Part shown: piece by piece, positions 1 to 64,000 of the stretch
Numbering within the stretch: position 1 is the first letter of the stretch
How the letters are laid out: every line of letters starts with the position of its first letter
Source: Lachnospiraceae bacterium
GTDB taxonomy: Bacteria > Bacillota > Clostridia > Lachnospirales > Lachnospiraceae
Assembly (NCBI GenBank): GCA_017624835.1
Contig: JAGAMG010000050.1
Span: 101,018-165,017 of the forward strand
DNA length: 64,000 nucleotides
Direction of reading: 5' to 3'
The notes under the pieces: generated by a model
Seen by the model: only the letters and a program-made list of their open reading frames with translations
What the model was told of the DNA's origin: nothing
The model's database searches: none
Translations under genes and position numbers: made by a program

Positions 1-1413
1 ATGGCAGAGATTCTGGAAAATATTTGTCTTATTTTTTCCAGCGTGATAGCGGCAGTGTTTTCCCTATATTATATGTTTCTGATTGACCATTTTGTAATTA
101 TATTTATCCTGGGACCGATAATCGGTAATTTTGTTTTCGGTAAGCTGATTAATGAGGTGAAGTTCAAGCAGAAGAAGGAAAGTATACCTTATACCAGAAA
201 GATGGACTACGTAAACAGAAGCATCTATTTATCCGATTATGCCAAGGAACTTCGGATGACGTCAGTTTTTGAGGTGCTGAAAAAGTTGTATATGGAAGGA
301 TTTTCAGGGGTAATAGGCAAGATTAAGGAATATCAGGGAAAGGAAATCAGACTTGTTCTGTGGAGAAATATTTTTACTTTTGTTGTGATTTTTCAGGGAG
401 TAATGTTTTATTCCATGTATTGTACTTTGGTAACAAAGAGTATTACAATCAGTGGTTTCGCAGTATTGTTTTCTGCCATGAGTTCTGTGGCATGGATGGT
501 AATTCAGGCATCAAAATCAATACTGAAAAGCTATGAGGACACCTTGTACATTGCAAATATGAAAGCGTTTTTGGAATATGAGCCCAAGCTTAATGAGAGA
601 CAAAAGGGATTGATGCCTTTAAAGGTAGAAGAAGCAGGAAAGGAAGTTCTTGCATTTAAAGATGTTTCCTTTACTTACAAAGGACAGGAGCTTCCCACAC
701 TAAAAGATTTGAATATGACAATACATAATAAAGAAAAGATTGCCATTGTGGGACATAATGGTGCAGGGAAAACCACATTTATTAAACTGTTAATGCGTTT
801 ATATGATGTTGCGGAGGGATGTATTACTTATGGTGGCGTAAATATCAAAGAGATGGACATAGAGGAGTATAGAAAGCTGTTTGGTACTGCATTTCAGGAT
901 TATCAGGTATTTGCGCTGACGGTGGCGGAAAATGTGCTGATGCGAAAGCCGGAAACGGAAGAGGATTACAGAAAGGTGGAAGATTGTCTTAAGCGTGCGG
1001 GAGTTTATGATAAAATTTTATCACTTCCTAAAGGCATGGATACGATTCTTACCAAGGAATTTGCAGAGGATGGAGCGGTTCTTTCCGGTGGTGAGTTACA
1101 AAAGGTTGCGGTGGCAAGGGCTTTTGCCAAGGAATATGACATTGCCGTTTTTGATGAGCCTTCCAGTGCGTTGGATCCCGTAGCGGAATATAAATTGTAT
1201 GAGAATATTATTGAGGCAGGAAGGGACAAGACTGTTATATTTATATCTCATAGATTGTATGCAGCCAGTCTTGCGGACAAAATTTATATGTTTGAGGATG
1301 GTCGCATTATAGAGCAGGGAAGCCATGAGGAGCTTATGAAGCTGGATGGAAAGTATGCGGATATGTTCCATAAACAGGCAAAAAATTATCAGGGAGGTGA
1401 TTTGAATGAATAA
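1..1413 (+). CDS. ABC exporter half-transporter, 5' partial
   Basis: Permease-ATPase fusion of the ABC exporter type, acting in the cytoplasmic membrane; the substrate cannot be read from sequence. The visible 470 residues begin inside the membrane domain: alignment by eye to the 604-residue paralogue immediately downstream puts the first visible residue near paralogue residue 135, so the real start lies before the window. The C-terminal ATPase carries Walker A (GHNGAGKT), a Q-loop, the LSGGELQ signature, Walker B (VFDEPSSALDP) and the switch His (FISHR). The stop overlaps the next gene by 8 bp, which indicates translational coupling and probably a heterodimer with it. Both ATPase sites look intact, unlike many heterodimeric exporters with one degenerate site. 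Confidence 0.9.
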   Translation: MAEILENICLIFSSVIAAVFSLYYMFLIDHFVIIFILGPIIGNFVFGKLINEVKFKQKKESIPYTRKMDYVNRSIYLSDYAKELRMTSVFEVLKKLYMEGFSGVIGKIKEYQGKEIRLVLWRNIFTFVVIFQGVMFYSMYCTLVTKSITISGFAVLFSAMSSVAWMVIQASKSILKSYEDTLYIANMKAFLEYEPKLNERQKGLMPLKVEEAGKEVLAFKDVSFTYKGQELPTLKDLNMTIHNKEKIAIVGHNGAGKTTFIKLLMRLYDVAEGCITYGGVNIKEMDIEEYRKLFGTAFQDYQVFALTVAENVLMRKPETEEDYRKVEDCLKRAGVYDKILSLPKGMDTILTKEFAEDGAVLSGGELQKVAVARAFAKEYDIAVFDEPSSALDPVAEYKLYENIIEAGRDKTVIFISHRLYAASLADKIYMFEDGRIIEQGSHEELMKLDGKYADMFHKQAKNYQGGDLNE

Positions 1414-3220
1414 GGATAATAAGAATCTCCCTAAAATGAGCATTAAGAGAAGTATTTCCAATATATTTTTTATGCTTGGAATTGTAATGAAGTACACTCC
1501 CGGATATTTCATTATCATGTGCTTATTTGAAATCTATTCTTCTGTTGAAGTATTTGTGGAATTTACCTATGCAAGCAAATATCTTCTTGATATTATCGAG
1601 AATGGTGGAAGCTTTGGTAAGGCAGTACGTTTCATGCTGTTTATACTTGCCATTGTAATAATAAAGCTTCTGTGGGCACCAGTGATGGAAAATAGTATTA
1701 CTCCCAAAGCAAGGGAAACGCTATACATGAAGCTGCGCCTTGAAATGTATGAAAAGGCAGTTTCCCTGGATTTAAACAGATATGATAATCCCAAGTATTA
1801 TAATGAGTTTGTGTGGAGTATCAGCGAGGCTTCCGGGCGAATGGATAAGATTCTGAACGACGTGGGTAAATTTGTAGGCAACATTACAAGAATTTTTGCG
1901 AACGGTGTGTTTTTCCTTGCCTTTGATATGCTGGGCATTGCCTTTGTTTTGGTAAGTCTTGTGATTAATGTAGCAGGCCGGTCCGTTGTGGGCAAGCTTA
2001 ATTTTGCAAGGGATGGGGAACTAAAACCCATAGAGAGAAAGCGTAGCTATTTTAACAGAATATTTTATCTGAATGATTATGCTAAGGAAATTCGCCTGAA
2101 TCCTGTTGAAGATATGCTCAAGGAAGAATTTAATGAGACAAATGAAAAAGTATACCCTATTATCAAGAAGTATGGAAAGAAGCAGTTTTTAGCTAATTTT
2201 GTTTCATCCTATATTGCCAATGATGTATTGATTACGGTAGTGTATTTGGGATATCTGGTATACAAAACGGTGGTGTTAAAGGCATTTACTTATGGAAGTA
2301 TGATTGCTTTGTTTCAAGCATCCTCAAGTCTTAAAAATTCCCTTAGGAATGTGGCATTGTTATTCCCGGAATTTCAACAGCACAGCCTGTATGTGGAAAA
2401 AATAAGAACCTTTCTTGCCTTTGAAAGTGAAATCCGCTCCGGTGATAAATTGATTGAGAGTAATGAATTCAAGGAGCTTACCATTGAGAATATCAGGTTT
2501 GCATATGGGAATGATGCCGATACCATTAAGGATGTGTCCATGTCGGTAAAGGCAGGAGAAAAGATTGCCATAGTTGGTTACAACGGAGCGGGAAAGAGTA
2601 CCCTTATTAAACTGATTCTGAGATTATATGATGTGAATTCAGGAGCCATTAAGGTAAACGGAATAAATATCAAAGAGTATGATAAGAAATCTTACAGCAA
2701 CTTGTTTGCTACTGTTTTTCAGGATTATAAGCTTTTTGCAACTACAATTGCGGATAATGTTAAGATGGATGTGGCTTGGGAAAATGAGTATGCTGAGATT
2801 ATAAAGGCTCTTGAGCATAGTGGATTTGGGGAGAGACTTGAGTCTTTGGCAGATGGTGTGAATACGAAGCTTACCAGAGAATTTGATGAGGATGGAATCA
2901 ATTTATCCGGTGGTGAGGCCCAGAAGGTAGCGATTGCAAGAACCTTTTTCAAATACTGTCCGGTAATTATATTGGATGAGCCCTCCAGTGCTCTTGACCC
3001 CATAAGCGAGTATAAGCTGAATGAGGTTATGATGCAGGCAGCAGCCAATAAAGCTGTTATTTTCATTTCTCACAGACTTTCCAGTACGATTATGGCTGAT
3101 AGGATTTATATGTTTGAAAAGGGAAGAATTATTGAGCAGGGAAGCCATGAGGAGCTTATGAAGCTGAATGGAAAGTATGCGGAGATGTTTAATTTGCAGG
3201 CTGAAAAATATAGGAATTAA
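1406..3220 (+). CDS. ABC exporter half-transporter (permease plus ATPase)
   Basis: Full-length partner of the preceding gene, 604 residues, the usual size for a half-exporter. The N-terminal 300 or so residues hold several hydrophobic helices; the C-terminal ATPase has Walker A (GYNGAGKST), signature LSGGEAQ, Walker B (ILDEPSSALDP) and the H-switch (FISHRLS). The start at 1406 is preceded by an AGGGAGGTG-like ribosome site inside the end of the upstream gene. The last 60 or so bp are almost identical to the end of the upstream paralogue, which points to duplication or gene conversion. Substrate unknown: no peptidase domain or precursor peptide gene is visible. Confidence 0.92.
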   Translation: MNKDNKNLPKMSIKRSISNIFFMLGIVMKYTPGYFIIMCLFEIYSSVEVFVEFTYASKYLLDIIENGGSFGKAVRFMLFILAIVIIKLLWAPVMENSITPKARETLYMKLRLEMYEKAVSLDLNRYDNPKYYNEFVWSISEASGRMDKILNDVGKFVGNITRIFANGVFFLAFDMLGIAFVLVSLVINVAGRSVVGKLNFARDGELKPIERKRSYFNRIFYLNDYAKEIRLNPVEDMLKEEFNETNEKVYPIIKKYGKKQFLANFVSSYIANDVLITVVYLGYLVYKTVVLKAFTYGSMIALFQASSSLKNSLRNVALLFPEFQQHSLYVEKIRTFLAFESEIRSGDKLIESNEFKELTIENIRFAYGNDADTIKDVSMSVKAGEKIAIVGYNGAGKSTLIKLILRLYDVNSGAIKVNGINIKEYDKKSYSNLFATVFQDYKLFATTIADNVKMDVAWENEYAEIIKALEHSGFGERLESLADGVNTKLTREFDEDGINLSGGEAQKVAIARTFFKYCPVIILDEPSSALDPISEYKLNEVMMQAAANKAVIFISHRLSSTIMADRIYMFEKGRIIEQGSHEELMKLNGKYAEMFNLQAEKYRN

Positions 3221-3296
3221 AATATAATCGTAATTGTATTTTGTTTTTTGAAGTATTAGAATAATAGGAAGAATGAGTAAGAAATAGGAGGGCATT

Positions 3297-3962
3297 ATGA
3301 CAGCAAAAGAAATGTTAAGTAAGGTAGACCATACACAGTTAAAGGCATTTGCTACATGGGAGGATATCGTTGCGCTCTGTGAGGAAGCAATTACCTATCA
3401 GACTGCAAGTGTTTGTGTTCCCCCTGCCTATATTAAGAGAATCCATGATACCTATGGAGAGAAAATAAATATTTGTACTGTAGTAGGCTTTCCTTTAGGC
3501 TATAGTGTAACAGAGGCGAAGAAAGCAGAAATTGTACAGGCACTTAAGGATGGCTGTAATGAAATTGATATGGTGGTGAATATCAGTGATGTGAAGAATG
3601 GTCTGTTTGATAAAGTGGAGGAGGAAATCCGCCAACTGAAAGCAGCCTGTGGCGAGCATATCCTGAAGGTTATCATTGAAACCTGTTATCTTACCGAGGA
3701 AGAGAAGATTGCCATGTGCAAGGCAGTAACCAATGCAGGAGCAGATTATATCAAGACCTCTACCGGATTTGGTACGGATGGTGCTACCAAAGAAGATATT
3801 GAGCTTTTTAAAAAGCATATTGGAACCAATGTAAAAATGAAGGCAGCAGGCGGAGTGTCCACCTTGGAAGATTTAGAGATGTTTATTGCTCTTGGCTGTG
3901 ACCGCATTGGAACCTCTAGGGCAGTTGGTCTTTTGAAAGGAGAACTTACAGAGGGGTATTAG
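3297..3962 (+). CDS. deoC: Deoxyribose-phosphate aldolase
   Basis: Cleaves 2-deoxyribose-5-phosphate to glyceraldehyde-3-phosphate and acetaldehyde in deoxynucleoside catabolism; cytoplasmic class I aldolase. The 221 residues match the family length. Key residues are visible: the Schiff-base lysine in IKTSTGFG (K153), the second active-site lysine in KMKAAGG (K182) and the catalytic aspartate in NEIDMV (D91). A strong AGGAGG site precedes the ATG. It stands alone without other deo genes, between the ABC exporter pair and an aminopeptidase. Confidence 0.96.
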   Translation: MTAKEMLSKVDHTQLKAFATWEDIVALCEEAITYQTASVCVPPAYIKRIHDTYGEKINICTVVGFPLGYSVTEAKKAEIVQALKDGCNEIDMVVNISDVKNGLFDKVEEEIRQLKAACGEHILKVIIETCYLTEEEKIAMCKAVTNAGADYIKTSTGFGTDGATKEDIELFKKHIGTNVKMKAAGGVSTLEDLEMFIALGCDRIGTSRAVGLLKGELTEGY

Positions 3963-4048
3963 GAATAAGAACTAATAGCAGTATGATAGGATAAGAGCTG
4001 CTTGGAAAAGAGTGAATTTAAATGTTAGAAAAAAAGAAAGGTTTATGA

Positions 4049-5902
4049 ATGACCATGGAGAATTTAGTGATTCAGGAAAGATTAGCGTTGCTTAGAAGTG
4101 CTATGCAGGCAGCTGGCATAGATTTTTACATGATGCCCACTGCAGATTTTCATAATTCAGAGTATGTAAACGACTATTTTAAGGTAAGAGAGTATTTCTG
4201 TAATTTCTCCGGCTCCAATGGTACCCTTTTGGTATGGCAGGAGGGTGCAGGGCTTTGGACGGATGGAAGGTATTTTATTCAGGCAGAGAAGGAACTGGAA
4301 GGTACTACGGTAGATTTGTTCCGCATGCTGGAAGAGGGTGTACCTACCATTGAGGAATTTTTGAAAGAAAAGATGGAGAATGGGCAGACTCTGGGCTTTG
4401 ACGGAAGAGTGATTTCTGCCATGAATGGCAAGCGATATGAAAAAGCATTGGCTGATAAAAGGATTCAATTTGCCTATGATAAGGATTTGGCAGAGGGTAT
4501 CTGGACGGACAGACCGGACTTCCCGGCAGGAAAGGTAACTGTGCTGGGTGAGGATGTTGCCGGTAAGAGTGTGGAGGAAAAGCTGCAGGAAACACGTGAA
4601 AAAATGGCAGCGGAGGGAGCAGACAATTTGCTCTTAACCAAGCTGGATGATATTATGTGGCTTTTTAATATCCGTGGCTGTGATGTGGAGTGTAATCCGG
4701 TGGCAATGTCCTATGCGTATATTACAGAAGAGTCTGCACTTCTTTTTATCCAATCAAAGGCGCTGGATTCGAAGGTGCAGGAGTATTTGGCAGGACATCG
4801 CGTTATTGTAAAGGAATATACGGAAATCGTTGAGTATCTCAGTGAGCTTTCCGGGAAAAGATGTATTTTGCTGGATAACCGTTATTGCAGCTATATGCTG
4901 TACAGGCTTCTTTACGGAAAGCAGAATTTGATTGAGAAGAAAAATCCTACAGAAATTCTAAAGGCAAGAAAGAATCCTGTGGAAATTGCCAATATGGAAA
5001 AAATCTATCTGAAGGATAGTGTGGCAGTTACGAAATTTATTTATTGGCTTAAAACCAATATCGGTAAGCAGGAAATTACAGAAATCAGTGCAGCGGATTA
5101 TCTGGAAAAGCTGCGCCGGGAAATTCCGGAATTTTTGGATTTGTCCTTTCCTACCATTGCCGGCTATAAAGAAAATGGTGCCATTGTGCATTATACGGCT
5201 ACAGAGGAAAGCAATGCAACTCTTGCTCCTGAGGGGATGCTTTTGGTGGATTCCGGTGGACAATATGTGGGAGGCACCACGGATGTAACCAGAACCATTG
5301 TATTAGGAGCTGTTTCTGATGAAATGAAGCTGCATTATACTCTGGTGGCAGCAGGAATGCTGCAATTATCTGCAGCACGTTGGATTTATGGTTGTACCGG
5401 ACGTAATCTTGATATTTTGGCGCGCCAGCCCCTTTGGAATATTGGAAAGGATTATAATCATGGCACCGGACATGGTATCGGATACATTTTGAATGTACAT
5501 GAAGGTCCACAGAATTTGAGATGGCGTTTTACGGAAGGTATGACTGAGGCGGTGCTGGAGGATGGCATGCTGACCTCCAATGAGCCCGGACTTTATATTC
5601 AGGGAAGCCATGGTATCCGTATTGAAAATGCCATGATTGCCAAGAATGATGTGAAAAATGAATATGGACAGTTTATGCATTTTGAAACCCTTACCTGGGT
5701 TCCCTTGGATATGGATGCCATTGATGAAAGATATTTGACGGATACCACCTGGGCGCTTTTGTATGCTTATCAGAGAGAAGTATATGATAAAATTTCTCCT
5801 TATTTAACAGAGGAAGAGCGGGAGTGGCTAAGGAAAGAGACCAAGGCTGATTCTACCGTTATTTTGAAAAAAGGAAGTCATGAAGATACAATGAGCGTAT
5901 AG
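4049..5902 (+). CDS. Xaa-Pro aminopeptidase, M24B family
   Basis: Metallopeptidase that removes N-terminal residues preceding proline; no signal peptide, so cytoplasmic. The 617-residue protein has the long three-domain layout of eukaryotic-type aminopeptidase P: two creatinase-like N-terminal domains (about 1-310) and a pita-bread catalytic domain. Metal ligands are visible as VDSGG and GTTDVTRT (two Asp), GTGHGIG (His), TSNEPGLY (Glu) and GIRIEN (Glu). The start at 4049 follows an AGAAAGG site; ATG 4055 is an alternative. An inverted repeat follows the stop. Confidence 0.95.
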   Translation: MTMENLVIQERLALLRSAMQAAGIDFYMMPTADFHNSEYVNDYFKVREYFCNFSGSNGTLLVWQEGAGLWTDGRYFIQAEKELEGTTVDLFRMLEEGVPTIEEFLKEKMENGQTLGFDGRVISAMNGKRYEKALADKRIQFAYDKDLAEGIWTDRPDFPAGKVTVLGEDVAGKSVEEKLQETREKMAAEGADNLLLTKLDDIMWLFNIRGCDVECNPVAMSYAYITEESALLFIQSKALDSKVQEYLAGHRVIVKEYTEIVEYLSELSGKRCILLDNRYCSYMLYRLLYGKQNLIEKKNPTEILKARKNPVEIANMEKIYLKDSVAVTKFIYWLKTNIGKQEITEISAADYLEKLRREIPEFLDLSFPTIAGYKENGAIVHYTATEESNATLAPEGMLLVDSGGQYVGGTTDVTRTIVLGAVSDEMKLHYTLVAAGMLQLSAARWIYGCTGRNLDILARQPLWNIGKDYNHGTGHGIGYILNVHEGPQNLRWRFTEGMTEAVLEDGMLTSNEPGLYIQGSHGIRIENAMIAKNDVKNEYGQFMHFETLTWVPLDMDAIDERYLTDTTWALLYAYQREVYDKISPYLTEEEREWLRKETKADSTVILKKGSHEDTMSV

Positions 5903-5906
5903 AGGT

Positions 5907-5955
5907 AAATGGCAATGACAATTTATAAAAACGAGATAAATTTTCATTGCCATTT
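5907..5955 (+). terminator. Inverted repeat after the aminopeptidase gene
   Basis: A 12-bp perfect inverted repeat (AAATGGCAATGA and its complement, arms 5907-5918 and 5944-5955) starts just after the stop codon. The stem is AT-rich and lacks a clean T-run, so it is either a weak intrinsic terminator or an mRNA-end hairpin. Confidence 0.5.
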
Positions 5956-5956
5956 A

Positions 5957-5985
5957 TTGACTTTTGAGTATACATTTGAGATAAT
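5957..5985 (+). promoter_or_regulatory. Sigma-A-type promoter for pckA
   Basis: TTGACT (5957-5962), 17-bp spacer and GATAAT (5980-5985). It would start transcription near 5992, leaving an untranslated leader of about 170 nt before pckA. Confidence 0.7.
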
Positions 5986-5991
5986 GTAAGA

Positions 5992-6162
5992 GCCTATAAT
6001 AATCGATAGTGGGGAACTAGCGATTATTTAAACAAAAAGCTGCCTCCCAGAACAAGGTTCTGGGGGTATTATGGTTGAATTGACATGTTCAACCCCCCGG
6101 AATTGATTGTCCCAAAGCGGACAGAAGGGAGCCAAAATACATAATTAAGGAGGACGCATTAA
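5992..6162 (+). promoter_or_regulatory. Structured 5' leader of pckA
   Basis: This 170-nt non-coding leader holds three successive perfect hairpins: arms 5998-6005/6021-6028 (AATAATCG), 6046-6053/6057-6064 (CCCAGAAC) and 6073-6079/6088-6094 (GGTTGAA). A CTCCC at 6044-6048 can alternatively pair with GGGAG near 6127-6131, giving a competing fold. It ends in an AAGGAGG ribosome site at about 6147-6153. I do not recognise it as a known riboswitch class; no T-run follows the hairpins, so any control is more likely on translation or stability than on termination. Confidence 0.5.
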
Positions 6163-7875
6163 ATGTCAACAAAAGCTTATTATCCGATTTCTGAAATTGG
6201 CGCAGGCAAGCCTGGTTTCAGCAAAACACGTTCTATCATTGAAGGTGCTTTCTACGGAAATAATGTAGTAAAGGTTAACACCTTAAGAGAGGCATATGAA
6301 TTAGCTAAGAATTCACCCGGTACCATCGTTACCGACATGCCTATCTACAAAGCAGAAGAGCAGGGTCTGGAGAGAGATTCTAAGGTTCTGTTATTCAACG
6401 ACGGTGCAGTTACCGGTCGTTATGCTCAGGCTCGTCGTATCAAGGGAGAGCCCGGTGTAGATGAGACAAAATTAGATAAAGTAGTTATGGATGCTATTTA
6501 CAAGACTCGTTGGATGACTCTGTATCATGCAGAGTGCTATATCGGTCTTGATCCTGAATTTATGGTAAAGGCACACCTTCTGATTCCTGAAGGAGAAGAG
6601 AACATTCTTTACAACTGGATGTTAAACTTCCAGTATATCAATGAGGAATATGCAAAAATGTATGCAAATTCCCAGCCTGTAGGTAACGGCAATGAGCCTG
6701 ATATCTACATTTTCTCCAATCCTCAGTGGGAGCCCACTCCCAGCCCTGATGTAGATTACAGCTGCTTAAGCGATGACTTAACTCTGTGCTACTTCGATAC
6801 TGACCAGAACTGTGCTGCAATCCTTGGTATGAAATACTTTGGTGAGCACAAGAAGGGTACTTTGACCATGGCTTGGGCACTTGCTAACAGAAATGGTTAT
6901 GCATCCTGCCACGGTGGACAGAAGGAGTACATCTTAGCTGATGGTTCCAAGTATGTTGCTTCTGTATATGGTCTGTCCGGATCCGGTAAGTCTACTTTGA
7001 CTCATGCTAAGCATGGCGGAAAGTATGACATTAAGGTTCTTCATGATGATGCTTTCATTATCAATACTGATACCTGTGCATCCATCGCACTTGAGCCTTC
7101 TTACTTCGATAAGACCGCTGATTATCCTACCGGTTGTGAAGATAACAAGTTCCTGCTTACCGCACAGAACGTATCTGCAACTCTGGATGAGGATGGCAAG
7201 GTTCAGTTAGTTACTGAGGATATCAGAAATGGTAACGGACGTGCAATTAAGTCCAAATTATGGTCTCCTAACCGTGTAGATAAGATTGACGCTCCTGTTA
7301 ATGCTATCTTCTGGATTATGAAAGACCCTGTAATTCCTCCCGTACTGAAATTAAAGGGTGCTGCTTTAGCATCTGTTATGGGTGCAACTCTGGCTACCAA
7401 GACCTCTTCCGCAGAGCGTGTTGCTGCTGGTACCGATATGAACGCACTTCGTTTCGTTCCTTATGCTAATCCTTTCAGAACCTATCCTCTGGCTAACGAC
7501 TATGAGAAGTTCAAGAAGCTGGTAGAAGAGAAGAACGTAGATTGCTATATCGTTAACACCGGTGACTTCATGGGCACCAAGGTTAAGCCTGCTGATACTC
7601 TTGGTATCTTAGAGACCATCGTTGAAGGTAAGGCTAAATTCGAGCAGTGGGGCAAGTTCGAGGATATCGAAATCATGTATGATTGGTCCGGAAAGACTGC
7701 TGACTTCACTCCTAATCTTCAGGACGCTTCCTACCTTGAGGCACTTAAGGCTGCAATGCAGAGCCGTGTAGGCGCTGTTGAAGGCTTCGCTACCAAGAAG
7801 GAAGGTTATGATAAGCTTCCTGATGAAGCATTAGCAGCTTTGAAGAAGCTTGTTGATGAGGCATCTGCTCTGTAA
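6163..7875 (+). CDS. pckA: Phosphoenolpyruvate carboxykinase (ATP type)
   Basis: Interconverts oxaloacetate and phosphoenolpyruvate with a nucleotide; in fermentative gut anaerobes it often runs toward oxaloacetate for succinate formation (family knowledge). The P-loop GLSGSGKST is at residues 270-278 and the metal-binding HDDAF follows at about 294-298. At 570 residues it is somewhat longer than the roughly 530-540 of E. coli PckA. Codon choice is strongly biased (for example CTT, GGT and AAG rich), consistent with high expression. Own promoter, structured leader and terminator make it a monocistron. Confidence 0.95.
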   Translation: MSTKAYYPISEIGAGKPGFSKTRSIIEGAFYGNNVVKVNTLREAYELAKNSPGTIVTDMPIYKAEEQGLERDSKVLLFNDGAVTGRYAQARRIKGEPGVDETKLDKVVMDAIYKTRWMTLYHAECYIGLDPEFMVKAHLLIPEGEENILYNWMLNFQYINEEYAKMYANSQPVGNGNEPDIYIFSNPQWEPTPSPDVDYSCLSDDLTLCYFDTDQNCAAILGMKYFGEHKKGTLTMAWALANRNGYASCHGGQKEYILADGSKYVASVYGLSGSGKSTLTHAKHGGKYDIKVLHDDAFIINTDTCASIALEPSYFDKTADYPTGCEDNKFLLTAQNVSATLDEDGKVQLVTEDIRNGNGRAIKSKLWSPNRVDKIDAPVNAIFWIMKDPVIPPVLKLKGAALASVMGATLATKTSSAERVAAGTDMNALRFVPYANPFRTYPLANDYEKFKKLVEEKNVDCYIVNTGDFMGTKVKPADTLGILETIVEGKAKFEQWGKFEDIEIMYDWSGKTADFTPNLQDASYLEALKAAMQSRVGAVEGFATKKEGYDKLPDEALAALKKLVDEASAL

Positions 7876-7898
7876 TTATTAGGAATATGTAGTAATTG

Positions 7899-7930
7899 AC
7901 CACGGAAAGATTATCTTTCCGTGGTTTTTT
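7899..7930 (+). terminator. Rho-independent terminator of pckA
   Basis: Perfect CCACGGAAAG stem with a short loop, followed by a run of six T. Lies about 25 bp after the pckA stop. Confidence 0.92.
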
Positions 7931-7973
7931 CATCAAAGAAATTTATAAAAAAATAATTTGGGAAAAATTTCAG

Positions 7974-8002
7974 TTGTAATCTGACAGTGGATTGGCTATA
8001 AT
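7974..8002 (+). promoter_or_regulatory. Promoter of the 6S RNA
   Basis: TTGTAA (7974-7979), 17-bp spacer, TATAAT (7997-8002). The predicted start, near 8009-8011, coincides with the first base of the 6S closing stem. Confidence 0.8.
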
Positions 8003-8010
8003 AGAATTAA

Positions 8011-8194
8011 CCTGAGATGTGCGATAACTCTTGCTAATTTTGAACCTACATTTTCTTTAAACGGGATTCCTATATTGCCAAGTGGCTGTCAAGCCCTCAC
8101 TCATTCATGAGGATTGGAAGGGAAGGCAAAAGGTTGGTTGCGGTTACCCACCTAGCATTGCTAGGAGTCAAAAAGTAAGAGGCGGCATTTTGGG
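8011..8194 (+). ncRNA. ssrS: 6S RNA
   Basis: Non-coding RNA of about 184 nt that mimics an open promoter and sequesters housekeeping RNA polymerase (family knowledge). The ends form a 10-bp closing stem including G-U pairs (8011-8020 with 8185-8194). The interior carries segments I associate with clostridial 6S RNAs: TTTTGAACCTACATTT, GTCAAGCCCTCACTCAT and the CCTAGCATTGCTAGGAGTC hairpin near the 3' side. It has its own promoter and terminator and no credible reading frame. Identification is by remembered motifs and shape, not by a covariance search. Confidence 0.82.
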
Positions 8195-8208
8195 GATATA
8201 CAAAAGAA

Positions 8209-8245
8209 AAAGGGCTGTTGTACAATAGGTACAACAGCCTTTAAA
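8209..8245 (+). terminator. Terminator of the 6S RNA transcript
   Basis: Perfect 11-bp stem GGCTGTTGTAC (8213-8223) with GTACAACAGCC (8229-8239), followed by TTTAAAT. Confidence 0.85.
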
Positions 8246-8282
8246 TATACAATAAAGATACAAAGAGGGAAGAGAATAGGTT

Positions 8283-9107
8283 ATGGTACATAACAGACCT
8301 TTTTATGAAAGCCGAGAAATGTTTTATGATTGTCATATCTGGAAACATCCCAATTATCCCATCCATTTGCACAAGCATTTAGAATTTGCCTATGTGGCAG
8401 GAGGAGAACTTTCCATGACTGTAGGTGGTGTGGAATATATAGTCAGAGAAGGGGAGTGTATGCTGGTATTTCCATATCAGATACATGAGTTTTCTTCCAA
8501 GGGGGATGTGGATTTGACTTTGGTCATAGCAGATATGGAATATATGGGAGAATTTCAGGAAGAGCTGGCTGCATATGAGTTAAAGAGTCCCTTTTTTCAT
8601 AAGGAAGAGTTGTCTTCCTATGGGCAGAAAATTTTAGAATTAATACGGGAAAGTGCCTATGATACCAATGTTCCATATCAATTGGATAAGGGCTTGTTTA
8701 TGGTATTGCTTACGGATGTTTTTCATAATTTGCCATTGCTTCCAAGACAAAAAAATGTAGATTTGAGCATGGCACAAAAGCTTTTGCAATATATTAATGA
8801 AAATATTATGCAGGAGATTTCTGCAACGGAGGTGGCGAGAGCTTTGGGAATCAGTCCTTTTTATTTGTCCCATATTTTTTCGGAGGAACTGAAAACTTCT
8901 TTTCCCACTTATGTGTCCCAGCAGAGATTGTCCTATGCCTGTGATATGTTGAGGAGTACCACAAAAAGTGTGACAGAGATTGCTTATGATACCGGATTCG
9001 GAAATATAAGAAGTTTTCATCGCTGCTTTAAAAAACAGTTTGGATGTACTCCCACAGAATGGAGAAATGAAAATAGAAGAGAGGAAATTGAGAGGGCGGG
9101 TTATTGA
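8283..9107 (+). CDS. AraC-family transcriptional regulator with cupin domain
   Basis: 274 residues: an N-terminal cupin-like sensor (about 20-100, with the PIHLHKHLEFAYV His pattern) and a C-terminal double helix-turn-helix (about 170-265) with the AraC signature YDTGFGNIRSFHRCFKKQFG. Such proteins usually sense a sugar or small molecule and activate nearby genes; the ligand is not evident. Its stop overlaps the TTG start of the SpoIID/LytB gene, so the two are probably one transcript. RBS GAGGGAAGAGA is upstream of the ATG. Confidence 0.93.
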   Translation: MVHNRPFYESREMFYDCHIWKHPNYPIHLHKHLEFAYVAGGELSMTVGGVEYIVREGECMLVFPYQIHEFSSKGDVDLTLVIADMEYMGEFQEELAAYELKSPFFHKEELSSYGQKILELIRESAYDTNVPYQLDKGLFMVLLTDVFHNLPLLPRQKNVDLSMAQKLLQYINENIMQEISATEVARALGISPFYLSHIFSEELKTSFPTYVSQQRLSYACDMLRSTTKSVTEIAYDTGFGNIRSFHRCFKKQFGCTPTEWRNENRREEIERAGY

Positions 9108-11056
9108 GTAGAAAGCGAACACATTTAAATAAATCCCAGAGAATGCAGCTGAAAGCGTTTATCTGTGTATCGGGTATCTTGCTATTATTGTTGTTGTTTC
9201 TTGGAAAGATAGTAATATCCCTACTACATAAGGAGCCGGAGCAAAAGCCGGAGCCGGAAGTACATATTCCTATAATGGAACTGTATTCAAATGTATGGAT
9301 AATGGAAGCGGATGCAGAAAAAATCATGGTATTCCGGGATGGGGCGGAAGAAACCTATTATTATGGAGATGGTGTAAATGTAGCTGCGGATGGAAGTCAG
9401 GTTTACGGAGATTTGGTGCGGGAACAAATTGCAGATATTACCCTGTCCGATGGAAAGGTTGACAAGATAGAAGTAAAGCAGGAAAAGGTAAATGGCAAGA
9501 TATTGAGTGCTGATGCAGATGGTGTTGAGATAGAAGGAATGGGGAAGCTGCCCTTGGCAAAGGATTATAAGGGGTATCGTATATTTAATATCCTTGAGAT
9601 GTGCACCATAGAAGATTTACCCTTTGGTTATGATTTTGCAGATTTGGTATTGGATAACGGTCAGATTTGTGCCCTTTTACTTGCAAAGGAAGAGGCTATG
9701 GAGTATATTCGTGTTTTGATTAAAGCCTCTGATTACTCCGGTCTTTTGCATGAGGAAGTGACAGTTACTTCGGATAGTGATTTTACGGTACAATACGGAA
9801 ACTATGATAATTTGCAATATGAAGAACATCCTGCCGGGGAGGAAATTGTAATAGGCAGGGATAGCGAATATTTAGCCGGTGGAAGAGTTAGTATTCTTCC
9901 TAAGGTAATTACCGGAAAGGTTATTTTAAATAGTGTAAACAGAAATCAAGGAATTCCAAGCTATAGAGGACATATGGAATTGGTAGGGACAAATGATGGC
10001 ATTGCTGTGATTAATCAGGTTACCTTAGAGGAATATTTATATAGTGTAGTTCCCAGCGAAATGCCTTCTTCTTACCCGGAGGAGGCGTTGAAAGCTCAGG
10101 CAATCTGCGCCAGAACCTATGCCTACGGACATATGCTTCATGCAGGATATCCTGAGTATGGTGCTCATGTGGATGACAGTACCTCCTATCAGGTCTACAA
10201 TAATATTTTGGAGCAGGAAAGTACTACTACGGCCGCCAAGGGAACCTATGGGCAGCTTTTGTTTACAGAAGGTGGTGCACTGGCGGGAACCTATTATTAT
10301 TCCACCTCCTGCGGAGTGGGAACGGATGCAAAGGTTTGGAAGACGGAAGCGGCACAGAATATAACCTATCTGAAAGCAAAGGCTTTGAACAAAAGTAGTA
10401 TGCAGAGGGAATTGACGGGAGAGGTTGACCAGGAAAATGCAGAGGATGTTGGTGTGGCTTTGCAGGATGAGGAAGCTTTTGCGGAATTTATTTCTGTTAT
10501 CCGTGAGGATGACTTTGAGGTGGCAGAAGGGTGGTATCGCTGGAATTATCAAGTAGAAAGCATTGATACAGAGCATATGCTGGAGGTACTTCAAAAAAGG
10601 TACAATGCTAATGAAAAGTTGGTTTTGACACAAAAGGATGAAGAGTTTGTCAGTGAACCTATAGAGGAGTTGGAGCAGATAACAGACCTGTATGTGGAAA
10701 AACGTGGTGTGGGCGGAATTGCCGATGAGCTTATTATTGAGACAAAGAAGCATACTTATAAGGTGATTTCCGAGCATAATATACGTTATGTCCTAAATGA
10801 TGGAGAAAGTAAAATTCACAGACAGGATGGCAGCAAGGTTGCTTCGCCCAATTTACTGCCCAGTGGATTCTTTATTTTAGAGCCTGAAAAGGAAAATGAT
10901 GTGGTAACAGGCTACAGCCTGAACGGAGGGGGATTTGGGCACGGCGTAGGAATGAGTCAGAATGGTGCCAGAAGTATGGCAAAATGTGGTTATACCTCAG
11001 AACAGATTTTACTATTCTTCTATGAAAATTGCTATATTGCGAATGTATATGAGTAG
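9104..11056 (+). CDS. SpoIID/LytB domain protein, membrane anchored
   Basis: 650 residues with one N-terminal membrane segment (about 20-40) and a large extracytoplasmic part. The SpoIID-type signature VVPSEMPSSYPEEALKAQA and the later ARTYAYGH mark the peptidoglycan lytic-transglycosylase-like domain, and the GFGHGVGMSQNGA motif lies near the C-terminus. SpoIID degrades septal peptidoglycan during engulfment, but this protein has a long extra N-terminal region and is not preceded by spoIIR or followed by spoIIIA-type genes, so a general cell-wall role is as likely. The start is TTG at 9104, overlapping the stop of the AraC gene. Confidence 0.88.
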   Translation: MSRKRTHLNKSQRMQLKAFICVSGILLLLLLFLGKIVISLLHKEPEQKPEPEVHIPIMELYSNVWIMEADAEKIMVFRDGAEETYYYGDGVNVAADGSQVYGDLVREQIADITLSDGKVDKIEVKQEKVNGKILSADADGVEIEGMGKLPLAKDYKGYRIFNILEMCTIEDLPFGYDFADLVLDNGQICALLLAKEEAMEYIRVLIKASDYSGLLHEEVTVTSDSDFTVQYGNYDNLQYEEHPAGEEIVIGRDSEYLAGGRVSILPKVITGKVILNSVNRNQGIPSYRGHMELVGTNDGIAVINQVTLEEYLYSVVPSEMPSSYPEEALKAQAICARTYAYGHMLHAGYPEYGAHVDDSTSYQVYNNILEQESTTTAAKGTYGQLLFTEGGALAGTYYYSTSCGVGTDAKVWKTEAAQNITYLKAKALNKSSMQRELTGEVDQENAEDVGVALQDEEAFAEFISVIREDDFEVAEGWYRWNYQVESIDTEHMLEVLQKRYNANEKLVLTQKDEEFVSEPIEELEQITDLYVEKRGVGGIADELIIETKKHTYKVISEHNIRYVLNDGESKIHRQDGSKVASPNLLPSGFFILEPEKENDVVTGYSLNGGGFGHGVGMSQNGARSMAKCGYTSEQILLFFYENCYIANVYE

Positions 11057-11083
11057 ACCTTTTGAGGAAAGGAAGCAAAGGAT

Positions 11084-11890
11084 ATGTTGAGAAAAGGGAT
11101 TACCCTGGTACTTAGTATTGCAAAACAGATAAAAAAGCAGAATATAAGTGCATTTGCAGCAAGTACAGCCTTTTTCTTTTTTCTGTCGCTGGTTCCCATG
11201 TTGGTGATGGTGTGTACGATAATTCCCTATACGCCTTTGACAGAAAAAAATTTGGTGGCTGTGATTACAGAATTGACACCGGATGCCATGGATGCTTTGG
11301 CAGAAAATTTGATAGCTGAGGTCTATGAAAAATCGGCTGGAATCCTTTCCGTAGCAATTATTGCCACTATCTGGTCGGCGGGAAAGGGAGTGATGGCATT
11401 GATGCAGGGCTTGAATGTAATTTCAGGAGTGGAGGAAGATAGAAATTATTTTGTGGTGCGGTTGGTTTCTTCCTTTTATACAGTCATAATGCTGCTTATT
11501 ATGCTAATGTCCCTGGTGATAATGGTGTTTGGAAATGAACTTGTGGAGCTTGCGCTGTATCGCATTCCACAATTACAGGTGATTGTAGCTTTTTTTATGA
11601 ATTTTCGGTTTGTGCTGGTGTGGTTTGTGCTTTCTGTTTTGTTTGCCATGATATATGCGTATATTCCCAATGAGAAGCTGAAATTCAGGGAACAATTGAC
11701 AGGAGCTATGTTTTCGGCCATCGGCTGGAGTGTATTTTCCTGGTGTTTTTCCATTTATGTAAGCAGGATGGGGGCAGGTATTTATGGTAGCTTGTCTGTG
11801 ATTATTCTGGTGATGATTTGGATGTATGTGTGTATGTATATTGTGATGATAGGAGCTTACTTGAATCATTATTTTAATCGGAGCAAATAA
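11084..11890 (+). CDS. YihY/BrkB-family inner-membrane protein
   Basis: 268 residues with about six membrane helices and the family pattern SAFAASTAFFFFLSLVPML near the N-terminus. YihY/BrkB proteins were once thought to be ribonuclease BN; that assignment was withdrawn and the function remains unclear. It begins 27 bp after the SpoIID/LytB gene with a GGAAAGGA-type ribosome site, and is followed by a terminator, so it likely ends an AraC-SpoIID-YihY operon. Confidence 0.9.
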   Translation: MLRKGITLVLSIAKQIKKQNISAFAASTAFFFFLSLVPMLVMVCTIIPYTPLTEKNLVAVITELTPDAMDALAENLIAEVYEKSAGILSVAIIATIWSAGKGVMALMQGLNVISGVEEDRNYFVVRLVSSFYTVIMLLIMLMSLVIMVFGNELVELALYRIPQLQVIVAFFMNFRFVLVWFVLSVLFAMIYAYIPNEKLKFREQLTGAMFSAIGWSVFSWCFSIYVSRMGAGIYGSLSVIILVMIWMYVCMYIVMIGAYLNHYFNRSK

Positions 11891-11925
11891 AGAGCATTCG
11901 TGTGATAATATAAAAGTTTAAAATG

Positions 11926-11965
11926 AAAACCCGGAAAATGTTTCAAACATTTCTCGGGTTTTTCT
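11926..11965 (+). terminator. Terminator, possibly bidirectional
   Basis: AAACCCG stem with a second AATGTTT/AAACATT part and a TTTTTCTT tail. The complementary strand also reads into T-rich sequence, so it may serve the convergent GH3 gene too. Confidence 0.85.
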
Positions 11966-12016
11966 TAGGAGAATATATGAATAAAGAATGCACTTAAGTG
12001 ATGGTTAGTAATGCGT

Positions 12017-14098
12017 TTATATAGTGATCTCCATAGCGGTATCTGAGGAGAAACCAACGGAAATGGTAGCTCCGGTTCCATCAAAGATACGTTCTCCGGC
12101 TTCATTGACTAGGCTGAAAGCAGAAGTGGGAATGGTAAGTCGGAAGGAACCGTTTTCCCCTTTTTTCAGTGCAATACGCTGGAAGGCTGCCAACTTCTTG
12201 TTGGGAACTTCCCAAGTACTTCCATTTACATGTACATAGAGCTGTAAAACCTCATCTACATCATAAGCACTTTCGTTTTTGCAGTTGACAGTACAGGTAA
12301 TATCTTGTTTCTGAGCATCTGTAAAGGAGAAAGGTACTGCAAGATTTTCGATGGTAAGATTACCATAGGTAAGACCATAACCAAAGCAACGCCAAGGCTT
12401 TTCGCTCATATAGCGGTAGGTACGCTCTTTCATGGAGTAATCCGTGATATCCGGCAGCGTGTTTGTATTGTAATAGAAGGTAAGGGGCAGCTTTCCGCAA
12501 GCAGCAGCCTTGCCAAATAAAATATCAGCAACTGCGCGGCCACCTTCGCCACCGGGATACCATACCTGCATAATGGCTCTTGCCTGTTCCTCATAGGCGG
12601 ATAAATCCATGGGGCTTCCGGAAGCGTTAAGGATAATCACGGGCTTGCCGGTTGCAAGAACTCTTTCGACTAACTCACGCTGTACCTTGGGGAGCAGGAG
12701 ATCGGGCTTGTCACCGCTGGCAAATTCATTGCCGGTATCTCCCTGTTCTCCTTCTAAGGTAGCATCTAAGCCTACACATAGGATAACCAAATCAGAATTT
12801 TCTGCAGCAAAGGCGGCTTCAATAACCCGGTAGTTTTCCTGAGGTCTGCCTACTCGGGGCTCTTTAATCAGTTGACAGCCCTGTCCGTAATGTAATTGAA
12901 TATCCAAAGCGTCGCAGTAAGCACGGATACCTTCTAAGAGAGTAATGGTTCTGGCAGGTGTGCCACTGTAATTTCCAACCAAAGCATTGGCACTGTCTGC
13001 GTTGGGACCGATAACTGCAATGGTTTTATAATGTTCTGTTTTCAAGGGCAAGATACCGTCGTTTTTCAGTAATACGCAGCTTTTTACTGCTGTTTCATAT
13101 GCAAGTTCTAAATGCTCCTTGCAGCCAACTACGCTATAAGGAATTTCGTCCAGACCGGATTTATCAAACATTCCCAGTAGGAAGCGGGTGGTAAACAAGC
13201 GTACAGCACTGCGTTTGATTTCTTCCGCAGTAACCTTCTTTTTCTGATAAGCTGTCATCAGATGCTCGTAGGTACAGCCACAGTTTACATCACAGCCCAT
13301 TTTCAGTGCGAGAGCAGCGGAATCCTCAGGCTTCTTTGTAACCATGTGATGTTCATGGAAATCACGGATTGCCCAACAGTCAGAAACATAATGTCCCCGG
13401 AACTGCCATTTATCACGCAAAACCCCGTTCATCAAATAGTTGTGGGCACAACAGGGTTCTCCGTTGGTACGGTTGTAAGCTCCCATAACAGCTTCTACAT
13501 TAGCTTTGGTAACACAAGCCTCAAAGGCTGGAAGATAGGTTTCCCATAAATCCTTATCAGTAGGTCTTGCATCAAATTCATGGCGAAGTCCTTCGGGACC
13601 GGAGTGTACTGCAAAGTGCTTTGCGCAAGCAGCGGTCATCATATAGCCATCCTTCTTGGTTTGAAGACCTTCTACAAACGCACAGCCCAAAGCGGCGGTA
13701 AGTACAGGGTCTTCCCCATAGGTTTCCTGACCGCGTCCCCAGCGGGGGTCACGGAAAATGTTGATATTGGGAGCCCACATGGTAAGTCCCTTGTATTGGG
13801 TGCGGTCATTGTGGGGGGAATAGGCGTTATATTTTGCCCTGGTTTCTACTGCAATAGCAGATGCAATCCGATGTAATAAATCTACATCAAAAGTAGCCCC
13901 CATGCCGATAGCCTGGGGGAAACAGGTAGCAGTACCGGCTCTTGCCACCCCGTGCAGAGCTTCGTTCCACCAATTATATTCCGGTATGTTTAATCTGGGA
14001 ATGGCAGGGGCTTTGTAGCGAAGCTGTCCGGCAGCTTCTTCAACAGTCATTTGCGCCACAAGGGCTTCCGCTTTTTGGCTTGCTTCTTCTCTGGTCAT
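12017..14098 (-). CDS. Glycoside hydrolase family 3 (beta-glucosidase/beta-xylosidase type)
   Basis: 693 residues. Hydrolyses terminal beta-linked glucose or xylose from oligosaccharides; exact substrate not inferable. N-terminal barrel with KHF (K160-H161) and the nucleophile region VSDCWAI (D240), then the alpha/beta sandwich (about 340-560) and a fibronectin-III-like domain at the C-terminus. No signal peptide, hence cytoplasmic, which implies import of oligosaccharides by a transporter not in this window. A GGAGGT site precedes the ATG at 14098. It is divergent from the secreted glycosidase-like gene at 14358. Confidence 0.93.
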   Translation of the reverse strand: MTREEASQKAEALVAQMTVEEAAGQLRYKAPAIPRLNIPEYNWWNEALHGVARAGTATCFPQAIGMGATFDVDLLHRIASAIAVETRAKYNAYSPHNDRTQYKGLTMWAPNINIFRDPRWGRGQETYGEDPVLTAALGCAFVEGLQTKKDGYMMTAACAKHFAVHSGPEGLRHEFDARPTDKDLWETYLPAFEACVTKANVEAVMGAYNRTNGEPCCAHNYLMNGVLRDKWQFRGHYVSDCWAIRDFHEHHMVTKKPEDSAALALKMGCDVNCGCTYEHLMTAYQKKKVTAEEIKRSAVRLFTTRFLLGMFDKSGLDEIPYSVVGCKEHLELAYETAVKSCVLLKNDGILPLKTEHYKTIAVIGPNADSANALVGNYSGTPARTITLLEGIRAYCDALDIQLHYGQGCQLIKEPRVGRPQENYRVIEAAFAAENSDLVILCVGLDATLEGEQGDTGNEFASGDKPDLLLPKVQRELVERVLATGKPVIILNASGSPMDLSAYEEQARAIMQVWYPGGEGGRAVADILFGKAAACGKLPLTFYYNTNTLPDITDYSMKERTYRYMSEKPWRCFGYGLTYGNLTIENLAVPFSFTDAQKQDITCTVNCKNESAYDVDEVLQLYVHVNGSTWEVPNKKLAAFQRIALKKGENGSFRLTIPTSAFSLVNEAGERIFDGTGATISVGFSSDTAMEITI

Positions 14099-14259
14099 GA
14101 GGTACCTCCGTTTTAGTTTGATAATTTATTTTATTTACTTGTTTTGTTGATTGGGGAATTTGTTTAATCTTATATTAGGACATTTATTAAGGAAATGCGC
14201 GTCAAAAAGCATGATATAGTAGGACAAAAATTGCAGTGTAGAGAATATCTTAGGCATAT

Positions 14260-14288
14260 TTGCATTCTATAAGACCTCATGATATAAT
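14260..14288 (+). promoter_or_regulatory. Promoter for the secreted GH-A-like gene
   Basis: TTGCAT (14260-14265), 17-bp spacer, TATAAT (14283-14288). A small palindrome GGGGA-GTAA-TCCCC (14294-14307) lies over the expected start site and could be an operator or an early mRNA hairpin. The rest of the 259-bp divergent gap (14099-14357) shows nothing else I recognise. Confidence 0.65.
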
Positions 14289-14357
14289 TATTTGGGGAGT
14301 AATCCCCATATTTACTAGAGAAAATGGATGAAACACTTAATTAAATGAGGCAGAAAA

Positions 14358-16436
14358 ATGAAAGTATTGATAAGATTAGTGATAATTTTATTATCACTAA
14401 TGATGATAAGCACACCGGTTTTGGAGGTGTCGGCGGCGAAACATAAGGATATGTTCAAAAAAGCGGATAGTATTAAGGGAATGCAGGGGACAATATATGC
14501 TTCCACATTTGGTGGGGTAGACCATAATCTGATGAATTTGCATTTGGATGAATGTATCTTTGAACCGGGCAGTACAGGGTGGAAATTCAAATATGAATTT
14601 GAAGGAGAAACCTTCTATTTCAATGATCCGCTAGGATATGACTTTATTTCGCGGAGTAATAAAAACAATATGTCCATTAGCATCGTATTCCTTTTGAGAA
14701 TGCGAAAGGATGCACATGGCAATAGTTCAGAATTCCTGATAGATTCTGCATCTCGTAAGGCAGGCTATGCCTATTATGCACCTAACTGTGATTTGAGTAC
14801 CTATGGAGGTCGGGCAATTCGTGCGTACTGGCATTTCCTCATGGAAAAATTACAAAAAGAGGGAAGTCATATTGATAACTTTATTTTGGGCAATGAGGTA
14901 AATATGCCCAATTCATGGCATTACAGTGGCGGTGTAGATAATCAGACAGTGGCAAATAAATATGCGGATGCGTTCTATATTATGTATAGTGCGGTGAAAA
15001 AGTATTCGGACGTGTCGCGTTGCAGTGTCAGTGTTGATCATAGTTGGAATCACGATGATGTTGGCAGGGGTATTACAGTAAAAAAATTTCTCCATATGTT
15101 TAATGACAGATTGGAACAGCATGAGGAAAATGTGGAATGGTGTGTTTCCGCACATTTGTATCCGGGATTGCTCTTTGATACCAGAATCTGGAAACATCCC
15201 TACGGTTTGGCAACCAATAGCAGTGATACCAAAATGGTTGACGGTACGAATCTTTCTGTGATGACGAATTATATTCGGGAGGAGTTTGGTGTAGAACATC
15301 GCGTTATGTTGACGGAGCAGGGGTTTGGTAATGCATTTGGACAGGAAGCTCAGGCGGCATGTCTTGCCTATACCTATTATGCAGCAAAATATGACCCAAT
15401 GGTGGATAGCTTTCTTATTTTGAACGCAGATGCAGGCAGTACAGTATATGCAGGTAAGGTCTATGGTATGAATTTCAAAATTGATGGTACTCTGGCAGGG
15501 GAGGTTTATACCAAAATTGATAATGGAAACGAAGAAGATCAGCAGTGGATTGCAGATGTATGCCTTCCTGTTATCGGAGTTAGCTCTTGGAGCGAGGTTA
15601 TTCCTAATTTTGGAAACACTCCGAACCGAGATTTTTCTTTGGTATCAGATATTCAGATAGAAGAGAAAGATTTGACAATAAATGTGCCCGATACCTATAC
15701 TTTACATGTGGCAGTGTTACCGGAGAATGCGGATAATAAGACACTTACATGGTTCTCATCGGATGAATCCGTCGTGACTGTAAAGGATGGTGTGTTAACT
15801 GCGATGCAACCTGGGACTGCAACGATTACCGCCAGTGCAACGGATGGGGCGAAGGTAAGTGCTGTATGTGAGGTAAATGTACAACAGTTGGTGACGGGGG
15901 TTGGGTTGAGTGAAAAACATATTGCCTTATTTCCGGGAAAAAACCATACTTTAAATGCGAGCGTGACACCGGAGAATGCGGATAATAAGACACTTACATG
16001 GTCTTCATCGGATAAATCCATTGTGAGCGTAGAGAATGGTAAGCTTACGGCAAAGCAACTGGGACATGCAGTGGTAACTGCCACAGCGACAGATGGCAGT
16101 AAAGTATATGACAGATGTGAAGTCATGGTGATACAGCCGGTAGCTGAAATCGTACTGAGTGAAAATGTATTGGAGATGAAGGTTGGAAAAAACTATACCT
16201 TGCAGGCCAATGCCTTGCCGGAAGATGCAGGTAACCGAAATTTGATTTGGAAATCTGAAAATGATGAAATTGTCACAGCTTTTGGGTATGGTAATTTGAG
16301 TGCGAAAGCGGAGGGAACCACTAAGATTATCGCTTCAGCCACGGACGGCAGCGGTGTCTGCGCGGAATGTACCGTTATCGTAACAAATAATTTGTTCAAT
16401 GAGATTGCTAATTTTTTCGCAAATATTTGGGAATAA
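14358..16436 (+). CDS. Secreted DUF5722-like GH-A-fold protein with three Big2 repeats
   Basis: 692 residues. Signal peptide at 1-27 (basic start, hydrophobic core, VSA-AKH). Residues about 40-430 look like a clan GH-A TIM-barrel of the DUF5722 type: an Asn-Glu pair in FILGNEVN (E180) fits the acid/base position and Glu in VMLTEQGFG (E320) fits the nucleophile. Residues about 435-685 are three bacterial Ig-like (Big2) repeats of about 83 residues, each with a LTW/LIW-SS/E-D/N core. There is no sortase motif or C-terminal anchor, so it is secreted or wall-associated through the Ig repeats. Catalysis is inferred from motif geometry; the substrate is unknown. Confidence 0.75.
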   Translation: MKVLIRLVIILLSLMMISTPVLEVSAAKHKDMFKKADSIKGMQGTIYASTFGGVDHNLMNLHLDECIFEPGSTGWKFKYEFEGETFYFNDPLGYDFISRSNKNNMSISIVFLLRMRKDAHGNSSEFLIDSASRKAGYAYYAPNCDLSTYGGRAIRAYWHFLMEKLQKEGSHIDNFILGNEVNMPNSWHYSGGVDNQTVANKYADAFYIMYSAVKKYSDVSRCSVSVDHSWNHDDVGRGITVKKFLHMFNDRLEQHEENVEWCVSAHLYPGLLFDTRIWKHPYGLATNSSDTKMVDGTNLSVMTNYIREEFGVEHRVMLTEQGFGNAFGQEAQAACLAYTYYAAKYDPMVDSFLILNADAGSTVYAGKVYGMNFKIDGTLAGEVYTKIDNGNEEDQQWIADVCLPVIGVSSWSEVIPNFGNTPNRDFSLVSDIQIEEKDLTINVPDTYTLHVAVLPENADNKTLTWFSSDESVVTVKDGVLTAMQPGTATITASATDGAKVSAVCEVNVQQLVTGVGLSEKHIALFPGKNHTLNASVTPENADNKTLTWSSSDKSIVSVENGKLTAKQLGHAVVTATATDGSKVYDRCEVMVIQPVAEIVLSENVLEMKVGKNYTLQANALPEDAGNRNLIWKSENDEIVTAFGYGNLSAKAEGTTKIIASATDGSGVCAECTVIVTNNLFNEIANFFANIWE
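15719..16002 (+). repeat. 35-bp direct repeat in the Ig-like region
   Basis: A 35-bp identical segment occurs at 15719-15753 and 15968-16002, 249 bp (83 codons) apart, encoding the PENADNKTLTW core of Big2 units 1 and 2. The third unit has diverged, so units 1 and 2 are the recent duplication. Confidence 0.9.
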
Positions 16437-16491
16437 ATGACTTGAGTTTCCGCAAATTGTAATTTTAAAATGAATGTAGCCTGTAAAAGCC

Positions 16492-16520
16492 TTGACATTT
16501 TCCACCAAAATCACTACAAT
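16492..16520 (+). promoter_or_regulatory. Promoter of the pheST transcript
   Basis: TTGACA (16492-16497), 17-bp spacer, TACAAT (16515-16520). Transcription would begin at about 16527, at the 5' edge of the T-box leader. Confidence 0.85.
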
Positions 16521-16526
16521 AATAGG

Positions 16527-16815
16527 CAGTGAATAAAGGCAATGATGGTACACAGTAGAATATTATTTCCTTTCAGAGAGAGGAGGTCACCGGCTGCAAG
16601 CCTCCTTAAGTTCAGATAATATTTGAATTTCCTACCGGAGCTGCTTGGAGGAAACAATTGGTGCAGACAGGGTATAAGTGCTCGGAGAACTGCACGAAAT
16701 TAGAAAGTAATCCAAGCCGGGTGGCGCACGTTAAGCGTAAATGAGAGCCCAATTTTTGAGAGAGACTTTTCTAAAACAAAAATGGGAAATAGGGTGGTAC
16801 CGCGGAAATATTCGT
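16527..16815 (+). promoter_or_regulatory. T-box leader (tRNA-Phe responsive)
   Basis: Senses uncharged tRNA and permits readthrough into pheST when phenylalanyl-tRNA is scarce. The hallmark T-box sequence AGGGTGGTACCGCGG lies at 16791-16805. Upstream are a stem I with an AGAGAGGAGG segment and, on its 3' side, GAA-T-TTC, giving a candidate UUC (Phe) specifier at 16629-16631, consistent with the downstream genes. Exact pairing of the specifier loop was not computed. Confidence 0.93.
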
Positions 16816-16853
16816 CCCTTGTTACATGAAAGTGTAGCAAGGGATTTTCTTAT
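16816..16853 (+). terminator. T-box-controlled terminator
   Basis: CCCTTG...CAAGGG stem (16816-16821 with about 16837-16842) and ATTTTCTT tail directly after the T-box sequence. It competes with the antiterminator that contains the T-box bulge. Confidence 0.85.
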
Positions 16854-16955
16854 GCATTGCGCGGAAGACAACATGCGCACATCATGTGGCAGGTAAAGCA
16901 GTGCACGGCTGTAAACATAACAGGCAAAAATTCAGAAAAAGAAAGGATGAACAAA

Positions 16956-17981
16956 ATGAACGCAAGTTTAGAGCAGATTAAGCAGGAAATTATTTCCGGC
17001 GCAGAGGAGTTAAATTCCTCCAAAGAAGTATATGAGTTCAGAAAGAAATTTTTGGATGGTAAGACCGGTAAAATCGGTCTGTTAATGCGAGAAATGAAGA
17101 ACATTCCTCCGGAGCAGAGAGCGGATTACGGAAAAGGTGTAAATGAACTGAAGGAATGGGCTTTGGGCTTTATTGTGGAATTGGATGAGAAGATGAAGGC
17201 AAAGGAATTACAGGCAAGATATGAGTCTGAGAAGATTGATATTTCCCTGCCTTCTGTAGAGACTGAGGAAGGAAATCTTCATCCCATTACTCTGATTCGC
17301 AATCAGTTAATTGATATTTTTGCAGGAATGGGCTTTGAGATTTATGAAGGTGCTGAAATTGAAACCGACTATTATAACTTTACAGCATTAAATACCCCTC
17401 AGGATCATCCGGCAAGAGATATGCAGGATACCTTTTATCTGTCACCGGAATTCTTACTGCGTACCCAGACATCCGCTGGACAAATTCATGTAATGGAGGC
17501 AAAACAGCCCCCTATCAAGATTTTGTCCCCCGGTAAGGTATTCCGTTCCGATGATGATGCTACCCATTCTCCTATGTTTACCCAGATGGAAGGTTTGGTA
17601 GTGGACAAGGGAATTACCTTATGTGACTTACAGGGAATGCTGGATGTTTTTGTAAAGAAGATTTACGGAGAGGGTACCAAGACCAGACTTCGTCCTTCCT
17701 ATTTCCCTTTCACAGAGCCTTCTGTAGAAGTGGACTGTAGCTGTTTTGAATGTGGCGGAACCGGCTGTAAGCTTTGTAAGGGTACCGGCTGGATTGAGAT
17801 TTTAGGTGCCGGTGTGGTAAATAACAAGGTGCTTGAGAACTGTGGAATTGATTCCAATGAATACAGTGGATTTGCTTTTGGTATCGGTATTGAACGTACT
17901 GCAATGTTGAAATATGGCATTAACAACATTAAGCTTTTGTTTGAATCCGATTTGCGTGTATTAAAGCAGTTGAACGATTAA
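16956..17981 (+). CDS. pheS: Phenylalanine-tRNA ligase alpha subunit
   Basis: Catalytic subunit of the heterotetrameric enzyme that charges tRNA-Phe. Class II motifs are present: motif 2 region [13 protein letters not shown], the MEGLVVD strand, and motif 3 [18 protein letters not shown]-terminal coiled-coil at about 1-90. I place the start at ATG 16956 (protein begins MNASLEQ), 8 bp after a GAAAGGA site, giving 341 residues, the normal length; ATG 16947 is inside that ribosome site, and frames reaching back to 16857 start inside the T-box terminator. pheT follows. Confidence 0.97.
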
Positions 17982-18006
17982 TTATGGAAAGGTAAGGTAT
18001 TAAATT

Positions 18007-20427
18007 ATGATAACACCCCTTAGTTGGTTGAAGGAATATGTAGATATAGATGTAACCCCTCAGGAGTTACAGGACAAATTGTTTTCCTGTGGTTTTGAAG
18101 TTGAAGAATTATATGAAGTTGGTAAGGATATCAGCAAGGTTGTAGTAGGAAAGGTTTTGACCTGTGAAGCCATTCCGGATACCCATTTGCATGTATGCCA
18201 GGTGGATTGTGGAAGCTACGGAACCTTCCAGATTTGCTGTGGCGCAGATAATGTAGCAGCAGGAGGCAAATTCCCCGCTGCATTGGTAGGTGCAACCGTG
18301 TACGCTATCGCAAAGGATCATAAGACCGTAGAGGGCGTTATGACCATTGGAAAGGGCAAGCTTCGCGGCTATGAATCCCATGGTATGCTTTGCTCCGGCG
18401 TAGAGCTTGGTGTCAGTGAAAATATGTATCCCGGTGCAGGCTATAACGGACTTCTGGTTTTGCCTGAGGATGCAGAAGTGGGTGCGGATGTTAAACCCAT
18501 CCTTGGCCTGGATGATTGGATTTTTGATATTGCAATTACCGCAAACCGTCCTGACTGCCAGAGTATTCTGGGTATTGCAAGAGAAGTAGCTGCAATTCTG
18601 GAGAAGGATTTAAAAATGCCTGCATTGAACTACACGGAGACAGAGGCAGAGTTGGAGGGCTTTACTGTAACGGTGGATTGTCCTGATTTGTGCCCCAGAT
18701 ATAGTGCTCATTATGTAACCGATGTAAAAATCGGCGAGTCCCCTGCGTGGATGAAGAGAAGACTTGCGTTAGTAGGAATTGATGCCATTTCCAATGTGGT
18801 AGATATTACTAACTATATTTTGAAGGAGCTGGGTCAGCCCATGCATGCCTTTGATTTGACTACACTGGAAGGCAATGCTATTAATGTAAGACGTGCCAAG
18901 AATGGCGAGCCTATTACCACTCTGGACGGACAGGACTTAACTCTTACCGATGCCAATATGGTAATCTGTGATGGTGTGAAGCCTGTTGCTTTGGCCGGTG
19001 TTATGGGTGGTTTAAATTCTGAAATCCGTGAGACCACAAGCGCAGTATTGTTTGAGTCTGCAAAATTTGCCCGTGACAATATCAGAAGAACCTCCAGAGC
19101 ATTGGGAAAACGTTCCGATTCCAGCGCGCGTTATGAAAAGGGTGTGGATGAATATGCAACCGTTATGGCATTAAAGCGTGCCCTTCATTTGATCGAGGAA
19201 CTTGGATGTGGTAAGGTAGGTCGTACCCATGCAGATGTCAATACCGGAAACAGTGTAGAACCCAGAGAAGTAAGTGTAAGTATTGATAAGGTAAATAAAT
19301 GCTTAGGTATTGTAGTGCCCAACGAGGAGATTCTGAAAATTATGAAGAATCTGTCCTTTGCTCCTGTAATTAATGGGGATACTCTGACTGTTCAGGTACC
19401 TGCCTATCGTGAGGATATTGAAGGCTATCAGGACATTGCAGAGGAAGTTATCCGTATGTATGGCTATGAGCATGTGGTTCCTGCCTTTATGCCTTCTGCA
19501 CAGGTTACCATCGGTGGCTTGAATTTAACACAGAAGACGGAATTAAGATTGAAGAAGGCTCTTTGCAGCGTAGGTGCTTATGAATGTATTCATTATTCCT
19601 TCTTCTCACCTACCGATTTGGATTTATTGAGATTCCCTGAGGATGCAGTGGAGCGTAAGGCAATTCGTCTGATGAACCCCATCAGTGAGGAACTGTCCTT
19701 AATGAGAACCACTCTGGCAGCATCTATGATTAATGCAGTTGCCCGTAATCAGAAGAAGGGCAATCTGGAAGGAAGATTATTTGAAATCGGTAATGTATTT
19801 ATGCCCTATGAGCTTCCTTTGACACAGTATCCTGATGAAAAGCCCAGACTTTGTGTAGGTATCTTTGGTGAGAAGGAAAGCTTCTATACCATGAAGGGAA
19901 TTGCAGAAAAGATTGCAGATACCTTACAGTTAACCTTTACCTATGAGAATATGAGCAATACCTTTTTACATCCTTATCAGACAGCCAAGATTCTCTGCGA
20001 AGGCGTAGAGGTTGGTTACTTTGGAAAGCTTGCTTATGATATTGCAGATTCCTGTGATTTGCGTACCCAGATGTTTATTTTAGAGATGGATTTGAAGGTG
20101 CTTTCCCAGTGGTATGGCAAGAAACCTGTATTTACTCCGCTGCCTAAGTTCCCTGAGGAGACAAGAGATTTGGCACTTGTTGCAGACAAGACCACTACCT
20201 GTGGTGAAATTGAGGCTGTTATGAAAGAGGCCTGCAAGTATATTACTAAGATCTCCCTCTTTGATATTTACGAGGGAGAACAGATTGCGGCTGATAAGAA
20301 GAGTATGGCATTTACAGTAGTATTTACTCCCAAGGAGGAGGCATTTACTACAGAAAGCGTGGACGCTTTTGTAAAGAAAATCTTAAAACAGCTGAATAAG
20401 AAATATGGTGTGGAATTAAGAAGCTAA
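18007..20427 (+). CDS. pheT: Phenylalanine-tRNA ligase beta subunit
   Basis: 806 residues, the expected size. Domain order is that of bacterial PheT: an EMAP/tRNA-binding domain (about 40-150), B3/B4 editing domain (about 210-390) that hydrolyses mischarged Tyr-tRNA-Phe, B5 DNA-binding-like domain (about 405-480), the inactive synthetase-like core, and the C-terminal FDX-ACB anticodon-binding domain (about 710-806). Lies 25 bp after pheS with GGAAAGG before the ATG, under the same T-box. Confidence 0.97.
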   Translation: MITPLSWLKEYVDIDVTPQELQDKLFSCGFEVEELYEVGKDISKVVVGKVLTCEAIPDTHLHVCQVDCGSYGTFQICCGADNVAAGGKFPAALVGATVYAIAKDHKTVEGVMTIGKGKLRGYESHGMLCSGVELGVSENMYPGAGYNGLLVLPEDAEVGADVKPILGLDDWIFDIAITANRPDCQSILGIAREVAAILEKDLKMPALNYTETEAELEGFTVTVDCPDLCPRYSAHYVTDVKIGESPAWMKRRLALVGIDAISNVVDITNYILKELGQPMHAFDLTTLEGNAINVRRAKNGEPITTLDGQDLTLTDANMVICDGVKPVALAGVMGGLNSEIRETTSAVLFESAKFARDNIRRTSRALGKRSDSSARYEKGVDEYATVMALKRALHLIEELGCGKVGRTHADVNTGNSVEPREVSVSIDKVNKCLGIVVPNEEILKIMKNLSFAPVINGDTLTVQVPAYREDIEGYQDIAEEVIRMYGYEHVVPAFMPSAQVTIGGLNLTQKTELRLKKALCSVGAYECIHYSFFSPTDLDLLRFPEDAVERKAIRLMNPISEELSLMRTTLAASMINAVARNQKKGNLEGRLFEIGNVFMPYELPLTQYPDEKPRLCVGIFGEKESFYTMKGIAEKIADTLQLTFTYENMSNTFLHPYQTAKILCEGVEVGYFGKLAYDIADSCDLRTQMFILEMDLKVLSQWYGKKPVFTPLPKFPEETRDLALVADKTTTCGEIEAVMKEACKYITKISLFDIYEGEQIAADKKSMAFTVVFTPKEEAFTTESVDAFVKKILKQLNKKYGVELRS

Positions 20428-20438
20428 GGAGGTGCCGG

Positions 20439-21866
20439 ATGGAAAAGAAAAATGTATGGGAAACCTATGATGTAGCACAGCTTGCGGAATTGGAGCAGCT
20501 GAATGCTGAGTATAGAGAGTTTTTGGATAGCGGAAAGACTGAGCGGGAATGTGTGGATACCATTGTAAATACCATTGAAGCTGCCGGTTATAGAGAGCTT
20601 GAGACTGTAATCAAAGAGGGAAGTACCCTGAAAACAGGAGATAAGGTATACAGTGTATGGATGAATAAGGCTGTTGCCATGTTCCAGATTGGAAGAAATC
20701 CCTTGGCAGAGGGTATGAATATTTTGGGAGCCCATATTGACAGCCCCAGACTGGATATTAAGCAGAATCCCCTGTATGAGGATGGCGGTTTTGCTTACCT
20801 TGACACCCATTATTACGGTGGTGTCAAGAAATATCAGTGGGTAACCATTCCCCTTGCAATCCATGGTGTGATTGTGAAGAAGGATGGTACTACCGTGGAA
20901 ATCAATATTGGTGAAAATGAAGAGGAACCGGTATTCTTTATCTCTGATTTGTTAATTCACCTGTCCCAGGAGCAGTTGGAGAAGAAGGCGGCCAAGGTGA
21001 TTGAGGGCGAAGCACTGGATATTATCATTGGCAATAAGCCTTTGGTAATTGACAAGACGGAAGGAGCAACTGAAGATGCAGAGGCTAAGAAAGCCGGCAA
21101 GGATGCTGTAAAGACCGGCGTGCTTAATATTCTGAAAGAGACCTATGATATTGAGGAAGAGGACTTTATTTCTGCGGAATTAGAGGTAGTACCTGCCGGA
21201 AAGGCAAGGGAAGCAGGCTTTGACCGCAGTATGATTCTGGCTTACGGTCAGGATGACAGAGTATGTGCTTTTACTTCCTTGAAGGCAATGCTGGATACGG
21301 ATGTAATGGACAGAACCAAATGTTGCATTTTGGTAGATAAAGAGGAAATCGGTTCCGTGGGTGCTACCGGTATGCAGTCCCGCTTCTTTGAAAATGCAGT
21401 GGCTGAGGTACTGAATCTGACAGGAGAGTACAGTGAACTGAATCTGAGAAGATGTCTGGCACATTGTTGTATGCTGTCCTCCGATGTAAGCAGCGCCTTT
21501 GATCCCTCCTTTGCAGGAAGCTTTGACCGTAAGAATGTGGCGACTCTGGGCGGCGGTATGGTATTTAATAAATTTACCGGAGCCAGAGGTAAGTCCGGTT
21601 CCAATGATGCCAATGCAGAGTATTTGGCACATTTACGCAGTATTTTGGCAGAAAAGAAGGTGCAGTTTCAGACTGCAGAGCTTGGAAAGGTGGACCTTGG
21701 CGGTGGCGGAACCATTGCTTATATTTTGGCATTATACGGTATGAACGTAATTGACAGTGGTGTGGCTGTAATGAATATGCATGCACCCTGGGAGGCAACC
21801 AGCAAGGCTGATGTATACGAGGCATATCGCGGTTACAAGGCATTTGTAGAGTGTGCCGGACTGTGA
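20439..21866 (+). CDS. M18-family aminopeptidase
   Basis: 475-residue zinc aminopeptidase (aspartyl aminopeptidase/ApeB type), cytoplasmic. Metal-site motifs are visible: [10 protein letters not shown] (His, Asp), [10 protein letters not shown] (Glu-Glu) and a late MNMHAPWE (His). The ATG follows the pheT stop by 11 bp with AAGGAGGTG as ribosome site, so it is probably cotranscribed with pheST and could rise with it on amino-acid starvation, in keeping with peptide scavenging (inference). Confidence 0.93.
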
Positions 21867-21874
21867 GGAACAAC

Positions 21875-22921
21875 ATGACAGAGCTTAAGAAATCAGATTT
21901 TTATTTTGACCTGCCCCAGGAATTAATTGCCCAGGATCCTCTGGAGGATCGTTCTTCCTCCAGACTGCTGGTGCTGAATAAGGATACCGGAAAGGTTTCC
22001 CATCATGTTTTCCGGGATATTTTGGATTACTTGCATGAGGGAGACTGTCTGGTATTAAACAATACCAAGGTAATTCCGGCAAGACTGTTAGGAGAACGGG
22101 AAGGAACCGGAGCCCATGTGGAAGTTCTCTTGCTAAAAAGAAGAGAGGGCGATGTTTGGGAAACCTTAGTAAAACCCGGTAAAAAGTGTAGACCGGGCAC
22201 CAGATTGGAATTTGGTGGTGGTTTGTTGAGAGCGGAAGTGCTGGAGACTGTGGAAGAGGGGAATCGCCTGATTCATTTTGAGTATGAAGGGATTTTTGAA
22301 GAGGTATTGGACAGACTGGGTGAGATGCCTTTGCCACCCTATATTACTCACAAGCTTCAGGATAAGACCCGTTATCAGACTGTTTACGCCAAGTATGAAG
22401 GTTCAGCAGCAGCACCCACTGCCGGTTTACATTTTACAAAGGAGCTTTTAGCACAGATAGAAGAAAAAGGAGTGCGGATTGCTTACGTAACTCTCCATGT
22501 AGGATTGGGAACCTTCAGACCTGTAAAGGAAGAAAATGTGTTGGAGCATCATATGCATTCGGAATTTTATCAGGTTTCCAAAGAGGCTGCGGAGAGTATC
22601 AACAGCACCAAGGAAAAGGGTGGCAGAGTAATTTGTGTGGGAACCACAAGCTGTCGTACCGTGGAAAGTGCCGCGGATGAAAATGGCAGGGTGCAAGTGG
22701 GCTGTGATAATACGGAGATTTTTATTTATCCCGGATATCAATTTAAGGTATTAGATGCATTAATTACTAATTTTCATTTACCGGAATCTACCCTTGTAAT
22801 GTTGGTATCAGCACTTGCGGGAAGAGAAAATGTGTTGTATGCTTATAAGGAAGCAATTCAGGAGAAATATCGTTTTTTCAGTTTCGGAGATGCGATGTTT
22901 ATCGGTGAGGGCGCAGAATAG
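21875..22921 (+). CDS. queA: S-adenosylmethionine:tRNA ribosyltransferase-isomerase
   Basis: Makes epoxyqueuosine at the wobble position of GUN-anticodon tRNAs. 348 residues from ATG 21875, which begins MTELKKSDF and sits 5 bp after a GTGAGGA site overlapping the end of the aminopeptidase gene; an in-frame GTG-like extension to 21851 is unlikely. Family motifs visible: [10 protein letters not shown] at the N-terminus, [18 protein letters not shown] and [11 protein letters not shown]. No tgt follows here, so the queuosine genes are split. Confidence 0.96.
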
Positions 22922-22935
22922 GAGAAGGTTACATT

Positions 22936-23268
22936 ATGGAAGAAAAAAGAAAAAACAAAAGAACAGAAATGAATTCCAAGCTGCTGATAAAAAGAGTGGA
23001 TGGAGAAGAAGAAAAGGCAGTATCCATTGCTATTCAGGATGTTTCCAAGACGGGTATCGGGTTTACCTGTAGAGAACCCTTGGGAATAGGAGAGGTATAT
23101 GAATCCTACCTGACCATTTGGACCAAGGAAGTAATCCATGCCTTTTTACAGATTGTAAGAATTGAAATGGCTGAGAAAGGCTTCATTTATGGGGCTGAAT
23201 TTATCGGTATGCCGGAAATGGAAGCGGCAAGAATTGAAGTATATCAGACGGTAACAGATAATGAATAA
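22936..23268 (+). CDS. PilZ-domain protein
   Basis: 110 residues, single PilZ domain, a cyclic-di-GMP receptor fold. Both ligand motifs are intact: RxxxR as RKNKR (residues 5-9) and DxSxxG as DVSKTG (35-40), so binding is likely. It lacks any output domain, so it would act by contact with a partner. It overlaps the following VanZ-like gene by 8 bp, which makes that membrane protein the first candidate partner or at least a cotranscribed neighbour. Confidence 0.88.
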   Translation: MEEKRKNKRTEMNSKLLIKRVDGEEEKAVSIAIQDVSKTGIGFTCREPLGIGEVYESYLTIWTKEVIHAFLQIVRIEMAEKGFIYGAEFIGMPEMEAARIEVYQTVTDNE

Positions 23269-23779
23269 AAATTTCCCTATCAAAAAGCTGGCAGTCAGTA
23301 TAGTGGCTGCCATGCTTCTTTTATGCCTATATCGTATTATTTTTTCTTTTTCCGGGCAGGACGGAGAAACCTCCGGCGGCCTAAGCTATATGATATCGGA
23401 AAAATGTGTTGATTTCATCAGTAATCTGACCGGAAAGGGATGGACGGATGGTTTTCGTGTAAGTCTGGCTGAGTATTTTGAACATCCCATTCGTAAATTT
23501 GCTCATTTTGCAGAGTATGCCTGTATGGGGCTTCTTGTATATACCATGTGGAGACCTTGGAAGAAACCGGATAGAAAACTGTATTTTTTGGTGATTCTGT
23601 GGGTGCTTTTATCAGCAGCCGGGGATGAGATTCATCAGTTGTTTGTGCCCGGAAGATGGGGGAGTGTGGCGGATGTGCTTTTGGATACCTGTGGCGGTAT
23701 TTTCGGTATACTCTGTTGTGTGACATGTGAATATTTTTGTTTGCGTAGAAGAAAACGAAAAATGAAATATAAAAAATAA
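23261..23779 (+). CDS. VanZ-family membrane protein
   Basis: 172 residues with four or so membrane helices and the VanZ-like signature HPIRKFAHFAEYA followed by DEIHQLFVPGRWGSVADVLLDT. VanZ gives low-level teicoplanin resistance in enterococci, but chromosomal homologues like this one are widespread and of unknown function; no van genes are nearby. Ends the pheST-to-VanZ run, before a strong terminator. Confidence 0.88.
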   Translation: MNKNFPIKKLAVSIVAAMLLLCLYRIIFSFSGQDGETSGGLSYMISEKCVDFISNLTGKGWTDGFRVSLAEYFEHPIRKFAHFAEYACMGLLVYTMWRPWKKPDRKLYFLVILWVLLSAAGDEIHQLFVPGRWGSVADVLLDTCGGIFGILCCVTCEYFCLRRRKRKMKYKK

Positions 23780-23828
23780 AAACCATCCTGATTATGCATG
23801 GAAAAGTGCCATACAGGATGGTTTTTAA
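23778..23828. terminator. Bidirectional terminator between VanZ gene and tyrA
   Basis: AAAACCATCCTG...CAGGATGGTTTTT: perfect 12-bp stem with A-run and T-run on opposite sides, so it works for both convergent genes. Confidence 0.93.
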
Positions 23829-23846
23829 TGTTTTAAGTAATATTAT

Positions 23847-24947
23847 TTATAACTTTACATGAACGGTATAACCCTTGCCCATTAAAATGCTTTTTGCCTT
23901 CTCAATGGAATCTTCTTCATAAAATTCAATTCTTAATACACCACCCTCAAATTCCCTGTTATGGGTAATGCCAATATTCTTGATACTGATATTTTGAAGA
24001 GCAAGGATGGTTGCAATGGCTGCCAAAGCACCGGGTTCGTCAGGAATATCAATAGTAATGGAAAAATCCCGTTTGATGGGACCGCTGGAAGCATTAATAA
24101 AGGAGTCTCTGTAAATTCTGGCACTGTCAAAAAGCTCATACAGGGCATTGTCGTTTTGGACATCAATTTCCTTCTTAAAGTCAGTCAGAGCATGAATATA
24201 ATCCCCTAATAACTTTGAAATATTTTCTGTATTGGTAAGGCAGATTTGCTGCCACATAGTAGCGGAGGAAGAAGCAATACGGGTAATATCCTTGAACCCT
24301 CCGGCGGCTACCATTTTCATGATACCATCAGCAGAATCGCTGTCCCTTATTAAATTTACCAAAGCAGCGGCCACTACATGCGGGAGGTGGCTGATTGCTG
24401 CAGTGACATAGTCATGCTGTTCATAGTTTAATACCAAAGGAATCGCACCCAATGTCTGCACCAAATCACGGTATGCAGTCAGCTTTTCATCCGGAACGGA
24501 AGGGGTAGGGGAGAGGATGTAGTAAGCATTTTCCAAAAGTACAGCTTTGGAATTGATGAAGCCTACACGTTCGCTGCCTGCCATGGGGTGCCCGCCGATA
24601 AACTGATGCTCCAGACCGGCAGCCTTGATGGTCTTATGAATCTCTGTCTTTACACTGCCCACATCGGTAAGCAGACATTGGGGAGATATTACTGTTTTAA
24701 CGGCTTCCAGATTTTCATCATTTTTCTGAACCGGAGCACATAAAAATAGATAGTCGCAATTGCTGAAAGAAGAATCGATGGCATTCGTAATGACATCTGC
24801 GATTCCTTCCTCCTTTGCAAGAGCAAGCGTATCTTTATTAATATCATATGCAATGATTTGCGATTCAGGAAGCTTTTCGCGGATAGCTCTGGCTATGGAG
24901 CCGCCGATTAACCCCAGACCTACAAAACCACAGGTTATTTTTTTCAT
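23847..24947 (-). CDS. tyrA: Prephenate dehydrogenase with ACT domain
   Basis: Oxidative decarboxylation of prephenate to 4-hydroxyphenylpyruvate in tyrosine synthesis. Rossmann motif GLGLIGGSIARAI at the N-terminus, the catalytic region GGHPMAGSE in the middle, and an ACT regulatory domain (about 295-366) that probably mediates tyrosine feedback. I choose the ATG at 24947 (MKKITCG), preceded by AGAGG at 6-bp spacing; an in-frame upstream ATG at 24977 lacks this. 366 residues. It stands alone with its own promoter. Confidence 0.95.
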   Translation of the reverse strand: MKKITCGFVGLGLIGGSIARAIREKLPESQIIAYDINKDTLALAKEEGIADVITNAIDSSFSNCDYLFLCAPVQKNDENLEAVKTVISPQCLLTDVGSVKTEIHKTIKAAGLEHQFIGGHPMAGSERVGFINSKAVLLENAYYILSPTPSVPDEKLTAYRDLVQTLGAIPLVLNYEQHDYVTAAISHLPHVVAAALVNLIRDSDSADGIMKMVAAGGFKDITRIASSSATMWQQICLTNTENISKLLGDYIHALTDFKKEIDVQNDNALYELFDSARIYRDSFINASSGPIKRDFSITIDIPDEPGALAAIATILALQNISIKNIGITHNREFEGGVLRIEFYEEDSIEKAKSILMGKGYTVHVKL

Positions 24948-25005
24948 AGCAGCCTCTTTTCTGTTCAGACGCGGCATTACACTTGGCTGAACTGTTGATT
25001 AATAT

Positions 25006-25034
25006 ACTATAACACTTTAAAGCATGAAAATCAA
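25006..25034 (-). promoter_or_regulatory. Promoter of tyrA
   Basis: On the minus strand, TTGATT (25029-25034), 17-bp spacer, TATAGT (25006-25011), about 60 bp before the tyrA start. Confidence 0.7.
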
Positions 25035-25153
25035 TAGAGGTAATTTAGCTGTAAAAAAACTTTGTATTTGCAGGATTTTTCAGTATTGTTCCAATAAAAC
25101 AAACAAAACGTTCAAAAACTAAAAAATAAATATGCAAAAATACTAACAATTAC

Positions 25154-25182
25154 TTGTAAAATGTTTGAATATTTAGTAAAAT
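25154..25182 (+). promoter_or_regulatory. Promoter of the EF-G-like gene
   Basis: TTGTAA (25154-25159), 17-bp spacer, TAAAAT (25177-25182). The remaining 310-bp divergent gap between tyrA and this gene (24948-25257) is AT-rich and shows nothing else I can name. Confidence 0.65.
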
Positions 25183-25257
25183 AACCACATGGGGTGAACG
25201 AATCCAATATCAGAGTCGGCAGAATACCCAAAAACATCAAAATTGGAGGACGGAATT

Positions 25258-27351
25258 ATGAATGTTTACACAACAGACAAGATTCGTAACGTGGTTTTAT
25301 TAGGACATGGGGGCAGTGGAAAAACCAGTCTTGCAGAAGCTTTTGCATATTTATCAGGTATTACTTCCCGTATGGGTAAGGTATCCGATGGCAATACTGT
25401 AAGTGATTATAGCAAAGAAGAGCAGAAGAGACAGTTCTCTATTAATACATCTGTGATTCCTATTGAATGGGAAGGCTACAAGATTAATATTCTGGATACT
25501 CCCGGATATTTTGATTTTGTTGGTGAAGTGGAAGAAGCGGTCAGCGCAGCAGGTGCAGCTATTATTGTTGTAAATGGCAAGTCCGGTATCGAAGTAGGTA
25601 CCCAGAAGGCATGGGAGCTTTGCGAAAAGTATAAGCTGCCCAGATTTATCTATGTTTCCAATATGGACGTGGACAATGCTTCCTTCCGTCAGGTGGTAGA
25701 AGATATGACCAATCTTTATGGAAAGAAGATGGCGCCCTTCCATCTGCCTATTCGTGAAAATGAAAAGTTTGTTGGATATGTTAATGTGATTACGGAGGCC
25801 GGTAACCGTTGGCAGGGTAAAGAGGTAGTTCCCTGTGAGGTTCCTGATTATAACAAGGCAAACCTGCAAATTTGCCGTGATACTTTGATGGAAGCTGTTG
25901 CCGAGACCAGTGAAGAGTTTATGGAGCGTTACTTTGGTGGAGAAACCTTCTCTGAGGCAGAAATCAGAGCAGCTCTCCGTACTAATGTATGTGATGGCAG
26001 TATTGTTCCTATGACCATGGGTTCCAATGTACTCTGTCAGGGTATGTACACTCTGTTGGATGATATTATCAAATATATGCCCAGCCCTGAGAACCGTGAG
26101 GTTGCAGGTATCAACATGAAGACCAATGAGATTTACCATGCAGATTATGATTTTGCAAAGGCAAAATCCGCATATATCTGGAAAACCATCGTGGATCCTT
26201 TCATTGGAAAGTATTCCCTGATTAAGGTTAACTCCGGTGTTTTAAAGGCTGATGATTTGATTTATAATATTGACCGTGATATTGAAGAAAAGGTTGGTAA
26301 GCTCTATGTATTACAGGGCAATAAGCCTCAGGAGGTAAGTGAGCTTCACGCAGGTGATATCGGTGCGTTGGCAAAATTAACCGCTGCAAGAACCGGTAAC
26401 AGCTTAGCTACCAAGGCAACCCCTATTAAGTTTGGTAAGTTTGAAATTTCCACTCCTTATACCTACAAGAGATATAAACCCAAGAATAAGGCAGATGTGG
26501 ATAAGATTTCTCAGGCATTGCAGAAGATTACCCACGAGGATCAGACTGTTAAGGTGGTGAATGATTCCGAAAACAGACAGCTTCTTCTTTACGGAATGGG
26601 CGACCAGCATCTGGACATTATCGTAAGCAGATTGCTGAATGAGTACAAGGTTGAGGTTGAATTGGATACTCCTAAGATTGCATACAAAGAAACCATTAAG
26701 AAGACCTCCGATGTAGAGTACAAATATAAGAAACAGTCCGGCGGACATGGACAGTATGGTCATGTAAAGATGCGTTTCTCTCCTGCGGATGATCCTGAGG
26801 TGGCATATACCTTTGAGCAGGAGGTTGTTGGTGGTGCGGTTCCTAAGAACTTCTTCCCGGCAGTAGAGAAGGGATTGCAGGATTCCGTAGGCAGAGGACC
26901 TTTGGCAGCATACCCCGTAGTTGGTGTAAAGGCTGTTCTGTATGATGGTTCCTATCATCCTGTAGACTCCTCCGAAATGGCATTTAAGATGGCTACCATT
27001 CAGGCATTTAAGAAGGGCTTCATGGAGGCACATCCCGTATTGCTTGAGCCTATTATGTCCTTAAAGGTTACCGTTCCCGATGCTTACACCGGTGATATTA
27101 TGGGTGACCTGAATAAGAGACGTGGTCGTGTATTGGGAATGAATCCAGTAGCGGGCGGCAAGCAGATTATTGAAGCGGATATCCCTATGAGCGGCTTGTT
27201 TGGATATTGTACCGATTTACGTTCCATGACCGGTGGACGTGGTGAGTATTCTTATGAATTTGCACGTTATGAACAGGCTCCTTCCGATGTACAGGAGAAG
27301 GAAGTTGCTGCAAGAGCAGCTAAGGTTGCTGAAAATAATGTAGAGGATTAA
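25258..27351 (+). CDS. EF-G-like translational GTPase (EF-G paralogue)
   Basis: 697 residues from ATG 25258 (GGAGGA site 8 bp upstream). It has the five-domain EF-G layout, including the domain IV RGPLAAYPV and domain V IMGDLNKRRG motifs. The GTPase centre departs from housekeeping EF-G: P-loop GHGGSGKT (16-23) instead of AHIDAGKT, switch II DTPGYFDF (80-87) with Tyr where EF-G has the catalytic His, and SNMD (134-137) where EF-G has NKMD. This places it in the EF-G2/EF-G-like group of uncertain role. No rpsL/rpsG/tuf neighbours, which also argues against it being the main EF-G. Confidence 0.9.
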   Translation: MNVYTTDKIRNVVLLGHGGSGKTSLAEAFAYLSGITSRMGKVSDGNTVSDYSKEEQKRQFSINTSVIPIEWEGYKINILDTPGYFDFVGEVEEAVSAAGAAIIVVNGKSGIEVGTQKAWELCEKYKLPRFIYVSNMDVDNASFRQVVEDMTNLYGKKMAPFHLPIRENEKFVGYVNVITEAGNRWQGKEVVPCEVPDYNKANLQICRDTLMEAVAETSEEFMERYFGGETFSEAEIRAALRTNVCDGSIVPMTMGSNVLCQGMYTLLDDIIKYMPSPENREVAGINMKTNEIYHADYDFAKAKSAYIWKTIVDPFIGKYSLIKVNSGVLKADDLIYNIDRDIEEKVGKLYVLQGNKPQEVSELHAGDIGALAKLTAARTGNSLATKATPIKFGKFEISTPYTYKRYKPKNKADVDKISQALQKITHEDQTVKVVNDSENRQLLLYGMGDQHLDIIVSRLLNEYKVEVELDTPKIAYKETIKKTSDVEYKYKKQSGGHGQYGHVKMRFSPADDPEVAYTFEQEVVGGAVPKNFFPAVEKGLQDSVGRGPLAAYPVVGVKAVLYDGSYHPVDSSEMAFKMATIQAFKKGFMEAHPVLLEPIMSLKVTVPDAYTGDIMGDLNKRRGRVLGMNPVAGGKQIIEADIPMSGLFGYCTDLRSMTGGRGEYSYEFARYEQAPSDVQEKEVAARAAKVAENNVED

Positions 27352-27378
27352 TCATAACTGAAAATAAGTTATAAAAGT

Positions 27379-27416
27379 ATCGGGAGCTTCTTAGTAGGAG
27401 TTCCCGATATATTTTT
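27379..27416 (+). terminator. Terminator of the EF-G-like gene
   Basis: Twelve-pair stem starting ATCGGGA (27379) and ending TCCCGAT (27408), six-base loop, followed by ATATATTTTT. Confidence 0.9.
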
Positions 27417-27425
27417 GACATATGC

Positions 27426-27454
27426 TTGACAGTGGGAAGAAAACAGGATAAAAT
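27426..27454 (+). promoter_or_regulatory. Promoter of leuS
   Basis: TTGACA (27426-27431), exactly 17-bp spacer, TAAAAT (27449-27454), leaving a leader of about 100 nt before leuS. Confidence 0.85.
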
Positions 27455-27504
27455 AAGCGTTAGTTTTATGAAATATTCATAAGGGAATAAACGTTGAGTA
27501 GTAG

Positions 27505-27528
27505 AGTCCCCAAACAGAGGGGCTTTTT
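27505..27528 (+). promoter_or_regulatory. Possible attenuator hairpin in the leuS leader
   Basis: A short GC stem (AGTCCCC with GGGGCT, one bulge) followed by five T, about 45 nt after the expected start site. It resembles a weak intrinsic terminator, but the leader lacks the T-box sequence and is too short for a canonical T-box. Confidence 0.35.
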
Positions 27529-27561
27529 ATATTCGCGAGTGGTGAAGAAAGAGGTTGAAGC

Positions 27562-29985
27562 ATGGAAAAAGTTTATAATCCGAAAGAGATTGAAAAGAAA
27601 TGGCAGACCTATTGGGCGGAAAACGAAACCTTTAAGACGGATGTTTGGGACTTTTCAAAACCTAAATATTACGCATTGGATATGTTTCCGTATCCTTCCG
27701 GTGTAGGTTTACATGCAGGACATCCTGAAGGATATACTGCTACAGATATTATGTCCCGTATGAAGCGTATGCAGGGCTACAATGTATTGCATCCCATGGG
27801 TTATGATTCCTTTGGTTTACCTGCGGAGCAGTATGCAGTAAGTACCGGTAATCATCCCAATGGTTTTACACAGGAAAATATCGAAACCTTTTCAGGTCAG
27901 TTGAAGGAATTGGGCTTTGATTATGATTGGAGTAAGCTGTTAGCAACCAGCGACCCTGAGTTCTATAAGTGGACTCAGTGGATTTTTAAGCAACTTTATT
28001 TGGACGGCTATGCAAAATATGTGGATATGCCGGTAAACTGGTGTGAGGAGCTGGGAACAGTACTGTCTAATGATGAGGTTATTGACGGTAAATCTGAGCG
28101 TGGCGGCTATCCTGTTATTCGTAAAAATATGAAGCAGTGGGTTATCAATCAGCCTGCTTTTGCAGAAAAATTGTTAGAAGGACTTGAGGAAATCGATTGG
28201 CCTGAATCCACCAAGGACATCCAGAGACATTGGATTGGCAAGTCCGAGGGTGTTGAAGTGGAATTTGAAATTGTAGGCGGCGGTAAGTTCTCTATTTATA
28301 CTACCTGTATTGAGACCATTTACGGTATTACCTTTATGGTACTTGCGCCCGATGGACAGATTGTGAAGGATTTGATGCCCAGAGTAGAAAATCCCGAAGA
28401 AGTTCAGGCTTATATTGACGAGACCTTAAAGAAAAATGATATGGATCGTACCGAACTGAACAAGACCAAGTCCGGTTGTCCATTGAAGGGACTTTATGCA
28501 ATCAATCCCGTAAACGGAAAAGAAGTACCCCTGTACATTGGTGATTTTGTTTTGGCAAGCTATGGAACCGGTGCTGTTATGGCAGTGCCTTCCCATGATC
28601 AGCGTGATTTTGAATACGCCATTGCACACAATATTCCTATGATTCAGGTAATTGACGGTGGCGATGTAAGCCAGAAGGCTTTTGAAAAGGGTGAGTACCT
28701 TGGCAAGGGCTGTAAGCTGATGAATTCCGAGGAATTTACCGGTCTGACTGTGGAAGAAGCAAAGGAAGCAATTACCTGTAAATTGGAGAAGCAGGGAGTT
28801 GCAAAGAGAACTGTGAACTATCATTTCCGTGAGTGGATTTTTGCACGTCAGCGTTATTGGGGTGAGCCTGTTCCCGTTGTGCATACGGAGGATGGACAGA
28901 TTCATGTACTGGATGATGAGGAGCTTCCTTTAGTACTTCCTGAATTAGAGGATTATAAGGGCAAAAACGGTAAAGCACCTTTGGAAAATGCAGAAGAATG
29001 GAAGCAGTATGACAGAAATGGAATAAAGGGTGTTCGTGAGACCTCTACCATGCCCGGAAGTGCAGGCTCCAGCTGGTATTATATGAGATATATTGATCCT
29101 CATAACGATAAGGAGTTTGCAAATCAGGAGCTGTTAAAGCATTGGTTGCCAGTTGACCTTTACATCGGTGGTCCAGAGCATGCAGTTGGTCATTTGATGT
29201 ATTCCAGAATTTGGAACCGTTATCTTTATGATAAGGGCTTATCCCCTGTAAAGGAGCCTTTCCAGAAGCTGGTACATCAGGGAATGATTTTGGGTGCGAA
29301 CGGTATCAAGATGGGCAAACGTTTCCCTGAGTTTGTAGTGAATCCCAGCGATGTAGTAAATGATTTTGGTGCAGATACCCTGAGATTATATGAGATGTTT
29401 ATGGGGCCTCTTGAGGTTTCCAAGCCTTGGAATCCCCAGGGTGTTGAGGGTGCCAGAAGATTCATCAATCGTGTATGGGCATTCTTTACCAATGAAGAAA
29501 GAATTACGACCGAGAAGGATGATACCTTGACAAAGGTATATCATCAGACCGTTAAGAAGGTTACATCAGACTTTGAGCAGTTGGGCTTTAATACCGCAAT
29601 CAGCCAAATGATGATTTTCATGAATGCTGCCTATAAAGCAGAGAAATGTCCAAAAGAATATGCGGAGGGCTTTGTAAAGATGTTCTCCTGTATTTGTCCT
29701 CATGTAGGAGAGGAACTTTGGCAGATTTTGGGTCATGATAATACCATTGCATATGAGCAGTGGCCCACTTATGATGAGGCAGCGATAAAAGAGGATACCG
29801 TTGCTATCGGTATTCAGATTAACGGTAAGGTAAAGGGAACTGTTGAAGTAGGAGTAAAAGAAGATGGTGATTCTGCCATTGCCAAGGCAAAGGCAATCCC
29901 TTCCGTGCAGTCCGCATTAGAAGGCAAAACCATTGTAAAAGAAATCTATGTTCCCGGTAGAATCATAAACATTGTTGCCAAATAG
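27562..29985 (+). CDS. leuS: Leucine-tRNA ligase
   Basis: 807-residue class Ia synthetase. Visible: HIGH-like motif GLHAGHPEGYTATD (about 50), connective polypeptide 1 editing domain inserted at about 225-415, MSK-type catalytic loop MGKRFPE (KMSKS equivalent is KMGKR), and a C-terminal anticodon-binding part. Start ATG 27562 follows an AGAGGTTGAAGC stretch. Own promoter and terminator. An upstream overlapping frame from 27494 is a shadow. Confidence 0.97.
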   Translation: MEKVYNPKEIEKKWQTYWAENETFKTDVWDFSKPKYYALDMFPYPSGVGLHAGHPEGYTATDIMSRMKRMQGYNVLHPMGYDSFGLPAEQYAVSTGNHPNGFTQENIETFSGQLKELGFDYDWSKLLATSDPEFYKWTQWIFKQLYLDGYAKYVDMPVNWCEELGTVLSNDEVIDGKSERGGYPVIRKNMKQWVINQPAFAEKLLEGLEEIDWPESTKDIQRHWIGKSEGVEVEFEIVGGGKFSIYTTCIETIYGITFMVLAPDGQIVKDLMPRVENPEEVQAYIDETLKKNDMDRTELNKTKSGCPLKGLYAINPVNGKEVPLYIGDFVLASYGTGAVMAVPSHDQRDFEYAIAHNIPMIQVIDGGDVSQKAFEKGEYLGKGCKLMNSEEFTGLTVEEAKEAITCKLEKQGVAKRTVNYHFREWIFARQRYWGEPVPVVHTEDGQIHVLDDEELPLVLPELEDYKGKNGKAPLENAEEWKQYDRNGIKGVRETSTMPGSAGSSWYYMRYIDPHNDKEFANQELLKHWLPVDLYIGGPEHAVGHLMYSRIWNRYLYDKGLSPVKEPFQKLVHQGMILGANGIKMGKRFPEFVVNPSDVVNDFGADTLRLYEMFMGPLEVSKPWNPQGVEGARRFINRVWAFFTNEERITTEKDDTLTKVYHQTVKKVTSDFEQLGFNTAISQMMIFMNAAYKAEKCPKEYAEGFVKMFSCICPHVGEELWQILGHDNTIAYEQWPTYDEAAIKEDTVAIGIQINGKVKGTVEVGVKEDGDSAIAKAKAIPSVQSALEGKTIVKEIYVPGRIINIVAK

Positions 29986-29992
29986 GCAGTGC

Positions 29993-30027
29993 AAAAGTGA
30001 AGTAGGGGTGCCCCTACTTCACTTTTT
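29993..30027. terminator. Bidirectional terminator after leuS
   Basis: Near-perfect palindrome AAAAGTGAAGTAGGGG with its complement and A/T runs on both sides. The minus-strand gene at 30014 ends with its stop codon inside the hairpin. Confidence 0.92.
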
Positions 30028-30292
30028 TCAATATATTATCTATCTGTTCTAATTCCTCTTTTGAACTGTATTTTTTTATGGCTGCAATAGCAGCATTCAT
30101 TTCCTGAGGTGTAAAAGTTAAATTTTCCTGTTTTGCTTTTTGCATCATAGGCATCATCATTCGCATTAATTCCTTTTGAGATTTTCCCTGGCTTTGAGTA
30201 AACATTGCACCAAGGAACTCCAGTTTTTGAATTGGAATATGTTTTACCAATTCATCCTCCATCCATGCCGGACGCTTTAGTTCATCACTCAT
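30014..30292 (-). CDS. Hypothetical small protein, 92 residues
   Basis: I do not recognise a family. The 92 residues are charged and predicted helical, with a Met-rich stretch (MRMMMPMMQKA) at about 43-53 and no signal or membrane segment. A GAAAGG-like ribosome site precedes the ATG at 30292. It lies 42 bp after the end of the next upstream minus-strand gene and very likely forms a two-gene operon with it. Frame length, a proper ribosome site and the terminator position support it as real. Confidence 0.65.
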   Translation of the reverse strand: MSDELKRPAWMEDELVKHIPIQKLEFLGAMFTQSQGKSQKELMRMMMPMMQKAKQENLTFTPQEMNAAIAAIKKYSSKEELEQIDNILKKVK

Positions 30293-30334
30293 ACGATATA
30301 CTACCTTTCTGTCACAATAGATTCCTTCTTTTAT

Positions 30335-30853
30335 TTATATGTCTGTAGTAGTATTTTCATTATTATTAGAAAAGCTGTTAAACATGTCAAACATACCGGA
30401 AAAATCATTTCCGCCAAGCATACTTATAATCTGAGAAATATCAAATCCACCGCTTCCATCCGTACCGGTAGCGTTACCCGGGTTTGGCCCCTCAGGGAAA
30501 AAAGCTTTTAACATTTCCATCATCTCCATCATTTCCTGCATGCTATCAAGGCTTTGCAGAATGCGTTTTATTTGGTTAAGCTGTTCGATTTGGGAGGAAT
30601 CACAAAAGGGAATCATTTCATCAAATATTTTTCCACGGTCGATAGAAGTCTCGTGAGAAAAGCACTTTAAGGCGGCTTGTGGATGGATTCGAAAAAAGTC
30701 AATGGTATATTGTAATTCTAAAAATTTAATATATATTGCAAATTTATATTGAAGAGCAGGGGGGAGATAGGAGAGAAGAATTTTGTACATTTGAATCTGA
30801 TTATTTGTGAACAGTGTATCAAATGCCATAATTTTATCCACATCCTTTTCCAT
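30335..30853 (-). CDS. Hypothetical protein, 172 residues
   Basis: No family recognised. Residues about 1-110 look helical and conserved in style (PPALQYKFAIYIKFLELQY); about 95-112 is Met/Glu rich (QEMMEMMEMLKAFF); the tail from about 115 is Gly/Asn/Ser rich and probably disordered. No signal peptide. AGGAGAG lies just upstream of the ATG at 30853. Divergently oriented to the DUF4157-AAA pair across a 180-bp gap, so it may share regulation with it, but there is no direct evidence of joint function. Confidence 0.65.
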   Translation of the reverse strand: MEKDVDKIMAFDTLFTNNQIQMYKILLSYLPPALQYKFAIYIKFLELQYTIDFFRIHPQAALKCFSHETSIDRGKIFDEMIPFCDSSQIEQLNQIKRILQSLDSMQEMMEMMEMLKAFFPEGPNPGNATGTDGSGGFDISQIISMLGGNDFSGMFDMFNSFSNNNENTTTDI

Positions 30854-31033
30854 CCGGTTGCTCTCCTTTCGTCAGTATATTATTTTGATATATTATTTTA
30901 TGAACAGGACAAAGCACTTATGCAGATTATTTTGGCTATTTACAAAGGACTACCCATTTGGGCGGTGTATTACTTTGTAGTTTTTTATAAAATTAATATA
31001 TAAATCCAAAAAGAAATAATAGGAGATACGAAA

Positions 31034-33421
31034 ATGGGTGGCAAGTTGACAAAAGATTATGAGCAGGAGGCTGACAGATTATCGGCTGATGCAGTAAAAA
31101 AATCAAAAAACGAAAAGGATTTGAAAAAGAATTTGGGGAAAAACTTGCAGCATGATTTTTCAAAGGTAAATATATCACATGAGAATCTGAATGGAAATGT
31201 GGCATACACTCAGGGTGGGGATATTCATTTGGATAATTCTGTAAATACCGATTCTTCTTTTGGACGGCAGGTTTTGGGACATGAGATGGTTCATGCAGCA
31301 CAGCAGTCCGGACAAGGAGGAAAGGTAAGTGTAGCGCCGGCATCCGTTCCGCAGTTTTTTCCTGACAGAAATAAGGACGGAGATTTAAAACTGAAGAATA
31401 AGTTCGCATATAGGAAGGACAAGGAATATCAGGCGATGTACGGGGCTTATAATGCGTATATTAAGGATAAGAATAATCCCCGAAAAAAAATAGAAGCAAT
31501 TAGAACCGCTACGGAGTACATGATGCACAATACGGATGTGACAAATCAAGCCAACATGGGAGAAAAACAGGTGCATCAAGGGCGTATGCAGGTTGCAGAG
31601 CAAATCGTTCATGATTTGACCATTGACAAAAATATTACGGATAAAGCCAATGCCAACGTTGATATATTAAATAATCGAGGAGTTGTTTCTCCTAAATTAT
31701 TAGCTTCAAAAGGGGAAGAGACAGCGAGAAGAAATATGGAAAATGGGGTAAATGAGCTTCATTCGGTGATTAATAATGAAGATAAAAAGTTTTCAACAAC
31801 TCTACAAACAGTTACTGCAGGAACCCTGGGTGGGCATTTGGGCAACGGTGGAACTGCAAATCTTACAGGGGTTACATTAACGAATTCTTCCGGTGTTACA
31901 CCGAAATATGATGAAAAGGGTAATGTGACAGGAAATTCGATAAATATAAATGCTGACTTAAGTCGTGGGAGTGATGTGGGAGCCACGGCGCTTCATGAAT
32001 TAACGCATCTGGCGAATGACAGAGTATATGGCAATGATATGACAATGTCCATTGCAAAAAATGTAATAGGAGAAAATAAATCTGAGAGAGATGCCCGTTA
32101 TCAGGAAAAGGCATCCAGACGCTTTAAGAATTTGAATGATTTTAATAAAGCCGGAAATTTAGAGCTTAATACTATGTTTTATGCGGGAATAAGTGATAAA
32201 TTTAAAGCACAATATGCCGGAAATAATCTGGTAGGTGCAATGATTGGAAGCGGTTCCATGAATACGGAACAGATAAATGCGGTGACAGCAGGTGTCAGTT
32301 CGGGTACAATTAAAGACCGGAATGGATTAAATGATGTGATTGCAGCACAGAACATAGCCAATCCTGAACGATTCGAGAGGGGACAATTAGGAGCAAATGT
32401 AGATAATTACATGGATTTGCTTAGAATAAATGAAGAAATGAATAGAAATAAAAAAGGCAATCTGACAACTTTGATTGAATATGATTCTAAGCTGACAGAT
32501 TATTTGTTCAGGTTGGAAACCAGCGGTAATTTTAATCCGAAAGACCCTGCTCACAGACGTTTAAAGGCCATGGTTATGGAAGCATATACTGATAGGGAAA
32601 TGCAACGGATACAAAATGAAATAGATAAGGAAAATGAGTTGACAAATAGACCCATGGATGTAAAACATAAGAGTCAGGCAGACATGGATGTTGAAATGGA
32701 TAACCTGATTAAGAAGCAACTTCAAGATGGCAAAGAGGAGCTTCTTGATGACCCCAAGACGCAGGAACATATTATGAAACGATGGAAGGAAAAGGGTTCT
32801 TCTATTGCGTCAGGACAGGACTTCACAAATGGTTATACAGGTAATGGTATGATGGCGTTCAGAGGAAATGCAGCTTGGGTTACCAACTATGGAATGCTGT
32901 TAAAACGTACGGTGACTAAGGGTGGAAAATCTGTGACAGAGATTGTTATGGAGGATATTGCTACCAGTGACAATGACAAGGATGGGGACAGGGCATGGAA
33001 TGCTATTCAGGCAGCTATGAATATTGGTGATGATATCCGTGACAATGAAGAAATGCAAAGATTTTTACGGGAGGGCGCTGAGATTTTTGATGGAAACGAG
33101 ACAGCATCCCCCATTGTAAAGCAAGCCTTTTTACAGAATTTCCTATTAAATCGTGTTTATACGCCGGAACTGACAATAACGGCAAAAAAGACGGGAGATA
33201 CAGGTATGGAAGATATTTCGACAATGCTACTTGAAAATTCCGTGCTTCCTAAAGAGAATGGAACCGCGCCACAGTTTAAGGAAGATTCAGAAAATGCCAG
33301 ATTAAATCCCGCTATGCGAATGATGCGACATGAACAGGATATTAATCGGGCGATTGGAGAGGCTCTGTGGATGGAAAAAGCGGAAGCCCCCAGAAGAGGT
33401 TTTCGCAGAAGAAGAGGATAG
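31034..33421 (+). CDS. DUF4157 (eCIS-core) domain protein with two HExxH motifs
   Basis: 795 residues, no signal peptide. Residues about 38-92 match the DUF4157 pattern found in proteins associated with extracellular contractile injection systems: YTQGGDIHLD followed by GHEMVHAAQQ, with HEMVH at 83-87. A second zinc-protease-like motif, HELTHLA, sits at 321-325. The rest (about 340-795) is unrecognised, mostly helical, ending in an Arg-rich tail (RRGFRRRRG). In known eCIS loci DUF4157 proteins are candidate effectors or cargo-processing proteins (family knowledge); here the role is inferred. The AAA+ gene starts 6 bp later. RBS AGGAGA precedes the ATG. Confidence 0.8.
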   Translation: MGGKLTKDYEQEADRLSADAVKKSKNEKDLKKNLGKNLQHDFSKVNISHENLNGNVAYTQGGDIHLDNSVNTDSSFGRQVLGHEMVHAAQQSGQGGKVSVAPASVPQFFPDRNKDGDLKLKNKFAYRKDKEYQAMYGAYNAYIKDKNNPRKKIEAIRTATEYMMHNTDVTNQANMGEKQVHQGRMQVAEQIVHDLTIDKNITDKANANVDILNNRGVVSPKLLASKGEETARRNMENGVNELHSVINNEDKKFSTTLQTVTAGTLGGHLGNGGTANLTGVTLTNSSGVTPKYDEKGNVTGNSININADLSRGSDVGATALHELTHLANDRVYGNDMTMSIAKNVIGENKSERDARYQEKASRRFKNLNDFNKAGNLELNTMFYAGISDKFKAQYAGNNLVGAMIGSGSMNTEQINAVTAGVSSGTIKDRNGLNDVIAAQNIANPERFERGQLGANVDNYMDLLRINEEMNRNKKGNLTTLIEYDSKLTDYLFRLETSGNFNPKDPAHRRLKAMVMEAYTDREMQRIQNEIDKENELTNRPMDVKHKSQADMDVEMDNLIKKQLQDGKEELLDDPKTQEHIMKRWKEKGSSIASGQDFTNGYTGNGMMAFRGNAAWVTNYGMLLKRTVTKGGKSVTEIVMEDIATSDNDKDGDRAWNAIQAAMNIGDDIRDNEEMQRFLREGAEIFDGNETASPIVKQAFLQNFLLNRVYTPELTITAKKTGDTGMEDISTMLLENSVLPKENGTAPQFKEDSENARLNPAMRMMRHEQDINRAIGEALWMEKAEAPRRGFRRRRG

Positions 33422-33427
33422 AGAAGC

Positions 33428-35494
33428 GTGAAGCAAGGAAATATTACAAAGAATATGGCAGCGTTGGGTGCATTTAAGTTGTCATGGTATATTCGGCAAC
33501 ATAATATGAAAGGCATATTTGAAAAATATTCCTTTTTATTGACCGAGGATGTGACAGAAGAGGATATTCTGCCATATCAGGAGAAACCGGAACAGTTATC
33601 CGGGGATTGTAGTATTGAACAGCAGACGGGATATTGGAAAATATATAAATTGTGCCACCATAATAAGGTGGCGATGACTGCTCTGCAGTTGTATACTCTC
33701 TGTTATATGGAAATGTCCACGCTACAGATATTGCGCTGTGTGTTCGGAGAAAGTATTCAGGGTCTTACTGTGGAAATTGCTGCCAGAATTACATATGTAC
33801 AGGATGACTATCTGGATTTATATGACGAAATGGAAGAGGCATATGAATGCTTGAAACAGATTGTTTCCATGATAGAACAGGGTAATTCGCAGTTTAGAAA
33901 TGTTTTTGTGATAGAGGACAGATTAATTGCGTTTTTAAGTGGACAAAAGCGTATGGATTGTAAGCTTGCCAGGGTGGGATGTTATATGGAACCCGCGGAT
34001 ACCATATCAAATGTATGCATTATGGAAAAGCAGATTCAGCAAACCTGTATGCAAATAAGGCTTACGGAAACAAATTCGTTAAGAATTGTACAGATTGGCG
34101 GAAAACGTGAAAGTGGCAGACGTTTTGCGGTTCGTCAGATAGCTTCTAGATTAAGGATTCCTCTTTTGCTGATTCCTCTGGATTATCTTTTTACGGACAG
34201 AGAATTTCAACAGGAAAGATGGGGGAGAGTGTTACGGGAGCTGCTTTTAACGGATCGGGCTCTTTGTGTTTATGATGAGGAGGACTGTAAAAAAGAGGAG
34301 GTAATGAGACTTCTGCCATTTTACAGAGAATTGGAAAAAAGGTATGCAAATTTAGACAGACCCCTGTTTTGCACCACGGGAAGCAGTGTGAAATTGATTC
34401 CTTTTTTGGAGGGTGCGGTATTTGGCTTTGATATTCCTAAATATTCTATTAGGCAGAGTATTTGTCTGTGGGAGCAGGCAATGAAGGAATATGGTATGGA
34501 AGAGGATGAACTTCCGATTTCCATGCTGGCAGGAAAATTACAATTGACCGCAGGTCAAATTAGACGGGTTGTGAGGAAGGCTTTTCAGGAAATTGATAAG
34601 GAAAAGCGTTCCCAGGATATTTATCGGATATGCTATAAGATTTTGGATGACGGTAAATATGATAACATCAAACGTATTACTACCAATTATACATTGGACG
34701 ACATGAAGATTGGTGCAATACAAAAAAAGACCTTGATTGAAATTTGTAACCAGATGATATACCGTCTAAAGGTATTGGATGAATGGAAAATGCGTGAAAA
34801 ATATGTATATGGAAGAGGACTTACGGTACTTTTTTATGGATTGCCGGGTACCGGAAAGACCATGGGCGCACATGTTCTTTCAAGTATGCTGGGGCTGGAA
34901 TTATATAAGGTGGATTTGTCCCAAATTGCGGATAAGTATATCGGTGAGACGGAGAAGCGTTTGGAACAGGTATTTCAAAGAGCCGAGAATAGTAATATGA
35001 TACTGTTTTTTGATGAGGCAGATGCTTTGCTGGGAAAAAGAGGAGAGGTAAAGGAAGGAAGAGATAAGTATGCCAATGCGGAAGTATCCTATTTGCTCCA
35101 GCGAATGGAGGAGTATGATGGTATTGTAATTATGGCTACCAATTTAGCTGCAAATATTGATAAGGCATTTATGCGTCGTTTCCGTTTTGCGGTGCAGTTC
35201 CCCATGCCGGATGTGATTGCCAGAAAAGAAATTTGGGAATCCCTATTATATGCAGGTGAGGTTCCCAGAGACTCTTTAGATGTGGATTATTTGGCGGAGC
35301 AGTTTGAGTTTTCCGGTGCGAATATCAAAAATGTTGTGTGGAATGCACTGTTTCGAGCTGCTTCAGATGGTATTCCACTGAATATGAAGCATATGTTGGT
35401 ATCAGTTGACGAGGAACAGCGCAAGAATGGAAAAATATGGTCCCCAGAGGATTTTGGGAAATATTACTATCTGATTGATGAAATAAATTTATAG
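33428..35494 (+). CDS. AAA+ ATPase of the eCIS-associated type
   Basis: 688 residues from GTG 33428, 6 bp after the DUF4157 gene. The C-terminal AAA+ module is complete: Walker A GLPGTGKT (471-478), Walker B LFFDEAD (526-532), sensor 1 MATN (569-572) and Arg finger region RRFR (583-586). Residues about 200-345 look like a second, degenerate AAA module (GGKRESGRR for Walker A, VYDEED for Walker B). This tandem layout and length resemble the AAA+ proteins of Afp/PVC-type contractile injection systems, thought to act in assembly. No sheath, tube, baseplate or spike gene is in the window, so it is either an orphan pair or part of a split locus. Confidence 0.85.
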   Translation: MKQGNITKNMAALGAFKLSWYIRQHNMKGIFEKYSFLLTEDVTEEDILPYQEKPEQLSGDCSIEQQTGYWKIYKLCHHNKVAMTALQLYTLCYMEMSTLQILRCVFGESIQGLTVEIAARITYVQDDYLDLYDEMEEAYECLKQIVSMIEQGNSQFRNVFVIEDRLIAFLSGQKRMDCKLARVGCYMEPADTISNVCIMEKQIQQTCMQIRLTETNSLRIVQIGGKRESGRRFAVRQIASRLRIPLLLIPLDYLFTDREFQQERWGRVLRELLLTDRALCVYDEEDCKKEEVMRLLPFYRELEKRYANLDRPLFCTTGSSVKLIPFLEGAVFGFDIPKYSIRQSICLWEQAMKEYGMEEDELPISMLAGKLQLTAGQIRRVVRKAFQEIDKEKRSQDIYRICYKILDDGKYDNIKRITTNYTLDDMKIGAIQKKTLIEICNQMIYRLKVLDEWKMREKYVYGRGLTVLFYGLPGTGKTMGAHVLSSMLGLELYKVDLSQIADKYIGETEKRLEQVFQRAENSNMILFFDEADALLGKRGEVKEGRDKYANAEVSYLLQRMEEYDGIVIMATNLAANIDKAFMRRFRFAVQFPMPDVIARKEIWESLLYAGEVPRDSLDVDYLAEQFEFSGANIKNVVWNALFRAASDGIPLNMKHMLVSVDEEQRKNGKIWSPEDFGKYYYLIDEINL

Positions 35495-35511
35495 GTTTAT
35501 GGGATAAATAG

Positions 35512-35549
35512 AAAAACCCGAGAGGTTGTTTTAACCTCCCGGGCTTTTT
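35512..35549. terminator. Bidirectional terminator after the AAA+ gene
   Basis: CCCGAGAGGTT...AACCTCCCGGG stem with AAAAA before and TTTTT after; serves the AAA+ gene and the convergent Cys-rich gene. Confidence 0.92.
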
Positions 35550-35589
35550 AATTAATAGAAACTTTTAAAGAGAACTGCAAAGTATTTGC

Positions 35590-35856
35590 TTAGCAGCAAC
35601 CGTTGTTATTTCCACCGCAGAAGCAGGAGATAAGCAGAATCCAGATAAGCCAATCGCAGCTGTTGTTATTGCCACAGCCATCGTTGCAACCACAGTTGCC
35701 GCCAAGGATTCCGTTGCCGTTGCCGCCGCAGCCGCCACAGCAGGATAATAACAGAATAATCCAAATAAAGTTACATCCTCCGAAGCCGTTATTGCTGTTG
35801 TTGTTACAGCTGCAAGAATTACCACATCCACAGTTGGTAGCAGTTAAATCACTCAT
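35590..35856 (-). CDS. Cys/Gly/Asn-rich small protein
   Basis: 88 residues with 16 Cys and many Gly and Asn. Two similar halves each hold a short hydrophobic stretch followed by a Cys cluster: FIWIILLLSCC (about 30-40) and LIWILLISCFC (about 70-80), so the gene appears to be an internal duplication. GGAGGA precedes the ATG at 35856 with 7-bp spacing, and a terminator follows. Similar proteins in Clostridia are labelled chorion-class high-cysteine proteins; the function is unknown, with spore coat or surface structure the usual guess. The opposite-strand frames here are shadows. Confidence 0.78.
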   Translation of the reverse strand: MSDLTATNCGCGNSCSCNNNSNNGFGGCNFIWIILLLSCCGGCGGNGNGILGGNCGCNDGCGNNNSCDWLIWILLISCFCGGNNNGCC

Positions 35857-36065
35857 TTTTGTTCCTCCAAGTTTTGTTTTATGGTTTATTGTATGCAGGG
35901 TGGCATGTCAATGTTTCCGGTGGTTCAAAAAAATATGAAAGTAATAAAAATGAACGAAATGGGGGGGAGAAGGTGTGAAATGTGGTGAAATGGAGGTGAA
36001 GTAAAATTGTAAAACGCATTAAACAATAAAAATAAAGTTAAAAAATGCAATAAAAATGCAAATGT

Positions 36066-36098
36066 ATTGACAAAAAACTTTTTGAAAGCTAGTATGAT
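36066..36098 (+). promoter_or_regulatory. Likely promoter of the ATPase-HEPN pair
   Basis: TTGACA at 36066-36071 with TAGTAT (36089-36094) at 17 bp or TATGAT (36092-36097) at 20 bp. The -35 is clear; which -10 is used is open. Confidence 0.5.
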
Positions 36099-36103
36099 AG
36101 TGT

Positions 36104-36128
36104 AAAAGTATATACCAAAAGTATATAC
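36104..36128 (+). repeat. Tandem AAAAGTATATAC repeats, candidate operator
   Basis: Two copies of AAAAGTATATAC (36104-36115 and 36117-36128), each containing the palindrome GTATATAC, directly after the -10 region and about 30 bp before the ATPase start. Confidence 0.6.
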
Positions 36129-36158
36129 GCAATGTAAAAATGTGGAGAGGTGAAGAAA

Positions 36159-37469
36159 ATGCTTTTAGAATTTTCATGTTCCAATTTCAAATCAATTTAT
36201 AAAAAAATAACCTTATCAATGCTTGCCAGCAGTGATGATACCAGAGAAGAGGATTTGATTACATTTGAAAAATATCGGGTAAATCGCATGACTGCGATTT
36301 ATGGTCCCAATGGATCTGGAAAGACAAATGTACTGCAGGCGGTCAGTTATGCAAAGAGAATCATTCTTGGCAGTATGAAGCGAGAACTGGGGGATTCCTT
36401 AAAAGTATTACCACATAAGTTAGCAGGAAAAGAGGAGCCAACGGAATTTGCATTTCAATTTGTAACAAAAGGAGTAAGGTATGCGTATGGCTTTTCTATT
36501 ATCAAGGGGATGATTCAGAAGGAGTACTTGTATTACTTTCCAAATAACAGACAAACTAAGATTTTTGACAGAATGGGATTGGAGGTTAGTGAAGGACCTT
36601 CTTTTAAGAAATTTTCGGAAGCGAGCATGGATGCTTTAAAAGATAACAGACTTTTTTTGGCGTGTGCAGCTAATTATACTAAAGTTTCTGAAATAGAAGC
36701 TGCATTTTTGTTTTTTAAGGAGGAGTTGAAGCTATTTAGTTCTGCTAATGGATCAAACAGAGTCTTTGGAAGAGCAATTGAATTTTTAAAAGAAAATCCG
36801 GAGCTGAAGCCCACTTATCTAAAAATTATGGATTATTTGGGAACCGGAATAAAAGATATAGAGGCTAGAGCTGAAACAGTAACATTGGAAGGATTGGAAA
36901 ATACAGATAGACTTTCGGAAGAAGTAAGAAAAATGATAAAGAATCGTGAAATAGCAGTATTAGAGAGCGCAATTTGCTATGAAGGATTTAAAACTGATTT
37001 GGAGAGTGAAGAATCTGTCGGAATCAAGAAATTATTTGTTTTTCTTTATCCTTATCTGGATGTATTGCGGGGCGGAAAGGTATTGTTATGTGATGAAATA
37101 GAAACCGGTTTACATGAATCCATAGCAATGGGGATGTTGAAGCTGTTTACACAGCTGTATCCGGAAACAAATGCACAGATTATTTTTACTACACATGATA
37201 CCAGCTTGTTGGACGGAGAGCTTCTTAGAAGGGATCAGATATGGTTTACTGAATTAGACGGTAAACGTTCAACAGATTTATATTCATTGGCGGAAATCCG
37301 AAATGTCAGAAAAACAGAAAGTCTTAAGAATGGGTATGTAAGTGGTAAATATGGAGCGATTCCCATGTTAAACAAAAGTATATTTGATGACATTGTGTCA
37401 GAATTTCAAAGCTTAAATCAGGATGAAAAATCCACAAGTTTTGCTGATGATGATACTTGGGAGGAATAG
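36159..37469 (+). CDS. AAA15-type ATPase of a probable defence pair
   Basis: 436 residues from ATG 36159, 8 bp after GGAGAGG; GTG 36150 is a poorer start. The typical beginning MLLEFSCSNFKSI and Walker A GPNGSGKT (49-56) mark the RecF/SMC-like AAA15 group. An ABC-like signature ESVGIKKLF lies at 285-293, Walker B VLLCDEIETGLHE at 308-320, and the switch His in FTTHDTSLL (H346). Such ATPases serve as sensors or activators in abortive-infection and related systems (AbiL, RloA, PARIS AriA; family knowledge). The following gene, 1 bp after the stop, encodes a HEPN protein, supporting a two-component toxin/defence unit (inference). Confidence 0.85.
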   Translation: MLLEFSCSNFKSIYKKITLSMLASSDDTREEDLITFEKYRVNRMTAIYGPNGSGKTNVLQAVSYAKRIILGSMKRELGDSLKVLPHKLAGKEEPTEFAFQFVTKGVRYAYGFSIIKGMIQKEYLYYFPNNRQTKIFDRMGLEVSEGPSFKKFSEASMDALKDNRLFLACAANYTKVSEIEAAFLFFKEELKLFSSANGSNRVFGRAIEFLKENPELKPTYLKIMDYLGTGIKDIEARAETVTLEGLENTDRLSEEVRKMIKNREIAVLESAICYEGFKTDLESEESVGIKKLFVFLYPYLDVLRGGKVLLCDEIETGLHESIAMGMLKLFTQLYPETNAQIIFTTHDTSLLDGELLRRDQIWFTELDGKRSTDLYSLAEIRNVRKTESLKNGYVSGKYGAIPMLNKSIFDDIVSEFQSLNQDEKSTSFADDDTWEE

Positions 37470-37470
37470 C

Positions 37471-38175
37471 ATGGAGCAGAATTTTGAATTAAGTGAACGG
37501 AAGGTTGACATACAGGATAAAAGGATAGCTGATATTATTATCTATCAATTGGATGCCATAAAAGGGCATTACGACGAGAATCTGGAATTAATCACAAAAC
37601 AGTTTCCTATAGCAGAGCAATTGAAACAGGAAGGAAATGTTGAAGCGGCAGAAACAATATGGCGTACACAAATTGTACTATTATCCAGCGCATTTGATTT
37701 CTTTATGCATGAAATCGTCTGGTATGGCTTGGATAAAATTTATGATGGTGATTGGCCGCAGACGGAGCAATATAAAAATCTTTCCATAAGATTAGAAACT
37801 TTGCAGACTATCATGGAAGATTTGGACAGTAAGACATGGTTTGCTGATTATATTACAGAAAAGTATAAAACCCAGACAATAATGATTTTTGGAGATGTAA
37901 GAGACCATTTGAATCTTATAGGGGTCAGCGTAGATAATGTGGCGAAAGAGGCATTTTATCAACAGGGATGTAGTGTAAAGCCCAAAGATCAAATGAAGCA
38001 AAAGCTTGATGGTTTGTATAGCAGACGTAATCGTATTGCCCATCAGACGGATAGATCAGAACGTGATGCAGAACGTCAGGCAATTTCAGATGGACAGGTT
38101 ATAACTTTCATTGAGGATGTTAATAAGATTGTAGTAGCGATTATGGGCGAAAAACGCAAACGCTTGTTGCAGTAG
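37471..38175 (+). CDS. HEPN-domain protein (RiboL-PSP-like), predicted ribonuclease
   Basis: 234 residues from ATG 37471, one base after the ATPase stop, with GGGAGGA as ribosome site; frames reaching back to 37423 overlap the ATPase and lack a site. The catalytic HEPN motif R-x4-H is intact as RNRIAH (186-191) after a helical domain with the usual aromatic-rich first helix (SSAFDFFMHEIVW, about 72-84). HEPN toxins cut RNA, often tRNA, and many are held inactive by a partner ATPase or antitoxin. Here the tight coupling makes the AAA15 protein the natural partner. Exact family membership was not searched. Confidence 0.78.
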   Translation: MEQNFELSERKVDIQDKRIADIIIYQLDAIKGHYDENLELITKQFPIAEQLKQEGNVEAAETIWRTQIVLLSSAFDFFMHEIVWYGLDKIYDGDWPQTEQYKNLSIRLETLQTIMEDLDSKTWFADYITEKYKTQTIMIFGDVRDHLNLIGVSVDNVAKEAFYQQGCSVKPKDQMKQKLDGLYSRRNRIAHQTDRSERDAERQAISDGQVITFIEDVNKIVVAIMGEKRKRLLQ

Positions 38176-38204
38176 TTGGTAAAAAATAGTCGTAGTCGAT
38201 GGAT

Positions 38205-38244
38205 AAAAACCTCGTCAAGGAAAAACTTTGATGAGGTTTTTTTA
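38205..38244 (+). terminator. Terminator of the ATPase-HEPN pair
   Basis: ACCTCGTCAAGG with CTTTGATGAGGT, A5 loop and a run of seven T. It separates the pair from the sortase operon. Confidence 0.9.
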
Positions 38245-38275
38245 TGGGGAATAAGTACCAGATGTAGAAAAATGC

Positions 38276-38303
38276 TTGCATAAATTTCGACATATAGTAA
38301 AAT
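38276..38303 (+). promoter_or_regulatory. Promoter of the sortase operon
   Basis: TTGCAT (38276-38281), 16-bp spacer, TAAAAT (38298-38303), about 50 bp before the sortase start. Confidence 0.6.
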
Positions 38304-38353
38304 AGATATTGTATGATATTATTGCAGGAAGTATGGATACATAAGGGCAAAAT

Positions 38354-39655
38354 ATGACACAGAAGATATATATAGTAGAAGAGCGGCAGTTTCGGACAAA
38401 AGAAGATTACGATCGTGCCATTCATGATAAAGAAATCATTGAAAAACTTCGTAAGCTGTCGGAGAATTATTCGCTGGATCAGTTGAAGCAATTGGAAAGG
38501 GCATTGCAGAGTGGAAAGTATCGTTTTTATACAATGCTAGGTCAGGATTATTTGGACGAATTGGCGGAAACGATTGAGAAGAGAGAACAGGAAGCAGAAG
38601 ATACCGGACGTGGAAGTAAGGTAAAGGGAGCGGAAAAGAAGCAGTCAAACGCTAAATCTCGACAAAAGAAGAAAAACAAGAAAGCAACTCAAAAAAAAGA
38701 GACTCAAAAGAACGCTGTAAAAAACAAAAAGGCAAAAACGACGAAGACGAAAACTGCAAAAGCAAAGGCTTCTGCAAAGTCAAAGAAGTTATCCTCAAAT
38801 AAGAAAACAAATAAGAAGGTAACTACAGAGATTCCTGAGGAGATTTTGAGACAGGAAATTCAGCGGCAGGAGAAGCAACGAAAACGTATGATTTTTTTAT
38901 GTGGTTTGGTTGCAATTGGTTGTTTGGGATATCTTTTTGTTTATTCCTATCAGGATTACAGGACAACATCTACCTATGATAAGCTGAACGAATTAAAGGA
39001 AAAGCCGGTACTACAAACAGAAAATTCCACGGAAAGCACAGTGAAAGTGACTTTGGATGGGGAAAAAGAAGCCCCTGAGGTGCTGGATGAATATAAAAAT
39101 TTGTTAAATAAGAATAAAAAGCTAATCGGATGGGTAAAAATTGCCGATACATATATAGATTACCCCGTAATGCAGACTACGGACAATGAATATTATCTTG
39201 ACCATAATTTAAATCAGGAATATGATAAGAATGGTTCTATTTTTATGGACAAGGACTGCGATGTGATAAAGCCCAGTACAAATTATATTTTGTACGGTCA
39301 TCATATGAAAAGCGGAAGAATGTTCGGTAGTCTTCAAAAGTATGAATCCGAAAGCTATTATAAAAAGCATTCGTACATAGAGTTTGACACTATATATGAA
39401 AAGGGAACCTATCAGATAATGTATGCTTTTCGTTCCCGGGTATATAGTGAAGAGGAAATCGTTTTTAAGTATTATCAGTTTATAGATGCAAATAGTGAGT
39501 TGGAATTTAACTCCTATATGCAGGAAATGGCGGCATTATCCTATTATGATACAGGAGTAACCGCTGAGTATGGCGATCAGCTTTTAACCCTTTCCACCTG
39601 TGATTATCAGGAAACGGACGGAAGATTTGTGGTGGTTGCCAAAAAGATTAAGTAA
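38354..39655 (+). CDS. srtB: Class B sortase with long cytoplasmic Lys-rich region
   Basis: 433 residues. Single membrane helix at about 179-198; the sortase domain follows outside (about 240-433) with the catalytic triad H316 (YGHHM), C416 (TLSTC) and R424 (DGRFVV), in SrtB-like spacing. Unusually, some 178 residues precede the membrane helix: a helical, charged segment (1-80) and a Lys/Ala/Thr-rich stretch (about 90-157) like a histone tail, both predicted cytoplasmic. Two large surface proteins follow in the same direction after 37 bp; the first ends in TPKTG, close to the (S/P)PxTG motif of clostridial SrtB (C. difficile), so it is the likely substrate. Confidence 0.9.
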   Translation: MTQKIYIVEERQFRTKEDYDRAIHDKEIIEKLRKLSENYSLDQLKQLERALQSGKYRFYTMLGQDYLDELAETIEKREQEAEDTGRGSKVKGAEKKQSNAKSRQKKKNKKATQKKETQKNAVKNKKAKTTKTKTAKAKASAKSKKLSSNKKTNKKVTTEIPEEILRQEIQRQEKQRKRMIFLCGLVAIGCLGYLFVYSYQDYRTTSTYDKLNELKEKPVLQTENSTESTVKVTLDGEKEAPEVLDEYKNLLNKNKKLIGWVKIADTYIDYPVMQTTDNEYYLDHNLNQEYDKNGSIFMDKDCDVIKPSTNYILYGHHMKSGRMFGSLQKYESESYYKKHSYIEFDTIYEKGTYQIMYAFRSRVYSEEEIVFKYYQFIDANSELEFNSYMQEMAALSYYDTGVTAEYGDQLLTLSTCDYQETDGRFVVVAKKIK

Positions 39656-39692
39656 ATGACGGAATTAAGATACCGTATGGAGGAGATGCATC

Positions 39693-42600
39693 ATGGCAAA
39701 AAAGGTACAGAAAAAGAAGAGTATGAAGCTTCGCAAGAGACTGCGTAAGACTTTAGGGTCTTTGTGTCTGGCGACAGCTTTATTTGTGGCGGCGATTCCC
39801 GTTCCGGAGGCAAGTGCGGATACCGGAGATAATTACCCGGATGGTACAAAATATGTAAGTAACGTAACGGCGAAGACCTTTGATACATTTACTTCGCAAA
39901 TTCCTACTGTTAAGGCGGATGATCCCATTTATGTTTCCGATGATGGTATTTTGCAGTTTGCTTATGTACCGGAAACAGGTGGTTCTAACTATATTGCAGT
40001 AGTTTTAGGATATACCGCAGGTAATTTGGAAAATAATGCTCTTGTAATTCCGAATACGGTAAATGCTTGTGCTAAGTTGAAAACCAATGATGGTACCCGC
40101 GGAGGTTATGTGGCAGTTAGTAAGAATAGAAGACCTCTGTATTATATGTCTAAACCGGCTGTAATCGAAAAAGATGTTTCCGGTAACGACCATATTATTT
40201 CACCACCAGAGTATGCTCCTTGTTATACCGAGGATTCCGAAAAATGGAGTAGCCTGCCATTGGAGGATTTCTATTATTTAGAAAATGGAGACTATAAGCC
40301 AACCATCTCTCCAACAGAGCAGTGGATTAAGAATCTTTCAGTAAAATATATTGGTAATCAAAAATTGGAGCCTTATACAGGAGCCAATAGTGGTGTTGCA
40401 GGAACCATTGAGAAGGAATGGCAGCTTGCTAATGGTGGAGCAATTATTACAGCAGAAGATCAAGGTGTATTTGCACATCAGGGTAATATTGTAAGTCTTA
40501 CCGTAGGTACAGAACTTATGGGTATTGGTAACTTTGCTTTTTATAATTGTGCAAACCTGGAAACTATTAACTTAGGTAATGGTTTAAATGAAATTGGTAA
40601 GGCGGCATTTAAAAACTGCTACAATATGACTAGTATAGGTATTGATTTTGCCTGCCTTTTACGTTATATCTCCGATGAAGCCTTTATGAATTGTACCTCT
40701 TTGGAAAGCTTCATGTTACCTTCCACTGTAGTTACCATTGGTGATAAGGCGTTTGATGGTTGTACGGATTTAACTAATTTGGATATTTCCGGTAAAATGA
40801 AGGACGCGGATGTAGGCTTAAAGAAAATTGGATATTATGCATTCAGAGGCTGTACCTCTTTGGAGGAAGTGATTTTGCCAAGCTCTATGAATGATATTAA
40901 TCTTCCGGTTTGTCTGAATGCCTTTAAGGATTGTCCTAATTTAAAGCATATTCAGACTGAAAGTAACAGTACTAAATTTGTTGATACCACAAATTATCCG
41001 GTAAATGATAAGAATTTATCTTTCCCTGTAGATGAGGATGAGATTTATTTTAAGAAGGATGTTCATCCTACTTTCTACTTTGAAGGTCCGGCAGAATCTT
41101 CTGTACATGATTTTACAAAGGAAAATGCGTTAGCCTTTAAGTATACAGGGGAAGATCGATATGAATTGGTTGATTGGGAAAAGACATATGATAATAATGG
41201 TAACCACACCGGTTACGGCGATGGTAAGCTTACCTATCAAGTAAATTCAAATAATGAATTATTGTTCTTCCAAATGGAAGGAACAATAGAGGAGGTTGAA
41301 ATTCCGGCATCAATCGGTCCTTACGGAGTTTCTACTCTGAACAAGGGAAGCTTTTCCAATAACTGTGATTTAACCAGAATCAAGATTCCGGCAACAGTAA
41401 CTCAAATTAATGATGAAGCTTTTAAAGGCTGTCATAATTTAAAGCATGTAATTTACGAAGATGCATCCACCATAACTCACATAGGAACAGATGCATTTGC
41501 TACTCAGGAAGTACCGGTGTCCTGTACTCACAAGGATGAAGCCTGGAGTTCGAAGGAACCATTCTTGAGCTTTACCGGTGCAGTAGGAGAGGATATCGTT
41601 CCTTTCAGTTATGCAATGACTTCTTCCAGTAATATTAACTCGGGAACACAGCCCCGTACCTATATTACTTATTATAGTGGATGGCCTACCAATTTGGAGA
41701 TTCAGTATGTGATGGATGATGAATCTGCAGGTACTGCAGGAAAGGCTACTTTGGTAAAATATCCTACCTATGATGCATTGTCCGCTGGTACTCAATATAC
41801 AGGAGCAAATTATCCTTATATTACTACGAAATATCAGCTGGCAGCAGCGGAAGCTATTACGCAATATAACAAGTGGTTATCCGACCCTTCCACAGAGGTA
41901 ACCGGTGATCAATGGGATATTATCAATGCAGCATTAAAGGTTTCTGTACCTACCGGTGTTAAGGCGATTGATGACGGACTTTTCTCAGGCGTGGAAGCAA
42001 GTGAGGAAACCGTTTCCGGAAGTAACGCAGCACCTTCCAAGGTACCGGTAGTTGGTCAGAAGGCAGATACTAAGATTAAAGAAGTAACCTTTGCAGATAT
42101 TGATGAGTTTGAAGCATATACCTTCAGTGGTTGTACTGCATTGGAGGCGATTAATATCACAGGCGGTAATTCAGCATTGGCAGATTATGCTTTTGCAGAT
42201 GTGGATACCGATGAAGTTGCAGGTGCAGAAGATAATGGTGGTTTATTTACTACGGTAAATATGTCCGATGGCGGAAGCAGCATTGGCAGCTATGCCTTTG
42301 CTAATAATCCCAATTTGAAAAATGTAACTTTATCTGCGGCAGTATCTGATATGGGGGTACGTCCTTTTAAGAATTGTCCTGAACTTGAAACCGTAGATTT
42401 CTCCGGTGGACCTTATTTTACCACGGAAAATGCAATTATCTATAGTTTGGAGAATGGAGCAAAGGATGGTATTGTACAGTGTTTGGAGAGCAGAGGTGTA
42501 AAGAACACCGGTGTATCCGTTCAGGCATCTGAGTCAGAAGGCGTTACCAAGATGTGGGATGAGGCATTCATGGATTGTGTGGAAGTAGGTTCCATTGATT

Positions 42601-44480
42601 TGTCCGCTTCCAAAATCGAAAGAATTCCTGCCAATGCATTTAATAATACGGAAAGCTTGTATTCCGCAATTTTACCTGTTGGTTGTAAGTCCATTACTAA
42701 GGATGCATTTTATGACAGTAATGTACGTTATGTGGATATTCCAAGCAGTGTAACCTTTATTGATCCGCAGGCGTTTAATACAGAGGATTATCTGAATTCA
42801 GAAGGTAAGTATAAGACCATTGAATTTTATTGTGAAGAGGGAAGTGCGGCAGAAACTTATGCAAATGAGTATGAAAGTGTTATGATTACGGACAAGCCCA
42901 TTTCCACAACCTTTAAGGTTATTTTCTGGGGTAAGGATATGTCCAGCATCCTTGACGAGCAGGATGTTTTGATTGGAACGGACGCAAAGGCTCCTGATGC
43001 ACCGGAAATAGAGGGATATCGATTTACCGGATGGTTGCCTAATTATACTGCAATCAGCAAGGATATGGATATTATTGCACAGTATGAAAAGATTGACTCT
43101 ACTGAAAATCAGGTAACTGTTACCTTCCTTGATTGGGATGATACCGTATTGAAGGAAGATAAGGTTACTCCCGGTAAGGATGCACAGCCTCCTTTACCTC
43201 CCAGCAGAGAGGGATATCAGTTTACCGGATGGAGACCTGCATTTACAGCTGTCACACAGGATACCACTGTTTATGCACAGTATGAGAAGATTGATTCTGC
43301 CAACAAGCAGTATATTGTAAACTTTATTGATTGGGATGACAAAATTCTTTATACCCAGAGAGTAGACCCCGGTGCAGGTGCAATTTTACCTCAGGCACCT
43401 TCCAGAGAAGGCTATGTATTCAAGGGATGGAGACCTGATGTATCTGTAGTTAATAAAGATACAGATACCTATGCACAGTATGTGCCTGTTGGTTTCGAGG
43501 ATGGAACCGGTTCAGGCGGAACCGGTAACGGAAATGGAACCGGCAATGGAGATGGAAGTGGTTCCGGTTCCGGATCAGGAGATGGAAGTGGCTCCGGTTC
43601 AGGTTCCGGTGGTTCTTCTGCAAAGTACTATACATTGACCGTTAAAAACGGTAGTGGTTCCGGTAGCTATATTGCAGGTTCACAGCCTATTATTATCGCA
43701 AACGACCCTGCAGCAGGAATGCAGTTCAGCCATTGGACGATTTCACCTGAGGATACCAAGCTTGCAAGTAAGGTGTTATCTGCCAGCGTGGTTACCATGC
43801 CTGAGAAGGATGTAACTGTTACGGCAAATTATAAGAAGGCTACAGGAAATTCAACAGTAAGTAGTAACCGTCCGAATGGTTCAAGTATTAAGAATGGTGG
43901 AACTACTGTTGTAATTGATAAGAACGGATTGTCCAATACCGGTGTGGTATCGGCTACCGTAAATGGTTCTTCCGATGATTTTGTAATTAAGATTACAGAT
44001 AGCAACAGTGCTACAGAGGAAATCATTAAGGCATTGGTTGCAGAATATGGTGATATCAGTAATATTAAGTATTTCCCTATGGATATTACTTTGTATGATT
44101 CCACCGGAAAGAAGAAGATTACAGATACCACAGGATTATCCATCAGTATTACATTACCATTACCTGATTCCTTAATTACCTATGCCGGTAACAATAAGGT
44201 GGCAGGTGTGGTGAATGGCAGATTGGATAAGCTGACACCTAAGTTTACGACGATTTCAGGAGTATCCTGTGTAACCTTTACAGCAGAGCATTTTTCACCC
44301 TATGTGATTTATGTGGATACTCAGAATTTAACAGCGGGTACAATTACAGACTCTACACCGAAGACCGGAGATGGTATTCATCCGAAATGGTTCTTATCCA
44401 TCGGTTTGGCTTGTCTGTCAGCAGTTCTCTTTATGAAGAAGGACAGACGTGTACCTGTAAAGGCTCGTGCAAGAGCGTAA
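39693..44480 (+). CDS. BspA-type LRR surface protein with InlB-type repeats and TPKTG anchor
   Basis: 1595 residues. Signal peptide at about 1-42 with a very basic start (KKVQKKKSMKLRKRLRK) and ASA-like site. BspA-type leucine-rich repeats (LRR_5, with IGDKAFDGCTDL-like units) recur between about 260 and 1000. Three Listeria-Bacteroides (InlB B/Flg_new) repeats with EGYxFTGW cores occupy about 1070-1270, then a Gly/Ser/Thr/Asn-rich flexible linker (about 1275-1310), a divergent InlB-type domain and a final beta-rich domain. The C-terminus has TPKTG (1555-1559), a hydrophobic helix and an Arg/Lys tail, a cell-wall sorting signal for the upstream sortase. Role presumably adhesion or carbohydrate binding. 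Confidence 0.92.
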   Translation: MAKKVQKKKSMKLRKRLRKTLGSLCLATALFVAAIPVPEASADTGDNYPDGTKYVSNVTAKTFDTFTSQIPTVKADDPIYVSDDGILQFAYVPETGGSNYIAVVLGYTAGNLENNALVIPNTVNACAKLKTNDGTRGGYVAVSKNRRPLYYMSKPAVIEKDVSGNDHIISPPEYAPCYTEDSEKWSSLPLEDFYYLENGDYKPTISPTEQWIKNLSVKYIGNQKLEPYTGANSGVAGTIEKEWQLANGGAIITAEDQGVFAHQGNIVSLTVGTELMGIGNFAFYNCANLETINLGNGLNEIGKAAFKNCYNMTSIGIDFACLLRYISDEAFMNCTSLESFMLPSTVVTIGDKAFDGCTDLTNLDISGKMKDADVGLKKIGYYAFRGCTSLEEVILPSSMNDINLPVCLNAFKDCPNLKHIQTESNSTKFVDTTNYPVNDKNLSFPVDEDEIYFKKDVHPTFYFEGPAESSVHDFTKENALAFKYTGEDRYELVDWEKTYDNNGNHTGYGDGKLTYQVNSNNELLFFQMEGTIEEVEIPASIGPYGVSTLNKGSFSNNCDLTRIKIPATVTQINDEAFKGCHNLKHVIYEDASTITHIGTDAFATQEVPVSCTHKDEAWSSKEPFLSFTGAVGEDIVPFSYAMTSSSNINSGTQPRTYITYYSGWPTNLEIQYVMDDESAGTAGKATLVKYPTYDALSAGTQYTGANYPYITTKYQLAAAEAITQYNKWLSDPSTEVTGDQWDIINAALKVSVPTGVKAIDDGLFSGVEASEETVSGSNAAPSKVPVVGQKADTKIKEVTFADIDEFEAYTFSGCTALEAINITGGNSALADYAFADVDTDEVAGAEDNGGLFTTVNMSDGGSSIGSYAFANNPNLKNVTLSAAVSDMGVRPFKNCPELETVDFSGGPYFTTENAIIYSLENGAKDGIVQCLESRGVKNTGVSVQASESEGVTKMWDEAFMDCVEVGSIDLSASKIERIPANAFNNTESLYSAILPVGCKSITKDAFYDSNVRYVDIPSSVTFIDPQAFNTEDYLNSEGKYKTIEFYCEEGSAAETYANEYESVMITDKPISTTFKVIFWGKDMSSILDEQDVLIGTDAKAPDAPEIEGYRFTGWLPNYTAISKDMDIIAQYEKIDSTENQVTVTFLDWDDTVLKEDKVTPGKDAQPPLPPSREGYQFTGWRPAFTAVTQDTTVYAQYEKIDSANKQYIVNFIDWDDKILYTQRVDPGAGAILPQAPSREGYVFKGWRPDVSVVNKDTDTYAQYVPVGFEDGTGSGGTGNGNGTGNGDGSGSGSGSGDGSGSGSGSGGSSAKYYTLTVKNGSGSGSYIAGSQPIIIANDPAAGMQFSHWTISPEDTKLASKVLSASVVTMPEKDVTVTANYKKATGNSTVSSNRPNGSSIKNGGTTVVIDKNGLSNTGVVSATVNGSSDDFVIKITDSNSATEEIIKALVAEYGDISNIKYFPMDITLYDSTGKKKITDTTGLSISITLPLPDSLITYAGNNKVAGVVNGRLDKLTPKFTTISGVSCVTFTAEHFSPYVIYVDTQNLTAGTITDSTPKTGDGIHPKWFLSIGLACLSAVLFMKKDRRVPVKARARA
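43496..43620 (+). repeat. Low-complexity Gly/Ser linker repeat
   Basis: Short GGAACCGG, GGAAGTGG and TCCGGTTC-type units repeated, encoding the GTGNGDGSGSG linker. Likely length-variable between strains by slippage. Confidence 0.8.
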
Positions 44481-44519
44481 ACAAAAAAACACAAAAGTAA
44501 GAGAAAGTATGGAAGGCAT

Positions 44520-46610
44520 ATGAAGAGAAAGATAAGGCTGTTCGGTATATTACTGATTGTGACCGCACTAATCATTATGCAGCTTCCAGTATCGGAAGCG
44601 GATGCGGCAACGTCTGCTTCCGATTTTAAAATGGAAGGAACTACATTAGTTAAATATCGAGGCACAGAAGAAACTGTGTCTGTTCCTAATACCGTAGAGG
44701 TAATCGGTGAGGGTGCATTTGAAGAAAATGAAACGGTTGAATCGGTGGTTTTACCCGCATCTGTAACTCATATTGAGCCCTATGCATTTTGGGATTGTGA
44801 GAATCTGGAGTCCGTGGTATTAAATAGCGGAATGACGGAAATTGGTGATTATGCATTTGCCAATTGTAAGGGTTTGAAAAAAATGACAGTACCGGACAAT
44901 ATAAGAAGTATTGGTGTACAAGCGTTTTTGGATTGCGTGAATCTGACGGATATTACCATACCACCGGAGGTTTTGTATATTCATGAAACTTCCTTTGATG
45001 GCTGTTATCGTCTTACCATTCATTGTGAAAAGGGCAGTATAGCTGATAAGTATGCAGAAGAGTTTTATGAGCGTCAGGTGGAAATGCCCGAATATGAAGA
45101 TGTGGACAATTATGGTTCTGAAGAAGAGGAAGCCGAGCCCACTCCTACACCCGAGCCTGTGGAAACAGACCCCGGAATTGCCATAGGAGATACCAGAGTT
45201 GTGGGCAATCAGGCAGTGGTGTTTATAAACAATACCAGTCTTGAGGTAATGAGTGGTAATGTGTCAAGCGGTTTACCGGCGGAGGATAATTATGTAAGTG
45301 AGAATGCCGGGGAAGTAGGCGGTTTGGCTAAGTATGCTATTGTGGATGGTAAGGTTGTGGCAGATCAGGCTTACTATAAAAATGCTACCTTGCAGGAGGT
45401 TGTTTTACCGGAAGGAATAGAAGAGGTGGGACAGTTTGCTTTTGCAAGAAGCTCTGTTGCTAAGATAAAGCTTCCGGAGGGTGTAAATACCATCGGATAT
45501 GGGGCATTTTATCATTGTGATAAGCTTGCTGAGGTTACGTTGTCGGATACCATAGAAAATGTGGAGCCTAAGGCTTTTGCCCATACCTTGTGGGTGGAGA
45601 AGTTTTTGGAAGAGGGAACAGAGGATTTTCTGATTAATAATGGCGTTTTGGTGGCTTATAAGGGCAAACAGGAAAAAGTTACTATTCCTGATGGCGTCAG
45701 GGTGATTGCTGCAGGAGTATTCCAAAATCATGCAGAGATAAAAGAACTTGTATTGCCGGATAGTCTTGTGACCGTGGGGGAAGCTGCTTTTGAAGGATGC
45801 TCTAAGCTGTCAACAGTTCTTACCGGAAAAAGCTTAAAGCAAATAAAAGACCGCGCTTTTGCTGCTTGTAATATCAGTAAGGTTACCTTGCCCAAGACTA
45901 TGAAGGAAATGGGAGTGGGAGCTTTTGAAGGTACCGTTCAGATTACATACGAGGGAGATATCCCTGCAATAACACATGAATTGTCGGCGGAAAGATTATC
46001 AAATGAAGCATATCGTGGTGTTGTGCATACGGATAATGCATCCGGAGAAGTAAGGCTTGTAGGAATGTCCGGTGTGATTGCAAGACTGGAGGGTGCAAGC
46101 AGGAGTTATACTTTGTCTATTTCAGAGGCAGAGGATGACGCTAAAATGAAAAAAGCATATGAAAGGTGCTTTGAGGAAAAACTTTCGGATACTTATCGAG
46201 TATATAATTTGTTGTTTACGGATGAGAGTAATATTCCCATTACTAAGCTTGGTAAGCAGGAGTTGGAGCTTAATATTCCTTTGTCAGAAAATCAATTAAC
46301 AAAGAATCTTTTGGTTTATTCTCTGGATAGAAATGGACAGCTGGAGCAGGTGAAAGCCAAGAGAGTTCGTATTGATGGAGTTGAGTATTTAAGAGTGGGT
46401 ATAAACTTTGTGTCCCAGATTGCAGTAGTGGAAACTAGTGAGCCTTACAGCGGAGCGGTTGTTTTGGAAGAGAATACTTCTATTGAAAAGCTCTCTCGGG
46501 CGCCCGGACAGGAAGAGGGAAACATGAAATTTCCATATCATTGGGCATTAGCCGGTGCATTGGCAAGTGCAGGTGTGATTTGTTTATTATGGAAAAAGAA
46601 AAAAGTGTAG
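44520..46610 (+). CDS. BspA-type LRR surface protein, membrane anchored
   Basis: 696 residues. Signal peptide at 1-30 (ending EADAATS), LRR_5 units (IGDYAFANCKGLK style) at about 40-165 and again at about 270-480, separated by an acidic/Pro linker (EEAEPTPTPEPVETDP, about 205-220). The C-terminus ends in one hydrophobic helix followed by WKKKKV, with no recognisable sortase motif before it, so it is probably a tail-anchored membrane protein rather than wall-linked. Starts 39 bp after the larger LRR gene with GGAAGG as ribosome site; terminator follows. Confidence 0.9.
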   Translation: MKRKIRLFGILLIVTALIIMQLPVSEADAATSASDFKMEGTTLVKYRGTEETVSVPNTVEVIGEGAFEENETVESVVLPASVTHIEPYAFWDCENLESVVLNSGMTEIGDYAFANCKGLKKMTVPDNIRSIGVQAFLDCVNLTDITIPPEVLYIHETSFDGCYRLTIHCEKGSIADKYAEEFYERQVEMPEYEDVDNYGSEEEEAEPTPTPEPVETDPGIAIGDTRVVGNQAVVFINNTSLEVMSGNVSSGLPAEDNYVSENAGEVGGLAKYAIVDGKVVADQAYYKNATLQEVVLPEGIEEVGQFAFARSSVAKIKLPEGVNTIGYGAFYHCDKLAEVTLSDTIENVEPKAFAHTLWVEKFLEEGTEDFLINNGVLVAYKGKQEKVTIPDGVRVIAAGVFQNHAEIKELVLPDSLVTVGEAAFEGCSKLSTVLTGKSLKQIKDRAFAACNISKVTLPKTMKEMGVGAFEGTVQITYEGDIPAITHELSAERLSNEAYRGVVHTDNASGEVRLVGMSGVIARLEGASRSYTLSISEAEDDAKMKKAYERCFEEKLSDTYRVYNLLFTDESNIPITKLGKQELELNIPLSENQLTKNLLVYSLDRNGQLEQVKAKRVRIDGVEYLRVGINFVSQIAVVETSEPYSGAVVLEENTSIEKLSRAPGQEEGNMKFPYHWALAGALASAGVICLLWKKKKV

Positions 46611-46624
46611 TAACGTTTTTGACG

Positions 46625-46664
46625 CCCCGGCATAGGTTAATAAAAACCAATGCCGGGGTTTTTT
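46625..46664 (+). terminator. Terminator abutting the S8 protease start
   Basis: CCCCGGCAT (46625-46633) pairs with ATGCCGGGG (46650-46658), with an inner GGTT/AACC extension and six T (46659-46664). The ATG of the protease gene begins at the next base. Confidence 0.92.
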
Positions 46665-47573
46665 ATGGAACGAGTGCGTAGGCAGCTTGAAGTACCGGAT
46701 GATACCATAGATGGAAATGGGGTAACGATTGCTGTTTTAGACAGTGGAATCAGCAGGCATCCGGATTTGCGGGGAAAAATTTTATGTTTTCAAGATTTTG
46801 TTGGAAAGCGAAATCTTATGTATGATGATAATGGTCATGGAACTCATGTATGCGGAATATTATGTGGGAGCGGGGAATTATCAAATAGAAGGTATCAGGG
46901 GATGGCACCGGCATCCATGCTGGTGGTAGGGAAGATTCTTGACGCAAAAGGGGATGGATGTTTGGAACATCTATTGGAGGCGTTAGAGTGGATAGAGAAA
47001 AATCGTGAAATGTATCATATCAGAATTATAAATATATCCGTAGGAATCGGGAATTCTCTTTCACAGGATAGGGAATGTTTATTGCAGAAAAAACTGGAAG
47101 AATTATGGGATTGCGGAGTACTTGTTGTATGTGCTGCCGGAAATAAAGGACCGGCAAATAATTCTATATCTTCCGTAGGAGGCTGCGGAAAAATACTTAC
47201 AGTTGGGTGCCATGACGGAAGCTATTGCAGGGACAATCCTAACAGATGTGAAACTTATTCCGGAAGAGGGGATGCAGGGGCATATTTAAGAAAGCCGGAT
47301 TTGGTTGCACCGGGAACGGATATTATATCCTGCAATGCAGAGTATGCAAATGCACAGTCTGTATTGAAAAAGAAAAGACCTTATATAGCCAAAAGCGGAA
47401 CCTCCATGGCAACACCTATTGTAACAGGTGCCGCGGCTCTTGCATTACAAAAATATCCTGATATGACCAATGAGGAATTAAAACAAAAAATTACCATAAC
47501 CGCGATGGATTTGAATGAGCCATGGAATAAACAGGGCTGGGGAATGGTGAATGTAAGGAGACTTCTCAGTTAA
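46665..47573 (+). CDS. Subtilisin-like serine protease (S8), no signal peptide
   Basis: 302 residues from ATG 46665. Catalytic triad complete: Asp in AVLDSGI (D26), His in NGHGTHVCG (H58) and Ser in SGTSMATP (S247), with oxyanion Asn in AAGN (N160). There is no signal peptide and almost no propeptide, as in intracellular subtilisins, so it probably acts inside the cell. The start is odd: ATG 46650 lies within the upstream terminator stem and 46665 directly after its T-run; the only ribosome-site candidate is the GGGG of the hairpin arm. Translation would require that hairpin to be unfolded. Confidence 0.9.
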   Translation: MERVRRQLEVPDDTIDGNGVTIAVLDSGISRHPDLRGKILCFQDFVGKRNLMYDDNGHGTHVCGILCGSGELSNRRYQGMAPASMLVVGKILDAKGDGCLEHLLEALEWIEKNREMYHIRIINISVGIGNSLSQDRECLLQKKLEELWDCGVLVVCAAGNKGPANNSISSVGGCGKILTVGCHDGSYCRDNPNRCETYSGRGDAGAYLRKPDLVAPGTDIISCNAEYANAQSVLKKKRPYIAKSGTSMATPIVTGAAALALQKYPDMTNEELKQKITITAMDLNEPWNKQGWGMVNVRRLLS

Positions 47574-47617
47574 GAGAATAATAATAATGGAAAAAATGAG
47601 AAATTTTGGGAAAGATA

Positions 47618-47646
47618 TTGACACGTCTCGTATGATTGTATACAAT
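47618..47646 (+). promoter_or_regulatory. Promoter of the citrate synthase-gntR-icd operon
   Basis: TTGACA (47618-47623), exactly 17-bp spacer, TACAAT (47641-47646). Consensus-like and overlaid by the palindrome at 47625-47656. Confidence 0.85.
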
Positions 47647-47656
47647 TATACGAGAC
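47625..47656. promoter_or_regulatory. 32-bp palindromic operator, probably for the GntR regulator
   Basis: GTCTCGTAT at the left end and ATACGAGAC at the right, centred on ATTGTATACAAT; 15 of 16 base pairs match (only 47634/47647 differ). The core ATTGTATACAAT has the GTxxAC form typical of FCD-type GntR sites. It covers the -10 and spacer, so binding should repress. The GntR gene lies in the same operon, suggesting autoregulation. Confidence 0.8.
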
Positions 47657-47690
47657 ATACGAAAAGCAAAGGGAAGAGAGGTAGTTGTGA

Positions 47691-49103
47691 ATGAGAGGTA
47701 ATGATACATTTCAGAATCGCCCGGTAACAATGAATGATAAAAACAATCTATTGCAGATTGAGGAGCATATGTACATATTGGATGACGTGGAAAAGCCCAA
47801 CGTTTTCCGTAATATGTTCCCTTATTCGGAAATTCCGAAGATTCCGTTTAATGATAGAATAGTACCCCATAATATGCCCAAGGATATCTGGATTACGGAT
47901 ACTACATTCCGTGACGGTCAGCAGTCTCGTGCGCCTTATTCCACGGAGCAGATTGTGAAAATTTTCGATTACCTTCATGAATTAGGCGGTCCCAATGGTA
48001 TGATTCGTGCCAGCGAATTTTTCCTTTATAGTAAGAAGGACAGGGATGCTGTTTATAAATGTATGGAGAGAGGCTATCAGTTTCCTGAGGTAACCAGCTG
48101 GATTCGTGCCAGCAAGGAGGATTTCAAGCTTGTAAAGGAAATCGGTATGAAGGAAACCGGTATTTTGGTAAGCTGTTCCGATTATCATATTTTTATGAAG
48201 CTGAAAATGACCAGACGTCAGGCAATGGATCATTATTTAAGTGTTATCCGTGATTGTTTAGAGGAGGGCATTAGTCCCAGATGTCATTTGGAGGATATTA
48301 CCAGAGCGGATATTTATGGTTATGTGGTTCCTTTCTGTCTGGAATTGATGAAGCTGATGAACGAGTACAAGATTCCCATTAAGGTACGTGCCTGTGATAC
48401 CATGGGATATGGCGTTAATTTCCCCGGTGCGGTTATTCCCAGAAGTGTACAGGGTATTATTTATGCAATTCATGTACATGCGGGTGTGCCCAGCGAATTA
48501 ATCGAATGGCATGGACATAATGATTTTTACAAGGCTGTATCCAATTCCACCACAGCTTGGTTGTATGGATGTTCCGGTATCAATACTTCCCTCTTTGGTA
48601 TTGGTGAGAGAACAGGTAATACACCTTTGGAAGCAATGGTATTTGAGTATGCACAGCTTAAGGGACATTTAAATGGAATGGATACCACTGTGATTACGGA
48701 GCTTGCAGAATATTATGAGAAGGAAATCGGTTATCAGATTCCTCCCCGTACTCCTTTTGTAGGAAAGAACTTTAATGTAACCAGAGCTGGAATTCATGCA
48801 GACGGCTTGTTGAAGAATGAAGAAATTTACAATATATTTGATACAGAGAAATTCCTGAACAGACCTGTATTATGTGCAATCTCCAATACTTCCGGTCTTG
48901 CAGGTATTGCTCATTGGATTAATACATATTACAAGCTGAAGGGAGAACAGCAGGTTGACAAGACCTCTGAGCTTGTAAGAGAGATTAAGAAATGGGTGGA
49001 TGAGGAATATGCAGGAGGACGTGTAACCGTACTTACGGATGACGAAATCGTAGCATGTTTAAATCGAGTTTGTTTAGAAAAAAACATTAAACTTGATGAA
49101 TAA
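47691..49103 (+). CDS. Probable Re-citrate synthase (isopropylmalate/homocitrate synthase family)
   Basis: 470 residues of the HMGL-like acyl-CoA carboxylate lyase fold: metal/active-site TDTTFRDGQQSR near residue 67 and the metal ligand motif WHGHND near 265. Proteins of this long type, annotated as isopropylmalate or homocitrate synthase in Clostridia, include the Re-face citrate synthase described in Clostridium kluyveri (family knowledge). Placement with icd and without leu or lys genes favours condensation of oxaloacetate with acetyl-CoA to citrate. There is no leucine-binding LeuA C-terminal regulatory domain. ATG 47691 follows AGAGAGG at 8 bp. Confidence 0.78.
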   Translation: MRGNDTFQNRPVTMNDKNNLLQIEEHMYILDDVEKPNVFRNMFPYSEIPKIPFNDRIVPHNMPKDIWITDTTFRDGQQSRAPYSTEQIVKIFDYLHELGGPNGMIRASEFFLYSKKDRDAVYKCMERGYQFPEVTSWIRASKEDFKLVKEIGMKETGILVSCSDYHIFMKLKMTRRQAMDHYLSVIRDCLEEGISPRCHLEDITRADIYGYVVPFCLELMKLMNEYKIPIKVRACDTMGYGVNFPGAVIPRSVQGIIYAIHVHAGVPSELIEWHGHNDFYKAVSNSTTAWLYGCSGINTSLFGIGERTGNTPLEAMVFEYAQLKGHLNGMDTTVITELAEYYEKEIGYQIPPRTPFVGKNFNVTRAGIHADGLLKNEEIYNIFDTEKFLNRPVLCAISNTSGLAGIAHWINTYYKLKGEQQVDKTSELVREIKKWVDEEYAGGRVTVLTDDEIVACLNRVCLEKNIKLDE

Positions 49104-49138
49104 TGGTAGCCTGTTAATTGGGCAGATGGGAGAGCATC

Positions 49139-49828
49139 ATGAGTGGTTATGATGTAAAGCAGGAAGTAACTGATAAGTATTCCCTGCGTGGAAGAGTGTT
49201 TCATAAGCTTCGTGAGGATATTTTAAACGGTAAATATGAAGAGCATGAAGAATTAAAGGAAGTTGCAATCGGTGAGGAGATGGGAGTCAGCAGAACTCCG
49301 GTTCGTGAAGCCTTCAGACAGTTGGAGCTGGAGGGGCTGATTCAGATTATTCCCAACAAAGGTGCTTATGTTACCGGCATTACGGAAAAGGACGTAAAAG
49401 ATATTTATATGATTCGTTCTTTGTTGGAGGGACTGTGTGCTCGCTGGGCAACAGAACATATTACCAAGGAACAGATGGAAGAAATGGAAGAAAACGTGTA
49501 TCTTGCCAAGTTTCATGCCCAAAAGGGACATTTGGAGCAGCTTGCAGAGCTGGATAATCGTTTTCATGACATCATGTATGAAGCCTGTGATAGTAAGATG
49601 CTGGAGCATCAGTTAAAGGATTTTCATCAATATGTGCTTCGTGTGCGTAAAAGAACCTTATCCAGTGCTAACAGAGGACCAAAATCCAATGAAGAGCATG
49701 AGCAGATTATGGAAGCAATCAAGTCGGGCAATGCAGATTTGGCAGAGCAGCTTGCAAACCGCCATATGATAAATGCTTATGAGAATATGGTAAAGAGCGG
49801 ACTTCATGAGATTTATACAAAGAAAGGA
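49139..49828 (+). CDS. GntR-family regulator, FCD subfamily
   Basis: About 230 residues from ATG 49139 (GGGAGA site upstream); TTG 49118 is less likely. N-terminal winged helix with the [18 protein letters not shown] signature (about 50-70) and C-terminal FCD ligand domain (about 85-215) with metal-binding pattern DNRFHDI, EHEQIM and NRHMIN. It lies between the citrate synthase-like gene and icd, 35 bp after the former and 8 bp before the latter, so its effector is probably citrate, 2-oxoglutarate or another metabolite of that branch (inference). It probably binds the palindrome at 47625-47656. Confidence 0.92.
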
Positions 49829-49836
49829 TAAAAGAT

Positions 49837-51045
49837 ATGGAAAAGATTAAAATGACAACTCCTCTGGTAGAGATGGACGGAGATGAAATGACCAGAATTC
49901 TCTGGCAAATGATTAAGGATGAACTGCTTCTTCCTTATATTGATTTGAAAACTGAGTATTACGACTTAGGACTTGAGCATCGAAATGAAACCAATGACCA
50001 GGTAACAGTGGATTCTGCCAATGCAACCTTGAAGTATGGAGTGGCAGTAAAATGTGCAACTATTACTCCCAATGCTGCAAGAATGACAGAGTATAATCTG
50101 AAGGAAATGTGGAAGAGCCCTAACGGAACTATTCGTGCAATTTTGGATGGTACCGTGTTCCGTGCCCCCATCCTTGTAAAAGGTATTGTTCCCTATGTAA
50201 AGAATTGGACAAAGCCCATTACCATTGCTCGTCATGCCTATGGTGATGTTTATAAAAATACAGAAATTAAGGTTCCCGGAGTCGGTAAGGCAGAGCTTGT
50301 ATATACCGCAGAAGATGGAACTGAGGTAAGAGAAGTAATACATAATTTTAAGGGTGCCGGTATTTTGCAGGGTATTCATAATACAGAGGAATCCATTTCC
50401 AGCTTTGCAAGAGCATGCTTTGGTTATGCAGTGGATACCAAGCAGGATTTGTGGTTCTCTTCCAAGGATACTATTTCCAAGAAATATGATCATACCTTTA
50501 AGGATATTTTCCAGGAGATTTATGAGAAGGAATTTAAGGCAAAATTTGAAGAGCTTGGCATTGAGTATTTCTATACCTTGATTGATGATGCGGTAGCTCG
50601 TGTAATCCGTTCCGAGGGTGGATTTATTTGGGCATGTAAGAATTATGACGGTGATGTAATGTCCGATATGGTGGCAACCGCTTATGGAGACCTTTCCATG
50701 ATGACTTCCGTATTGGTATCTCCCAACGGTGTGTATGAGTATGAGGCTGCCCATGGAACCGTACAGCGTCATTACTATAAGCACTTAAAGGGTGAGGAAA
50801 CCTCCACCAACTCCATTGCAACTATCTTTGCATGGACGGGCGCACTGCGTAAGCGTGGTGAATTGGATGGTATTAATGAACTTTGCCAGTTTGCGGATAA
50901 ATTGGAGAGAGCATGTATCAAGACTATCGAGGATGGCAAGATGACAAAGAGTCTTTCCATGATTTCTACCTGTGAGAATCCTGTGATTTTGAATAGCTTA
51001 GAATTTATTCAGGCGATTCGGGAGACTTTGGATAGTTTGATGTAA
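49837..51045 (+). CDS. icd: Isocitrate dehydrogenase (NADP+)
   Basis: Converts isocitrate to 2-oxoglutarate with NADP+. 402 residues, homodimeric type resembling eukaryotic cytosolic [14 protein letters not shown] near the start, substrate region [17 protein letters not shown], and [10 protein letters not shown] with [10 protein letters not shown]. Immediately downstream of the GntR gene in the operon. Together with the citrate synthase-like enzyme it forms an oxidative half-branch to glutamate; aconitase is not in the window. Confidence 0.96.
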
Positions 51046-51052
51046 GATAATC

Positions 51053-51086
51053 AGAAAAAAAACGGAGTAGTCAATATGACTACTCC
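51053..51086 (-). terminator. Terminator of the ABC-F gene
   Basis: GGAGTAG (51064-51070) pairs with CTACTCC (51080-51086); on the minus strand it is followed by a run of eight T (51053-51061). The ABC-F stop codon lies within it. Confidence 0.85.
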
Positions 51087-53035
51087 GCCAGTAATTCCCA
51101 TTCTTCATATAATTTTTCTAACTGTTCATTCAACTTAATCTGTTCCTTGGACAAATCTTGTAATTTTGCAACCTGCGTGCCGATGGAAGGGTCGGACATT
51201 TCAGTGTCGATTTCCTGTAAGCGAGCTTCTATAGTGGCAATCTTTTCTTCGCATTTTTTCAGGTCGTTTTCCTTTTTACGTAGCCTTGCCTGTTCCTCCT
51301 TTTGTGCTTTCCAATCCAGCTTGTTTTCTGAGTCTGCAGCTTTTGCTTGCGAGGAAGAGGAAACACCAAATGGATTTGCGGCACTAGTGGAAGCTATGGG
51401 AGGATTTACGCCGTTTAACGCAGCCATCATGGTATCATGCTTTTCCAAATAGTAATCATAGTTGCCGATATAATTTACAAACTGTTTTGCTGTTAAATCC
51501 AAAATACGGTGAGCTGTCTTATTGATAAAATAACGGTCGTGGGACACATAGAGGACGGTTCCTTCGTACTGGTTTATGGCATCCTCCAGAATCTCCTTGG
51601 ACATAATGTCTAAATGGTTGGTAGGCTCATCCAAAATTAAGAAATTGGCGTTGGAAAGCATTAATTTTGCCAGGGATACTCGTCCTCGTTCGCCACCGCT
51701 TAATTCCTGAATGCGCTTGAATACATCTTCACCGGTAAAAAGGAAGGCTGCCAATACATTTCGAATTTCCGTGTTGGTAAGGTAGGGATAATCGTCGGAG
51801 ATTTCTTCAAATAAGGTTTTCTCACTATGTAACACATGATGGTCCTGGTCATAATAACCGATTTCCACATTGGTTCCCAAACGGAATTTTCCGGCATCTG
51901 CGGCAAGAATTCCGTTAATTATCTTTAGAAGAGTGGTTTTTCCGGTGCCATTGTCTCCGATAATGGCAACATGCTCTCCACGCTTCAGTTCAAAGCCCAC
52001 ATTTTCAAAAAGCTTTTGGGAGCCAAATGCCTTGCTTAAGCCTTCCACAGTCAGGACATCGTTTCCGCTTTGAATGTGGGGAGTGAGAGTAAGCTTCATG
52101 TCAGCTTTCACTTCTGTAGGCTTTTCTATGATGTCTATTTTGTCCAGCATTTTCTCGCGGCTTTCGGCACGTTTTATGGACTTTTCACGGTTAAAGGAGC
52201 GAAGCTTTTCAATGACCTCCTCCTGATGTTTGATTTCCCGTTGTTGATTTACATAAGCGTTCCATGCAGCAATGCGAAGCTGTTCCTTTTTGACTGCATA
52301 GTCGGAATAATTTCCTTGGAAGGTGGTTGCCTTAGTCTGGTCGATTTCAATTACCTTGGTGGCTATTTTGTCCAGAAAATATCGGTCATGGGAAACGATA
52401 ATAACGGCCCCCTTATAATTTAAAAGGTAGGTTTCCAGCCATGTGATAGAATTCATGTCCAAATGGTTGGTGGGCTCATCCAAAATAATTAAATCCGGCT
52501 TTTGCAGTAGCAGTTTACCTAATGCCACACGGGTTTTCTGACCACCGGAGAGAGTGGCGATGGATTTGGAAAATTCAGCTTCTGTAAATCCCAAGCCTTT
52601 TAGTACCCCCACGATTTCGCTTTTGTAGCTATAACCACCGTCACGTTCAAAGGCGTGGGTGTAATCCGTATATTGCTTCATCAGATTATCCAATGCAGAA
52701 CCGGATGCGTGCTTCATATCCTCTTCGCATTTTCGCATAAGAGTTTCCAAAGTAATAAGATTTTGTTTTACGGACAACAATTCATCATAGATGGTATTGG
52801 CGGTATCCACAGCACTATTTTGGGCAAGATACCCTAAGGTTTTATCCTTGGCAAGGGTAACAAGTCCCTCGTCCGGCTGCATTTCCCCTACAATAATGCG
52901 GAGTAATGTGGTTTTACCGGCGCCGTTAACACCTACAATGGCTGCTTTTTCATAGTCCTCAATATGAAAACTGATATTTGCAAGTACTTTATGTTCTACA
53001 AATTCTTTGGATATATTTTGACAGGAGAGAATCAT
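51080..53035 (-). CDS. ABC-F family ATPase
   Basis: 651-residue soluble protein with two ABC ATPase domains and no membrane segments. Domain 1: GVNGAGKTT, LSGGQKTRVALG, ILDEPTNHLD; domain 2: GDNGTGKTT, LSGGERGRVSLA, ILDEPTNHLD. The linker between them is rich in charged helical residues (about 240-310) and the C-terminus (about 570-650) is a coiled-coil, as in YdiF/Uup-type members. ABC-F proteins act on the ribosome in translation control or antibiotic protection; nothing here singles out a resistance function. Divergent from rex. Confidence 0.93.
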   Translation of the reverse strand: MILSCQNISKEFVEHKVLANISFHIEDYEKAAIVGVNGAGKTTLLRIIVGEMQPDEGLVTLAKDKTLGYLAQNSAVDTANTIYDELLSVKQNLITLETLMRKCEEDMKHASGSALDNLMKQYTDYTHAFERDGGYSYKSEIVGVLKGLGFTEAEFSKSIATLSGGQKTRVALGKLLLQKPDLIILDEPTNHLDMNSITWLETYLLNYKGAVIIVSHDRYFLDKIATKVIEIDQTKATTFQGNYSDYAVKKEQLRIAAWNAYVNQQREIKHQEEVIEKLRSFNREKSIKRAESREKMLDKIDIIEKPTEVKADMKLTLTPHIQSGNDVLTVEGLSKAFGSQKLFENVGFELKRGEHVAIIGDNGTGKTTLLKIINGILAADAGKFRLGTNVEIGYYDQDHHVLHSEKTLFEEISDDYPYLTNTEIRNVLAAFLFTGEDVFKRIQELSGGERGRVSLAKLMLSNANFLILDEPTNHLDIMSKEILEDAINQYEGTVLYVSHDRYFINKTAHRILDLTAKQFVNYIGNYDYYLEKHDTMMAALNGVNPPIASTSAANPFGVSSSSQAKAADSENKLDWKAQKEEQARLRKKENDLKKCEEKIATIEARLQEIDTEMSDPSIGTQVAKLQDLSKEQIKLNEQLEKLYEEWELLAE

Positions 53036-53124
53036 GTGTCCTACCTTTCCTATAAATTATGCATAGTATAAAAGAAATTTCTAACTAAATTATTATACAT
53101 GCAAGAATTATTCTAGTCAATTCA

Positions 53125-53153
53125 TTGACAAGTTTTTAACATTTAGGTACAAT
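53125..53153 (+). promoter_or_regulatory. Promoter of rex
   Basis: TTGACA (53125-53130), 17-bp spacer, TACAAT (53148-53153), then a GGAGGT ribosome site at 53174-53179. Confidence 0.85.
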
Positions 53154-53185
53154 GTAATATATGTATATAATTTGGAGGTACCATT

Positions 53186-53827
53186 GTGGAAGAAAAAGAA
53201 ATATCACAAGCTGTCATAGGTCGTTTACCCAGATATTTTCGTTACCTTGGCGAGTTGAAGGATGTGGGAGTGGAGAGAATATCTTCTCAGGAATTGAGTG
53301 AACTGATGAAGGTAACAGCATCTCAGATACGTCAGGACTTTAATAATTTTGGTGGATTCGGACAGCAGGGTTACGGATATAATGTAGAATATTTATATAA
53401 GGAAATAGGCAAGATTTTGGGACTTGACCAAACCCATAATTTTGTAATTATCGGTGCCGGTAACTTGGGAAGGGCGTTAGGTAACTACATGAATTTTGAA
53501 CGTCGTGGTTTTATTTTCCGTGGAATGTTTGACCAGAATCCTGCATTGGTAGGACAGGATGTAAGAGGGGTTAAGGTCAGACCCATGGAGGAATTGGAGC
53601 AGTTTGTCAGAGAAAATGATATTGACATAGCGGTTCTTACGATTCCTAAGACCAGTGCAGTGGAAGTGGCGGATAAGCTGGTACACAATGGAATTAAAGC
53701 TATTTGGAATTTTGCACATGTGGATTTAAATGTACCGGAGGGAATACAGGTTGAAAATGTGCATTTGTCAGACAGTCTGATGAAGCTATCCTATAATATT
53801 AATCGTTATATGAAGGAAAACAGCTAA
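53186..53827 (+). CDS. rex: Redox-sensing transcriptional repressor Rex
   Basis: 213 residues. N-terminal winged helix (about 1-75, with VIGRLPRYFRYL and SQIRQDFNNFGGFGQQGYGY) and C-terminal Rossmann domain (about 80-205, GAGNLGRALG) that binds NADH/NAD+. Represses fermentation and reductive pathways until NADH rises. GTG start at 53186 with GGAGGT 6 bp upstream. First of a run of genes to mazF. Confidence 0.96.
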   Translation: MEEKEISQAVIGRLPRYFRYLGELKDVGVERISSQELSELMKVTASQIRQDFNNFGGFGQQGYGYNVEYLYKEIGKILGLDQTHNFVIIGAGNLGRALGNYMNFERRGFIFRGMFDQNPALVGQDVRGVKVRPMEELEQFVRENDIDIAVLTIPKTSAVEVADKLVHNGIKAIWNFAHVDLNVPEGIQVENVHLSDSLMKLSYNINRYMKENS

Positions 53828-53851
53828 GTTTTAAGTACAGAAGGTGAAAAT

Positions 53852-54475
53852 ATGGGGCGTAAGGGTAATAAACAAAAGCAGGCAGCATTTCAGCAGGCTT
53901 TACAGGGTAAAAATATTCCAATTCTTACATTGGATAATAAATGGTATAAGCTTTTAGATGAGGTGGGAAAGGCTTCCGTAAAGAATCTGGAGGAGGAATT
54001 AAATAAGCTTCTTCAGCGGCAGGGAAAGTTAAATACCGAATCCAAAAGTATCCATAAGCTTAAGAAAAAGCTGATGAATGAAATTGTTCCTATGGTGGAT
54101 GAAATGGAACAAAGCGGCGATAAAAAGCTGGAAAAGAAAATTGACGAAAACAGGCGACTGATAGAGGATTGTAACCAAAAGCTTTCCGCTTATCAGGATG
54201 AATTGTTGGAGATTCCCAAGGAAATCGATAGAATCAATATGCAGCTTATGCTGATAACCATGGAGCATTGCTACAATGTGATGCAGGCAAATACTGCGGA
54301 TATTGATAAGATTTCTGATTGGGTTACAGAGGTCAGAATTGAATTGAAAAAAAATCTCATTCGAAAACAGGAAATGGAAAAGCAGAATCAGGATATTTAT
54401 TCCTATATGCATGATATTTTCGGAGCGGATATTGTAAATCTCTTTGATTTGAAATATAATTCGGAAGAGAAGTAA
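53852..54475 (+). CDS. Hypothetical coiled-coil protein
   Basis: 207 residues, mostly charged helix: about 35-130 and 150-190 have heptad-like spacing of Leu/Ile/Met. No signal peptide, no membrane helix and no catalytic motif that I recognise. The N-terminus is basic (GRKGNKQKQ). It lies 24 bp after rex and 19 bp before nnrDE, in the same direction, so it is probably cotranscribed; function unknown. Confidence 0.8.
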   Translation: MGRKGNKQKQAAFQQALQGKNIPILTLDNKWYKLLDEVGKASVKNLEEELNKLLQRQGKLNTESKSIHKLKKKLMNEIVPMVDEMEQSGDKKLEKKIDENRRLIEDCNQKLSAYQDELLEIPKEIDRINMQLMLITMEHCYNVMQANTADIDKISDWVTEVRIELKKNLIRKQEMEKQNQDIYSYMHDIFGADIVNLFDLKYNSEEK

Positions 54476-54512
54476 ATCTCTTTGGAATTAAAAAATGAAA
54501 GAGGAAGATGCA

Positions 54513-55988
54513 ATGGAGTATTTAGTAACTGCTTTAGAGATGCGACAATATGATTCCAATACCATAGAAAAAATTGGGATTCCCGGCATGGTTCTTATGG
54601 AGCGTGCAGCTTTGGAGGCGTTTGGGGTAATTCAGGAACGATTTGGAAATCTGCCGCCGGAAAACAAGAGTGTTTTCATAATGGTGGGAGTTGGAAATAA
54701 CGGTGGTGATGGACTTGCACTTGCCAGAATGCTTTGTGAAGCAGATTATAAAGTATATGTGCAATGTGTGGGGAATCAGGACAAGGCATCAGAGCAGTGG
54801 AAAATGCAAAGAAGTATTTTAGAGCATTTTCCGGTTTTTATTAGTAGAAAAAATAATGGGGCAGAATATACTATTATGGTAGATGCACTTTTCGGAGTAG
54901 GTCTGTCCCGCAATATAGAGGGCGAATACGCACAGGCAATAGAAAGCTTTAACCAATCAAAAGGGTTTAAGCTTTCTTTGGATATACCCAGCGGTATCCA
55001 TGCGGATACAGGAGAGGTTTTAGGATGTGCTGTTTCGGCTGACGTAACGGTGACATTTGGCTTCTTAAAAAGAGGCCTTATGTTTTTTCCAGGGGCAGAA
55101 TATGCAGGAGAAGTAATTAAGGCAGATATTGGGATTACAGAAAGAAGCTTTTTGGGCAACCCACCGGAAATGTATTTTTACAAGGAAGAACCGGAGAAGC
55201 TTTTGCCTGTCAGGGACAAAAACGGAAATAAGGGAACCTTCGGAAAAGTACTTTTGGTAGCAGGAAATCTAAAAATGGCAGGTGCGGCAATTCTGGCGGC
55301 AAGAGCTGCGTATCGTATCGGGGCCGGCATGGTAAAGGTGATCAGTCCGGAAGAAAATCGGATTATTATTCAGGAAGCCATACCGGAGGCATTATATGGC
55401 ACCATGGAAGATTTGCAGGAAAGCATGAAATGGGCTGATGTGATTATCTTTGGTCCGGGAATGGGAACGGGGGATTATGCTCTTAAGTGTTTGGAAACCG
55501 TGATTTATGAAAGCAATCTTCCCCTGCTGATAGATGCGGATGGATTGAATTTGCTGGCACAAAACCCTAAATTACAGGAGGAATTGGCAAAGCAGGGTAA
55601 GGGAGAACGGAAGGTAATTCTGACCCCTCATGTGGGAGAATTGTCCCGGTTAATGCAATTATCCATTTCAGAACTGAAAAGGAAGCTGCCGGAGTATGGA
55701 ATGGCACTGGCTGCAAGGTTAAATGCCATCGTAGTGGCAAAGGATGCCCGAACCTTTACCTGTAAAGATGGTTTCCCAATATGTGTGAATGTACATGGAA
55801 ACAGTGGCATGGCAACTGCCGGAAGCGGAGATGTACTGGCAGGAATGATTGGGGGGCTGCTTGCACAGGGGATGGAAGGCTTTGAGGCTGCGTCTGTAGG
55901 AGTATACTGTCATGCGAAAGCGGGGGATAGAGTAGCGGCACTTTATGGAGAGCATGCTTGTATGGCAGGGGATATGACAAGAGTATAA
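54513..55988 (+). CDS. nnrDE: Bifunctional NAD(P)H-hydrate epimerase/dehydratase
   Basis: Repairs damaged NAD(P)H hydrates. The N-terminal epimerase domain (about 1-215) carries GVGNNGGDGLALAR; the C-terminal dehydratase domain (about 225-490) carries GNSGMATAGSGDVLAG, the ADP/ATP-dependent ribokinase-like motif. I take ATG 54513 (MEYLVTALEMRQ), 8 bp after GAGGAAG; ATG 54495 gives six more residues and is possible. Overlaps nothing but runs directly into alr. Confidence 0.93.
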   Translation: MEYLVTALEMRQYDSNTIEKIGIPGMVLMERAALEAFGVIQERFGNLPPENKSVFIMVGVGNNGGDGLALARMLCEADYKVYVQCVGNQDKASEQWKMQRSILEHFPVFISRKNNGAEYTIMVDALFGVGLSRNIEGEYAQAIESFNQSKGFKLSLDIPSGIHADTGEVLGCAVSADVTVTFGFLKRGLMFFPGAEYAGEVIKADIGITERSFLGNPPEMYFYKEEPEKLLPVRDKNGNKGTFGKVLLVAGNLKMAGAAILAARAAYRIGAGMVKVISPEENRIIIQEAIPEALYGTMEDLQESMKWADVIIFGPGMGTGDYALKCLETVIYESNLPLLIDADGLNLLAQNPKLQEELAKQGKGERKVILTPHVGELSRLMQLSISELKRKLPEYGMALAARLNAIVVAKDARTFTCKDGFPICVNVHGNSGMATAGSGDVLAGMIGGLLAQGMEGFEAASVGVYCHAKAGDRVAALYGEHACMAGDMTRV

Positions 55989-56005
55989 AGGTAAGGGTAC
56001 GAATT

Positions 56006-57211
56006 ATGATAGAAGAAAATCTGACAGTAAAAATGGCATCCTATATGAGAACTTATGCAGAGGTGGATTTGGATGCCATTGTAGAAAATGTCTGTAATAT
56101 GAAAGAGAACATTGCAGAGCATACAAAGATAATGGGAGTGATAAAAACCGATGGATATGGGCATGGAGCAGTTTCTCTTGCCCATGCATTAGAGCCATTG
56201 GATTTTATGTATGGTTTTGCAGTGGCAACTCCCGAGGAGGCACATATCCTGCGGATGGCAGGTGTGAAGAAGCCTATCTTAATTTTGGGATATTCCTTTC
56301 CCTACAGTTATGAAATGTTGGCAGAGGAAGAAATCCGACCGGCGGTATTTCGAGAGGATTCAATTTTACTATTAAATGAGGCTGCCGGAAAAATAGGAAA
56401 GAAAATAAAAGTACATATTAAAGTGGATACCGGAATGGGAAGAATCGGTATTGCGCCGGATGAAACCGGTTTGGAGTTTGTAAGAAAGCTGATGACTTGT
56501 CCTCAATTGGAGATTGAGGGAATATTTACACATTTTGCAAGGGCTGATGAGGCGGATAAGGTGCATGCCGAGAATCAGCTTGCGGGTTTTTCACAGTTCA
56601 TTATTGATATAGAAGAAAAGCTGGGACTGCACATTCCCATAAAGCATTGTTCCAATAGTGCAGGGATAATGGAATTACCCGATGCCAATATGGATGTGGT
56701 ACGGGCAGGAATTATTTTATATGGTTTATATCCGTCTGATGAGGTGGATATAAATACGGTTGCGTTAAAGCCGGCATTATCCTGGTACAGCCGGATTGTT
56801 TATAAAAAGACATTACATAAGGGGCAGAGTGTCAGCTATGGCGGAACCTTTACTGCTCCTAAGGATATGGAGATTGCTACCATACCTGTGGGTTATGGGG
56901 ATGGTTATCCCAGAGGTCTTTCAGGAAAGGGCTATGTGCTGATTAAGGGAAAGAAAGCACCCATTCTGGGAAGAGTTTGTATGGATCAGTTTATGGTGGA
57001 TGTGACAGAAATTACGGAAGCGAAAGAAGGAGACAGAGTTACGCTTCTTGGTATGGATGGAGCGGAGCAGATAAGTGCGGAACTGCTTGGGGATTTGTCC
57101 GGCCGTTTTAATTATGAACTGGCATGTGATATCGGAAAAAGAGTTCCCAGAGTATATAAAAGAAACGGACAGATTGTAGCTGTTAAGGATTACAATGAGG
57201 ATTATAAATAG
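56006..57211 (+). CDS. alr: Alanine racemase
   Basis: PLP enzyme making D-alanine for peptidoglycan. 401 residues from ATG 56006, after AAGGTAAGG; frames reaching back to 55958 overlap nnrDE. The PLP lysine is in VIKTDGYGHG (K47) and the second catalytic base in VSYGGTF (Tyr). C-terminal beta domain from about 260. Follows nnrDE and precedes mazF, the order common in Firmicutes. Confidence 0.96.
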   Translation: MIEENLTVKMASYMRTYAEVDLDAIVENVCNMKENIAEHTKIMGVIKTDGYGHGAVSLAHALEPLDFMYGFAVATPEEAHILRMAGVKKPILILGYSFPYSYEMLAEEEIRPAVFREDSILLLNEAAGKIGKKIKVHIKVDTGMGRIGIAPDETGLEFVRKLMTCPQLEIEGIFTHFARADEADKVHAENQLAGFSQFIIDIEEKLGLHIPIKHCSNSAGIMELPDANMDVVRAGIILYGLYPSDEVDINTVALKPALSWYSRIVYKKTLHKGQSVSYGGTFTAPKDMEIATIPVGYGDGYPRGLSGKGYVLIKGKKAPILGRVCMDQFMVDVTEITEAKEGDRVTLLGMDGAEQISAELLGDLSGRFNYELACDIGKRVPRVYKRNGQIVAVKDYNEDYK

Positions 57212-57297
57212 TTAATTGAATACCTCCGGATAAATCGGCAATACTATTTTTTGCAAGAGCTGATTAGACCACCAAAGTGTGGCGGAATGGAGGAAAA

Positions 57298-57639
57298 ATG
57301 AGAAGAGGAGATGTGTACTACGCAGATTTGCGTCCGGTAATTGGTTCCGAACAGGGAGGCATAAGACCGGTGCTGATTGTACAGAATGATGTGGGAAATA
57401 AGCACAGCCCCACTGTAATCTGCGCAGCAATTACCTCTAAGATGAATAAGGCGAAGCTGCCTACCCATATAGAATTAAATGCAAGGCTGTATGATATGGA
57501 TAAGGATTCCGTAGTATTGTTGGAACAGCTTAGAACCATAGATAAAAAAAGACTGAAGGATAAGGTATGTCATTTAGACGGTGAAATTATGAAAAGAGTG
57601 AATAGGGCTCTGATGATTAGTCTGGAACTGGATACATAG
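57298..57639 (+). CDS. mazF: MazF/EndoA-type mRNA endoribonuclease
   Basis: 113 residues from ATG 57298, 3 bp after GGAGGAAA; earlier in-frame codons are not supported. Complete PemK/MazF domain: [32 protein letters not shown] and [13 protein letters not shown]. Cuts single-stranded RNA at short motifs (family knowledge). The 86 bp between alr and mazF contain no antitoxin-sized frame, unlike B. subtilis, where endoAI lies there. Ends the rex-to-mazF run. Confidence 0.92.
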
Positions 57640-57649
57640 ACAGCGGTTC

Positions 57650-57678
57650 TTGACGAATAACAGCGAAAATGATATATT
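57650..57678 (+). promoter_or_regulatory. Promoter of the CNNM/CorC gene
   Basis: TTGACG (57650-57655), 17-bp spacer, TATATT (57673-57678), about 45 bp before the start. Confidence 0.7.
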
Positions 57679-57724
57679 TATCTGTAATTATGTTATTTTA
57701 CGCTGAAAGAGAGGTTATTTATTC

Positions 57725-59110
57725 ATGGATGACAGTGGGCCTACTGCCAGTATTATCTTTTTTGTGTTACTATTAATCGTTGATGCGTTCTTTTATGGTT
57801 TTGGTGCTGCTATCAGGAGTCTGAATCATAAAGAAATTCAAACTCGTGCGGAAGAGGAGAATGACAGAAAATCCCAAAGGCTGGATAAGTTTATTGATGA
57901 ACCGGCAGTGTATATCAATACAGTACAGTTGGTGGTTACTTTTAGTAATTTAATTGTGGGTGCTTTTATGCTACGGAATTGCCAACTGGCAATCTTTCGC
58001 TTATTAGAAGGACTGCTTTGTGAGCGGATGGATTTTTCAGGCATACCTGAAAGTGTTATTTCTCTGACTGCCATAATCCTTACTTTTTTTGTGTTGATGT
58101 ACATAATCCTGACCTTTGGCGTGTTGCTTCCAAAGAGAATTGCGGCAAGAATGTCGGAAAAATGGGCATATGCATGTATTAATCCGGTATATACGGTAAC
58201 CAGGATTCTCTTGCCACTGACAGGGCTTGTAGCGGTCACTACAAAGGGAATTTTGTTTTTGTTGGGAGTTAGACATCACGAGGATGAAAATGATGTAACA
58301 GAAGAAGAAATCATAAATATGGTTCACGAGGGTCATGAGCAGGGTGTCATTCAGGCAAGCGAGGCGGAGTTGATTTCCAATATCTTTGAGTATGGTGATA
58401 AGGAAGCTCAGGATATTATGACTCACCGCAAGCATATTATTGGTATTGAAGCATCCACTTTGTTGCAGGATGCCATATCCTTTATGCTGGAAGAAAAGAA
58501 TAGCCGTTATCCTGTTTATGAGGAAAATATAGATCATATTATCGGTATTTTACATTTGAAGGATGCCCTTCGTTTCCGTGCCAAGCATAGTGACCAAAAT
58601 GTACCTTTATCTGAACTGGAAGGATTACTCAGGGAGCCCAGCTTCGTTCCACAGACCAAAAATATTGATGAATTGTTTAAGGAAATGCAGTCCAATAAAA
58701 TGCAGATGGTTATTGTAGTGGATGAGTACGGACAGACAGATGGTTTGCTTGCCATGGAAGATATTCTGGAAGAAATCGTGGGCAACATCATGGATGAGTA
58801 TGATGAGGAACAGGAATATATTGAGGATAAGGGAAATGATGAATATATAATGGAAGGAAAGACACCACTGGAAGAAGTGGAGGAGCTTTTTGACATCAGC
58901 TTTGAAGAGGAGGAGTTTGAAACCTTAAATGGCTTTTTGATTTCAAGGCTGGACAAGATTCCTGAGCCTGATGAACAGTTTAATGTGGACTATCAGGGAT
59001 ATAATTTCAAAATATTATCTGTAGAAAACAAAATGATACAGAGTGTGTTGGTAACCAAGTTGCCCCCTGTGGAGGAAGAGGAATCGGTACTTGCTGAAAA
59101 GAAAAAATGA
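57725..59110 (+). CDS. CNNM/CorC-type hemolysin-family membrane protein
   Basis: 461 residues. N-terminal DUF21/CNNM membrane domain with about four helices (1-190), a pair of CBS domains (about 220-345, with YPVYEENIDHIIGIL and VVDEYGQTDGLLAMEDILEEIVG) and a C-terminal CorC_HlyC domain (about 365-450). This family is implicated in Mg2+ efflux; the hemolysin name is historical. Own promoter. Confidence 0.92.
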   Translation: MDDSGPTASIIFFVLLLIVDAFFYGFGAAIRSLNHKEIQTRAEEENDRKSQRLDKFIDEPAVYINTVQLVVTFSNLIVGAFMLRNCQLAIFRLLEGLLCERMDFSGIPESVISLTAIILTFFVLMYIILTFGVLLPKRIAARMSEKWAYACINPVYTVTRILLPLTGLVAVTTKGILFLLGVRHHEDENDVTEEEIINMVHEGHEQGVIQASEAELISNIFEYGDKEAQDIMTHRKHIIGIEASTLLQDAISFMLEEKNSRYPVYEENIDHIIGILHLKDALRFRAKHSDQNVPLSELEGLLREPSFVPQTKNIDELFKEMQSNKMQMVIVVDEYGQTDGLLAMEDILEEIVGNIMDEYDEEQEYIEDKGNDEYIMEGKTPLEEVEELFDISFEEEEFETLNGFLISRLDKIPEPDEQFNVDYQGYNFKILSVENKMIQSVLVTKLPPVEEEESVLAEKKK

Positions 59111-59168
59111 TGCTATGATAAAAGATAGCTTATTTTATAGAAATAGTTGAATTCAAAGGAGTAAAATT

Positions 59169-59897
59169 ATGTCAGGACATTCAAAATTTGCAAACATTAA
59201 GCATAAAAAGGAAAAAAACGATGCTGCAAAGGGTAAAATTTTTACCATTATCGGAAGAGAAATTGCAGTAGCAGTTAAGGAAGGCGGTCCCGATCCCAAT
59301 AATAACTTTAAGCTTGCAGCGGTAATTGCAAAGGCAAAGTCTAATAATATGCCCAATGATACCATTGAGCGTGGTATTAAGAAGGCTGCCGGTGATGTGG
59401 GTAATGTAAACTATGAGTATGTTACCTATGAAGGCTATGGTCCTAACGGTATTGCTATTATTGTAGATGCTTTGACGGACAATAAGAATCGTACCGCAGC
59501 AAATGTGAGAAGTGCATTTACAAAGGGACAGGGGAATATCGGAACTCCCGGTTGCGTTTCCTTTATGTTTGACAAGAGAGGTCAGATTATCATCGATAAA
59601 GAGGAATGTGATTTAGAAGCTGATGACCTGATGATGGTAGCATTGGATGCCGGAGCAGAGGATTTTGCAGAGGAAGAGGATAGCTATGAAATTCTTACTG
59701 ACCCGGACAGCTTTGAAGAGGTTCGCAAGGCTTTGGAGGAAGCAGGCATTCCTATGTTAAGTGCTGAGGTAACCATGATTCCTCAGAATTATGTGGAGCT
59801 TACTGATGAAACCGCAATCAAGAATCTTCAGAAGACCTTGGATTTGCTGGATGATGATGATGATGTTCAGGCTGTATATCACAATTGGGATGAGTAA
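59169..59897 (+). CDS. YebC/PmpR-family protein
   Basis: 242 residues beginning [22 protein letters not shown], the diagnostic start of this family. Members were described as transcriptional regulators and more recently as translation factors that relieve proline-stretch stalling. AAAGGAG precedes the ATG. Acidic C-terminal segment (LLDDDDDVQ) is normal for the family. Confidence 0.95.
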
Positions 59898-59920
59898 AAC
59901 AGAAGGGTTTGGTTATTCTT

Positions 59921-60877
59921 ATGGATAAGCTTGCAATTGTTGTACCCTGTTATAATGAAGAGGAAGTATTGAAAATTGCTTCTGAAGCATTACGTGGGGT
60001 ATTGGATGATTTGATAAAAAAAGAAAAGATTGCTGATGACAGTTTTATTCTGTTTGTCAATGACGGCAGTAAGGATCGCACATGGGCACTGATTGAGGAG
60101 GAGCATAGGGCTCATCCTGTTCAGGTCTGCGGCGTGAATCTGGCAGGGAATGTGGGACATCAGTTTGCTTTGACGGCAGGTCTTCTTACTGCAAAGGACA
60201 TGAGTGATGTTACGGTTTCCATTGATGCGGATTTGCAGGATGATGTGGCAGTTATCGAGGAAATGATTGATAAGTTCCATGCCGGCAATGATATTGTCTA
60301 TGGTGTCAGAAAGGAACGTAAGACGGATACTTTCTTTAAACGTACCACCGCTCAGGGGTTTTATAAGCTGATGGATATGATGGGCGTAAAAACCGTATAC
60401 AACCATGCGGATTTCCGCTTGATGTCCAAGCGTGCAGTGGAGCAGTTTTCACAATATAAGGAAACTAATCTGTTTTTACGTGGAATGATGCCTTTGATTG
60501 GCTATCAGACAGATTGTGTATATTATGACCGTAAGGAGCGTGTGGCAGGAGAGTCCAAGTATCCCTTAAAGAAAATGCTGGCGCTTGCTTTTAACGGTAT
60601 TTCGTCCTTTAGCGTGAAGCCCATTACCATGATTTTAGGTGTGGGGATGTTTATTATATTCTGTTGTGTTTTAGCTGCGGTGTATGCGTTGTTTTCCTAT
60701 TTTACAGGACATGTTGTTCCCGGTTGGACTTCTACCATTTTGTCCATCTGGTTTTTGGGAGGCTTGCAGCTGTTGGCAATCGGTCTGGTGGGACAGTATA
60801 TTGGAAAGATTTATATTGAGGTAAAACAGCGTCCACGTTACAATATTGAAAAGGTGTTAACGGATAAGGACGAATAG
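59921..60877 (+). CDS. Family 2 glycosyltransferase with C-terminal membrane helices
   Basis: About 318 residues from ATG 59921; TTG 59909 is the alternative, and the ribosome site AGAAGGG sits awkwardly for either. GT-A domain with VVPCYNEEE at the start and the metal-binding DADLQDD, followed by two membrane helices (about 230-255, 270-295). DPM1/GtrB-like proteins of this shape transfer a sugar to undecaprenyl phosphate. The polytopic protein that follows is a plausible partner that would use the lipid-linked sugar. Confidence 0.9.
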   Translation: MDKLAIVVPCYNEEEVLKIASEALRGVLDDLIKKEKIADDSFILFVNDGSKDRTWALIEEEHRAHPVQVCGVNLAGNVGHQFALTAGLLTAKDMSDVTVSIDADLQDDVAVIEEMIDKFHAGNDIVYGVRKERKTDTFFKRTTAQGFYKLMDMMGVKTVYNHADFRLMSKRAVEQFSQYKETNLFLRGMMPLIGYQTDCVYYDRKERVAGESKYPLKKMLALAFNGISSFSVKPITMILGVGMFIIFCCVLAAVYALFSYFTGHVVPGWTSTILSIWFLGGLQLLAIGLVGQYIGKIYIEVKQRPRYNIEKVLTDKDE

Positions 60878-60905
60878 AGAAACAAAAGGAAACGGTAAAC
60901 GGCAT

Positions 60906-62405
60906 ATGAACTGGAAAAAGAATGCATTCAGTTATATATTGTGGTTAGTCTATACAGTGGCAGTAGCAGTTTGTGTGCTTGGAGTTGCCGTGTCTGTTTG
61001 TTATACCTTAAAATTCCCTTTGGAATATGGTCTTGCAATAGCTCCGGCATATCTCCTCGTAATAGGACTTTTGGTTTTGGGGACTCGAAAGCTTTGGAAA
61101 AAGCTGGCATGGTATGACAGGATGTCAGATTCTGTGGTATGCGGAGTCGTAGAAGCATTGGCTGTTGTGGGACTTTTGGCATTAGGAATCTATCTGCGAG
61201 TGGACAAGCTCATGACAATAACAGATTCTGTAGAGGGAATGGTTTATTTTGATGCTGCTCATGTGGCAGCGGACTATAACATTCCCCAGGTGGTACATGG
61301 TGCGACTTACATTTATTTGTATCTTTTGCACAGCATTTTTCTGTTACTTGGAAATAAGCTGGTAGCGGCAGTGAGTGTTCAGATTTTTTTGCAGATTTTG
61401 GCTGCAATTCTTTTATATTGTGCCATTAGAAAATTATCCGGTTCCTGTGCCGGCGTGGTTGTAACTGCATTTATGATGCTGTCTCCTTATCTGATAAAGG
61501 AGTCATTAACCTTGTCTCCTGTTTATTTATTCTTGACCATGTATGCTGTGGGACTGTTGGCAGTAAGTGGCTGTCTCAAGAAAAACACAGGTCTGCCAAT
61601 AGGCTGTTTGCTAACCGGTATATTGATAGGAATTGTGACCTATATGGATTTGTTTGGTATCACACTGCTTTGTGTCATGGCAGGTGTGAGTACCGTGGAG
61701 AGAGAGGCTCACAGCAGTTTTAAAAACAGTAGAGTAGCTGTATTTTTATTTGCTGTTTTAGGAACCTTGGCAGGATTTTTTGGAGCTATTTTGGCGGATG
61801 CTCTTATCAGTGGGAAAGCATTTGTAAGAGTGCTTGCTGCCTGGGGCGGAATCTATGCACCGGGAGAATTTACACTATTACATATTACGTCCACCAGCGA
61901 ATTGGGGCTGGACGCCATGATTTTAATAGGTATTCTTGCAGTAGGAATTTTCAGCTTTTGGTGTTGCAGACATTATGAAAGGCAGGGAATTTGGATTGCT
62001 GTAATGATTGCCTTGATTGGGTTTTTGCATTTTCAGATGCTGGAGCAAAATGTTGGTTGCATTGCTTATGTTTATATTTTTGCAGCAATACTTGCAGGAA
62101 TTGCCGTGGAAGCTATATTTGTAGTGGATGTATTAGTGGGAGACTCCCCTTTTGAAAAAATCCAAGATTTGGAAGCCTTGGAGGCTGAGAAGACTGAAGC
62201 GGAGGAGATAAAGCCTATGGAAACAAAGCCTGAGGAAACAAAGCCCGAGGAGCCCAAAAAGGTTAAGCTTCTTGATAACCCTCTCCCCTTACCTAAAAAG
62301 CATGAACCGAAGGTGATGGATTTTAAGCTGACCGAGGTGGAAGGCGAAAAAGACAAGGAATTTGATTTCGACATTGATAATGATGACGATTTTGATATTT
62401 TGTAG
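60906..62405 (+). CDS. Polytopic membrane protein, possible GT-C glycosyltransferase
   Basis: 499 residues with about ten or more membrane helices over 1-410, and a hydrophilic cytoplasmic tail: Glu/Lys/Pro-rich repeats (KPEETKPEEPKK, about 435-455) and a strongly acidic end (FDFDIDNDDDFDIL). The first outside loop holds TDSVEGMVYFDAAHVA, reminiscent of GT-C (GT39-like) enzymes, which use polyprenyl-phosphate sugars. That fits the GT2 gene 28 bp upstream, but no diagnostic motif was confirmed. Confidence 0.75.
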   Translation: MNWKKNAFSYILWLVYTVAVAVCVLGVAVSVCYTLKFPLEYGLAIAPAYLLVIGLLVLGTRKLWKKLAWYDRMSDSVVCGVVEALAVVGLLALGIYLRVDKLMTITDSVEGMVYFDAAHVAADYNIPQVVHGATYIYLYLLHSIFLLLGNKLVAAVSVQIFLQILAAILLYCAIRKLSGSCAGVVVTAFMMLSPYLIKESLTLSPVYLFLTMYAVGLLAVSGCLKKNTGLPIGCLLTGILIGIVTYMDLFGITLLCVMAGVSTVEREAHSSFKNSRVAVFLFAVLGTLAGFFGAILADALISGKAFVRVLAAWGGIYAPGEFTLLHITSTSELGLDAMILIGILAVGIFSFWCCRHYERQGIWIAVMIALIGFLHFQMLEQNVGCIAYVYIFAAILAGIAVEAIFVVDVLVGDSPFEKIQDLEALEAEKTEAEEIKPMETKPEETKPEEPKKVKLLDNPLPLPKKHEPKVMDFKLTEVEGEKDKEFDFDIDNDDDFDIL

Positions 62406-62440
62406 CTATTCAGAGCCATGCGAATGTGTGCTCTGAATAG
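62406..62440 (+). terminator. Hairpin after the membrane-protein gene
   Basis: Perfect CTATTCAGAGC/GCTCTGAATAG stem directly after the stop, but without a clear T-run; may protect the mRNA end rather than terminate. Confidence 0.55.
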
Positions 62441-62484
62441 TTATCATAAAAAATACATAATGGGAAATACTTATTATATGAGTT

Positions 62485-62526
62485 AAAGACTATATCAGTG
62501 ATAAATGCTGCTATAGTCTTTTTTTG
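62485..62526 (+). terminator. Terminator before the ClpP-like gene
   Basis: AAAGACTATA with TATAGTCTT and seven T; AT-rich but well formed. Ends about 20 bp before the next gene's start. Confidence 0.8.
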
Positions 62527-62547
62527 TATGAGAAAGGAATATTTTTT

Positions 62548-63261
62548 ATGTCTGAAAATCAAAATAATACCCCTACTAAGCAGGAAGCAGAACAGCATCA
62601 GGATGAGAGAATTGAAAAAACAGGTCAGTTAACCTTGGATGAAAATCCTCAAAAGCAAAGTATTCACCTTTTATCCATTATCGGTGAGGTGGAAGGGCAT
62701 GATAATCTGGCAGCAAATGCCAAAACCACGAAGTATGAGCATATATTGCCCCAGCTTGCAGCAATTGAGGATAGCAGTGAGATACAGGGAGTGTTGGTTT
62801 TATTGAATACCATGGGTGGTGATGTGGAGGCAGGATTGGCAATCGCAGAAATGATAGCTTCTCTTAGTAAGCCCACGGTGTCTCTGGTATTGGGGGGGAG
62901 CCATTCCATCGGAGTGCCCATTGCAGTCAGCACGGATTATTCCTATATTGTATCTACAGGAACCATGGTAATTCATCCGGTACGAATGAATGGAATGGTT
63001 ATCGGAGTGCCCCAGACCTTTGATTATTTTAAACTGATTCAGGACAGGATTACAGGATTTGTATGTAATCATTGTAAAATCAGCCAGAAACGGTTGGAGG
63101 AATTGATGATGGAAACGGGAGTGCTTACCAAAGATGTGGGAACAATTTTGGTGGGAGAAGAAGCTGTGAAATGTGGCATTATTGACGAAGTGGGAGGAAT
63201 CGCACAGGCAATCTTCAAGCTACATGAATTGATAGAAGAAGGGAAAAATTCGTCAAAATGA
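62548..63261 (+). CDS. ClpP/TepA-like serine protease
   Basis: 237 residues from ATG 62548, about 10 bp after GAAAGGA. ClpP-type crotonase fold with the catalytic Ser in GGSHSIG (S120), His in VIHPVRM (H143), and GDVEAGLAIAE for the oxyanion strand. The TepA/YmfB relatives of ClpP lack evident Clp ATPase docking residues; B. subtilis TepA is linked to protein export. Long, low-complexity N-terminus (1-30). It precedes ftsK, as the tepA/ymfB-spoIIIE pair does in Bacillus. Confidence 0.9.
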   Translation: MSENQNNTPTKQEAEQHQDERIEKTGQLTLDENPQKQSIHLLSIIGEVEGHDNLAANAKTTKYEHILPQLAAIEDSSEIQGVLVLLNTMGGDVEAGLAIAEMIASLSKPTVSLVLGGSHSIGVPIAVSTDYSYIVSTGTMVIHPVRMNGMVIGVPQTFDYFKLIQDRITGFVCNHCKISQKRLEELMMETGVLTKDVGTILVGEEAVKCGIIDEVGGIAQAIFKLHELIEEGKNSSK

Positions 63262-63289
63262 CCAAAGAAAGAAAAAGATTGTATACATG

Positions 63290-63318
63290 ATGACAAGTGA
63301 GAAGAAAAATGATATAAT
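63290..63318 (+). promoter_or_regulatory. Promoter of the ftsK/spoIIIE gene
   Basis: ATGACA (63290-63295), 17-bp spacer, TATAAT (63313-63318), then AGAGAGG at 63342-63348. Confidence 0.75.
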
Positions 63319-63357
63319 TTTATGAATGTATTTTTAAGAACAGAGAGGTATGATGAA

Positions 63358-64000
63358 ATGGCATCTTCATCAGGTAAAAAGACATCATCTTCCAGAAAAA
63401 CCGGCACTAAGACAAAGACAAGCAGTAGAAGCAGAAGTACAAAGGCACGACAGGATGCGCAGGACAGCGCATTGTTCCATGAAATAGGACTTATTATCCT
63501 TTTTGTTGTTATGGTTCTGCTATTTTGTTGTAATTTTGGTATTATCGGTCCGGTGGGCGATGCTATCAGCAAAGTCCTTTTTGGTTTATTTGGTTTTACG
63601 GCATATATAGCACCGATTCTTTTGTTTGTGGCAATCGCCTTTTGGTTTGCCAATGAGGGGAATCCTACGGCAGTACGCAAGATGGTTGCAGGAGTGGTTC
63701 TTTTTGTAATGCTGGGAGTGCTTTGCGATTTGATTGCAGGGAATACAGCAGGTTTGGAAGCTTATGATATAAAAGCCATATATACGGCATCCAGTGAAGG
63801 TAAGAAGGGTGGCGGTATCATTGCCGGCAGTCTTAGTTTTTTGCTACTTCAATATTTGGAAATGATAGGAACCATTCTGGTAGTGGCTTTATGTGCTATT
63901 ATCAGTTTGATTCTTCTGACAGAAAAGTCCCTGCTGGGACAGATGAAAAATGGTGGAAGTCGTCTCAAAGAACGAAGCAGAGAGGATGCTGAGCGTAGAA
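63358..64000 (+). CDS. ftsK: FtsK/SpoIIIE DNA translocase, 3' partial
   Basis: The first 214 codons of a gene running off the window. An N-terminal Ser/Lys/Arg/Thr-rich segment (about 1-38) is followed by about four membrane helices (about 42-65, 75-100, 105-125, 155-185) as in SpoIIIE/FtsK. The motor and gamma domains are outside the window, so SpoIIIE or FtsK cannot be chosen. ATG 63358 follows AGAGAGG by 9 bp. Confidence 0.85.
   Translation, partial: MASSSGKKTSSSRKTGTKTKTSSRSRSTKARQDAQDSALFHEIGLIILFVVMVLLFCCNFGIIGPVGDAISKVLFGLFGFTAYIAPILLFVAIAFWFANEGNPTAVRKMVAGVVLFVMLGVLCDLIAGNTAGLEAYDIKAIYTASSEGKKGGGIIAGSLSFLLLQYLEMIGTILVVALCAIISLILLTEKSLLGQMKNGGSRLKERSREDAERR

Follow-up and report, generated by a model that had tools for sequence, protein, structure and literature searches.

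An eCIS_core protein and an AAA+ ATPase in a two-gene islet

The window, by which we mean the whole 64,000-nucleotide stretch of DNA analysed, from the gut-associated family Lachnospiraceae, carries two adjacent genes of types associated with extracellular contractile injection systems (eCIS), which are phage-tail-like protein syringes; the genes are separated by a gap of 6 bp. Both open reading frames (ORFs) are real as described in an earlier note made from the sequence: a 795-residue protein with a DUF4157-type N-terminus, in which YTQGGDIHLD and GHEMVHAAQQ are both present, and a GTG-start ATPase just downstream. A profile search, which that note had proposed, placed the first protein above the cut-off for PF13699 (eCIS_core; E 2e-10, with 41.1 bits where 22 are required). 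The features of the locus are as follows.

30335..30853, minus strand: conserved gene of 172 aa that borders the islet on the left and anchors the empty-site comparison
31034..33421, plus strand: eCIS_core (DUF4157) protein, 795 aa, probable payload (ATG start, PF13699 match)
31118..31315, plus strand: eCIS_core domain, residues 29-94 (PF13699, 2e-10)
31280-31294, plus strand: first HExxH (HEMVH, residue 83), within the eCIS_core domain (sequence motif)
31994..32008, plus strand: second HExxH (HELTH, residues 321-325), where the payload body may have a zinc-peptidase site (sequence motif)
33428..35494, plus strand: Pvc15-like double-AAA+ ATPase, 688 aa, with N domain, D1 without the Walker A lysine and complete D2 (GTG start; domain search, alignment, model and tree)
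34838..34861, plus strand: D2 Walker A, residues 471-478 (G471 and G474-K477 invariant in a 31-row alignment)
35512..35548, no strand assigned (called on the minus strand): terminator-like stem-loop that separates the pair from the convergent gene
35590..35856, minus strand: 88-aa Cys/Gly/Asn-rich ORF, right border of the islet (no Pfam match)

Since the 172-aa gene upstream runs the opposite way and the stem-loop lies downstream, the pair looks like one transcription unit; by eye, a T run also lies 3' of the stem-loop on the plus strand. The window ORFs were judged by eye from 150 aa upwards outside 24-42 kb and from 70 aa upwards inside it. No structural injection-system gene was seen among them, in agreement with the earlier note, which had reported none within 30 kb on either side, and the other ORFs look like housekeeping or cell-surface genes. 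These include a sortase-like gene and, after it, genes for two large surface proteins whose repeats look leucine-rich (BspA-like; 38354-46610; named by eye), an arrangement conserved in relatives.

Relatives of the flank were found in Acetatifactor, Lachnoclostridium and Lachnospiraceae MAGs, as befits a Lachnospiraceae-like organism. The pair was missing in all five relatives in which both flanks are visible (L171-L175), the 172-aa gene there being followed by the sortase-like gene; a sixth locus, L176, stops before the right flank and was not among the five compared. The window's 439-aa and 250-aa genes (36150-38175) were also missing in L171-L175, so the comparison is compatible both with their joint arrival with the pair and with a separate one. 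The pair is an islet separate from the eCIS locus, and the junction that holds it may be an insertion spot. In L174, from another Lachnospiraceae MAG, this junction holds a different, unrelated ORF of 692 aa (reverse complement, 10788-12866). A mobile element with marked ends was considered and rejected, as there were no convincing end repeats, no marked GC shift and, by eye, no integrase beside the pair.

The 795-aa protein is the only eCIS_core match in its own genome (84.8% complete), and has no obvious long disordered N-terminal leader. Beyond residue 94, no curated family scored over its cut-off, and no peptidase family did so anywhere in the protein; a SprT-like match (0.0022) falls on residues 8-90, and a weak match to phrog_6361 (function unknown; 0.0013) covers residues 299-329. 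The predicted structure was poor (mean pLDDT 45.8), being reliable at about residues 11-90 only, with pLDDT below 50 around residue 321. Searches of phage and plasmid records, of viral and GTDB contigs (by scans sensitive to close relatives only), of 60 other genomes of the genus and of 396 other genomes of the family (E up to 0.001) detected no relatives. A PDB sequence search and PADLOC both returned no match, and, outside the eCIS_core part, blastp against 41 other ORFs with an HExxHxxQ motif gave no match better than E 0.47.

A second HExxH, a feature that the earlier note does not mention, arose by chance in 1.2% of shuffles of residues 96-795, and was present in 3 of the 42 distinct HExxHxxQ-motif ORFs of the fetched loci, the window protein included. 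Another of the three, from genome G520 (L170), is an eCIS_core protein that matches Peptidase_M91 (6.4e-10) and, like the window protein, lies on a non-sheath contig; unlike it, the window protein gave no match to the M91 profile in the Pfam search. From the second HExxH we infer, with moderate confidence, that the payload body may be a zinc peptidase.

Geller 2021 (PMC8213781) describes DUF4157 as a core eCIS domain that is often N-terminal in toxins. The window protein shares the layout of such DUF4157 eCIS-associated toxins (EATs), with an N-terminal eCIS_core and an unrelated body behind it.

The ATPase and the eCIS of the same genome

Pfam recognised one AAA module in the ATPase (PF00004, residues 467-592, 3.5e-29), while the predicted structure (mean pLDDT 87.9; 31 sequences) places a second AAA core, D1, before it (strands at 219-335); at its Walker A position D1 has GGKRESGRR and thus no lysine. 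These results bear out the earlier description of one complete and one degenerate AAA+ module. The catalytic residues of D2 are E530, N572, R583 and R584. By sequence and predicted structure, the protein thus appears to consist of an N domain and a D1/D2 tandem AAA in which only D2 has intact catalytic residues, making D2 active-looking and D1 inactive-looking.

The same organisation of N domain, inactive-looking D1 and active-looking D2 is found in Pvc15, the payload-loading ATPase of the Photorhabdus virulence cassette (Afp15/Cis15 type). According to PMC11495950, the catalytic residues of Pvc15 are E555, N597, R608 and R609, an identical spacing to that in the window ATPase; only D2 is active there, and it is needed for payload loading. 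Unlike Pvc15, the window ATPase lies outside the eCIS locus, is one of four ATPase loci per single sheath gene, and gave no match to the PF22977 winged-helix domain at E up to 1, a profile matched by an ATPase of the genome's own contig C49 at 1.4e-16. Two fold searches with the model yielded no Cis15 structure among the matches listed, which does not speak against such a fold; the VIA-align rows cover mostly residues 375-671. Matches to the defence proteins IetA (PADLOC) and IteA (NCBIfam, 107 bits against a cut-off of 510) span the AAA core only and are equally given by the C49 ATPases, so they make no case for a defence gene.

A complete eCIS set (sheath, tube, baseplate, spike and ATPase together), absent at the window pair, is present in the same genome on contigs C49 and C36, where a search of the rest of the genome, also proposed in the earlier note, recovered it. 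The C49 part extends from the contig start to about 31.6 kb, or 34.1 kb counting a regulator-like gene, and the C36 part from about 48-50.6 kb to the contig end at 66.4 kb. The last 141 bases of C36 recur exactly as the first 141 of C49, so the two parts very probably form one locus. Its genes encode a sheath, two T4 gp19-like tube proteins, a DUF4280 PAAR-like protein, Pvc16_N, Baseplate_J, Phage_base_V, GPD and CIS_tube, together with a gp25-like ORF named by eye. There are two ATPase genes on C49 and one on C36, giving four ATPase loci in the genome with the window included, against one sheath gene. The ATPase on C36, at one end of the eCIS, is split into overlapping ORFs of 516 and 149 aa (L035:12569-14565), which may be a real break or an assembly error. 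Between the pair and the end of its contig (C45) there are 28.5 kb, and between the eCIS and its outer contig ends about 48 and 82 kb, which puts the pair and the eCIS at least about 76 kb apart.

We then compared the occurrence of the ATPase, the eCIS_core domain and the sheath across genomes. Among 138 genomes of the genus (ATPase threshold E up to 1e-40), the sheath was present in 28, the ATPase in 29 and eCIS_core in 24. The sheath accompanied the ATPase in 27/29 genomes (Fisher 3e-25) and eCIS_core in 21/24 (6e-16), p-values that overstate independence because the genomes are related. In a sample of 150 genomes of the family (ATPase threshold E up to 1e-50, eCIS_core over its cut-off), 17 contained the ATPase, 16 the sheath and 15 both, and seven of the eight with eCIS_core also had the sheath. 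Further family genomes with an ATPase at E up to 1e-75 contained a sheath in 20 of 22 cases. The ATPase family therefore shows a strong association with the sheath.

The ATPase occurred with no detected sheath in G251 and G267 of the genus and in G079, G146, G525 and G478 of the family. Baseplate-type or other CIS-type genes lie beside the ATPase in G267, G146 and G525, and three of the genomes are incomplete (G146, 68%; G525, 78%; G478, 59%). G251 and G079, each 99% complete, remain true exceptions. Their eCIS-type ATPases (L137:9397-15238 and L068:11275-13362, respectively) are candidates for a syringe-free system or for remnants; that of G251 adjoins ORFs of 189 and 1087 aa. Conversely, the sheath was found without the ATPase in G046 and G268, and eCIS_core without the sheath in G150, G225 (weak) and G267 of the genus and in G133 of the family sample.

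A tree of 47 ATPase rows, none of them from Photorhabdus or Serratia, placed the window ATPase as sister (100/98) to one from G312 (G312_C22), encoded 12 kb from its own sheath, and to a C-terminal fragment from G525. These fall within a group of 18 (100/100) that also includes the ATPases of G378 and G310 and the genome's own C36 ATPase; the G378 gene adjoins its sheath. The window ATPase is thus nested among ATPases of eCIS loci, a placement which argues that its type belongs to such loci and that the window genome, G054 and G180 are the cases in which it stands alone. An earlier tree, from which 14 rows were then removed (two outgroup-like and twelve close duplicates or near relatives) and to which 12 were added, had joined the window ATPase with G054_C22 and G180_C1 (98/96). 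The clade of always-remote "satellite" ATPases that this suggested was dropped, since with more relatives the window ATPase groups with G312, and the sheath-adjacent G378 with G054_C22 and G180_C1.

Remote eCIS genes in the genus

To place the pair in context, the 33 eCIS_core matches of the genus were sorted by their surroundings. Almost half (16/33) lie within 2 kb of an ATPase match; within eCIS loci the two gene types are usually adjacent. Two are on a sheath contig with no ATPase near, two are in sheath-less genomes, and 13 are on a non-sheath contig with no ATPase match within 2 kb. The last figure includes the window pair, which falls just over the 2-kb limit (2,113 bp between the domains) although its genes are adjacent. 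The 12 other remote genes (three in G022, two each in G154, G231 and G283, and one each in G180, G187 and G239) are single, encode proteins of 149 to 1168 aa and lie amid non-eCIS genes; some of their contigs are short, so that their real distance from an eCIS is unproved. No ATPase of the window family was found beside any of the 12 (8.5-20 kb inspected for each). The window pair is therefore the only remote eCIS_core gene with an ATPase in the genus set, and with a count of 0/12 elsewhere the pairing could be accidental.

Four ATPases (G054_C22, G180_C1, G041_C33 and G149_C3) lie off the sheath contig with no eCIS_core beside them. That of G054 begins 25 bases after a gene for a 612-aa protein with DUF6055, CBM_3 and its own HExxH (L036:9679-13573).

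Function of the pair

The pair consists of known parts in an unusual arrangement, real and well formed, and is most likely a remote cassette. We consider it probable that this cassette combines a payload with its loader and serves the genome's own eCIS in trans. The first gene would encode the payload, with an N-terminal eCIS_core joined to a lineage-specific body, possibly a zinc peptidase, and the second a Pvc15-like ATPase, presumably a hexamer, in which D2 would burn ATP and D1 would be structural. This ATPase would bind and protect the 795-aa payload and thread it into the tube of the distant syringe, whose particle would accept it in trans.

In Danov 2024 (PMC11297309), 88% of EATs lie within ten genes of the operon, a figure which makes proximity typical but not obligatory. 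Unlike most such toxins, the window gene is on another contig, at the distance given above, and has its own ATPase. A parallel is offered by the orphan islands of the T6SS, known from PMC13098142, in which hcp, vgrG or PAAR genes with effectors lie away from the main cluster. Like these, the window pair is an effector module at a distance from the genes of the machine on which it presumably relies; it differs in having a loading ATPase and no structural tail parts, and in belonging to an eCIS. Searches of open-access papers revealed no case of an eCIS payload that lies outside the operon and has an ATPase of its own, and no paper on eCIS together with Lachnospiraceae.

Alternatively, the eCIS_core protein and the ATPase could work jointly in trans on other payloads, the former as their chaperone, loader or maturation protease rather than as cargo. 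Danov et al. (PMC11297309) propose that DUF4157 may serve payloads as a chaperone, in cis or in trans, and many eCIS_core proteins beside an ATPase in eCIS loci of the genus are short (111-183 aa, several loci). However, the window protein has about 700 extra residues without a relative, as a payload would, and other remote eCIS_core genes also encode long, mutually different bodies, one with Peptidase_M91, which leaves this role unlikely.

Slightly less likely still is a toxin and its chaperone that stand by themselves and have given up the injection system, which was one of the options in the earlier note. Both genes are remote from the eCIS, and ATPases of this family occur with no sheath in the 99%-complete G251 and in G079; but with an eCIS in the window's own genome and a strong family-wide co-occurrence of ATPase and sheath, a few sheath-less exceptions aside, the proposal is unsupported. 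Decay of a second or older eCIS locus, the remnant of the earlier note, recalls the split C36 ATPase, one of the four loci, but is improbable given that both window genes are open, the D2 motifs are complete, no structural fragment was seen in the window and the site is empty in 5/5 relatives. Of the options in that note, a split eCIS locus came nearest to the remote payload-plus-loader cassette, with the correction that the pair is a separate islet rather than part of a broken locus.

The cassette suggests that syringe cargo can be added as separate plug-in units, and that in this family how far a gene lies from the operon says little about whether it encodes cargo. The loader studied in the literature consulted is Pvc15; with one sheath gene, four ATPase loci and a remote pair, this genome makes loader specificity, and hence the choice of payloads by an eCIS, directly testable. 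More tentatively, the eCIS of these Lachnospiraceae might be an open chassis that takes payload plug-ins, some with a private ATPase recognising only that payload, so that loader types would share or compete for one particle. New weapons could, if so, be added without touching the main locus.

Among the eCIS loci, a set of three genes recurs, consisting of a large unknown ORF, a small ORF (about 160-195 aa) and the ATPase (L033:6021-8541, L160:6502-9517, L162:10823-13765, L153:216-3868, L137:11379-15238 and L157:11113-14743). Two of the small ORFs give weak YbjN matches, and the set may represent payload, chaperone and loader. Proteins encoded beside eCIS-type ATPases at L035:10926-12170 and L069:11265-13325 gave sub-cut-off matches to PI3/PI4-kinase (0.0015 and 0.0021), and, judging from these matches, are possible payloads aimed at eukaryotic lipids.
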